From assembly GCA_016290215.1 (NCBI GenBank), contig JAEETH010000033.1, positions 1 to 36,372 of the forward strand: a stretch of 36,372 nucleotides of DNA. Reading direction: 5' to 3'. The position numbers and the translations under genes are program-made. Under the pieces are notes generated by a model, which did not search any database, had not been told where the DNA came from, and was given only the letters and a program-made list of their open reading frames with translations. This DNA comes from Bacteroidales bacterium (lineage in GTDB: Bacteria; Bacteroidota; Bacteroidia; Bacteroidales; F082). Below are positions 1 to 36,372 of the stretch, one piece after another; the stretch's first letter is position 1, and every line of letters starts with the position of its first letter.

Positions 1-303
1 CAATGGGTCGAGTTGCTGAGAAAATGCACCCATTCTTGGACTACAATAAACGGAGTGAAAGGATGTCTTTTCACCGCTCGTAATGGCAACAGTATTTTCC
101 TGCCTGCTGGGGATAGCCGTTATGATGGAGAGTCTCGCCTCATCGGCGACGAAGGCTCCTATTGGTCAAGTACGCTCTACAAGTACGCTCCTGACGGTGT
201 CAAAGGCTTCCAATTCATCATCAGTTTTGAGGACTGCGACCTGTACAACACCTTTGGTAGGGCATACGGTCGGACGGTCAGGGCGGTGTGCTCCTCTCGA
301 TAG
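1..303 (+). CDS. C-terminal end of a FISUMP-like surface/exported protein (5' partial)
   Basis: The frame is open from the first base and ends at the TAG at 301-303. The true start lies outside the window; the internal TTG at 13 is not a convincing start. The 100 visible residues contain W..L, then NGVKGCLFTARNGNSIFLPA, then a glycine-rich stretch, YWSST, and a closing GRTVRAVC. That order matches the Fibrobacter-succinogenes-major-paralogous-type (FISUMP) domain found at the C-terminus of many Bacteroidetes surface proteins, a C-type-lectin-like fold. The role is unknown; exported or surface-exposed is inferred from the family. The next gene starts 44 bases downstream. Confidence 0.6.
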   Translation, partial: QWVELLRKCTHSWTTINGVKGCLFTARNGNSIFLPAGDSRYDGESRLIGDEGSYWSSTLYKYAPDGVKGFQFIISFEDCDLYNTFGRAYGRTVRAVCSSR

Positions 304-347
304 GACGATGTTTTTTATTGAAACCTAGACAACAAAAACCAACCAAT

Positions 348-1565
348 ATGAATCAACCTTTAATTAGTGTTATTGTCCCGATTTACGGGATTGAAAGATA
401 TGTGGGGCACTGCATCGAGAGCCTCATGCAACAGACTTATCAGAACCTTGAAATCATCTTGGTCGATGATGGCTCGCCCGACCGTTGCCCGCAAATTTGC
501 GACCTTTATGCCTCTAAAGACAAAAGAATCAAGGTGATACATAAAGAAAATGGAGGCATCGTTACGGCCAGGAAAGCGGGTGTAAAAATAGCCCAAGGCG
601 AGTATATCGGCTTTGTGGACGGCGACGACTGGGTGGGCTCTGGCTACTTCCAGTCAATGTTCAACACTATCACAGCTTGTGATGCCGATATCGCTGTGGG
701 CGGTTGCACGCGTGACTTGTATCGTAAGTCGATGTACCTGCAAAATGCATTGCCACCTGGGGTTTACGAAGGCGAATCGATGGAATATCTTCGCAAAAAC
801 ATGATGTCGTACGGTAGCTTCTTCCGTTTTGGCGTGACCACCTACCATTGGAACAAACTCTTCCGTCGTGAGGCAATCATTCCCTTCCAAATGGTTGTGG
901 AGGACGGATTCTCGGTGATGGAAGATGGAGCGGCTGTTTATCCCGCCATGCTTGCTGCCAAGAAGATTGTGTTGACAGACAATTATGCCTACCATTACCG
1001 TCAACGCTCCGATTCGATGCTGAAGTCGATGACAAGCTTATCCATCGAAGCGGAACGGCTTAAATCCGTTTACTATTATTTGCAAAATGCCGTCAAGGAC
1101 TATCCTGCTGAATATCAACTGAAAAAGCAGGTCGATGATGCGATGCTGGCGGTCTATATCGTGCGTTGTGGCGGCATTACCAATATCGCCAATCACATGG
1201 TTTTGAACAGCATTTATAATAGGAATATCGAAGGGAAGAAGGTGGTTATCGGTGGCGCCGGTACCTTTGGGCAACAGATGTACCGTCGGTTGGAGGATAC
1301 TGGCAAGGTGGAAATCACGGGGTGGATCGATCCATATTATTGGGAGTACCGCCGAATTGGCATGAATGTCGACCCGGTTGAGTCCATCGTTGATGCGGAT
1401 TACGATTACGTTTTGATGGCCGGCTTGGACAGCAGCTTCAAGTCGTTGGTGACGCGTACGCTTGCCGATTTTGGTGTCGACCCCGAAAAAGTGCTAGCTG
1501 TGGAGATGGATTATGACACAAGACGGGAAATCCTAATGCATTATTTGCAACCCAAGGAATCTTAA
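348..1565 (+). CDS. GT2 family glycosyltransferase with C-terminal Rossmann-like domain
   Basis: This 405-residue protein starts at ATG 348 (MNQPLISVIVPIYG); the open frame runs back to 288, but family alignment supports 348. Residues 5-100 form a GT-A fold with the nucleotide-binding VDDGSPD at 39-45 and a metal-binding DGD at 91-93, so it probably transfers a sugar from a nucleotide-sugar to a cell-surface glycan at the cytoplasmic face of the membrane. From about residue 295 a second domain begins with VVIGGAGTFGQQMY (glycine-rich loop 302-308), resembling the Rossmann-like sensor domains seen in sugar-modifying enzymes. Donor and acceptor cannot be told. No other polysaccharide gene is visible, so it may be the edge of a cluster to the left or a lone gene. 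Confidence 0.85.
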   Translation: MNQPLISVIVPIYGIERYVGHCIESLMQQTYQNLEIILVDDGSPDRCPQICDLYASKDKRIKVIHKENGGIVTARKAGVKIAQGEYIGFVDGDDWVGSGYFQSMFNTITACDADIAVGGCTRDLYRKSMYLQNALPPGVYEGESMEYLRKNMMSYGSFFRFGVTTYHWNKLFRREAIIPFQMVVEDGFSVMEDGAAVYPAMLAAKKIVLTDNYAYHYRQRSDSMLKSMTSLSIEAERLKSVYYYLQNAVKDYPAEYQLKKQVDDAMLAVYIVRCGGITNIANHMVLNSIYNRNIEGKKVVIGGAGTFGQQMYRRLEDTGKVEITGWIDPYYWEYRRIGMNVDPVESIVDADYDYVLMAGLDSSFKSLVTRTLADFGVDPEKVLAVEMDYDTRREILMHYLQPKES

Positions 1566-1640
1566 GGAGAAGTGGTTATGGGTTAAATCGTTGAATTTTA
1601 GTTTGTTAATATGTTGTGTAAAAAAATTTCTCCAAACCGA

Positions 1641-1670
1641 TTGCCATTCCAATAAAATGTTGTACTTTTG
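1641..1670 (+). promoter_or_regulatory. Bacteroidetes-type promoter for rpmE2
   Basis: TTG at 1641-1643 and TAcuTTTG-type -7 box (tacttttg) at 1663-1670, 19 bases apart, 29 bases before the rpmE2 start. Confidence 0.75.
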
Positions 1671-1699
1671 CACACTCAAAATCAAAAGGAAAGTAAGCG

Positions 1700-1969
1700 A
1701 TGAAAAAAGACATTCACCCCAAGAATTATCGACTGGTTGTTTTCAAAGATATGTCGAATGATGTGACCTTCATGTCGCGCTCGACCATCAACACTAAGGA
1801 AACCATCAAGTGGGAAGACGGCAACGAATATCCTCTGGTGAAGCTCGAAATCTCCAGCGCATCACACCCCTTCTACACGGGTAAGATGAAGCTCGTCGAC
1901 AGCGCCGGTCGTGTTGATAAGTTCAACAACAAGTACAAGAAGTTCTTCGAGAAGAAGGAAGCCAAGTAA
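1700..1969 (+). CDS. rpmE2: 50S ribosomal protein bL31, type B (zinc-free form)
   Basis: This 89-residue protein ([20 protein letters not shown]...) is a type B bL31, a component of the large ribosomal subunit that bridges to the small-subunit head. It has the typical HP.NYR.VVFKD start, the [11 protein letters not shown] segment and the YTGK...[16 protein letters not shown] end. It has no cysteines, so it lacks the zinc-binding CxxC of type A bL31. Length is normal. It is a monocistronic unit with its own promoter and a strong terminator. Confidence 0.96.
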
Positions 1970-1991
1970 GTTGAACCATATCAAAAGAATG

Positions 1992-2023
1992 AAGCTCTTG
2001 CCAGTCGCGAGGGCTTTTTTTTT
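1992..2023 (+). terminator. Intrinsic terminator of rpmE2
   Basis: Stem aagctcttg (1992-2000) pairs with cgagggctt (2008-2016) with wobble pairs, followed by nine T residues (2015-2023). Confidence 0.8.
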
Positions 2024-2052
2024 GCCTTGGCATTATTATTGTCGTATCTTTG
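2021..2052 (+). promoter_or_regulatory. Bacteroidetes-type promoter for lon
   Basis: TTTG at 2021-2024, overlapping the T-tract of the preceding terminator, and tatctttg (TAnnTTTG) at 2045-2052 with a 20-base spacer. The untranslated leader to ATG 2123 is about 65 bases. Confidence 0.75.
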
Positions 2053-2122
2053 CGCCACATATATAATAAGGTGTGAAACGGCGGCAGACTGACATTTTGT
2101 CGCCTAATGCAAAAACTGTTTT

Positions 2123-4618
2123 ATGAGTTATAAAGTTGAACCCGAATTGTTTTCAGATATGATGGACTCCAATGCCGAGTTCATCCCCGTGTTGACCATT
2201 GAGGAAGGACGTCTTGCTCAGGAGGAGGAGGTGCCAGAGGAACTGCCCATTTTGCCTTTGCGCAACTCGGTGCTCTATCCTGGCGTGGTCATCCCCATCA
2301 CCGTGGGGCGCGACAAGTCCATCCAGCTGGTGAAGGAATACAACCGCAAGCGAAAGGCCATCGGCGTCATCGCGCAGAAAGAGTCGAATGTGGAGGAGCC
2401 GATGCTCGACGATTTATATAAGGTGGGCACCTCGGCGCAAATCCTCAAGACCTTCGAGATGCCCGATGGCAATGTTACGGTCATCATTCAGGGCAAACGT
2501 CGTTTTGAAGTGGTGGAACCGACACAAGTCGAACCCTACATTAAAGCTACAGTGATTCCCTACGCAGCTTCGGTAGATATTCCTAACACTCGAAAATTCA
2601 ATGCTTTGATACAGTCCGTGAGAGAGTTGGCCATTCAGGTCATCGCTCGCTCGCGCAACCTGTCGCAAGAGGCAGGCTTTGCCATCAAAAATATTGATGA
2701 CCCCGTTTTTCTGCTGAATTTCGTGGCCAGCAATGTGGAGGCTGATATGCCTGTCCGTCAAGGACTTTTGGAGGCACGCAACCTCAATCAGATGGCTTCC
2801 GACCTGTTGGCCGTGCTGACCGACGAGCAGCAGATGCTGGAGCTGAAGCAGCAAATCCAGAGCAAGGTGCGCGTCGATATGGACAAGCAACAACGCGAGT
2901 ATTACCTTAATCAGCAACTTCGTACGATTCAGGAGGAATTGGGCGGCAATCCCAACGAGCAGGATGTCAAAGAGTTGACCGAGAAGGCTGCGAAGAAGAA
3001 ATGGTCGAAGGAAGTGGCTGAGGTCTTCGATAGGGAATTGAAGAAGTTGGAGCGCACGCATCCTCAGGCGGCGGAATACGGCATACAACTGAACTATTTG
3101 CAATACCTCGTTGACTTGCCGTGGGAAGAGTACACCAAGGATAACTTCGACCTAAAACGTGCCCAACGCATCCTTGATGCCGACCACTATGGTTTGGACA
3201 AGGTGAAAGACCGCATTGTGGAGCATCTTGCCGTGCTGAAACTGCGCAACGACATGAAATCTCCTATCTTGTGCCTGGTTGGACCTCCTGGTGTGGGTAA
3301 GACCTCGTTGGGCAAGTCCATCGCGAGGGCTTTGAACCGCAAATATGTCAGAATGTCATTGGGCGGTGTTCGCGACGAATCCGAATTACGTGGTCACCGT
3401 AAAACCTACATCGGTGCCATGCCTGGCCGTATCATCCAAAACCTGCGCAAGGTAAAGTCGAGTAATCCTGTTTTCGTTTTGGATGAAATCGACAAGGTGA
3501 GCGGCAACAACATCAACGGCGACCCGCAGGCTGCCTTGCTCGAAATCCTTGACCCTGAGCAGAATAATGCTTTTTACGACAACTTCATCGAGTTGGACTA
3601 CGACCTCTCGAAGATTCTCTTCATCGCTACGGCCAACAACCTTGCAACCATCCATCCCGCCTTGCGCGATCGTATGGAAATCATCGACTTGAGTGGCTAC
3701 CTGCGTGAAGAGAAATACGAAATTGCCAAACGTCACCTCATCCCGAAGCAGATGAAGGAGCACGGCCTCGACAATAAGCAGATCACCTTCCCGAAGGACA
3801 TCGTGATGCACATCATCGACGACTACACCCGCGAAGCAGGCGTGCGTAACCTTGAGCGCCGCATTGGCGACATGATGCGTCACCGCGCCAAACAAGTCGT
3901 CAGCGAAGAAGCCTTTGACAAAAAGATTACACTAGAGGATTTGCGTAAAGTGCTCGGTGTGCCCATGCACCACGACGAAGACGAGGTGAAACACACCATG
4001 CCGGGTGTTGCCACAGGCTTGGCTTGGACGCAAGTGGGCGGTGAGATTCTGTCCATCGAGGTTAGCTTGAGCCGTGGTGGCGGCCATCTCTCACTGACGG
4101 GTAACCTCGGTGAGGTGATGAAGGAATCCGCGACCATTGCCTACGAGTTCATCAAAGCACACGCCTCGCAACTCAACATCAACCCCGATGTGTTTGAGGC
4201 TTGGAATGTGCACGTTCACATCCCTGAAGGTGCCACGCCAAAGGACGGCCCCTCGGCAGGTATCACCATGCTCTCCGCTTTGACTTCTGCTTTCACGCAA
4301 CGCAAGGTAAAGAGCCAGTTGGCTATGACGGGTGAAATCACGCTACGTGGCAGAGTGTTGCCCGTGGGCGGTGTGAAGGAGAAGATGCTGGCCGCCAAGC
4401 GCAATGGCGTCACCGACCTCATCCTTTCCATCGACAATGAGCACGATATCAAGGACATCAAGGAGGACTATATCGAAGGACTGAACTTCCACTATGTGGA
4501 AAACATGATGGAGGTGCTTGACCTCGCCTTGGAGAAGGAACAGGACAAGAACGACCTCGACTACAACAAGTATCTGAACAACTTGCATCCTGAGGTAATT
4601 GGATTTAAGGTGAAGTGA
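2123..4618 (+). CDS. lon: ATP-dependent Lon protease
   Basis: This 831-residue protein is a full-length LonA-type AAA+ serine protease, which degrades misfolded and regulatory proteins in the cytoplasm as a hexameric ring. Order of domains: Lon N-domain (from about residue 40, [15 protein letters not shown]), coiled-coil linker (about 250-310), AAA+ module with Walker A GPPGVGKT at 387-394 and Walker B FVLDEIDK, then the S16 protease domain. The catalytic dyad is visible: Ser711 in DGPSAG and Lys754 in GGVKEKM, 43 residues apart as in E. coli Lon. It is slightly longer than the E. coli protein at the N-terminus, as usual for Bacteroidetes. A lipoprotein gene follows after 2 bases, suggesting co-transcription. 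Confidence 0.98.
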
Positions 4619-4620
4619 AT

Positions 4621-6303
4621 ATGAGAAGGGTGTTGCTGGGATTGGTTTTGTTGCTTGTGCTGACTGCAGGATGCGGCCGGCGACAGGGTGATGACGAAAA
4701 CCTCGCCATTTTTAAGTACAACGAATCCGCCGGCATCCTTACCCTCGACCCGATTTATGCCAAGGACTTGCCGCACATCTGGGCATGCAACCAAGTATTC
4801 AACAGCCTCGTGGCTTTCGACGACAAGATGAACCTGGTCCCGATGGTGGCCAAGTCATGGGACATCAGCGAGGATGGCTTGCGTTACACATTCCATTTGC
4901 GTGACGATGTGCAGTTTCATGAGGATACTTGTTTCTATGTTCAGTCGGCGTTTCGACAGGCTCAACGACCTTCACAAGCTAAGGTCCCTGAGCCCGTCGA
5001 AGGGCCGACCAATAAGTCTCGTTTTGTCACCGCTCAAGACTTCGTCTATTCCTTCAACCGCGTAGTCGACAAGAGTTTGAACTCACCAGGCTTGTGGATT
5101 TTCTCGTCTGTCAAGCATGATGAAGACCATTATGCCTTCACTGCCTTGGATGACACCACTTTCCAAATCGAGTTGTCAAAACCTTTCCCGCCGTTTTTAG
5201 GCATATTATCCATGACCTACGCCTCGGTGGTGCCGCATGAAGCTGTCGAGTATTATGGCGACAACTTCCGCAGCCATCCCGTGGGGACAGGTCCGTTCCA
5301 CTTCCAGTATTGGAAAGAAGGTGTGAAACTTGTCTTCCGCAAGAATCCCAACTACTTTGAGCGCGATGCGGCAGGGGAGAGGCTGCCCTATATCGATGCC
5401 GTTTCCATCAGCTTTCTCATCGACAAACAGGTGGCCTTCTTGGAGTTCATCAAGGGCAAGTTCGACTTCATGTCGGGCATCGACGCGCGCTATAAGGATG
5501 AATTGTTGACCTACGATGGTAACCTACGCAAGAAGTACGAGGACAAAATCGAGTTGATTACTGAGCCTTACTTGAACACCGAGTATTTCTCCTTTTTCAT
5601 CGACCCCAACGACCCGTTGGGTCCCGACCGTGCGCGTGCCTTGCGACAGGCCGTCAACCTCTGCATCGATCGAGAGAAAATGCTGCGTTATTTGCGCAAC
5701 GGTATCGGTGAGCCAGGCACTGGCGGCATGATTCCTGTGGGATTGCCAGGGCATAGCAGTACCATTGGCTATAGTTACGATTTGAAGCGCGCACAGCGTT
5801 TGGTGGCCGACAACCATCTGCAAGGCCATCTTTTGCAACTCACCACTGTGGCCGACTATGCCGACATCGGGAAGTTCGTGCAAAGCCAAGTGGAGCAAAT
5901 CGGGTTGCAATGTAAAATGGAGGTAATACCCCCTGCCACGTTGCGCAGCATGAGGTCAAACGGTAGTCTGCAGTTTTTCCGTTCCTCGTGGGTGGCAGAC
6001 TATCCTGATGCGGAGAACTATCTTTCCTTGTTCATTACCAGTAATTTCGCTCCATCGGGGCCCAATTACACCCATTATTCCAATCAAAAGTATGACAAAT
6101 TATACGACAAAGCCTTGCTTTGTAACGACTTACAAGAACGCGCCAAATATTACACCGAGATGGATAGTTTGATGATGCAGGATGCACCTGTAGTGGTGCT
6201 GTTCTACGATGAGGTGTTGCGTTTTGTGAACAAGCGTGTTAAGGACATGGGCAGCAATCCGACGAATTTGTTGGATTTGCGGAGAGTGAAGATGGGGGAA
6301 TAA
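4621..6303 (+). CDS. OppA-like (SBP family 5) solute-binding lipoprotein
   Basis: The 560-residue protein begins at ATG 4621; an in-frame GTG at 4615 is possible but less likely. Residues 1-18 form a lipoprotein signal with lipobox LTAGC, so it is probably anchored to a membrane facing the periplasm. The body matches family 5 extracellular solute-binding proteins of ABC importers for peptides or related oligomers: GILTLDPIYA, LVPMVAKSWDISEDGLRYTFHLRDDVQFH, FVYSFNRVVD, HPVGTGPFHF, ALRQAVNLCIDREKM. No permease or ATPase gene is nearby. Between FHEDTCF and RFVTAQDF lies an extra stretch of about 25 residues that coincides with a palindromic DNA repeat (4951-5007). It follows lon by 2 bases and is probably read from the lon promoter. 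Confidence 0.9.
   Translation: MRRVLLGLVLLLVLTAGCGRRQGDDENLAIFKYNESAGILTLDPIYAKDLPHIWACNQVFNSLVAFDDKMNLVPMVAKSWDISEDGLRYTFHLRDDVQFHEDTCFYVQSAFRQAQRPSQAKVPEPVEGPTNKSRFVTAQDFVYSFNRVVDKSLNSPGLWIFSSVKHDEDHYAFTALDDTTFQIELSKPFPPFLGILSMTYASVVPHEAVEYYGDNFRSHPVGTGPFHFQYWKEGVKLVFRKNPNYFERDAAGERLPYIDAVSISFLIDKQVAFLEFIKGKFDFMSGIDARYKDELLTYDGNLRKKYEDKIELITEPYLNTEYFSFFIDPNDPLGPDRARALRQAVNLCIDREKMLRYLRNGIGEPGTGGMIPVGLPGHSSTIGYSYDLKRAQRLVADNHLQGHLLQLTTVADYADIGKFVQSQVEQIGLQCKMEVIPPATLRSMRSNGSLQFFRSSWVADYPDAENYLSLFITSNFAPSGPNYTHYSNQKYDKLYDKALLCNDLQERAKYYTEMDSLMMQDAPVVVLFYDEVLRFVNKRVKDMGSNPTNLLDLRRVKMGE
4951..5007. repeat. In-frame palindromic repeat inside the lipoprotein gene
   Basis: Left arm from tttcgacaggctcaacgacc (4951-4970, continuing tt) and right arm 4981-5007 (aaggtccctgagcccgtcga and onward) form an imperfect inverted repeat around a short loop. 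It is translated as roughly FRQAQRP...KVPEPVEGP, in a spot where related proteins go straight on to the conserved TAQDFVYSF. A half-copy of the same sequence is inside the tricorn-like gene at 8070-8092. Confidence 0.8.
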
Positions 6304-6314
6304 TTTCATTTCAA

Positions 6315-6345
6315 TTGTATTAAGTGAATTGTTTTTGTATCTTTG
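6315..6345 (+). promoter_or_regulatory. Promoter of the tricorn-like protease gene
   Basis: TTG at 6315-6317 and tatctttg at 6338-6345 with a 20-base spacer; ATG follows at 6381. Confidence 0.75.
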
Positions 6346-6380
6346 TCCACACACAAAGACAATGCTAAATCCTTAATACT

Positions 6381-9300
6381 ATGAAAATCAAACATTTATT
6401 TCTTTCGATTCTGCTATTAGGCTCTATTAGCTTAATTGCACAAGAGGAGGCCAAAATGTTGCGCTTCCCGACCATCCACGGCAATGACGTGGTGTTCAGT
6501 TATGGCGGAGATTTGTACTCTGTCGACATCAAGGGCGGCATTGCCCACAAACTCACCAACGATGCTAACGGTTATGAGATGTTCGCGCGGTTCTCACCCG
6601 ATGGCAAACATTTGGCTTTCACAGGGCAATATGACGGAAACACAGAGGTTTACGTCATGCCATATCCCGAATGTGGCACCCCTACACGCTTGACCTATAC
6701 GCCTACTTTGGGCCGCGATGACATCAGCGACCGTATGGGTCCGAACAACATCGTCATGGCATGGAAAGACAACGAGAACATCGTCTTCCGCTCCCGCAAG
6801 GAAAGCTGGGATGACTTTGTAGGCCAACTTTTCCTCGCCAACATCAACGGTGGCCTGGCCGAGCAACTGCCCCTGCCCGAAGGCGGATGGATTTCGTATT
6901 CGCCCGACGGCAAACAGATTGCCTACAACCGCGTGATGCGCGAGTTCCGCACCTGGAAATATTACCGTGGCGGCATGGCCGACGATGTGTGGATCTACGA
7001 CTTCAAGTCGAAGAAGATTGAGAACATCACCAACAACAATGCGCAGGATATCTTCCCGATGTGGGTCGGCAACAAGGTGTATTTCTGCTCCGACCGCGAC
7101 CGCACGATGAACCTGTTTTGCTACGACCGCAGCACGAAACAGACGACCAAGGTGACGGACTACACCTATTATGATATCAAGTGGCCTTCGCTCGGTGACA
7201 AGGACATTGTTTATGAAAATGGTGGTCAACTGTTCCGCTACAACCTCACCGACGGCAAGGTCTATCCCATCCCTGTGCAGATGGCTAACGACAACAAGTC
7301 GACGCGTACCAAGTATGTGGATGCCAGCCAGTTCATCAATTCAAGCGCGATTTCTCCTGACGGCAAACGTGTGGCTTTTGGTGCCCGTGGCGACGTGTGG
7401 ACGGTGCCAGTCAAGTCGGGCATCACGAGGAATCTGACCCAGAGCGACAACGCTCACGACCGTAATGTGGCATGGTCGCCCGATGGCAAATACATCGCCT
7501 ACATCAGCGACCGCACAGGCGAGGACGAGATTTACATCCAAGCGCAAGACGGCAAGGAAGAAGCCATCCAATTGACTACGAACTCAGATACTTACAAGTA
7601 TGGCATGTCTTGGTCGCCTGACAGCAAGAAGATTCTCTGGTCCGACAAGATGAATCGCATCAACATGGTAGATGTGGCTTCCAAGAAGGTTACAGAGGTG
7701 GCACACAGTTTAGCTGGTGAAATGGACGACTTCTGCTGGTCGCCTGACAGCCGTTGGATTGCTTACGCCATGCCGAGTACCTTCAGCGTCAGCCAGATCC
7801 ACATTTACAATGTCGAATCAGGGAAGGATGAGACGGTCACCGATGGCTGGTACAATTCCTCGTCACCTGCCTTCGACAAGAACGGCAAATACTTGTATTT
7901 CACCTCCGAACGCGATTTCCGACCCACCTATGGCTGGCTGGAGTGGAACCATGTCTATACCGACATGTCGAAGATCTATCTGATTACCTTGCAGAAAGAT
8001 ACACCATCGCCGTTCTTGACAGAGAACGATGAGGTGAAGACTGAAGATGCTAAAGTTGAGGCTAAGGACGGCCCTTCGACAGGCTCAGGGACTTCTGCTG
8101 GCAAAAGCAAGAAGGATGGAAAGAAAGGACCAAAAGACGGTAAGCCAGAGGGAAAACCTGAAGGTAAGAAAGAGGTCAAGGAGGTGAAGATTGACTTCGA
8201 GGGTATCAGCAATAGGGTAGTGGTGCTTCCCGTCAACGCAGGTAGATATTGGAATCTGACGGGCGTTGAGGATGGCTTGTATTATGTGGCTGCTGGTCGT
8301 AACGGCGGTGGTCTCGGCTATTTTGACGCCAAGTCGAAGAAATGCACTTCCATTGGAGGCTTTGGTTACGAACTCTCAGCTGATGGCAGCAAGATGCTCA
8401 TGCGTGAAGGCCGTGGTTATAAGGTAGTTAATGCACCTAAGGGCCCCATGCCAGGTGGCGGAAAACCTGGTGAAGGTGGCAAAGGCGATGATGCCATCGA
8501 CCTCAGCAACATGAAGAAATGGGTCGAATTGCGTACCGAGTGGACACAAATCTACAACGAGGCCTGGCGCCAGATGCGCGACTTCTTCTATGCACCCAAC
8601 ATGCACGGCGTGGACTGGCCTGCCATGAAGGAGAAATATGGTAAGTTGTTGCCCTATTGCGCCGACCGCAACGATGTCAACTACCTCATCGGTGAGTTGA
8701 TTGGCGAAATCAACATCGGTCATGCCTACGTTGGCGATGGCGACCGTGTGAAGCCTGAGCGCATCCCCATGGGTATGCTGGGCTGCCGCATCCACCGCGA
8801 CAAGTCGGGCTTCTATCAGATTGATAAGATCCTGAAGGGCGAGAACTGGAACGACAAGACCCGCTCGCCGCTGACTGAAGTGGGCGTGAATGCCAAGGAA
8901 GGCGACTTCATCATCGCCATCGATGGTCAGAGCACTAAGGATATGAAAGATATGTATGCCGCTCTCATTGGCAAAGCCGACAAGGCTGTGCTTCTCACCT
9001 TAAACAATAAGGCCTCGGAGAGCGGCGCACGCGATGTGGTGGTGAAACCCATTGCCGACGAAACGGGCTTGTACTATTATAACTGGGTGCAAGGCAATGT
9101 GGAAAAAGTGAGTAAGGCCACCAACGGACAGGTGGGTTATATCCATATCCCCGACATGGGCGTGGAAGGTTTGAACGAGTTTGCCAAGTACTTCTATCCC
9201 CAACTCGACAAGAAAGCCCTTATCATCGACGACCGTGGCAATGGCGGCGGCAACGTCAGCCCGATGATTGTGGAGCGTCTGCGCCGCGAGCTTTCCATGT

Positions 9301-9728
9301 ACGATGTGATGCGCAATGGTGAGCCTGAGACTAAGCCCACCAAGATGATGCTTGGTCCCAAGGTGTTGCTGTTCAACAAGTACTCCGCCTCCGACGGTGA
9401 CTTGTTCCCCTATCAGTTCAAGAAGCATAAGATTGGCACGACCATCGGTATGCGTTCTTGGGGCGGTGTGGTCGGTATCCGTGGGAGCTTGCCTTTCATC
9501 GATGGCGGTTCGCTGACCCGTCCCGAGTTCGCTCCCTTCGACGAGAAAGGAAACTGGGTCATCGAAGGCTACGGTGTCGATCCCGACATCGTCATCGACA
9601 ACGACCCCGCTCGCGAGTTTGAGGGCATCGACGACCAACTCAACAAGGCCATCGAAGTCATCCTTGAGCAGATGAAGAGTTATCCTGACATTCCAGAAAT
9701 TCCTGCTTGGCCAGACAAGTCGAAATAA
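6381..9728 (+). CDS. Tricorn-like S41 protease with WD/PD40 beta-propellers and PDZ domain
   Basis: The 1115-residue protein starts with a Sec signal peptide (MKIKHLFLSILLLGSISLIAQ), so it is probably periplasmic. Two PD40-type beta-propellers follow (repeated FSPDGKHLAF, WSPDGKYIAY, WSPDSRWIAY), then a Lys/Gly/Pro-rich linker near 555-610, a core domain, PDZ (about 795-880) and an S41 catalytic domain. Catalytic positions known from Tricorn can be placed: His781 in GHAYVGDGD, Ser1004 followed by Asp1005 in SASDGD, and Glu1062 in VIEGYGVDPD. Ser1004 to Glu1062 is 58 residues, the same spacing as Ser965 to Glu1023 in Tricorn. Tricorn's Ser745 is Gly780 here. It presumably trims peptides outside the cytoplasm. 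The linker contains a half-copy of a palindromic repeat. Confidence 0.93.
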   Translation: MKIKHLFLSILLLGSISLIAQEEAKMLRFPTIHGNDVVFSYGGDLYSVDIKGGIAHKLTNDANGYEMFARFSPDGKHLAFTGQYDGNTEVYVMPYPECGTPTRLTYTPTLGRDDISDRMGPNNIVMAWKDNENIVFRSRKESWDDFVGQLFLANINGGLAEQLPLPEGGWISYSPDGKQIAYNRVMREFRTWKYYRGGMADDVWIYDFKSKKIENITNNNAQDIFPMWVGNKVYFCSDRDRTMNLFCYDRSTKQTTKVTDYTYYDIKWPSLGDKDIVYENGGQLFRYNLTDGKVYPIPVQMANDNKSTRTKYVDASQFINSSAISPDGKRVAFGARGDVWTVPVKSGITRNLTQSDNAHDRNVAWSPDGKYIAYISDRTGEDEIYIQAQDGKEEAIQLTTNSDTYKYGMSWSPDSKKILWSDKMNRINMVDVASKKVTEVAHSLAGEMDDFCWSPDSRWIAYAMPSTFSVSQIHIYNVESGKDETVTDGWYNSSSPAFDKNGKYLYFTSERDFRPTYGWLEWNHVYTDMSKIYLITLQKDTPSPFLTENDEVKTEDAKVEAKDGPSTGSGTSAGKSKKDGKKGPKDGKPEGKPEGKKEVKEVKIDFEGISNRVVVLPVNAGRYWNLTGVEDGLYYVAAGRNGGGLGYFDAKSKKCTSIGGFGYELSADGSKMLMREGRGYKVVNAPKGPMPGGGKPGEGGKGDDAIDLSNMKKWVELRTEWTQIYNEAWRQMRDFFYAPNMHGVDWPAMKEKYGKLLPYCADRNDVNYLIGELIGEINIGHAYVGDGDRVKPERIPMGMLGCRIHRDKSGFYQIDKILKGENWNDKTRSPLTEVGVNAKEGDFIIAIDGQSTKDMKDMYAALIGKADKAVLLTLNNKASESGARDVVVKPIADETGLYYYNWVQGNVEKVSKATNGQVGYIHIPDMGVEGLNEFAKYFYPQLDKKALIIDDRGNGGGNVSPMIVERLRRELSMYDVMRNGEPETKPTKMMLGPKVLLFNKYSASDGDLFPYQFKKHKIGTTIGMRSWGGVVGIRGSLPFIDGGSLTRPEFAPFDEKGNWVIEGYGVDPDIVIDNDPAREFEGIDDQLNKAIEVILEQMKSYPDIPEIPAWPDKSK
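8070..8092. repeat. Half-copy of the ttcgacaggctcaggga repeat in the tricorn-like linker
   Basis: The sequence ggcccttcgacaggctcagg (then gac) at 8070-8092 is the same word as the arms of the palindrome at 4951-5007. It is read in frame as DGPSTGSGT, in the flexible linker between the propellers and the protease part. Confidence 0.75.
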
Positions 9729-9744
9729 AGAACAGTAAGAATTG

Positions 9745-9784
9745 AAATAAGGCTGTTTCCAAGAGGAGACAGCCTTATTTTGCG
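9745..9784. terminator. Bidirectional terminator between the tricorn-like gene and fic
   Basis: Perfect 12-base stem aaataaggctgt (9745-9756) / acagccttattt (9769-9780), flanked by A/T tracts on both sides. It serves the converging genes ending at 9728 and 9803. Confidence 0.85.
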
Positions 9785-9802
9785 AATGATAGAAGACAAT
9801 CC

Positions 9803-10912
9803 TTATTCATCCACCAATTCATAATTCGTACTCCGTCCACCTTTGTTGGAGCAGCGAAGTATGCCTTTCTCGACAAGGTCTTGGATGTCGCGCAAGGCAG
9901 TGGCGGTGGAAGTCTTGGTCATTTTGGCCCACTTGCTAGTATTAAGTTTGCCTTCAAAACCGTCCCAAAGGTGGTTAATGACCTTGATTTGTCTCTCGTT
10001 GAGGGCGACATTGCAATGCTCTTGCCAAAACAAGGATTTACGCACCACCCGATGTGTTTTTTCAACGGCGGTGTCGATGGCGCTCTCCATGGTCTGTAAG
10101 AACCACAAAATCCACTGCGTGATGTCTAGGCCGTGCTTGCCCATGTATTCCAGGGCTTCATAGTAATTCTTCCTGTCGCGCAAGATGGCGGCCGACATAC
10201 TGTAGAAGCGTTGGGGCGTGCCATCGGCACGTGCCAAGAGCATATCGGTGAGCGTGCGTGTCAAGCGTCCATTGCCATCGTCAAACGGGTGGATGTTGAC
10301 AAACCAAAGATGGGCTACGGCAGCTTTCAGCACGGGGTCGGTGGTAGGCTCACTGTTGAACCAATCCAAGAACAGCTGCATCTGATGGGGCACATCCTCC
10401 GAAGGCGGGGCTTCGTAATGTATCTTTTCCTTTCCCATGGCGCCACTTACCACTTGCATCGGTTCTGTGCCTTGTCGCCATGCAGCTACGGTGATAGGGA
10501 CGATGCCGCTTCTTCCCAAGGGAAACAGAGCGGCATGCCAGTTGAACAGCCGCTGTTCTGTCAAGGGAGTGTCGGAATGTTGCACGGCATCCAACATCAC
10601 CTGTACCACACCTTCGGTATAGTGGTCGGGCATAGGTAATCCTGCAGTATCAAGGCCAAGATGACGAGCAACCGATGAACGCACATGATTGGGGTTAAGG
10701 AGCAAACCTTCGATTTCGCTATTGCGCAACACATCTTCTGTCATCACATCAAGCGATGAGGTGCTTTGCGTGTCAAGACCGAGACTGTTCATCAGTCCGA
10801 GAAGCCTTCCTTGCTTTTCGCGTACCCGTGCCAATGGACCGATGACACTGTCGTTGCTCCAACAGAAATGTGGCCATCCAGCATATTGCCATATCCAAAA
10901 TGGTGTCTTCAT
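9803..10912 (-). CDS. Fic family protein (AMPylator-like) with DUF4172 N-terminus
   Basis: The 369-residue protein contains the Fic core HPFDDGNGRLTR (His208 to Arg219), a full catalytic motif, so it probably transfers AMP or a related group from a nucleotide to a hydroxyl of a target protein. The N-terminus (FWIWQYAGWPHFCW) is the DUF4172 module typical of this subgroup. An internal inhibitory helix is likely at RNSEIEG (Glu68), although the usual Ser/Thr four residues before the Glu is Asn64. The C-terminus (from about 300) looks like a winged-helix domain (LNERQIKVINHLWDGFEGKLNTSKWAKMTKTS...). It stands alone with its own promoter. Target unknown. Confidence 0.92.
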   Translation of the reverse strand: MKTPFWIWQYAGWPHFCWSNDSVIGPLARVREKQGRLLGLMNSLGLDTQSTSSLDVMTEDVLRNSEIEGLLLNPNHVRSSVARHLGLDTAGLPMPDHYTEGVVQVMLDAVQHSDTPLTEQRLFNWHAALFPLGRSGIVPITVAAWRQGTEPMQVVSGAMGKEKIHYEAPPSEDVPHQMQLFLDWFNSEPTTDPVLKAAVAHLWFVNIHPFDDGNGRLTRTLTDMLLARADGTPQRFYSMSAAILRDRKNYYEALEYMGKHGLDITQWILWFLQTMESAIDTAVEKTHRVVRKSLFWQEHCNVALNERQIKVINHLWDGFEGKLNTSKWAKMTKTSTATALRDIQDLVEKGILRCSNKGGRSTNYELVDE

Positions 10913-10954
10913 GAATTATTCAAATTGTGAAACAAATAATCTTGTTTTTCGCTG

Positions 10955-10962
10955 CAAAGATA
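10955..10962 (-). promoter_or_regulatory. -7 box for the fic gene
   Basis: Minus-strand tatctttg (TAnnTTTG) lies 43 bases before the fic ATG. No clear upstream TTTG box is seen at the usual distance. Confidence 0.6.
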
Positions 10963-11057
10963 CAAATATTGTACAAATTCATATTGTTTGATGTGAAAAT
11001 ATTCAATAATCACATCATATTTTGATTTGAATATAGGCTTTATTCGTTGCATTACAA

Positions 11058-11088
11058 AGAAAAAGCCCGTCAGATTACTCCAACGGAC
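11058..11088 (-). terminator. Intrinsic terminator after pepD
   Basis: On the minus strand gtccgttgg pairs with ctgacgggc (wobbles allowed) and is followed by a T-rich tract. It lies 26 bases after the pepD stop. Confidence 0.65.
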
Positions 11089-11113
11089 TCTTTCAAATTA
11101 GGTTATACCTCTC

Positions 11114-12688
11114 TTATTTCTTGGCTTTCTTAGTCGGTGCCTTTTTAGCAGGTGCCTTCTTGGCTGCTGGAGCTTTTTTCTCAGCCGTTGCTTTCTTGGC
11201 TGGAGCCTTCTTAGCCTTAGGTGCTTCGCCCTTCGGCACGTTCTTCAGGATGTCGCACATGAAGTCCCAGAACATCTGGACGGTGGCGATTTCGCAACGC
11301 TCGTCGGGTGAGTGCACACCGCGAAGGGTGGGACCGAAGCTGATCATGTCCATGCCCGGAATCTTATCGCCGATAAGGCCGCATTCCAAACCAGCGTGGA
11401 TAGCCCTGACTTTAGGATCCTTGTTGAAGCGTTTCTTGTAGCAGTTCACTGCGACGTCCAGGATGGCGCTGTTGGGGTTGGGTGCCCAGCCTGGGTAGCC
11501 GTCGGTGTGCTCCACGTCGGCATCGGCAAGGCTCCACACGGCTTCCACCATGTTGGCGATGTCTTGCTTCGACGACTCGATGGAGCTGCGCTGTGAGGTC
11601 TGGATGAAGAAATAGCCTTCCTTCTTCTTGCAGGAGGCGAGGTTGGTCGAGGTCTCCACGAAGTTCGGGATGGTTTGCGACATGGCGATGACGCCGTGCG
11701 GGCAGGCATAGAGGCCGTTCAGCAGGTTGTACTGGGCCATCTCGTCGATGACCACGTCGGGCTGCACCTCGGCGACTTCGGCCGTGACCTTCAGGCCGGG
11801 TTCGGTCACTTGGTACTCTTGCTTGAAGTGCTTCTCCATGTCGTTCACGTAGTGCAGGAAATGCTCGATGCTGTCGTTCGGCACGAAGGCCACTGCCGTG
11901 GCTTCGCGGGCGATGGCGTTGCGCAGGTTGCCGCCTTGGAAGTCGTAGAGTTGAAGGTCGAACCAGTTGGTGCCTTGCCACAGGATGCGGGTCAGCAGTT
12001 TGTTGGCGTTGGCCAGATTCTTGTTGATGTCGTCGCCGCTGTGGCCACCTTTCAGGCCGCTCACGGTGATGCGGTAGGCGGTGCAGTCCTCCGGAGCGGG
12101 CTCCAGTTCGTACCACACCTTCACGATGGTGTCCATGCCGCCGGCGCAGCCGATGAAGATCTCGCCTTCGTCCTCAGAGTCGAGGTTGAGGAGGATACGG
12201 CCGGTGAAGTCTTCCGGGTCGAGTTTCATGGCGCCCGTGAGGCCCGTCTCTTCGTCGACGGTGAAGATGCACTCGAGCGGACCATGTTCCACCTTCGGGT
12301 CGGCGATGACGGCCAGAGCCGCAGCCACGCCGATGCCGTCGTCAGCGCCGAGGGTCGTGCCGTTGGCATGCAGCCACTCGCCCTTGATGACAGGCTCGAT
12401 GGGGTCTTTCTCGAAGTCGTGCTTCTTGTCGCTGTTCTTCTCGCAAACCATGTCCATGTGGGCTTGCAGGATGACGGTCTGGCGGTCTTCCATACCCTTG
12501 GTGGCGGGCACGGTCATGATGATGTTGCCACAGTCTTCCTTGACGTAGCTGATGTTATGGTCTTTCGCCCATTGTTCGAGGTAAGCCACCATTTTGGTTT
12601 CTTTCTTCGATGGACGCGGCACACCGAGGATGCCGTTGAACTCTTTCCAAATGCCTTGCGGCTTTAATTTCAGGATGTCGTTACTCAT
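11114..12688 (-). CDS. pepD: Aminoacyl-histidine dipeptidase (M20C) with histone-H1-like tail
   Basis: The 524-residue protein is a cytosolic M20C metallopeptidase that cleaves Xaa-His and other dipeptides. Zinc ligands are visible: His77 and Asp79 (QAHMDM), Asp116 (GADDG), Glu146/Glu147 (DEET), Asp170, and a C-terminal His in RGVHSPDE. Spacing matches E. coli PepD up to about residue 485. The last 36 residues are an unusual Lys/Ala/Pro tail (AKKAPAKKA-type repeats), like bacterial histone-H1-like proteins and absent from ordinary PepD. The start at 12688 (MSNDILKLKPQGIWKEFN) fits the family. The tail may bind nucleic acid or polyphosphate; this is inference. Confidence 0.95.
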   Translation of the reverse strand: MSNDILKLKPQGIWKEFNGILGVPRPSKKETKMVAYLEQWAKDHNISYVKEDCGNIIMTVPATKGMEDRQTVILQAHMDMVCEKNSDKKHDFEKDPIEPVIKGEWLHANGTTLGADDGIGVAAALAVIADPKVEHGPLECIFTVDEETGLTGAMKLDPEDFTGRILLNLDSEDEGEIFIGCAGGMDTIVKVWYELEPAPEDCTAYRITVSGLKGGHSGDDINKNLANANKLLTRILWQGTNWFDLQLYDFQGGNLRNAIAREATAVAFVPNDSIEHFLHYVNDMEKHFKQEYQVTEPGLKVTAEVAEVQPDVVIDEMAQYNLLNGLYACPHGVIAMSQTIPNFVETSTNLASCKKKEGYFFIQTSQRSSIESSKQDIANMVEAVWSLADADVEHTDGYPGWAPNPNSAILDVAVNCYKKRFNKDPKVRAIHAGLECGLIGDKIPGMDMISFGPTLRGVHSPDERCEIATVQMFWDFMCDILKNVPKGEAPKAKKAPAKKATAEKKAPAAKKAPAKKAPTKKAKK

Positions 12689-12740
12689 AATTAGTTGATT
12701 GTTTATTGTTGAAGTGTTTAATTGTTGTTAGGTTAATGTC

Positions 12741-12870
12741 GAGTTTCCCTTCGGGAATGGAGTAGTGTTGTGAGGTTAAAGGGCGGCGGCCTTAGACTGC
12801 TTTTGGCATGTGACGCCTCAAGCCGCCGCGTTATTAAACCATCCCTCACTCCATTCCCCGCAGGGGAATC
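12741..12870. repeat. Large imperfect hairpin between pepD and rpe
   Basis: Left part 12742-12775 (ttcccttcgggaatggagtag...) and right part 12839-12870 (ccctcactccattcccc...) are imperfect reverse complements. Inside them gcggcggcc (12783-12791) pairs with the gccgccgc near 12822-12829. Each outer arm also contains a small palindrome (ttcccttcgggaa; attccccgcaggggaat). It looks like a small MITE- or REP-like element, or a folded rpe 3' end. Confidence 0.6.
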
Positions 12871-12873
12871 TTG

Positions 12874-13524
12874 TTATACTATCGTTTTCATTATTCGTAT
12901 GGTTTCCATAGGGTCATCTGATTTAAACACTGCGTTGCCTGCGACGAGCACGTCGGCACCCGCCTCAAACAAAGCCTTGGCGTTCTTTGTGTTAACGCCA
13001 CCGTCCACTTCGATGAGGGCGGAAGCGTGTTGTTCATTGATCATCAAACGCAGCTTGCGGATTTTTTCGTATGTGCGCTCGATGAATTGTTGTCCGCCGA
13101 AGCCCGGGTTGACCGACATGAGGAGCACCACGTCCAGGTCGCCGATGATGTCCTCCAGCACGCTGACAGGGGTATGCGGGTTGAGCACCACACCGGCATG
13201 GATGCCGAGGGCTTTGATCTGTTGCACGGCGCGGTGGATATGGTTGCAGGCCTCATAATGGAAGGTGATGATGTCGGCGCCCGCCTTGGCGAAGGCCTCT
13301 AAGTATTTCTCCGGCTCCACGATCATCAAGTGGACGTCGAGGGGCTTCTGGGCTTTCTTCTTGATGGCTTGCACCACGGGGATGCCGAAAGAGATGTTAG
13401 GCACGAAGCGGCCGTCCATCACGTCGCAGTGGAACCAGTCGGCCTCGCTGCGGTTGACCATCTCGATGTCAGCTTCCAGGTTGAGGAAGTCGGCGGAGAG
13501 TAGGGAAGGAGCTATCAAGTTCAT
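12874..13524 (-). CDS. rpe: Ribulose-phosphate 3-epimerase
   Basis: This 216-residue cytosolic TIM-barrel enzyme interconverts ribulose 5-phosphate and xylulose 5-phosphate in the pentose phosphate pathway. Family landmarks are present: APSLLSADF at the start, WFHCDVMDGRFVPNISFG (catalytic Asp and metal ligand), DVHLMI (metal-binding His), MSVNPGFGGQ phosphate loop, and IEVDGGVN (second catalytic Asp). Length is normal. Upstream, the DNA is filled with simple repeats and no clear -7 box was found, so the promoter is unclear. Confidence 0.96.
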   Translation of the reverse strand: MNLIAPSLLSADFLNLEADIEMVNRSEADWFHCDVMDGRFVPNISFGIPVVQAIKKKAQKPLDVHLMIVEPEKYLEAFAKAGADIITFHYEACNHIHRAVQQIKALGIHAGVVLNPHTPVSVLEDIIGDLDVVLLMSVNPGFGGQQFIERTYEKIRKLRLMINEQHASALIEVDGGVNTKNAKALFEAGADVLVAGNAVFKSDDPMETIRIMKTIV

Positions 13525-13525
13525 A

Positions 13526-13569
13526 GTTGTCAGTTTGCAGTTGTTCAGTTGTCAGTTGTTCAGTTGTCG
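13526..13569. repeat. Simple gttgtcagttgttca repeat upstream of rpe
   Basis: Imperfect tandem copies of the words gttgtcag/ttgttcag fill the stretch just before the rpe start. Similar low-complexity t/g-rich words precede pepD (12690-12730) and hsp20 (34738-34780). Confidence 0.6.
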
Positions 13570-13602
13570 CTTCGCGTCACTGCGAGGCACGAAGCAGTCT
13601 AG
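13566..13602. repeat. Dispersed repeat, copy 1 (tcgcttcgcgtcaytgcgag type)
   Basis: A 37-base sequence matches 34780-34816 at 33 of 37 positions in the same orientation. Both copies sit upstream of minus-strand genes next to simple t/g repeats. It resembles a widespread non-coding bacterial dispersed repeat containing tgcgaggaacgaagcaatc. Confidence 0.75.
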
Positions 13603-13684
13603 TGATGTCGTTGTTGGTTATTCAGTTGTTGGAGGCAAAAATATGAAAAAAGATGACATTCTTGTCCATGTTTTTTCTTTATTG

Positions 13685-13714
13685 TTGCAATATTTCCGAA
13701 TTTGTGTATTTTTG
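13685..13714 (+). promoter_or_regulatory. Promoter of the toxin-antitoxin operon
   Basis: TTG at 13685-13687 and tatttttg at 13707-13714, spacer 19. ATG follows 21 bases after the -7 box, giving a short leader. Confidence 0.7.
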
Positions 13715-13734
13715 CAATCGTAAAAAAGAATACG

Positions 13735-14040
13735 ATGTGCACTTATCCCATTTCGCTAGACGAGAATTTGGTTATGCAGGCTGAAAATGTCTTGCAGATT
13801 GACGAGTCGTTTCAGACATGGCTTCAGCAACAGGTTGAGAAGTGGCTGTTGTCGCAGATAAACGAAAAAAGACGGTCTCGTTCTCACAGCAAACTTACCG
13901 ATGAAATGTTGGCTGAAAGACTAAAAGATTATCCGCTGCTTGAGGAAAGCGACTTTCCGAGTTTGGTTGCCGAGGACTATGGCACATATCTAAAATCTCA
14001 CAGTGGTCAACTTCCCAAAGGAATAGAAAAATGGCTGTAA
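13735..14040 (+). CDS. Putative antitoxin of a MazF/PemK-type pair
   Basis: The 101-residue protein starts at ATG 13735 (MCTYPISLDENLVMQAENVL), after the promoter; the open frame extends to 13702 but would include the -7 box. The beginning resembles a ribbon-helix-helix strand and helix (PISLDENLVMQAE...FQTWLQQQVEKWL), and the C-terminal half is charged and probably disordered until it meets its partner. It overlaps the downstream toxin gene by 10 bases, the classic coupling in toxin-antitoxin operons. Its presumed role is to neutralise the toxin and repress the operon. The fold assignment is tentative; the pairing is the stronger evidence. Confidence 0.7.
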   Translation: MCTYPISLDENLVMQAENVLQIDESFQTWLQQQVEKWLLSQINEKRRSRSHSKLTDEMLAERLKDYPLLEESDFPSLVAEDYGTYLKSHSGQLPKGIEKWL

Positions 14041-14390
14041 ACAATGTCTATCAACGCGAAATAGTGGAAGTTCCTTTTGTGCTTCCCGATGGCAAGGTGC
14101 TACCGCATCCAGCTCTGGTTATTTCATGCGATGATTTGCAAATAGTGGAGCCTGGCCTTTTTTATGCTGTGCTTGTTTCTTCAAAGAACATCATTCCTGA
14201 ATTGACAATTCCCATCCAATCCGAATGGCTGTCATCTCCCATGCCAAAAGCATCTTATTTCGTTACCCACATCGTTAACTCGTTCAATGTCACTGATGTG
14301 GTTTCAAGGCACAATTGTTTCTTGCGCCAACCCTATTTTGACCAAGTGATCGATAAAATCATTGCTAACATTATTGATGGAGATTGGTGA
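14031..14390 (+). CDS. MazF/PemK-type toxin (putative mRNA endoribonuclease)
   Basis: The 119-residue protein reads REIVEVPFVLPDGKVLPHPALVISCDDL near the N-terminus, the SH3-like barrel start of MazF/PemK/Kid toxins with a relaxed version of the usual G..RPALVIS. Members cleave mRNA at short sequence motifs and stop growth when the antitoxin is lost. Length fits the family. The usual conserved Arg/Thr active-site positions cannot be placed with certainty. It overlaps the antitoxin by 10 bases and lies at the left border of the accessory island. Confidence 0.75.
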   Translation: MAVNNVYQREIVEVPFVLPDGKVLPHPALVISCDDLQIVEPGLFYAVLVSSKNIIPELTIPIQSEWLSSPMPKASYFVTHIVNSFNVTDVVSRHNCFLRQPYFDQVIDKIIANIIDGDW

Positions 14391-14438
14391 GATAAGCTAT
14401 TTGTTGTAATGTGAATATAAACCTTTATGGCTTTGTAT

Positions 14439-15500
14439 TTATTGACAGTCGTTTTGCCCACTTTCGATTTCCTTGAAGTCAAGCGGTAAGATGTCGTTTT
14501 CTGCAAAGCGATCAAAGTCGGATTGGAATAGCCGGTCTTGTATGATTCGATATTTTTCAAATTCGGTTTCGGCGAATGCTTTTGCCTCTTCTGCTGTGAC
14601 TACACCAGCATCGGTTAGGACAGCATCACCACCTGCTTGAAGGATGATGTCAATGCGTTTGGCCCAGTCCTCCATCGTCATGGGAATGTGTCGGTTGGCC
14701 ATGCGTTCAGCCATGTCCAAAGCGGCATTTACCAGTCGTCCCATGTCTTCCAATTCCAACTCGTTCAGGTAGTTCTTCGCAACACTGACATCGGTTTTTA
14801 CAATCTTTCCGTTTGGGGCATTTTCCCAAGTGTTCAATCCCATGTGTTCTTTCTCGGCATTGGCCCGACCAACGATAAGTTCGGCAGCTGTATGACCGTG
14901 GACAGCATAATGCATCTTGTTTTGCACCATTTTGAAAAACTGCCTCGTTGTCGGTGCGTCTTTGTTGTAATCGATAGCAGTGGCATAGATATCGGTCAGT
15001 TTTTGGTAGAATCGACGTTCGCTGAGTCTTATCTCCCTGATTTCGGCCAACAGATGCTCGAAATAATCCTCTCCAATGAAACTACCGTTTTCCATGCGCT
15101 TTTTGTCGATGACATAACCACGTATGGTGAATTGGCGGAGTACATAGGTGCACCATTGTCTGAATTGTGTGGCTCTCAATGAATTGACCCGATAACCAAC
15201 GGAGATGATGGCATCGAGATTGTATAGCTCTGTCATTCTTTTTACTTCTCGTTTGCCTTCAAGTTGAACTATTTCCATTTTGGAAACAGTTGCTTCTCGC
15301 ATGATTTCCCCTTCAAGATAAAGGTTGTTTAGATGCTTGTTGATAGCAGGAACTCCCACATCAAACAATGCTGCCATCGCTTTTTGTGTGCACCAAATGG
15401 TTTCGTCCTTGTAAACCACTTGGATGCCATCTTTTTTTCCTTCCGCTTGGAAAATCAGGAACTCCGCTGTGCTGTTTCTTATTTCGAGTTGTTTGCTCAT
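14439..15500 (-). CDS. RhuM family protein
   Basis: The 353-residue protein starts at the ATG whose complement is 15498-15500 (MSKQLEIRNSTAEFLIFQ); an upstream extension of the frame would run through the promoter. It contains the RhuM signature: YKDETIWCTQKAMAALFDVGVPAINKHLNN, an HTH-like segment, then MTELYNLDAIISVGYRVNS and QFRQWCTYVLRQFTIRGYVIDKKRM. The family was named from a Salmonella pathogenicity-island gene and is common in mobile and defence-rich regions; its biochemical role is unknown, though DNA binding is plausible. It has its own -7 box and a perfect inverted repeat just upstream. Confidence 0.9.
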   Translation of the reverse strand: MSKQLEIRNSTAEFLIFQAEGKKDGIQVVYKDETIWCTQKAMAALFDVGVPAINKHLNNLYLEGEIMREATVSKMEIVQLEGKREVKRMTELYNLDAIISVGYRVNSLRATQFRQWCTYVLRQFTIRGYVIDKKRMENGSFIGEDYFEHLLAEIREIRLSERRFYQKLTDIYATAIDYNKDAPTTRQFFKMVQNKMHYAVHGHTAAELIVGRANAEKEHMGLNTWENAPNGKIVKTDVSVAKNYLNELELEDMGRLVNAALDMAERMANRHIPMTMEDWAKRIDIILQAGGDAVLTDAGVVTAEEAKAFAETEFEKYRIIQDRLFQSDFDRFAENDILPLDFKEIESGQNDCQ

Positions 15501-15518
15501 TACATGTTGTTTTCTTTG

Positions 15519-15526
15519 CAAAGATA
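15519..15526 (-). promoter_or_regulatory. -7 box for rhuM-like gene
   Basis: Minus-strand tatctttg sits 19 bases before the ATG. The 17-base inverted repeat 15549-15597 begins 23 bases further upstream, where an operator or upstream element would be. Confidence 0.65.
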
Positions 15527-15548
15527 ATGTTTTTTTCGAAGAAATAAA

Positions 15549-15597
15549 CGATAGTAGTCGGAATCGAGATATTTTTTCGAGATTCCGACTACTATCG
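15549..15597. repeat. Perfect 17-base inverted repeat upstream of rhuM
   Basis: cgatagtagtcggaatc (15549-15565) is exactly complementary to gattccgactactatcg (15581-15597), with a 15-base A/T-rich loop. It could be an operator, a stem-loop, or terminal repeats of a tiny element. Confidence 0.85.
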
Positions 15598-15644
15598 ATT
15601 ATATGTGTATGTTTTTTTTGCATTCTAGAGTTCTTTTAGAAAAA

Positions 15645-15725
15645 GCCAACGACCCGTTGGCCAAATGAGCCACCAAGCTGGTGGCCAATTAGAATTTGAT
15701 GAAAAAGGTCAACAAGTCGTTGACC
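15645..15725. repeat. Array of three short palindromes (same family as the DUF1016 coding repeats)
   Basis: Palindromes gccaacgacccgttggc (15645-15661), gccaccaagctggtggc (15669-15685) and ggtcaacaagtcgttgacc (15707-15725), each followed by caa. The first two are 24 bases apart, the unit size of the DUF1016 repeats at 17931-18093. One forward frame here reads SHQAGGQLEFDEKGQQVVDQL, the same style of peptide as that protein's linker, so this may be a scar of a deleted DUF1016 gene. The rest of 15501-15840 holds the rhuM promoter, the inverted repeat and the next promoter. Confidence 0.75.
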
Positions 15726-15758
15726 AATTATATAGGTTACGAAAGACGGCGTTTTTTT

Positions 15759-15793
15759 GCGAAAATGGGTTTCGTGAAATATTTGTAATTTTG
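15759..15793 (+). promoter_or_regulatory. Island promoter A: palindromic motif plus -7 box
   Basis: Motif gcgaaaatgggtttcgt (15759-15775) lies 27 bases (start to start) before taattttg (15786-15793). It is the first of four promoters in the window with the same motif at the same distance; it precedes the DUF4062 pseudogene. Confidence 0.7.
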
Positions 15794-15839
15794 CAGCCAA
15801 AGTATATACGTTTCATGCCGATAGAATAACAAGATAAAT

Positions 15840-16414
15840 ATGCCCAAATATAAAGTATTTATAAGCAGCGTACAATCAGAGTTTTCAAAAGAGCGACAGC
15901 TTGTTTTTGACTCGAAGTCATGTACCAGATGGGCTATATCGAGAAATACGGTACTGGTATCACAGAAAATATCCGCAGGATGCAAGAGGCCCGTCTCCTT
16001 GCTCCCGAGATAGACTTGAGTGCCGAGTTCGTCACCACAATCTGGCGCGATAATGATGCAACTAATATTGGAACTAATGATGCAACTAATGATGCAACCA
16101 ATAATGCAACTAATGATGCAACCAATGTTGCAACTTCCAAGGATTATTTAGCTGTCAATAAGCGTATTATAGACAGAAAAGTAAAAAAGAAAGTAAAAAA
16201 ACGAATGACAGAGCAACAATTACAGGAGTGCATTATTGAGGCATGTTATGTGGAACATTCTGTTGAGGAGTTGGCTAAACTGCTGGGAAAACCAGAGTCG
16301 CATATACGAAACCGATTCATCACCAATATGGTTGCAGACGGAATTCTTTTGCGAACTAAACCAGAACATTCTTCAGGTCAAACATACATGACAAATCCAA
16401 AACTTGATAAATAG
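15840..16414 (+). pseudogene. Internally deleted DUF4062/AlbA_2-type ATP-binding regulator
   Basis: ATG 15840 starts MPKYKVFISSVQSEFSKERQ, the typical N-terminus of DUF4062 proteins that continue into an AlbA_2 and GHKL-like ATP-binding region. After about 22 residues the match jumps, with a frame change near 15905, to what should be the far C-terminus: EVMYQMGYIEKYGTGITENIRRM, FVTTIWR, then seven Asn-Ala-Thr repeats and a winged-helix-like end. Intact relatives are several hundred residues long, so roughly a kilobase is missing. The N-terminal frame stops at 16013; the C-terminal frame could be read from 15920 (164 residues), and might still make a small protein. A promoter of the shared island type is intact upstream. 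Confidence 0.7.
16052..16135. repeat. Seven 12-base tandem repeats (aatgatgcaact)
   Basis: Seven units of consensus aatgatgcaact encode the Asn-Asp-Ala-Thr repeat in the pseudogene's C-terminal linker. Such ATN/ATD repeats are common before the winged helix in this family. Confidence 0.9.
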
Positions 16415-16432
16415 GATAGAAGTGCTGTCGTC

Positions 16433-16467
16433 GCGAAAATAGATTTCGCAGATTATTATTATCTTTG
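16433..16467 (+). promoter_or_regulatory. Island promoter B: palindromic motif plus -7 box for the WYL gene
   Basis: Motif gcgaaaatagatttcgc (16433-16449) is 27 bases before tatctttg (16460-16467). ATG 16487 follows. A regulator gene carrying the shared motif suggests autoregulation. Confidence 0.75.
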
Positions 16468-16486
16468 CGGCACAAAATAATAAACT

Positions 16487-17563
16487 ATGCCCGCAAACAA
16501 AAACGCCGTAACACGCTACTACATCCTCGACAAGCTGTTGGCCAACCGCTATCACCATTATTCTACTGAGGATTTGGTAAGACTTGTCAATGAGGAGTTG
16601 GAAGAATTGAAACCAGAAAAGAAAAAGAGTTGGCAAGTAAGTCGTCGAACCATCGAACTTGACCTTCATTATTTGGAATATGAAAGTCCGTTTGTCGCTG
16701 ATATTGAGCATTATCAGGTTGATGATGTAAGCCAGCGGACCCTCAAAACCATCAAGAAAAGCTGTCATCGGTATGCCGACCCGTCTTTCTCCATATTTAC
16801 GCAGAAACTAACCGATGACGAAAAACACCTGCTTGGAGAGGCTTTCACGCTACTCGGGCAATTTGACGGACTGCCTACTCTTGTGGGCTTGGAAAGGCTG
16901 AGGGAAAGCCTCAAAGTGAAAACCGACCGTCAGATAGTGTCGTTCACAAAGAATCCTTTGGAAGGCAAGAACCTGCTGGGTGAATTGTTCACGGCAATCT
17001 CACAGAAACAGGTGGTGGAATTGCATTACCATCGGTTTGACACGCCCGATGAGGACCGCAAAACCGTTGTGCATCCTTACCTGCTAAAAGAATACAACCG
17101 CCGTTGGTATCTTATCGTTGCCGCCGACAATGATGGCAAAATACTGTCGTTTGCACTCGACCGTATCGATAAGTTTGTTCCGTTGCCTTCTCGTAGTTAT
17201 AAGGAATACGATGGCGACCTCAATGAGCGCTTTGAGGACATTATAGGGGTGACGCTCATCGACGGCAATCCGTTGCAGACCATCATGTTTTGGGTGAGTG
17301 ATTTTTCCAAGGATTATGTGGCCACCAAACCCTTGCATGAGTCTCAACGGCATTACAAAGGGGAAAGAGAAATGGAATTGCGCCAACAATACCCAAAGCT
17401 TGAAGGAGGTGCATTTTTCTCCATTGACTGCATAGAGAACTATGAGCTTATCCGCGAATTGTCCTCTTTTGGAAAAGACCTGTTGGTTCTCTCGCCCGCC
17501 GACATCCAGCAGAAGGTGCGCGACCGCGTGACGGCACAATTCCAGGCGTATCAGGCTTTGTAA
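16487..17563 (+). CDS. WYL domain transcriptional regulator (YafY-like)
   Basis: The 358-residue protein has an N-terminal winged-helix region (residues 8-75: YYILDKLLANRYHHYSTEDLVRLVNEEL...QVSRRTIELDLHYLE) and a WYL domain from about 160 (KQVVELHYHRF...KTVVHPYLLKEYNRRWYLIVAADNDGKILSFALDRID), ending with a WCX-like dimerisation part. WYL regulators bind ligands, often nucleic acid or nucleotide-like, and are frequent controllers of phage-defence operons. The start follows promoter B by 20 bases. The gene is monocistronic, 43 bases before the nuclease gene. Because its promoter shares the motif with three other island genes, it is the best local candidate for their regulator; this is inference. 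Confidence 0.9.
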   Translation: MPANKNAVTRYYILDKLLANRYHHYSTEDLVRLVNEELEELKPEKKKSWQVSRRTIELDLHYLEYESPFVADIEHYQVDDVSQRTLKTIKKSCHRYADPSFSIFTQKLTDDEKHLLGEAFTLLGQFDGLPTLVGLERLRESLKVKTDRQIVSFTKNPLEGKNLLGELFTAISQKQVVELHYHRFDTPDEDRKTVVHPYLLKEYNRRWYLIVAADNDGKILSFALDRIDKFVPLPSRSYKEYDGDLNERFEDIIGVTLIDGNPLQTIMFWVSDFSKDYVATKPLHESQRHYKGEREMELRQQYPKLEGGAFFSIDCIENYELIRELSSFGKDLLVLSPADIQQKVRDRVTAQFQAYQAL

Positions 17564-17575
17564 TGGATTTATTTG

Positions 17576-17583
17576 TATCTTTG
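17576..17583 (+). promoter_or_regulatory. -7 box for the DUF1016 nuclease gene
   Basis: tatctttg at 17576-17583, 23 bases before ATG 17607. No gcgaaaat motif is present here. Confidence 0.65.
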
Positions 17584-17606
17584 CATTTCACTAATCCATA
17601 AAAAAG

Positions 17607-18815
17607 ATGAGCGACAAACCGACATTCGTATCCCGTGACATGATGACTGCCGATGAGGGCTATGTGCAATGGATGGCCGACATCAAGCAGCGATTCCGCC
17701 AAAGCCAAGTCAAGGCGGCGGTTCGAGTGAACACTGCCATGCTTGAGTTTTATTGGAGTTTGGGAAGAGACATGGTGGAACTGCGGGCAGAAAGCAAATG
17801 GGGCAGCGGTTTCTTCGATCAGTTGAGCCTTGATTTGAGGACTGCTTTTCCCGAAGAAACGGGTTTCTCAGTGACCAACCTCAAGTATATGAAGCGTTGG
17901 TATACCTTTTATAATGAGAGAGTTGCAAATCGTCAACGAGTCGTTGACGAAATTCGTCACCAAGCTGGTGACGAAATTAGTGCTGTTCAAAGTGATGAAC
18001 CAAATGTTGTAATTCGTTACCAAGCTGGTGACGAATTGGGTGCTGTAATTCGTCAGCAACCTGCTGACGAAAAAGGTCACCAAGCTGGTGACCAATTGGA
18101 AATGCCTGAAATATTTGGTCTAGTTCCTTGGAAACATCATGTCCTTATTATTTCCAAATGCCAAACCCTTGACGAGGCCATTTTCTATATCAATAAGGTG
18201 ACTGAGGAAGGCTGGAGCCGTAGCAGGCTCGAAAGCCAGATAGCGGCCAACCTCTTTGGCAGCCAAGGGGCAGCCGTGACCAACTTTGAGCATACGCTTC
18301 CGGCTCCGCAAAGCCAATTGGCCAAGGAGATACTAAAGGATCCCTATCATTTCGGTTTCCTCTCGATGAGCGAGGAGTACGAGGAGAAAGACTTGGAGGA
18401 TGCGCTGGTTTCGAATGTCACGCGCTTCTTGATGGAGTTGGGCAAGGGCTTTTCGTATGTGGGGCGACAGATGGAGTTGCAGATGCCTGGCGGACAGACC
18501 TTCTTCCCCGATTTGTTGTTCTATCACATCCCACAGCACCGCTATGTCGTCATTGAGCTGAAGGTGGTGAAGTACATCCCCGAGTTTGCCGGCAAGCTGA
18601 ATTTCTACGTTACTGCCGTTGATGAGTTGCTGCGTGGCGAGGGCGACAACCCCACCGTGGGACTGATCATCTGCAAATCGACCGACAAGACCGTTGTGGA
18701 ATGGTCGTTGCGAGACATCAACAAGCCGCTGGGCGTGTCCTCCTACCAGCTTGAACAGGTGGTGGAGCGCACGGTGAGGGAGCTGGAACTGAAGAAAGAA
18801 AATTCGCGAAAATAG
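17607..18815 (+). CDS. PDDEXK nuclease domain protein (YhcG/DUF1016) with palindrome-encoded linker
   Basis: The 402-residue protein has a DUF1016 N-terminal domain (about 20-105: VNTAMLEFYWSLGRDMVELRAESKWGSGF..., TGFSVTNLKYMKRWYTFY) and a C-terminal PDDEXK nuclease domain with Asp302 (FFPDLLFYH) and Glu317-x-Lys319 (VVIELKV), so the catalytic triad looks intact. Members are thought to cleave DNA or act in restriction-like or toxin-like roles; the exact substrate is not known. The linker at about 106-165 is made of repeats such as RHQAGDEI, RYQAGDEL, RQQPADEK and GHQAGDQL, each encoded by a DNA palindrome. It has its own promoter. Confidence 0.9.
   Translation: MSDKPTFVSRDMMTADEGYVQWMADIKQRFRQSQVKAAVRVNTAMLEFYWSLGRDMVELRAESKWGSGFFDQLSLDLRTAFPEETGFSVTNLKYMKRWYTFYNERVANRQRVVDEIRHQAGDEISAVQSDEPNVVIRYQAGDELGAVIRQQPADEKGHQAGDQLEMPEIFGLVPWKHHVLIISKCQTLDEAIFYINKVTEEGWSRSRLESQIAANLFGSQGAAVTNFEHTLPAPQSQLAKEILKDPYHFGFLSMSEEYEEKDLEDALVSNVTRFLMELGKGFSYVGRQMELQMPGGQTFFPDLLFYHIPQHRYVVIELKVVKYIPEFAGKLNFYVTAVDELLRGEGDNPTVGLIICKSTDKTVVEWSLRDINKPLGVSSYQLEQVVERTVRELELKKENSRK
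17931..18093. repeat. Five short palindromes inside the DUF1016 linker
   Basis: Palindromes at 17931-17949, 17955-17973, 18015-18033, 18051-18069 and 18075-18093, of the type cgtcaccaagctggtgacg, plus a weaker one at 17985-18000 (gttcaaagtgatgaac). Start-to-start distances are 24, 60, 36 and 24 bases, all multiples of 12, so the reading frame is kept. The same palindrome family forms the intergenic array 15645-15725. Confidence 0.9.
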
Positions 18816-18840
18816 GTTGCGCGACAGGGTTGTACTTTTG
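18806..18840 (+). promoter_or_regulatory. Island promoter C: palindromic motif plus -7 box for the kinase-like gene
   Basis: Motif gcgaaaataggttgcgc (18806-18822) overlaps the end of the nuclease gene and is 27 bases before tacttttg (18833-18840). ATG 18869 follows. Confidence 0.75.
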
Positions 18841-18868
18841 CAAACGAAAAACAAAAACAAAAGAGACT

Positions 18869-21319
18869 ATGCAACACACACAAAACGACCTCACAGTAGA
18901 GAATCTTGTCAACAAATACCGCAACTATGTTAGCAATTATATTAAGGTGCATGGTATAGGGATGGTTGTTCCGGTTCAAGATGATGAAGGTAATTGGGAT
19001 GAAATCATCGCGCCTTGTTCTCCAGATGAAAATGCTGATGAGCAATTGCTCATAGTACTCTATAAAACCGTTGCTGGGGAAAGTGCAGATAATCGGATTA
19101 TTGAGGCACTTTTGGAATATGCTGAGAAATACCAAGAGGCATGCTTCTCCGAGGATGAATTTGTTTTCCTATGTGAGAATTTTTCCGAAGTGGTTTTCTA
19201 TGAATTTGCCCATAGGAATGAGTGGCTAAATGGAGAACATGCTAAGCATATTACGGATGGTATTTCTGAAAAACGCATTAGGCTTGTAAAAGAGCATGTG
19301 AAACCACAAAGAGGAGCAAGAGTTTTTATCGCAGATACTGAATACTGTGATCTTGCAGTTCTTTTTCCAGATTGTATCATATCTGGATTTACAGGTATGA
19401 ACTATAATCAAAAGATAGTATGGGCATTGGGACAAATCCGTCTATTCGCCGCAGGCATTCAGTCTGAGATTGTTTCAGGTGAGGAAGTAAATGACGAATA
19501 TTCATATACGTTGCCTGCAAAGGGGTCAGTAGACGTGGTTATTTTCCGAGTCAATGAGCAAAAATACGCTGCTCAAGAATTATTCGGAACAGAATGCAAG
19601 GATATAGAAGCGTTGTATGACCTTCTAAAGCCAAACGGGAAAATGCTGTTTTTCTCTGAGTTTATATCAGAAATGGCTGGAATGAAAGCTGAATTGTTTG
19701 AGGCTCCCATCATCGATTTTCGCGTTCGTAGAACTAGAGAAAAAGCTATTTCTACTATTGTTGCATACGAGGATAAGGGCTTTTTTGGCGACAAGTATAT
19801 TATGCTTGCATTATGCAAGGCTGAAAATGACAAAGTCCGCATCATAGACGAAGTGAAGTCAAGGACTAAATATATCAATGCAGATGGACTAGATCCTGAG
19901 ATTTTGTGGCCTAGTTACTATTGGACGAATCGACCGACTGATGGTATTCCATTATCTTCTATTGTAAAACACCAACGGGTAAGACTCTTAGAGGAAAAAG
20001 AGCTTGCAGAATTTGTTAAAGGAGAAGGATGGGCCCTTCACGAAAAGGCAAAGAACATGCCGTTAGTTCTGCCGGACATGCTTAGAGACAGTTACAAAGA
20101 TGCAAATCTTTGGAATAGAATTGTCAACAGTGTTAGTGACCCTGGTATTGAAGAAGAACAGGCAAAGCTGTGTGTGGCAAAAAAGCCATGCGTTCTTCTG
20201 AGTAGTAGCACTGAGGACTTTAGAGTTGGGTATGTAACAGAAGCACCTGATGGAGGCTTCGCTTACATGAAAGCTTGTTGCATGGTTCCGCAGGACGGGA
20301 TTGATGTTCGCTACATTGCAGCTTTATTGTTTGAGCCGTCTGTCAAAGAACAAATTTTGACTATTTGTGAAGGGCACACCATCAACCTTGCCTTGCCGTT
20401 GGTTATGGACAAAATCATCGTACCTAATCATGATGAAAAAGAGCGTTTAGCTTTTTTGGCTGAAGCCAATTACGATGCCTTATTGTTTTCACAAGAAGAA
20501 CTTAAACAGGAAGCTGAGTATTATAAGAAATCCGTTCGTATGCGCAAGCATGCGCTTACTCAGTCGTTATCCTCTATAGAAGCCATGTTTTATGCCTTGA
20601 ATGAATTTCGTATTCGTCAAAAGGGAAAATTGGTAAATGAGGATGTGATTTCAAGAGTAAAAGGAACTACGGTTCGTGAGGCTTTCGAATTTATTTCAAA
20701 GAATTTGGAGGACATGATGCCTGCTTTGGAGCATATTGCAGCAGTGGATTACTCTTTTAACAAGCCAGAATGGATTGATCCTGAGATATTCATAGAGGAT
20801 TATATTAAGAGAAACGAAAACGGTTGGCTTAACTTCAAGCCAATTATGATGTGGGAGAAAGGCCATAATCAGGCAACTGAAGATATCAGGGAACCGTTTT
20901 CTGGAGAAATCGTTTTGTCGAAGGGAAACTCAATTTATCAGTTCCTATTTCCCAAAGATGCATTAGAACGTGTGTTCAAAAATATCATCTCCAATGCCCA
21001 AGCACATGGCTTTGATAAAAAAACACGTATTGACTATCAACTAAGATTTTCTTGGCATATGGATGGCATAGCTTTGATTGTAGAAATAGACAATAACGGT
21101 TCTCCGATCCCCAATGATAGAGATACTGCATCTTTATTAGAATACGGGGTTTCTACTGCACTTCATCATGATGGCCATAATGGAATTGGGTGCAATGAGA
21201 TAGTTGACATCATGCAAAGATATGATGGGAAGGTTCAAATTGTTTCCTCTCCAGAAAACGAGTTTTCAGTAAAATATATTCTAACATTCAATCGTTCTAA
21301 CACTATTGGAACATTATAA
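18869..21319 (+). CDS. Methylase-like/HsdS-like protein fused to a histidine-kinase ATPase domain
   Basis: The 816-residue protein starts at ATG 18869; an upstream TTG at 18830 lies inside the promoter. Residues about 150-340 resemble an N6-adenine DNA methylase fold (VDVVIFRVNEQ..., ALYDLLKPNGKMLFFSEF), but the SAM loop and the NPPY motif are not recognisable, so it is probably catalytically dead. Residues about 440-545 resemble an HsdS-like specificity region (YIAALLFEPSVKEQI...LALPLVMDKIIVPNHDEKERLAFL). A helical segment with candidate phosphoacceptor His561 (RMRKHALTQSLSSIEAM) follows, then a GHKL ATPase: N box Asn709 (NIISNAQAHGF), G1 Asp741-x-x-Gly744 (DNNGSP), G2 Gly772-x-Gly774 (GHNGIGCNEI). 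No signal or membrane segment: cytoplasmic. A receiver gene begins 9 bases after the stop. The DNA is AT-rich compared with the flanks. The domain calls rest on motif reading only. Confidence 0.7.
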   Translation: MQHTQNDLTVENLVNKYRNYVSNYIKVHGIGMVVPVQDDEGNWDEIIAPCSPDENADEQLLIVLYKTVAGESADNRIIEALLEYAEKYQEACFSEDEFVFLCENFSEVVFYEFAHRNEWLNGEHAKHITDGISEKRIRLVKEHVKPQRGARVFIADTEYCDLAVLFPDCIISGFTGMNYNQKIVWALGQIRLFAAGIQSEIVSGEEVNDEYSYTLPAKGSVDVVIFRVNEQKYAAQELFGTECKDIEALYDLLKPNGKMLFFSEFISEMAGMKAELFEAPIIDFRVRRTREKAISTIVAYEDKGFFGDKYIMLALCKAENDKVRIIDEVKSRTKYINADGLDPEILWPSYYWTNRPTDGIPLSSIVKHQRVRLLEEKELAEFVKGEGWALHEKAKNMPLVLPDMLRDSYKDANLWNRIVNSVSDPGIEEEQAKLCVAKKPCVLLSSSTEDFRVGYVTEAPDGGFAYMKACCMVPQDGIDVRYIAALLFEPSVKEQILTICEGHTINLALPLVMDKIIVPNHDEKERLAFLAEANYDALLFSQEELKQEAEYYKKSVRMRKHALTQSLSSIEAMFYALNEFRIRQKGKLVNEDVISRVKGTTVREAFEFISKNLEDMMPALEHIAAVDYSFNKPEWIDPEIFIEDYIKRNENGWLNFKPIMMWEKGHNQATEDIREPFSGEIVLSKGNSIYQFLFPKDALERVFKNIISNAQAHGFDKKTRIDYQLRFSWHMDGIALIVEIDNNGSPIPNDRDTASLLEYGVSTALHHDGHNGIGCNEIVDIMQRYDGKVQIVSSPENEFSVKYILTFNRSNTIGTL

Positions 21320-21328
21320 CCATAATGT

Positions 21329-22612
21329 ATGGAAGCATACGATTTAGATTTAATACAAGTTTTATGGGTTGAAGATGACCCGAAAGTTATACAATCATAT
21401 CCAATAGAGGCTGAATCTAAGGGGTTGCAATTAGAACAGTTTTCATGTTGGGATGATGCTAAAGTTGCGCTCGAAGATGATTACGATAGATGGTCGGCGA
21501 TCATCTTAGATGCAAAATGTAAACATCATCGCGACAGCGCAGATAACGCAGTAAAATTTCTTGGAGCAGCATTAAAAGATATAGCGGTGATAAGTAAGGA
21601 AAAGCGGAGGGTGATTCCCTGGTATGTTCTTACAGGTGGTGCGGAGTCCGAAGTCTCTGATGCAATTATGGAAGATCGTGAGGAATGGGATTCTGATTGG
21701 ACTGTTATTAAAAATCGGAATTTTTACACAAAGAGCGAAGACCGAATGGACTTGTATGATAGGATTCTTGAGCACGCAAAAAAATCACCTCGTCTCCAAG
21801 TAAAGGATATGTATCGTGATAGTTATAAGGCATTATATGTGCTAAATAAAGAGGCAAGTGAGATAATCATAGATATTTTTGAAGCTATGCATTATCCTAG
21901 TGATCATCCAGATTTCAATCCAGTCTTATATTATAACCAACTACGCCAGATTCTTGAATGGAATTTTAGAAATGCCAATAAGTATGCGATTATCCCAGAT
22001 GTATTAGTTAATAACATTGTTAATCTGAATCAGTGTTGCTGCTACTTAAGTGGTAAACCAACGCTAGCAATCAAACCACACCTAAGGTATGGAGAAGATG
22101 ACCGTGATCGAATTGTCCCTCCATATATTGAAAACATACTATTCTTGATATTGAATCTTGGTAATACCAACTCCCACACTACAGCACTTGATGAAAAGGG
22201 AAAAGAAAAACTGGAATCCTTTTTTGCAAGTAATGTAAGCAATTCTCGATACCTTATTTTTAGTCTAGCTCTACAAGTTTGTGAAGTAACGTTATGGCTA
22301 TGTAATTATATTGAAAAACATCAGAATATTGAAGAGAACAAGGGGAAGTGTAAAATTTTGGATGATACAGAGCAAGAAAAACAAACCGAAGAAGATGGGT
22401 ATTACGAAGGTAGAATAATAGAGGTAGAAAATCAACATGGATCCTTTTTGAATGTAGAATGTGATTTATTCCAGTTTTCCCTCCAAATCAAATCGAGAAA
22501 AGGTAAACTAAAAAAGGAAGATGAGGTATTGTTTAAAGTGGTTCAAGAACCAAACAAGAAAGATCCTAGCAAACAGTTTTTGTTCGCAGTTGATGTGCAT
22601 CTAAAAGAATGA
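21329..22612 (+). CDS. Response regulator with helical (HEPN-like?) middle and cold-shock-like C-terminus
   Basis: The 427-residue protein opens with a receiver domain: acidic pair Asp16/Asp17 (VLWVEDDP), phosphoacceptor Asp61 (SAIILDAKC), Thr102 (VLTGG) and Lys135 (FYTKS), all in the usual places. Residues about 155-335 are all-helical with a conserved-looking GNTNSHTT (278-285) that recalls the N-x-x-x-H turns of HEPN-type helical domains; this is tentative. After an acidic linker, residues 357-427 (YYEGRIIEVENQHGSFLNVECD...KLKKEDEVLFKVVQ...QFLFAVDV) look like a cold-shock/S1-like OB fold, implying nucleic-acid binding. There is no known DNA-binding HTH. It follows the kinase-like gene by 9 bases, so the two form an operon and a likely signalling pair. 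Confidence 0.7.
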   Translation: MEAYDLDLIQVLWVEDDPKVIQSYPIEAESKGLQLEQFSCWDDAKVALEDDYDRWSAIILDAKCKHHRDSADNAVKFLGAALKDIAVISKEKRRVIPWYVLTGGAESEVSDAIMEDREEWDSDWTVIKNRNFYTKSEDRMDLYDRILEHAKKSPRLQVKDMYRDSYKALYVLNKEASEIIIDIFEAMHYPSDHPDFNPVLYYNQLRQILEWNFRNANKYAIIPDVLVNNIVNLNQCCCYLSGKPTLAIKPHLRYGEDDRDRIVPPYIENILFLILNLGNTNSHTTALDEKGKEKLESFFASNVSNSRYLIFSLALQVCEVTLWLCNYIEKHQNIEENKGKCKILDDTEQEKQTEEDGYYEGRIIEVENQHGSFLNVECDLFQFSLQIKSRKGKLKKEDEVLFKVVQEPNKKDPSKQFLFAVDVHLKE

Positions 22613-22717
22613 GTTTTTATGTCAGGGTGTTCGTTTGGTTCGTATGTATAAAAGAAAAAGGGTTTGTGCTATTTGTATAGATCCTTTGCTTTTGGTCGAA
22701 CAAGCTGATTGTTTATA

Positions 22718-22737
22718 GGTCAAAATGCAGGTTGAAA
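22718..22737 (+). repeat. Possible left terminal inverted repeat
   Basis: ggtcaaaatgcaggttgaaa is about 80% identical to the reverse complement of 25247-25266 (ggtcaaattgcaggctgcaa). The two bracket the Sll1717-type ATPase and two transposase remnants. Confidence 0.45.
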
Positions 22738-22951
22738 AAACGAGTCGTAGTCCAATGTGTCATTTTGCAGGCTGAAAATTTGTGGCTTGATGTCAGGCGT
22801 TTGTTCCATGTCGCTATCTTTGCCGCGCGGACGAAGCATAGCGGGGCTTTGCTTGGGAACAACCCCGTGAGGAAATAGGCTGAGCGACATGACAACTCGC
22901 TGATACATACAATACATACATACGCACAAACCATAAAAAATGATCTAAAAG

Positions 22952-22983
22952 TTTGTCAAATAGAACAGAAACACATACTTTTG
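22952..22983 (+). promoter_or_regulatory. Promoter of the Sll1717-type ATPase gene
   Basis: TTTG at 22952-22955 and tacttttg at 22976-22983, spacer 20. The leader to ATG 23096 is about 110 bases. The gcgaaaat island motif is absent. Confidence 0.7.
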
Positions 22984-23095
22984 CACCCGGTTGAAAGGAC
23001 TGCCCAAACGGGACTTCGGCTTCCTGACAACTCTAAACTGAGAAAATCAAGTATAATTAGAAGTCCCCATGTCTTAAACTACAAATTTTTCAAAG

Positions 23096-24565
23096 ATGAA
23101 CTCCAATAACAATTTTGTTTTCACTGATGAAAATATCCAAAAACTATTTGGATATGAAGATGCAGAAAGTGAATCCATTGAAAGACTTAAAGAGTATTAC
23201 CTTAAAAAGGATACATATAAAAAAGTCGTTGCAGAACTTCCAATACGGATTCTTGTTGGTCATAAAGGCACAGGAAAATCTGCTCTTTTTAAAGTTGCCT
23301 TTTATGAAGAAAAAGAAAAGCTGAATCTTCCAATTTTAATAAAACCAGATGATATAGCAGAACTTGGTAAAGGAAACGAGAATTTTCTTCTTAGAGTTAG
23401 ACAATGGAAATATGGTTTGACAAAGATTATAGGAGAAAAGGTATTCTCTGAGCTATCTATAAATGATGCCGTAGCTAAGAACAAGTTAACACAATTTGGA
23501 ATTAAGATAGTAAACTTTGTCTACGAAACTGTTAATTATGCCAAGGACAATGTTGATATGACTGAACCGCAAAGAATTGCTATTGACAATTTTTTACGGA
23601 CGAGAAAAATAATAGTATATATTGATGATTTAGACAGAGGTTGGGAAGGGAAAAAAGATGATATAAATAGGATTTCTGCATTGTTGAATGCAATTAGAGA
23701 TATGGCTAATGAAAATCCAGGGTTGTTTTTTAAAATATCTTTAAGATCCGATGTGTATTATCTTGTGAGAACGTCTGATGAGTCAACGGACAAAATAGAA
23801 GGTTCAGTGGTATGGTTTAAGTGGACAAATCATGAGATTTTTGTGCTATTGGTAAAGCGGATATTAACATGTTTTGGCGAAAGTTTCAATGAAGACAATC
23901 TACTAAAAACAGACCAATTCCAACTAAGGTATTATTTAGATAAAATTATGGTCCAAAGATTTGAAGGGAGAGGGAAATGGGATAATGTATATACTTATAA
24001 GATATTGATGTCGTTAATAAGAAAAAGGCCAAGAGATTTAGTGAAGCTTTGTACTTTGGCAGCACATCAAGCTCAAGATAGTAATTCAAATATTATTAAG
24101 ACAGAACATTTTATGGCTGTTTTCGAAGAGTATTCTCAAGGAAGGATTCAAGACACAATTAACGAATATCGGTCAGAATTACCAAAAATACAAGAATTAT
24201 TGTTCGGTATGCGGCCAAATAGGAAAGTTAAATATGCGGTTGATGGATTTGTTTATACCACGAGCGAGTTGATGCAAAAACTGAATAATTTGAAACAAAA
24301 CACAAATTTTGTTTTTAAAAATGGGAGAGATGCATCAGCAAAGGAGCTCGCTCACTTTTTGTACAAAATTAATTTTATTACTGCAAGAAAGCAACTTGAA
24401 AGTGGTGAAATTCAAAGAAAATACTTTGAGGAAAACAGATATTTATCATCTACCTTTGTAGATTTTGGTTATGATTGGGAAGTGCATCCTGCTTTTAGAT
24501 GGGCACTTCAACCAGACAACATAGACGATATATTCCATAAATTAAAACTAAGTCATGATGATTAA
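23096..24565 (+). CDS. P-loop ATPase, Sll1717-type
   Basis: The 489-residue protein starts MNSNNNFVFTDENIQKLFGYEDAE, typical of the Sll1717 family of P-loop ATPases. Walker A is GHKGTGKS at 55-62; Walker B is IIVYIDDLDRGWEG with Asp177/Asp178. A helical segment (about 240-340: LLVKRILTCFGE..., KILMSLIRKRPRDLVKLCTLAAHQA) and a C-terminal winged-helix-like part follow, as in KAP/STAND-like NTPases. These genes are common in defence-rich regions, but no reaction beyond ATP hydrolysis is known. It is AT-rich, has its own promoter, and lies between sequences that look like broken insertion elements, which suggests transfer as a passenger gene. Confidence 0.8.
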   Translation: MNSNNNFVFTDENIQKLFGYEDAESESIERLKEYYLKKDTYKKVVAELPIRILVGHKGTGKSALFKVAFYEEKEKLNLPILIKPDDIAELGKGNENFLLRVRQWKYGLTKIIGEKVFSELSINDAVAKNKLTQFGIKIVNFVYETVNYAKDNVDMTEPQRIAIDNFLRTRKIIVYIDDLDRGWEGKKDDINRISALLNAIRDMANENPGLFFKISLRSDVYYLVRTSDESTDKIEGSVVWFKWTNHEIFVLLVKRILTCFGESFNEDNLLKTDQFQLRYYLDKIMVQRFEGRGKWDNVYTYKILMSLIRKRPRDLVKLCTLAAHQAQDSNSNIIKTEHFMAVFEEYSQGRIQDTINEYRSELPKIQELLFGMRPNRKVKYAVDGFVYTTSELMQKLNNLKQNTNFVFKNGRDASAKELAHFLYKINFITARKQLESGEIQRKYFEENRYLSSTFVDFGYDWEVHPAFRWALQPDNIDDIFHKLKLSHDD

Positions 24566-24650
24566 TATTATAGGGAACTTCTAATAATAGATAAAATATT
24601 GTGTGTCAAATAATAAAGAGCAAAATATGCCGTTATAAAGTAAACCGATA

Positions 24651-24884
24651 AATGAGAAAGATATAAGGAAGTACAAGACGACAGGTAGCACGACACTGTT
24701 TGACCAGGAGGACAAGGAACGCAAGTTCACGAAGCTGGGCAACCCGCTGGAGCGGTTGCTGAGAGTGGTGGACTTTGAGATGTTTAGAGCGGAACTTTAG
24801 GATGCGTTTCTGCTGAAGGAGCGGAAGTGCAACTCGGGAACGAAGCGCTACGACGTTCCAAAGCAAGCTGTACTCCCTAGTTGA
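24651..24884 (+). pseudogene. N-terminal remnant of an IS5-type transposase
   Basis: The frame reads KYKTTGSTTLFDQEDKERKF, then TKLGNPLERLLRVVDFEMF, the characteristic start of Bacteroidetes IS5-type transposases. It has lost its start codon, has an in-frame TAG at 24798-24800, continues as DAFLLKERKCNSGTKRYDV and stops at 24884. The catalytic DDE part is missing. Confidence 0.75.
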
Positions 24885-24889
24885 GCCTC

Positions 24890-25183
24890 CAGTAGGTCAT
24901 GTCAAGGTGAACGACCCCGCCCGGACAGGCGGAGCTGTTCCCACCTAATGTCGATTCCACGCTGTCTGCGCTTGATGGTCAAGGGACTTTCCCTTGAGAT
25001 ATGGCTATCTCGCTGACCGTATGCTTGCTGGCTTGGTAGAGCGTCCAAAGCTCTTTGCCTGTCATCGTGTCATCCTAACGGAACTGATGTCCGTAGGCCA
25101 TACATTTGTAAAGCTGTTTCCCGTTCCTGGTGCTATTGCGCTTGGTTATCCGCGAGCCGCACGGCGGGTATTTTTTTGTTCAT
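24890..25183 (-). pseudogene. Degraded zinc-ribbon/HTH transposase remnant
   Basis: Minus-strand frames broken by stops contain TRNGKQLYKCMAYGHQFR (zinc-ribbon style), TMTGKELWTLYQASKHTVSEIAI (HTH style) and, further on, GGVVHLDMTYWRLN (start of a DDE-like strand). The order is that of a transposase N-terminal half. A minus-strand -7 box taccTTTG lies at 25215-25222 and an IS-end-like repeat at 25247-25266, as expected for the element's 5' end. Exact IS family not decided. Confidence 0.5.
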
Positions 25184-25246
25184 AAAGTCTTTCTTTGAGG
25201 TTTTCAAATCGCGGCAAAGGTAACAATTGCCTCCGTTCACGATGTG

Positions 25247-25266
25247 TTGCAGCCTGCAATTTGACC
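25247..25266 (-). repeat. Possible right terminal inverted repeat
   Basis: On the minus strand ggtcaaattgcaggctgcaa, the partner of 22718-22737. The interval 25184-25393 otherwise holds no gene that I can support. Confidence 0.45.
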
Positions 25267-25393
25267 CATTGGTGATTTTTGAACCTCGGTTTTGTCCCTG
25301 AAACGTTTCAATCGATGAAATTGCCTTTATCCATCTGGCTTCACCACACGTCGCAGACTGACCTATAAGTCTGATAGTTTTCTTTTTTTTTCT

Positions 25394-25428
25394 GCGAAAA
25401 TTGGCTTCGCAGCACCTCCATATTTTTG
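25394..25428 (+). promoter_or_regulatory. Island promoter D: palindromic motif plus -7 box for the helicase gene
   Basis: Motif gcgaaaattggcttcgc (25394-25410) is 27 bases before tatttttg (25421-25428). ATG 25451 follows. Confidence 0.75.
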
Positions 25429-25450
25429 CAATCGAAAAACAAAAAATAAC

Positions 25451-27514
25451 ATGAAGATTGCAGAAGTAGTTATGGACGAGCCCAACCTTGAGCAGCAAAA
25501 GGCTTTTGACCTTGTGGCAAACACCAACACCAGTTTGTTCATCACTGGAAAGGCAGGTACGGGCAAAACCACCTTCGTTAAGGGTATTCAGGAGCAAATC
25601 AAAAAGAGCTTTTTGGTGCTGGCTCCAACTGGCATTGCCGCCATGAATGTCGGGGGACAAACCATCCACTCGTTTTTCGGCCTTCCTTTTGAGGCAATAG
25701 GACCGGAAACAAAGATGGAAGTTTCTTTGGAGAAGCGCAAGACCCTTGAACATATCGATACCATCATTATCGATGAAGCCTCTATGGTGCGTTGTGATTG
25801 GGTGGACGGCATCGACCGATTCCTCCGCGCTTTGATGCACACCCATCTTCCTTTTGGCGGTAAGCAAGTGGTGTTTGTCGGCGATCTTTTCCAGTTGCCC
25901 CCAGTGGTGAGACGCGGAAGTGCCGACGATATGATGTTGTGTTATATGTACGGCAACGGTACTCCATATTTTTACAAGGCAAACGTGATGAAGCGGATGA
26001 ATCTGCCCAAGATAGAGTTCCAAAAGGTGTACCGTCAAGAGGATTCGGAGTTTTTGGACATTCTGGATAGGATGCGCTTGGGGGAGAACACGGAAAAAGA
26101 CATGGATGTCCTTAACCGTCATGTGAGCTCCGATGATAAAGTGGGCGATTACTCAGTTATTCTGACTGCCCGTGTGAATACCGCAGACGGCATCAATGAT
26201 CAGAAACTGAATGAAATCGAGTCGGAGGAGTTTTGCTATGAGGGCGAGATTTCGGGCAAGTTCAAGTCTCAGGATGTTCCAGTCCCGATAACGCTGAGGC
26301 TTAAGGTTGGCGCTCAGGTCATTTTCTGCCGCAACGACTATCCGCGTGGCGTTGTGAACGGCACTATTGCCAAAGTTGTGGCTTTGGAGGACGATACAAT
26401 CAAGGTCGCCTTGAAGGATGGAGAGGAAATCGAGGTGGAAAAGATGACATGGGAGACTAAGGAAAGCGTTTATGATGAAACGACCAAGACAGTGAAATCC
26501 GAAGTCGTAGGATCCTTCACCCAATACCCGCTGAAATTGGCTTGGGCCATCACTATACACAAATCCCAAGGCATGTCTTTTGACCGGATGCACTTCGACC
26601 TTACTCGTGGCACTTTTGCTGCAGGTCAGGCATACGTGGCCATCAGTCGTATGCGCTCTTTGGATGGATTAACGTTGAGCAGAAAGATTTTCAAAAACGA
26701 CATTTTACAGAATGCGGAAATCAAGGCTTTTGCCAACTCATTCAACGATGTGGCAATGATTGACGACGAGTTGTCGTTTGGTGAAGAATACTATAAGCAT
26801 CTCGCCAAAAAGGACTATGACAATGCGGCTAAGATGTGCCTGCTTCACTCGATGGAAAAGATGAAGTCGGGCGACTATCGCAGTGCTGCACTCTTGGCAA
26901 AGAAGATGTTTGACGTGATGCTCGATGACAAATGTCTGATAGGGCAGACAAAAGAAGTCCCGCTGTTGAAGGATTGCAGCATGACGTGTAATTTCCTTAA
27001 CGCTGTTATTTGTTTGTATAGCGACCGTTTCGAGGAAGCCATCGGCTATGCCGACATGGTGCTTGACCGCAGGCCTTGCCTTGAAGCCATGTTTGTCAAG
27101 GGGAAAGCCTTGTTGGCATTAGGTTGCTATGATGAGGCATTGGAAATGGCACAACTGATTCGCATAGCCAGCAAAGAGTCGGTTGACAAAGTTGCCATCG
27201 ATAAAAAACAATACCTGTTTGAGGCGGAACTCAACGCAGAGCTTGGAAATCCGAACATCGACACTTGCAAGCAGTTGCTGAAATTGTGTCCCGAGTACAT
27301 TCCAGCATATATCATGTTGCGGAGAGAGGTGAAAAAGGAAGAAATTGTCATAGAACAGGACGAAGAAGATGAAGAAAATCCGTTGATCTTAGTTTTCAAT
27401 GACACGACTGTTTCTGACGATGATTTCAAGGAGATGCTGGAAGAATCGGATATGACAAGCCCGACATTTAAGCAGTTTGCTATAAAGGCAAAAAATATTT
27501 CGGTTGAGTGTTAA
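25451..27514 (+). CDS. Pif1/RecD-like superfamily 1B DNA helicase with C-terminal TPR-like region
   Basis: The 687-residue protein has SF1 helicase motifs in order: Walker A GKAGTGKT at 33-40, VLAPTGIAAMNVGGQTIHSFF (motif Ia), Walker B IIIDEASM at 106-112, FVGDLFQLPPVV (motif III), and IHKSQGMSFD with AYVAISRMRSL near the end of the core (motifs V/VI). This is the Pif1-like subfamily, 5'-3' DNA helicases. The last 230 residues are helical with repeating patterns (YKHLAKKDYDNAAKMC..., FEEAIGYADMVLDRRPCLEAMFVKGKALLALGCYDEAL), like tetratricopeptide repeats, perhaps for partner binding. It has promoter D. The next small gene begins 52 bases after its stop with no obvious promoter, so read-through is possible. 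Confidence 0.92.
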   Translation: MKIAEVVMDEPNLEQQKAFDLVANTNTSLFITGKAGTGKTTFVKGIQEQIKKSFLVLAPTGIAAMNVGGQTIHSFFGLPFEAIGPETKMEVSLEKRKTLEHIDTIIIDEASMVRCDWVDGIDRFLRALMHTHLPFGGKQVVFVGDLFQLPPVVRRGSADDMMLCYMYGNGTPYFYKANVMKRMNLPKIEFQKVYRQEDSEFLDILDRMRLGENTEKDMDVLNRHVSSDDKVGDYSVILTARVNTADGINDQKLNEIESEEFCYEGEISGKFKSQDVPVPITLRLKVGAQVIFCRNDYPRGVVNGTIAKVVALEDDTIKVALKDGEEIEVEKMTWETKESVYDETTKTVKSEVVGSFTQYPLKLAWAITIHKSQGMSFDRMHFDLTRGTFAAGQAYVAISRMRSLDGLTLSRKIFKNDILQNAEIKAFANSFNDVAMIDDELSFGEEYYKHLAKKDYDNAAKMCLLHSMEKMKSGDYRSAALLAKKMFDVMLDDKCLIGQTKEVPLLKDCSMTCNFLNAVICLYSDRFEEAIGYADMVLDRRPCLEAMFVKGKALLALGCYDEALEMAQLIRIASKESVDKVAIDKKQYLFEAELNAELGNPNIDTCKQLLKLCPEYIPAYIMLRREVKKEEIVIEQDEEDEENPLILVFNDTTVSDDDFKEMLEESDMTSPTFKQFAIKAKNISVEC

Positions 27515-27566
27515 CCTTCGGCTACGATATGTCATTAACAGTTGTAACACTTAAAAACAACACATA

Positions 27567-27755
27567 ATGGAATCAATTATTTTGTTAGTAATCGCAGTAG
27601 GACTTGCGTTTGGTGTCGGCTGCTTGGGCCGCACAAGGAAAATCGGTTTCGGGCTGGCATTTGCCATCTCTCTCTTCAATGTCATCGTTGGTTTGATAGC
27701 CGTGCTGTGCTCAAAGAAAACCGAAAATGTTGAACCTAAAAACAAGGAGGACTAA
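27567..27755 (+). CDS. Small two-helix membrane protein
   Basis: This 62-residue protein has two hydrophobic segments (about 3-20 and 28-48) and a charged C-terminal tail (CSKKTENVEPKNKED). I do not recognise it. It is the first of six short genes read in the same direction with gaps of 3-22 bases, probably one operon. Confidence 0.65.
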   Translation: MESIILLVIAVGLAFGVGCLGRTRKIGFGLAFAISLFNVIVGLIAVLCSKKTENVEPKNKED

Positions 27756-27758
27756 ATC

Positions 27759-27935
27759 ATGAAAGCATTAGGATGGGTCTTCGTAATTATCGGTGGCCTG
27801 TCACTGATTGGATCAATTGCCGGAGGCAATAGCGCATTCGGGCCGCTATTTTGGCTGGGCTTGGGCATCACCCTACTCTGCCTTGCCAATCGCAAGAAAG
27901 ACAATGAAGACGAAAACAAAAATGTAGAAGAATAA
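27759..27935 (+). CDS. Small membrane protein
   Basis: A 58-residue frame begins 3 bases after the previous stop (MKALGWVFVIIGGLSLIGSI...). It has two hydrophobic stretches (about 4-22 and 28-44) and a charged tail (RKKDNEDENKNVEE). Its layout mirrors the preceding protein, so the two may be partners. Function unknown. Confidence 0.65.
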   Translation: MKALGWVFVIIGGLSLIGSIAGGNSAFGPLFWLGLGITLLCLANRKKDNEDENKNVEE

Positions 27936-27948
27936 AAACAGACTTGAT

Positions 27949-28653
27949 ATGAAACTCACAGAAATGACAAACGACCAGCTGGTCAACATCATTTTGAGAA
28001 AGGATGATGTTGAGACTAGGCTTAGGAAAGAAATCGCAGCCCTGCAACAAGAGAATGAGCGATTGGTAAAAGTGAAAAGGTTTAGAGTGTTGGCTGTCGG
28101 TCTCATCATTGCAGTGGCTTGCTTGGCATTCATAGGCTTGTCATCGTGCAACTCGAACAGTAAGCCAGGCAAAGGTCAAATAGCTACTACTGTTTTTATT
28201 GACAGTTGTCAAGCAAAAGAGGATGAACGATTAACCACACAGGATTGGGGTTTTGAACCTATGTTTGATACAATTTCATTCTTTGGTGAACCTATCGTGA
28301 TGGATGATTGGACAAGTATACACCACCAGATACGAGTTATTGCATCGGAGAATGATATGCTTAACTATGCCACAGATATAGACCTTTGTGTCTTGTCTAT
28401 TGGGGAAGTGGGCTTTGGAGTAAACATTGACGGTGACGGCATTCACCTTATTGCAAGCATTCAGCCTGACGGCCCCAAGATGAGGCATGTAATTGACTAT
28501 CTCAATAGCATTTATGGCGAACCAAAAGAAGACGAACCTGATTGTTATTGTTGGCGTACTGGAGCCAATGGAGGATGTACGGACGGGATGGTAATAAGAC
28601 TGAGGCCGTTACATTCGGAAGAAGATGGAACAGTGCTGTTTTTTGGAAAATAA
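27949..28653 (+). CDS. Hypothetical protein with coiled coil and one membrane helix
   Basis: The 234-residue protein has an N-terminal coiled-coil-like segment (about 15-42: RKDDVETRLRKEIAALQQENERLV), one membrane helix (about 46-65) ending in SSCNS, and a C-terminal extracytoplasmic domain rich in acidic residues with a late Cys pair (DCYCWRTGANGGC). I do not recognise the domain. Thirteen bases separate it from the gene before and after, in line with an operon. Confidence 0.65.
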   Translation: MKLTEMTNDQLVNIILRKDDVETRLRKEIAALQQENERLVKVKRFRVLAVGLIIAVACLAFIGLSSCNSNSKPGKGQIATTVFIDSCQAKEDERLTTQDWGFEPMFDTISFFGEPIVMDDWTSIHHQIRVIASENDMLNYATDIDLCVLSIGEVGFGVNIDGDGIHLIASIQPDGPKMRHVIDYLNSIYGEPKEDEPDCYCWRTGANGGCTDGMVIRLRPLHSEEDGTVLFFGK

Positions 28654-28666
28654 AAACCTAAGAAAC

Positions 28667-29311
28667 ATGGAAGACAAGAAAGCATTTACAAAAAGCAATC
28701 TGATTGCAGGAGCAATTGGCATTGTAATCATGGGCGTGTTATACTCTTTGCAAGACCGTTCATTTGTTTGGCTTATTCTTTGCGGTTGTCTTGCTCTCGG
28801 AATCATGATAGCTTACATTTTGAGCCTCACCCTTTGGAAAAGCACACGAGCTATTGAGGTCGATATTTGCAAACGTTTGGACAAAGAAGGCTATCATTAT
28901 GAAAAGAAAGAAGGAACCCTTTATGTCAACAAAAACAATAGCCATTTCCAAGTTCAATTGGCTGATAGCTATAACAGAAGGATAAAGCATCTTTATGTCT
29001 TCTACAAATTCAGGGATGATGATTTCGGCAAGGTCACAATGGATGGCTGGAGCCGAGCCGCCAACGCTATCAACATCAATAACACTGACACTATTTTTGT
29101 TGCGCTGGAGGATCATCTTTGCTGTTGTTATCAGACTTCCATTGGCAACTCGAAAGATTTCATGAACGAGTTTGGCCGAGCATACCAAGCCATTGGTGAG
29201 GCGATGGAGGATTATGGCAAACTCATTCCTTATCTGGAGCGCGATTACCCGAAGCGTACAGAGAACCAAACGAGTATTGGATTCAGACAAAACGATCAAC
29301 AACCTCAATAA
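28667..29311 (+). CDS. Hypothetical membrane protein
   Basis: The 214-residue protein starts at ATG 28667 (MEDKKAFTKSNLIAG), after the upstream stop; the frame is open back to 28625 but would overlap the previous gene. Two membrane helices lie at about 11-27 and 33-53, followed by a soluble cytoplasmic or periplasmic domain (about 55-200) with CKRLDKEGYHYEKKEGTLYV and HLYVFYKFRDDDFGKV. No family is recognised. A member of the 27567-30203 operon. Confidence 0.65.
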   Translation: MEDKKAFTKSNLIAGAIGIVIMGVLYSLQDRSFVWLILCGCLALGIMIAYILSLTLWKSTRAIEVDICKRLDKEGYHYEKKEGTLYVNKNNSHFQVQLADSYNRRIKHLYVFYKFRDDDFGKVTMDGWSRAANAININNTDTIFVALEDHLCCCYQTSIGNSKDFMNEFGRAYQAIGEAMEDYGKLIPYLERDYPKRTENQTSIGFRQNDQQPQ

Positions 29312-29323
29312 ACACAAAACGTC

Positions 29324-29665
29324 ATGGAAGAATTATTTTTAAACAAATTGGCTGAGGCATACCAAACTTACAACGCCTCTATCATTGAAGACTATCTGGC
29401 GGACGAAATGCGTTATGCATCAATGTGGGTGTTCCATGAAATGACATCCAAAGATGAGTACATGGATTATTTGACCGGGAAGCTGCAAACTCTGAAAGAG
29501 CATGGAGTCTGGATGGAATTTCAGATTGTTCAAGGCAGGATGCACGAAAAAGCTCTGCTCGTGACGAACGATGAAGCACCAGAAGGCAAGTTCGGCTTTG
29601 TTGCTGATTTCAATGATCAAGGTAAAGTGAAGATGCTTAATATTACAGCACAGGCGTTTTTCTGA
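29324..29665 (+). CDS. NTF2-like (SnoaL-type) small protein
   Basis: The 113-residue soluble protein begins FLNKLAEAYQTYNASIIEDYLADEMRYAS..., the helix-helix-strand opening of NTF2/SnoaL-like folds, followed by YMDYLTGKLQTLKE and strands ending VADFNDQGKVKMLNI. Such folds bind small ligands or serve as immunity or scaffold proteins; no active site can be assigned. It is the only clearly soluble product of the operon. Confidence 0.65.
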   Translation: MEELFLNKLAEAYQTYNASIIEDYLADEMRYASMWVFHEMTSKDEYMDYLTGKLQTLKEHGVWMEFQIVQGRMHEKALLVTNDEAPEGKFGFVADFNDQGKVKMLNITAQAFF

Positions 29666-29687
29666 GAACAACTATTAGAAAAGCAAT

Positions 29688-30203
29688 ATGAGAAAACACG
29701 TATTGATTAAGGCAATAGCCCTGCTGCTTTCCTGGTTTACGTTTTCGCCGCTCCTGCTCATCCTTGATGGTCGCTGGAAGCTCTTGCCGAAATGGCTGCG
29801 CGTCGTGCTGTTTGTGTTGTCGCCGATGATGCTGATAATAGTTGTGGTGTTAGCACTTATAGTTCAGGCAGACTATTCGTATTATTCTCGCCGTCATTTT
29901 GTTAAATCTGATGTGATTGAAAACATTACTGGCGTTAGTTTCCCCAAGTACACAGTGGTTGAACGTAGAAGTACATGGTGTGATTATTTCATGTTGGAGT
30001 TCGAAAGAATGCCCGACGAAGCATTCTATAAGGAACTTGACGAGCATTTCGATTGCTTTGAGCCAGGCAAATACAGCTATAGCGCCATCTGGGGCAACGG
30101 AATGGAAGCCCCAAAAGGCGAATCCGCCAAGGACGACATCAGTTTTTCCATTGATATAGAACGAGGTTCAAAGTCGTTTCATATTAGGGTAGGGGAATGG
30201 TGA
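29688..30203 (+). CDS. Hypothetical membrane protein
   Basis: The 171-residue protein has two N-terminal membrane helices (about 7-26 and 38-60) and a 110-residue soluble domain (HFVKSDVIENITGVSFPKYTVVERRSTWCDYFMLEFERMPDEAFYKELDEHF...). No family recognised. It closes the six-gene run; after it the DNA changes to an A/T-rich intergenic region with repeated operator-like words. Confidence 0.65.
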   Translation: MRKHVLIKAIALLLSWFTFSPLLLILDGRWKLLPKWLRVVLFVLSPMMLIIVVVLALIVQADYSYYSRRHFVKSDVIENITGVSFPKYTVVERRSTWCDYFMLEFERMPDEAFYKELDEHFDCFEPGKYSYSAIWGNGMEAPKGESAKDDISFSIDIERGSKSFHIRVGEW

Positions 30204-30244
30204 AAACAAGCAATTGAAATCCCTGTTTAAGTGACAAATTTTCT

Positions 30245-30313
30245 AAAAATCTCCCTATAATAGTGCTTTTTTCTTCAAAAATCTCCCTATATGAGGGATT
30301 TTTGTTATTTTTG
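30245..30313 (+). promoter_or_regulatory. Promoter with repeated operator-like words for the AAA ATPase
   Basis: Direct repeats aaaaatctccctata at 30245-30259 and 30277-30291, 32 bases apart, and an inverted related word tatgagggattttt at 30290-30303, then -7 box tatttttg at 30306-30313. This layout suggests a repressor binding site over the promoter. Confidence 0.65.
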
Positions 30314-30332
30314 CCGCAAAATAGGAGGAGAT

Positions 30333-31505
30333 ATGATTGATAACACTTTAATTGCCTATATGGAGGAGATGCTTCGCCAAACGCCTACTGACTTTGTGCG
30401 CTATATGGCTGACTGTATTGATTGGGACAGCCGCTTGGTCGGTATTGTTGGGCCGCGAGGCGTGGGTAAATCGACCATGCTGTTGCAACGCCTCAAATCG
30501 CATCGGAATGATGGCTTTTGGCTGTATGTTTCGGCTGACCACATTTATTTTGCTAATCATAGTCTGGTGGATTTGGCAGACGACTTCGTGAAAGAAGGCG
30601 GCACACATCTTTATATCGACGAGGCGCACAAGTATCGCAATTGGTCGCGAGAGTTGAAACAGATTTACGATGTGCATCCCGATTTGCATGTCGTGTTCAC
30701 GGGCTCTTCGGTGCTCGACATCACAAAAGGCGAAGCTGACTTGAGCCGTCGCGCCTTGATGTATTCCATGCAGGGATTGTCGTTTCGCGAATATCTTGAA
30801 TTGTTCCATGACGTGAAAACGGAAAAGCATACCTTGGCGGAGATTTTGGCGCACAAGGTTGTGCTTCCAGTCCCCCATCCTTTGCCATTGTTTCGTGATT
30901 ATTTGGCCTTTGGTTATTATCCTTTTGCCAAGGAAAGCAGCTTCGCCATAAGGATGGAGCAAATCATTTCGCAGACGATTGACTCTGACATCCCCCAATA
31001 CGCCGACATGTTGGCTTCCACGGCGCGGAAGCTGAAACAAATGCTGGCAGTGATAGCGGAATTGGCTCCTTACAAGCCCAATGCCGACAGTCTCGCATCA
31101 GAATTGCATGTCAGCAAAAACAATGTGCCCGACTATTTGACTTATCTCGAAAAAGCTGGAATGATTGGCCTGCTGCGCGATGATACTGGCGGCCTGCGTG
31201 GTTTGGGAAAAGTGGAAAAGGTTTATGTGGACAATCCGAGTTTGATGACGGTATTAGCCAATGGTAAACCCGAAATGGGCAACCTACGTGAGACGTTTTT
31301 CTACAATCAAATGCGGGTGATGCACAAGGTGTTTGCCTCAAGGGAGTCGGACTTTGTCGTTAGTAATTACACTTTTGAAGTTGGTGGGCGAAAGAAAGGG
31401 AAGAAGCAAATCCAAGACATTCCGAATGGTGTTGTCGTAAAGGATGACATTGAGTTCGGTCACGGCCTAGTCATTCCGCTTTGGCATTTCGGCTTGACTT
31501 ACTAA
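30333..31505 (+). CDS. AAA ATPase with DUF4143-type C-terminus
   Basis: The 390-residue protein starts at ATG 30333 (MIDNTLIAYMEEML), preceded by a rare strong Shine-Dalgarno sequence aggaggag (30323-30330). Walker A is GPRGVGKS at 40-47, Walker B LYIDEAHK with Asp96/Glu97, and a sensor strand VVFTGSSVLDI follows. The rest (LSFREYLELF..., a winged-helix segment ADSLASELHVSKNNVPDYLTYLEKAGMI, and a C-terminal region with ETFFYNQM and a truncated nuclease-like strand) fits the AAA_14/DUF4143 family, widespread in gut bacteria and archaea with an unknown role. It closes the accessory island. Confidence 0.9.
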   Translation: MIDNTLIAYMEEMLRQTPTDFVRYMADCIDWDSRLVGIVGPRGVGKSTMLLQRLKSHRNDGFWLYVSADHIYFANHSLVDLADDFVKEGGTHLYIDEAHKYRNWSRELKQIYDVHPDLHVVFTGSSVLDITKGEADLSRRALMYSMQGLSFREYLELFHDVKTEKHTLAEILAHKVVLPVPHPLPLFRDYLAFGYYPFAKESSFAIRMEQIISQTIDSDIPQYADMLASTARKLKQMLAVIAELAPYKPNADSLASELHVSKNNVPDYLTYLEKAGMIGLLRDDTGGLRGLGKVEKVYVDNPSLMTVLANGKPEMGNLRETFFYNQMRVMHKVFASRESDFVVSNYTFEVGGRKKGKKQIQDIPNGVVVKDDIEFGHGLVIPLWHFGLTY

Positions 31506-31555
31506 CCATTTTGTAGGTAACTATTCAAAACTAAACTGCATTATTATAAACTTCA

Positions 31556-31590
31556 TAGCTGTAAGCCATCAGCTGTCAGCTATCAGCTTA
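31556..31590. repeat. Simple cagctgtcagctat repeat
   Basis: Imperfect tandem copies of agctgtcagctatc between the converging genes. Similar tandem words occur upstream of rpe. Confidence 0.6.
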
Positions 31591-31666
31591 GTAGCACCAT
31601 GGCTGACTGCTGACGGCCAATTTCTCCTGCCTTTATGTAAACTGATTCTGCTCATCTACTTACAAC

Positions 31667-31695
31667 AAAAAAGCCTCCCCAACGAGAGGCTTTTT
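31667..31695. terminator. Bidirectional terminator
   Basis: Stem aaaaagcctc (31668-31677) / gaggcttttt (31686-31695) with A and T tracts on the two sides, between converging genes ending at 31505 and 31734. Confidence 0.85.
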
Positions 31696-31733
31696 GACTT
31701 TTATCATAGATGACCCTTATGGTTTTGCTTTGT

Positions 31734-32975
31734 TTAGAATATCAACGCCAGCAATACATAAAGCCAGTGCGCAGCGATGCCGGCACAGAGGCCGCCGATG
31801 GTGTGGGCACCAATGGCTTTGCCGATGAGCTTGCGGTAGCCGAGGCTGTCGAGCATGGCAGCATGGGTGCTGAGGAAACCGCTCCAGCACATGCCGATGG
31901 CGGTGAACACGGCGATGGCGTTGTTGTCGATGATGCCTTCAGTGATGAAACGCGGCACCAGACCGATAGCGGCACCCACGGCACCGAGGGCGGTCATCGG
32001 GAACGAAATCAAGGCGCCGTCCTTGAAGCCGAAGAGCCAGTCGAAGATGAAGTTGATTTTGTTGGCCGCCCAGCTGATGACGGGCACGCCTTCGTAGGCC
32101 ACGCCGAGGTATTCACCACCTTCGCCCGAAGGGCCAAAGGTGAGCATCATCACGATGGTGGAGATGCAAAGCACGCCAGGGATGATGGCGAAGCCGATGC
32201 TCACGCCGTCCTTGCCGCCGTCGAGCAACGAGTTGAGGAAACGCATGAACACGCCGCCTTCGCTCTTGAAGGTGATTTGCTGCTCGTCGCCGCCAAATTC
32301 TTCATCGACGGGGGCGTCAAGTTCGGGGTAGGTCTTCAACGTGGAGCGTTGCATCAGTCGTGTGGAGACGATGCTGCCGATGACTGCGCCTGCCACGCCG
32401 ACCAAGGCACCTTTGCCGAAGCCCAGACCCGTCATAAAGGCCACCACCACCAAACCCATGCCGAAGGCAGTGCCGAAGTTGGTGAGCGAGACGAGCTGGT
32501 ATTTCTTGAAATAGCGGTTGAAGTTCTTGTCGTGTGCCAAGGTGATGATGGCGGGGTTGTCGCTCAAGAAGGTCATGATGGCGCCCAAGGCGGCCACGCC
32601 AGGCAGGTTATAGAGCGGCTTCATCAAAGGGCGGAGCAGGTTCTCCAGCAGACGCACCACGCCAAATTCGGTGAGCAACTTGCTGATGGCACCCATGAGC
32701 ACGCAGATGGCCATGATGTAGAACACGGTTTCGAGCAGCAGGTGGTAGGCCGTCTGCATGAAGGTGTTCAGCATCTTGGGCAAGGTCATCTTATAGGCTA
32801 ATAGCCCGAAAAAGCTGAAAAAGATGATGAGGAAGAAGATAGCCTCGAAGCTACGTTTTGTGGTGAACTTCAAAGGTCGTTTCAGCTTCTCTTCAATCTT
32901 TTTGAAGATTTTTTCCACCCTCTCGTGATAGTCGTGGGTGTTTCGCTTGATGGTGTTGTATTTTGTCTTTGCCAT
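31734..32975 (-). CDS. Gate-domain (nucleoside-recognition) integral membrane protein
   Basis: The 413-residue protein has a charged N-terminal helix (HERVEKIFKKIEEKLKRPLK), then about eight to ten hydrophobic segments. Two Gate-like halves are visible: YIMAICVLMGAISKLLTEFGVVRLLENLLRPLMKPLYNLPG...FLSDNPAIITLA, and PMTALGAVGAAIGLVP...NAIAVFTAIGMCWSGFLSTHAAMLDSLG. This matches the nucleoside-recognition (Gate) domain family of inner-membrane proteins related to nucleoside transporters and sporulation proteins SpmA/SpmB, close to the CD0519/CD1768-type group. Transport is inferred from the fold, and the substrate is unknown. It is monocistronic between a terminator and a repeat cluster. Confidence 0.8.
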   Translation of the reverse strand: MAKTKYNTIKRNTHDYHERVEKIFKKIEEKLKRPLKFTTKRSFEAIFFLIIFFSFFGLLAYKMTLPKMLNTFMQTAYHLLLETVFYIMAICVLMGAISKLLTEFGVVRLLENLLRPLMKPLYNLPGVAALGAIMTFLSDNPAIITLAHDKNFNRYFKKYQLVSLTNFGTAFGMGLVVVAFMTGLGFGKGALVGVAGAVIGSIVSTRLMQRSTLKTYPELDAPVDEEFGGDEQQITFKSEGGVFMRFLNSLLDGGKDGVSIGFAIIPGVLCISTIVMMLTFGPSGEGGEYLGVAYEGVPVISWAANKINFIFDWLFGFKDGALISFPMTALGAVGAAIGLVPRFITEGIIDNNAIAVFTAIGMCWSGFLSTHAAMLDSLGYRKLIGKAIGAHTIGGLCAGIAAHWLYVLLALIF

Positions 32976-32993
32976 AACGGGTTGTTTTTATTT

Positions 32994-33139
32994 GACGTGG
33001 GACGTAGGACTTAGGACTTAGGACGTGGGACTTTTAGTTTTTAGTCTTCAGTCTTTCGTCCTTCGTCTTTCGTCTTCAGTCTTTCGTCTTTCGTCTTCAG
33101 TCTTTCGTCTTTCGTCTTTCGTCCTTAGTCCTTTGTCCT
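32994..33139. repeat. Cluster of 7-base-type repeats (gacttag / gtctttc)
   Basis: First part 32994-33031 repeats ggacttag/ggacgtgg; second part 33044-33139 repeats gtctttc/gtcttca and ends ccttagtcctttgtcc, which is the complement of the first part. The cluster fills the gap between two minus-strand genes and supplies the stop codon and last five residues of the porin-like protein. Confidence 0.8.
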
Positions 33140-34180
33140 TTTTGTAAAAGCATTAAGCAAATCGACTTTCCACGTAAGGCCGAGGTTGGCTTGTACCTTG
33201 CTCAGGCCGTCCACGTTGGTGTGTGAGCCACAGAGGTGGAGGCGCAGGCTGCGGTCCCCGAGGGGGTAGAACTCGAAACCGAGGCTTTCGAAATTGACCT
33301 TCTTGCCGGGCTCGATGTAGATGTCGTAAGGGTTGGTGGCGTTGGGCAGCTGGGCCTTGTTGAAGTCGTAGCCCGCCTTGGCGAAGACAATCCATTTCTT
33401 CCCGATGTCGACACCGATGCCGAAGATGGCGGTGATGTCTTGCCCGAAGAAGTGCTCCTGCTCGAAGGAAGCGCGGTTGGTGACGTCGAGATACATTTCC
33501 ACGCCCTTGAATTGCAGCTTGTTGCCCAAGGCGATATAGTTGATGAACTTACCAGGTTGGTATTCGATCATGTTGACGGAGTAGGTCGTCTTAAAGTGCT
33601 CGAATTTGCCGTACCACATCAGGTTGTAGGAGTACATGCTTTGCATGGCTTGGCTGATGAAGGGCGAGTTGCACACTTGGAAGAGCACGTGGTTTTTGCG
33701 GGCCTTGTCCTGGAAGTTGATGGAGGCACCTACCTCGTAGCAGCACACCGTGTTCCAGAATTCGGTGCCGTAGTAGATGTCGATGGGGTTGGTGTCGTAT
33801 TCCCATCCACCGATGGCGACGACCTGCTTACCTGCCGAGAGGAAGAAGTTGTCGGTGAAGTGCCAGTTGAGGTAAGCCCAGTCGGTGCCTTGGAAGAAGG
33901 TGTTGGCGAAGCTGATGTTGGGTGCGTTGATGCGTTGGCGCAAGTGGTATGAGAACTTGTTGCCGATGGTACCGTCCAAGGCGATGACGAGATATTTTCC
34001 GGCGAAACCGTGGTCGGTGCTGGGAGCCACTGTGTCGTGCCCGAAATGATAGTCGAATGTGAAGTCGGCGCGGGTGTTCAGATGAAGGTTGTCGAGGGTG
34101 ACAAATGGCTTCTTGTCTTGGGCAAAGGTCTGCAAGAAGGCGAAAAGGCTTAAAATGGTGATGAGTAACGCTTTTTTCAT
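33125..34180 (-). CDS. Outer membrane porin-like beta-barrel protein
   Basis: The 351-residue protein starts at ATG with complement 34178-34180 (MKKALLITILSLFAFLQTFAQ); the frame is open further but would cross the promoter. A Sec signal peptide of about 20 residues is followed by amphipathic beta strands (ADFTFDYHFG, KFSYHLRQRI, NFFLSAGKQVVAIGGWEYD, MYSYNLMWYGKFEHFKTTYSV...). It resembles phosphate-selective porin O/P-like proteins of Bacteroidetes. Residues PIDIYYGTEFWN near the middle form a typical loop. Substrate unknown. The C-terminal residues KRTKD derive from the repeat cluster, so the end of the gene has probably been altered. Confidence 0.75.
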   Translation of the reverse strand: MKKALLITILSLFAFLQTFAQDKKPFVTLDNLHLNTRADFTFDYHFGHDTVAPSTDHGFAGKYLVIALDGTIGNKFSYHLRQRINAPNISFANTFFQGTDWAYLNWHFTDNFFLSAGKQVVAIGGWEYDTNPIDIYYGTEFWNTVCCYEVGASINFQDKARKNHVLFQVCNSPFISQAMQSMYSYNLMWYGKFEHFKTTYSVNMIEYQPGKFINYIALGNKLQFKGVEMYLDVTNRASFEQEHFFGQDITAIFGIGVDIGKKWIVFAKAGYDFNKAQLPNATNPYDIYIEPGKKVNFESLGFEFYPLGDRSLRLHLCGSHTNVDGLSKVQANLGLTWKVDLLNAFTKRTKD

Positions 34181-34199
34181 ACGCTTTTTAATTTGGCGG

Positions 34200-34207
34200 C
34201 AAAAGTA
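34200..34207 (-). promoter_or_regulatory. -7 box for the porin-like gene
   Basis: Minus-strand tacttttg 19 bases before the ATG. Confidence 0.65.
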
Positions 34208-34245
34208 CGAATTAAAAGCGTTGGGATTGGAATTTGAGGCAACAA

Positions 34246-34278
34246 AAAAACGGGGCGGATGTGCTCCGTCCCGTTTTT
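34246..34278. terminator. Intrinsic terminator after hsp20
   Basis: Stem aaaaacggggcgga (34246-34259) / tccgtcccgttttt (34265-34278) with one wobble pair and flanking A/T tracts; works for hsp20 on the minus strand. Confidence 0.8.
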
Positions 34279-34298
34279 GGGGTTGTTTTGGCAAGGCT

Positions 34299-34718
34299 TT
34301 AGCCAATTTCGATGGTTTGCACGGCCTTTTTCTTCTCTTCGACGGTCACCTTCGGGATGACAATGTCGAGGACGCCGTTTTCGACCTTGGCGCTGATTTG
34401 CTCCTTGTGGATGTCTTCAGGCAGCATCACGGTCTGGCAGAAGTGTTCGACCGAGAACTCGTGACGCAGGTAGCGCATCTCTTCCTTCTTTTCTTCGACC
34501 TTGTTCTCCTTGACCATCTCGACGACGAGGTTGCCTTCGGCGTCGATGCTCAACTTGACATCTTCCTTGGTGAGACCAGGGATGCAGAGTTCAAGCTTGT
34601 AGTTGTCTTTCGTCTCCATGATGTTCATGCGAGGCGTTGAATAAGTCGTGTCGTTCCAGTTCATCAGTTCGTTGAACAGAGTAGGCATAAAGTCTTGGTT
34701 TCTTCTAGTTACTAACAT
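34299..34718 (-). CDS. Small heat shock protein Hsp20/alpha-crystallin family
   Basis: The 139-residue protein contains an alpha-crystallin domain at about 28-125: PRMNIMETKDNYKLELCIPGLTKEDVKLSIDAEGNLVVEM, and the closing AKVENGVLDIVIPK. The C-terminal IEIG is close to the I-x-I/V tail that docks on neighbouring subunits. The N-terminus (MLVTRRNQDFMPTLFNELMNW) is typical of Bacteroidetes members. It is an ATP-independent holdase forming cytoplasmic oligomers. No promoter of the TAnnTTTG kind was found just upstream, where a dispersed repeat sits, so stress-specific control by another sigma factor is possible. Confidence 0.95.
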   Translation of the reverse strand: MLVTRRNQDFMPTLFNELMNWNDTTYSTPRMNIMETKDNYKLELCIPGLTKEDVKLSIDAEGNLVVEMVKENKVEEKKEEMRYLRHEFSVEHFCQTVMLPEDIHKEQISAKVENGVLDIVIPKVTVEEKKKAVQTIEIG

Positions 34719-34779
34719 GGTTTTGATCTCCTATTTTTATTGTTGTTTAATTGTTGATTGTTTAATCGTTTAATTGTTT

Positions 34780-34816
34780 GTCGCTTCGCGTCATTGCGAG
34801 GAACGAAGCAATCCAG
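34780..34816. repeat. Dispersed repeat, copy 2
   Basis: 33 of 37 positions match 13566-13602 in the same orientation; see that entry. Confidence 0.75.
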
Positions 34817-35025
34817 AATAACCATCTTTCTTTTCTTCATCCCTTTCCTTTCGTTCGGACGACTCCATCTAGTCAAATTCTTTGCCAAGGCCTAAAACGG
34901 GTCTAAAACACTATTTTTACTGACAATATTTCCGATTTTAGGTAGTTTTGTATAAATATTTATGACAAAATTTCCGAAAACTATGGTTTTCAGTGCCTTT
35001 TCTGATGAAAAAGTCAATTATATGG

Positions 35026-35054
35026 TTTGCATTTAATGATATTGTTTATCTTTG
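35026..35054 (+). promoter_or_regulatory. Promoter of porV
   Basis: TTTG at 35026-35029 and tatctttg at 35047-35054, spacer 17; the leader to ATG 35079 is about 25 bases. Confidence 0.65.
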
Positions 35055-35078
35055 TGAATGATTTAACCCCAAATTATT

Positions 35079-36281
35079 ATGAAAACAAAAAGAATTCTTT
35101 TCGCTGCATTGCTTCTCTTGGGAGCCTCCTTGTCGTCCCATGCGCAAACCTTGCAAGCCAACTACATCACAACGGCTATGCCTTTCCTGACGAATACACC
35201 TGATGCTCGTGGAGCTGCACTGGGTTTTAGTGGGGTGGCCACCAGTCCTGATGCTTTCAGCATGTTCTACAATCCGGCCAAATATGCCTTCATGTCGAAC
35301 GACCATACCATGATAGCCTCCGGATTCAATTCATTTTCCACTTTCCCAGATCGATACATGTTGTATGACGCTTTTGCCCAGAGAATTGGCAACTCGGTCA
35401 TTGCTGCCACGGCACGATATCATAGATGTAGCGATGTGGTATTATATGATGCGTATCACCAAAATCTTGGATCCTACAAGCCGTTGGAATTTGCTGTGGA
35501 TGTTGCCTATTCTTATCGTTTTGGCGATTATTTGTCGGCAGGTGTTGCAGGCCGTTTTATCCATTACGCTATGAATACAAACCTGCCGGGATATGATGCC
35601 AAATCCAGTTCGATTGCATGTGACGTCTCTGTCTATTACAAACGCCCATTGGGCAATTTGGTCGACATGTCATTGGGTGCCGCCATTACCAACATTGGCA
35701 CGAAGATGTCATATAGTTATGCCGAGGGTCATAAGGATTTCATCCCAACAACGCTGCGACTGGGTTCGGGCTTCAAGTTCAACTTCCATCCCAAGAATAC
35801 CCTTGCCGTGAATCTGGAATTCAACAAATTGATGGTGCCTACACCACCAATCATTGCAAAAGATGATACTGGAAATCCCTTGTATAACGAAGACGGTTCC
35901 TATCAACTACTATATGGGATGGACAATAATGTCTCGGTGTTCCGCGGCATGTTCCAATCCTTCTACGACGCGCCTGGATATGTTATGAATTATGCCACAG
36001 GAGATTATGAGCATGTCGGTTCATTTTACGAGGAGCTCTGCGAAGTGAATACGGGAATCGGTATTGAATACAATCTGGCTGATCATTTCTTTGTCAGGAC
36101 AGGTTATTACCATGCGCCAGCCTTGAAAGGTGGCATGGATTGCCTGACCGAAGGCTTGGGTATGAAGTTTGGAATATTTGGCATGGACCTTTCTTATTCC
36201 TGGTATTACAAGACTGGTGTTGTCGTGAACAGTCAATTTGGAAGGAGCCGCCTTCGTTGGGACATGTATTTCGCATTCTAG
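35079..36281 (+). CDS. porV: Type IX secretion system outer membrane protein PorV (LptO-like)
   Basis: The 400-residue protein has a Sec signal peptide (MKTKRILFAALLLLGASLSSHA) and the PorV hallmark region ITTAMPFLTNTPDARGAALGFSGVATSPDAFSMFYNPAKYAF. The rest is a FadL-like beta-barrel (ATARYHR, RFGDYLSAGVAGRFIHYAM, LRLGSGFKFNFHPKNTLAVNLEFNKLM, FVRTGYYH). PorV shuttles T9SS cargo at the outer membrane. A PorQ-type paralogue is a less likely alternative, judged by the N-terminal match. It is monocistronic with its own promoter; T9SS cargo such as the partial FISUMP-like protein could be clients, but that is inference. Confidence 0.88.
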   Translation: MKTKRILFAALLLLGASLSSHAQTLQANYITTAMPFLTNTPDARGAALGFSGVATSPDAFSMFYNPAKYAFMSNDHTMIASGFNSFSTFPDRYMLYDAFAQRIGNSVIAATARYHRCSDVVLYDAYHQNLGSYKPLEFAVDVAYSYRFGDYLSAGVAGRFIHYAMNTNLPGYDAKSSSIACDVSVYYKRPLGNLVDMSLGAAITNIGTKMSYSYAEGHKDFIPTTLRLGSGFKFNFHPKNTLAVNLEFNKLMVPTPPIIAKDDTGNPLYNEDGSYQLLYGMDNNVSVFRGMFQSFYDAPGYVMNYATGDYEHVGSFYEELCEVNTGIGIEYNLADHFFVRTGYYHAPALKGGMDCLTEGLGMKFGIFGMDLSYSWYYKTGVVVNSQFGRSRLRWDMYFAF

Positions 36282-36305
36282 GCAGTCGATTGTTTTTCCT
36301 TGTTG

Positions 36306-36362
36306 TTTCGGCTCGTTGTCTGGCTTAATTCCGTATTTTTGCCGCCCGATAACGAGCCGAAA
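36306..36362 (+). promoter_or_regulatory. Inverted repeat enclosing the promoter of the next gene
   Basis: tttcggctcgttgtc (36306-36320) and gataacgagccgaaa (36348-36362) are reverse complements with one mismatch. Between them lies the -7 box tatttttg (36334-36341). The right arm overlaps the leader directly before ATG 36365. Confidence 0.7.
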
Positions 36363-36364
36363 TC

Positions 36365-36372
36365 ATGGAAGA
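36365..36372 (+). CDS. Start of a gene truncated by the window end
   Basis: ATG at 36365 follows the promoter at 36334-36341 by 23 bases; only Met-Glu can be read, so no function can be given. A distinct promoter is the reason to call it. Confidence 0.4.

What the first reader, a model, noticed from the sequence alone, without database searches (positions are those of the whole stretch)
18869..22612. Candidate new signalling or defence pair: methylase-like histidine kinase plus receiver with RNA-type output
Seen: an 816-residue protein joining a methylase-like/HsdS-like region to a GHKL ATPase (N709, D741, G744, G772, G774) with candidate His561, followed after 9 bases by a receiver (D16, D17, D61, T102, K135) that has no HTH but a helical domain and a cold-shock-like end. 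Known: phosphorelay-type anti-phage systems exist (for example Detocs). Inference: the first protein senses foreign or modified DNA through a retired methylase/specificity module and signals by phosphotransfer to an effector acting on RNA.
Basis: partly seen in the sequence, partly recalled or inferred. Interest (0 to 1): 0.85.

Follow-up and report, generated by a model that had tools for sequence, protein, structure and literature searches.

The report
Dead-methylase histidine kinase with receiver
Two neighbouring bacterial genes form a phosphate-relay pair whose sensor appears to be built from worn-out parts of a DNA-restriction enzyme; many relatives sit inside restriction or CRISPR gene clusters, so it is probably an alarm wired into bacterial immunity.

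Summary
The pair is real and conserved. The first protein (18869-21319) is a histidine kinase whose sensor half derives from type I HsdM and HsdS; the second (21329-22612) is a receiver plus a helical domain weakly like DUF4145 (HEPN).

Of 28 other genomes with a receiver match, 24 carry the kinase beside it; 2 end at a contig edge, 2 match only over the receiver part. Gaps are -35 to +15 bp (27 of 27). H561 is kept in 26 of 26 kinases; D61 and K135 in 27 of 27 receivers.

HsdM follows the receiver in 14 of 28 pair loci; others lie with McrBC or type III CRISPR genes. A WYL gene lies upstream in 18 of 25 assessable loci, the window included; the window itself has no hsd neighbours. Motif IV is intact in 8 of 8 partner HsdMs, in 1 of 18 kinases. 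One relative's receiver ends in a Schlafen AlbA_2 domain instead.

Best reading: an immune phosphorelay attached to restriction systems, perhaps a PrrC-like second line. The cold-shock-like end is only marginally supported.

The parts
16487..17563 (+). WYL-domain regulator (358 aa), conserved upstream neighbour of the pair
   Evidence: Pfam WYL 2.8e-13 and WCX 1.4e-5; a WYL gene upstream in 18 of 25 assessable pair loci
17607..18815 (+). DUF1016/YhcG-type PDDEXK protein (402 aa) between WYL and kinase; same place in L001
   Evidence: Pfam YhcG_C 2.5e-53, DUF1016_N 8.1e-34; PADLOC PDC-S02; a DUF1016-like gene lies between HsdM and HsdS in L114 (phmmer 1e-25)
18869..21319 (+). Histidine kinase with degenerate HsdM/HsdS-derived N-terminal half (816 aa), no transmembrane-like stretch
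19166..19918 (+). Degenerate N6-methylase (HsdM-like) region, about residues 100-350; motifs I and IV not recognisable
   Evidence: Family profile matches EcoR124II M protein 7bst_D E 1.2e-31; motif table; inferred through relatives, not detectable in the window protein alone
19946..20548 (+). HsdS-like target-recognition and coiled-coil region, about residues 360-560
   Evidence: hhalign vs partner HsdS 32.3 against best of 60 shuffles 20.1; Specificity_I models match up to 16 of 20 kinases, not the window's
20549..20551 (+). Codon of H561, presumed phosphorylated histidine
   Evidence: Invariant 26 of 26; aligns with HisKA His
20957..21271 (+). HATPase_c (GHKL) domain, residues 697-801
21329..22612 (+). 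Receiver protein (427 aa), partner of the kinase
21350..21784 (+). Receiver (REC) domain, residues 8-152; D61 codon at 21509-21511
   Evidence: hhalign probability 96; D61 and K135 27 of 27
21794..22354 (+). Helical domain, residues 156-342, distant DUF4145/HEPN-like (R206, E210, H283 conserved; HEPN Arg of Rx4-6H missing)
   Evidence: hhalign 28.0 vs best of 200 shuffles 16.2, probability 28
22391..22609 (+). Variable C-terminal tail, residues 355-427; absent from the shorter receivers
   Evidence: cold-shock test marginal

Best explanation
It is an immune phosphorelay derived from, and often attached to, restriction systems. The kinase carries a catalytically dead HsdM plus one HsdS-like half; as a dimer it would have two M-like and two recognition halves, the layout of a type I methyltransferase clamp (inferred). 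During infection something occupies or deforms this dead clamp: a phage anti-restriction DNA mimic, or phage DNA itself (inferred). H561 is then phosphorylated and passes the phosphate to D61 of the receiver (strongly supported by sequence, not assayed). Phosphorylation switches on, or releases, the receiver's output domain (HEPN/DUF4145-like here, Schlafen AlbA_2 in a relative), which acts on RNA and stops growth or translation as a second line behind restriction, as PrrC does beside PrrI (inferred). The WYL protein keeps the locus quiet (inferred from family).
For: Kinase and receiver hallmarks conserved in 26 of 26 and 27 of 27. Adjacent pair in 24 of 28 other genomes with a receiver match. 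HsdM follows the receiver in 14 of 28 pair loci; two more (L035, L119) have Hsd-like genes nearby. McrB-like and McrC genes follow in L042; type III CRISPR genes surround L041; receiver relatives stand beside Cas6 and RT-Cas1 in L016 and L118. Dead methylase: NPP[FY] in 8 of 8 partner HsdMs; 1 of 18 kinases keeps NPP[YFW], and its motif I is gone by eye. Output swap to SLFN_AlbA_2, E 6.4e-15. Patchy distribution, 7 of 393, 14 of 395 and 13 of 395 genomes. Present on three Myroides plasmid records and in a record with a conjugative coupling protein. Kinase constant while the partner HsdS differs, one case. No transmembrane-like segment, best 19-residue mean 1.2.
Against: The window copy has no hsd genes beside it; HsdM- and HsdR-like genes lie on other contigs. 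10 of 28 pair loci show no Hsd, McrBC or Cas gene in the models run. No base rate of HsdM adjacency for random genes was computed. The HEPN catalytic Arg is absent; PMC3710099 (passages) suggests that HEPN domains lacking the motif bind RNA. HEPN likeness is weak (probability 28). The methylase part is not detectable in the window protein alone. No phage, toxicity or phosphotransfer data were made or found. The constant-kinase result rests on one pair of genomes. L041's kinase has no visible methylase part.
Confidence: 0.45

Rival explanations
1. Controller of restriction: the kinase senses DNA modification state or restriction activity, and the receiver (RNA-binding rather than cleaving) adjusts expression or activity of the neighbouring restriction genes, so that restriction starts only after the host DNA is protected.
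For: Operon position before HsdM; output domain lacks the HEPN Arg and could bind RNA; two-component pairs usually regulate genes (general knowledge).
Against: No DNA-binding domain found in the window receiver; a WYL regulator is already present; pairs without a restriction gene in view exist (window, L001, L012); output swap to AlbA_2; kinase constant while HsdS differs (one case).
Confidence: 0.25
2. Stand-alone sensor of foreign DNA: the HsdS-like part binds a DNA sequence or modification on incoming DNA and triggers the relay, independent of any restriction partner.
For: HsdS-like recognition region present and among the fastest-diverging stretches between window and L001: four 50-column blocks at 32-44% identity against 70-92% in the last six blocks; pairs without restriction genes in view exist.
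Against: DNA binding untested; methylase motifs gone, so modification reading would need another basis; half of the pair loci have HsdM after the receiver.
Confidence: 0.2
3. Ordinary two-component system with a housekeeping role.
For: HATPase and receiver are common.
Against: Patchy distribution; restriction/CRISPR linkage; GC 0.35-0.40 from 19501 to 24000 against 0.47-0.56 over the first 13.5 kb.
Confidence: 0.04

Closest known systems
PrrC-PrrI (HEPN anticodon nuclease inside a type Ic R-M gene cluster; PMC3710099, section 10 read in full)
   Same: An extra RNA-directed module beside hsd genes as a second line of defence; HEPN-type output
   Different: Here signalling is by a histidine kinase and receiver, with no ABC ATPase; the HEPN-like domain lacks the catalytic Arg; a pseudo-HsdM/HsdS is the presumed sensor
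Detocs (recalled; no Detocs paper was read)
   Same: Kinase and receiver proteins used in anti-phage signalling
   Different: Sensor here is HsdM/HsdS-derived; no PNP-type effector (recalled feature) is next to the pair in the window
McrBC of the NxD branch with 'DNA methyltransferases' and two-component genes in the operon (PMC11090510, passages read)
   Same: L042 (kinase, REC-AlbA_2, McrB-like, McrC) may belong to this remark; its McrB motif was not checked
   Different: The passages seen mention the association briefly and defer it; they do not describe a dead methylase-kinase or its type I R-M setting
Type I R-M methyltransferase (HsdM2-HsdS)
   Same: Ancestry of the kinase's N-terminal half
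   Different: Catalytic motifs lost, kinase fused behind
CoCoNuT CnuA receiver proteins (PMC11090510, passages read)
   Same: REC domain in a restriction operon
   Different: Coiled-coil and pyrin-like protein; no pseudo-methylase kinase in the passages seen
MADS components mad2 and mad5 (PADLOC models)
   Same: Models match 10 of 20 kinases each, through the methylase and specificity parts (my reading)
   Different: Not matched by the window kinase; the rest of MADS was not looked for

Membership tests
Two-component system (HisKA-type kinase plus receiver) | Phospho-acceptor His in an H-box, N box, G1/G2 boxes | tested here: met
   H561, N709, N742, G744, G772, G774 invariant in 26 of 26. hhalign to one own-genome kinase (one of four loci fetched): window clade 43.3 vs best of 60 shuffles 22.3; DHp alone 22.0 vs best of 100 shuffles 12.6; whole family 78.7, not shuffled. 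G1 has Asn where Asp is usual (recalled).
Two-component system (HisKA-type kinase plus receiver) | Receiver with acid pair, Asp, T/S and Lys | tested here: met
Two-component system (HisKA-type kinase plus receiver) | Phosphotransfer His to Asp | not testable with these tools
   needs a biochemical assay
Type I R-M methylase subunit (HsdM) | Homology to HsdM | tested here: met
   Met for the family: profile of eight kinases to HsdM structures, best E 1.2e-31; MTase_I model matches 13 of 20 kinases. Window protein alone: not detectable.
Type I R-M methylase subunit (HsdM) | Intact motif I and NPP[FY] motif IV | tested here: not met
   NPP[YFW] in 1 of 18 kinases against NPP[FY] in 8 of 8 partner HsdMs; motif I judged by eye (my strict pattern found it in only 5 of 8 partners)
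HEPN RNase | HEPN/DUF4145-like fold | tested here: inconclusive
   hhalign 28.0 vs best of 200 shuffles 16.2, probability 28; Pfam DUF4145 in 1 of 23 receivers at E 0.11; control PF05168 HEPN set 14.8
HEPN RNase | Rx4-6H catalytic motif | tested here: not met
   H283 aligned in 27 of 27 (one of them, L042, has a different output domain); no conserved Arg in the columns before it (column 275)
Cold-shock domain | CSD profile match at the C-terminus | tested here: inconclusive
   CSD profile of three sequences
Detocs | Detocs proteins recognised by defence models | tested here: inconclusive
   No PADLOC-DB (2023) family for either window protein at E 0.1; whether that release holds Detocs models was not checked
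Detocs | Third protein: receiver-PNP effector (recalled) | tested here: not met
   The genes next to the pair in the window are DUF1016 and an Sll1717-type ATPase

The most novel reading that the evidence does not exclude
A dead restriction enzyme turned into a signalling receptor: a kinase dimer that mimics the M2S DNA clamp, is triggered when a phage anti-restriction DNA mimic (or DNA) fills it, and passes phosphate to interchangeable RNA-acting effectors. It would be a phosphorelay guard of restriction systems, a decoy in the plant-immunity sense.
Probability: 0.35. Interest if true: 0.88.

Novelty: new variant of a known kind. Interest (0 to 1): 0.72.

Why it matters
A kinase without transmembrane-like segments, built on a dead HsdM/HsdS module and placed inside type I R-M operons and beside McrBC and type III CRISPR genes, would link two-component signalling to restriction directly, and would make a testable case of a decoy receptor in bacteria. 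It also corrects annotation: on a Myroides plasmid the kinase relative is filed as a plain 'N-6 DNA methylase' with a 'hypothetical protein' after it.

Tried and rejected
Viral-contig scans with five single proteins found no relative. Plasmid tblastn with the two window proteins found nothing; the more distant L014 kinase found three Myroides plasmids with matches over 96% of its length, and 2014 other records, of which those listed are type I M subunits or N-6 methylases.

Rejected: active methylase. Not counted as family members: the two weakest phylum hits. L044 looks like a PhoB-type regulator (by eye; Trans_reg_C matches 1 of 23 receivers) and matches over profile positions 7-59 only. L043 matches over 2-158 only; its neighbour shows His and GHKL-like boxes in the alignment but the kinase profile did not match it. 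Both, and L042, were left out of the receiver profiles. L041 and L043 were left out of the leave-out kinase profile and of the motif count (18 of the 20 kinases); the later kinases of L103 and L112-L119 were not in the motif count. In building comparison sets I used 7 of 9 own-genome receivers, 10 of 12 DUF4145 loci, 11 HEPN proteins, 3 of 4 cold-shock loci and 1 of 4 HisKA loci, the rest lost to my search patterns or picked wrongly. L002 is a chance peptide match in another protein.

PF05168 HEPN as the relative of the middle domain was not supported (14.8). PpoS/PpoR of Marinomonas (PMC8523701, abstract and passages) is a BarA/UvrY-like system. In PMC12839542, PMC7641849, PMC12255303 (passages) and PMC13092281 (abstract, passages and section 8) I saw no description of this pair; a figure legend of PMC13092281 names HATPase and REC domains among predicted systems, and the figure is not held, so it may show something similar. 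Ten paper searches were made; most subscription papers are missing from that library, so absence from print is not shown.
Full report
What is there. The window holds two co-directional genes 9 bases apart: 18869-21319 (816 aa from the ATG) and 21329-22612 (427 aa). Upstream on the same strand lie a WYL regulator (16487-17563) and a DUF1016/YhcG PDDEXK protein (17607-18815); downstream come an Sll1717-type P-loop ATPase (23096-24565) and a PIF1-like helicase with a TPR signal (25451-27514). GC is 0.35-0.40 from 19501 to 24000, against 0.47-0.56 over the first 13.5 kb and 0.42-0.53 after 25.5 kb.

Kinase. HATPase_c matches at 697-801, E 1.8e-5, just below the Pfam cut-off. Among the eight kinases of alignment A1 the same domain matches 8, N6_Mtase 5, Methylase_S 3 and HARE-HTH 2. 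PADLOC's Specificity_I models match up to 16 of 20 kinases, MTase_I up to 13, and MADS mad2 and mad5 10 each; no model matches the window kinase. A profile of the eight kinases finds HsdM structures (EcoR124II M, E 1.2e-31), more weakly HsdS structures (about 4e-6 for the whole sequence, no stretch passing on its own) and histidine kinases (SrrB 2.4e-5). The DHp/CA part aligns with one HisKA kinase of the same genome over 209 columns, with H561 on the phospho-His. The family scores 78.7; the window's clade scores 43.3 against a best of 60 shuffles of 22.3; DHp alone scores 22.0 against a best of 100 shuffles of 12.6. H561, N709, N742, G744, G772 and G774 are invariant in 26 of 26 (the truncated L103 and the broken L115 are not in this count). 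There is no transmembrane-like stretch in the window kinase.

Dead methylase. All 8 partner HsdM proteins examined keep NPP[FY]. Among 18 kinases (of the 20; L041 and L043 have no visible methylase part) only L038 keeps NPP[YFW], and its motif I is gone by eye; in the window neither motif is recognisable. My strict motif I pattern found it in only 5 of 8 partners, so motif I is the softer argument. In window plus L001 alone the HsdM relation is not detectable (18.7 against a shuffle maximum of 28.3), so it rests on the intermediate relatives. The HsdS relation is direct (32.3 against 20.1).

Receiver. Pfam finds nothing in the window protein, but the family receiver profile (20 sequences) matches seven own-genome receivers at probability 96, E 1.9e-9; against the HEPN and DUF4145 sets it gives 0.1. 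D61, T/S102 and K135 are kept in 27 of 27, H283 is aligned in 27 of 27, R206 in 26 and E210 in 24. The middle domain scores 28.0 against a ten-sequence DUF4145 profile (best of 200 shuffles 16.2; probability 28), with R206/E210 and H283 near the corresponding conserved columns. PMC3710099 (passages) places DUF4145 in the HEPN superfamily, names an Ex3[KR] motif, lists families that keep His but lack Arg, and suggests that some domains lacking the motif bind RNA. Here position 214, four after E210, is K or R in 18 of 27, and the Arg before His is missing; the domain is HEPN-like at most and its catalysis is doubtful. The tail of the receiver is variable and absent in short members; the cold-shock reading is marginal.

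Conservation as a pair. Receiver matches: 7 of 393 genomes of the order (single protein, E up to 1e-4), 14 of 395 of the phylum (profile, 1e-4) and 13 of 395 of the class (profile, 1e-8); the own genome is in each and three others recur. Of the 28 distinct other genomes, 24 have the kinase next to the receiver (in L115 in broken pieces), 2 (L016, L118) end at the contig edge, and 2 (L043, L044) match only over the receiver part and are not counted as members. With the window, L001, L010 and L031 this makes 28 pair loci. The intergenic distance is -35 to +15 in 27 of 27 (L115 left out).

Neighbourhood. HsdM follows the receiver in 14 of 28 (L010, L031-L034, L036, L038, L039, L112-L117; in L115 as a fragment at the contig end about 0.6 kb away). 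HsdS is in view in 13 of these 14 and an HsdR hit in 7, within the stretches held. The annotated Myroides plasmid shows it fully: WYL, 'N-6 DNA methylase' (the kinase), 'hypothetical protein' (the receiver), methyltransferase, subunit S, hypothetical, phospholipase D-like, subunit R, with the receiver overlapping the methyltransferase gene by 8 bases. L035 has an HsdR upstream and L119 has Hsd-like genes on both sides. L042 continues with an AAA_5 (McrB-like) and a McrC gene, and its receiver carries SLFN_AlbA_2, E 6.4e-15. In L041 the pair lies among RAMP, Csx1-CARF-like (below cut-off) and Cas6 genes. L016 and L118 have the receiver beside Cas6 and RT-Cas1. L040 has a NACHT protein upstream. 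A WYL gene is upstream, on either strand, in 18 of 25 loci where the upstream side is held (L014, L042 and L103 begin at contig ends; L033's more distant WYL is not counted). The nine class-level loci were fetched after the pattern had been seen and act as a fresh sample: 6 of 9 have HsdM after the receiver and 8 of 9 have restriction or Cas genes in view; the ninth is a 3.1-kb contig. No base rate for random genes was computed. The window and L001 lack hsd neighbours but keep WYL and DUF1016; in L114 a DUF1016-like gene sits between HsdM and HsdS.

Does the kinase read its partner's site? In two genomes of one genus (L112, L113) the HsdS proteins are 37% identical, with high identity only in a few blocks, while kinase, receiver and HsdM are 97, 98.5 and 94% identical. 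The kinase sensor therefore need not change with the partner's specificity. One pair only.

Mechanism. Shown by sequence: kinase and receiver hallmarks, degenerate methylase motifs, tight pairing, restriction/CRISPR linkage, one swapped output. Inferred: phosphotransfer, clamp-like dimer, trigger, RNA-directed output, growth arrest. The closest precedent is PrrC, which PMC3710099 (section 10, read in full) describes as held inactive by the R-M system PrrI and released by a phage anti-restriction peptide, or when dTTP or unmodified DNA rises. I favour a phosphorelay version of that plan, with restriction control and direct DNA sensing as rivals.

Known or new. Neither window protein has a PADLOC-DB 2023 match at E 0.1. 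In the listings and passages I saw from ten searches of the open paper library this pair did not appear. PMC11090510 (passages) does note that many NxD-type McrB GTPases are associated with DNA methyltransferases and frequently have two-component genes in the same operon, and defers them to a later paper; the McrBC-linked branch may thus have been noticed. I rate it a new variant of a known kind.

Noticed in passing
L112 and L113 (HsdS genes at 3672-4988 and 11058-12362): Same-genus loci with nearly identical kinase, receiver and HsdM but HsdS only 37% identical: a specificity exchange around a constant kinase.
   Followed up: partly
L010 (MT835483.1), 2866-5043: The record is named 'Bacteriophage sp.' but carries a type IV secretion coupling protein (T4SS-DNA_transf 1e-15), so it may be a conjugative element rather than a phage.
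   Followed up: partly
L016 and L118: Receiver-family proteins directly beside Cas6 and RT-Cas1 genes; the contigs end where a kinase would lie.
   Followed up: partly
L042:2438-3382: Receiver fused to a Schlafen AlbA_2 domain, followed by McrB-like and McrC genes.
   Followed up: partly
L013:11864-12508 and L014:4028-4408: DUF7255 proteins beside the pair in two distant loci; possible nuclease by eye, not tested.
   Followed up: no
window 15920-16414: Short ORF with a weak HATPase_c_4 match at its start and a repeated NDAT stretch; looks like the truncated end of a larger regulator gene.
   Followed up: no
window 25451-27514 and L001:6029-8167: A PIF1-like helicase with TPR signal lies after the pair in both closest loci (65% identical), perhaps part of the same island.
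   Followed up: no
L115:1762-3997: Kinase gene broken into several frames beside a WYL gene and a partial HsdM; a decaying copy or assembly errors.
   Followed up: no
window 15644-15725 and 18075-18093, minus strand: Three short similar hairpins (two of GGTCA..TGACC type) with T-rich tails near the island start.
   Followed up: no
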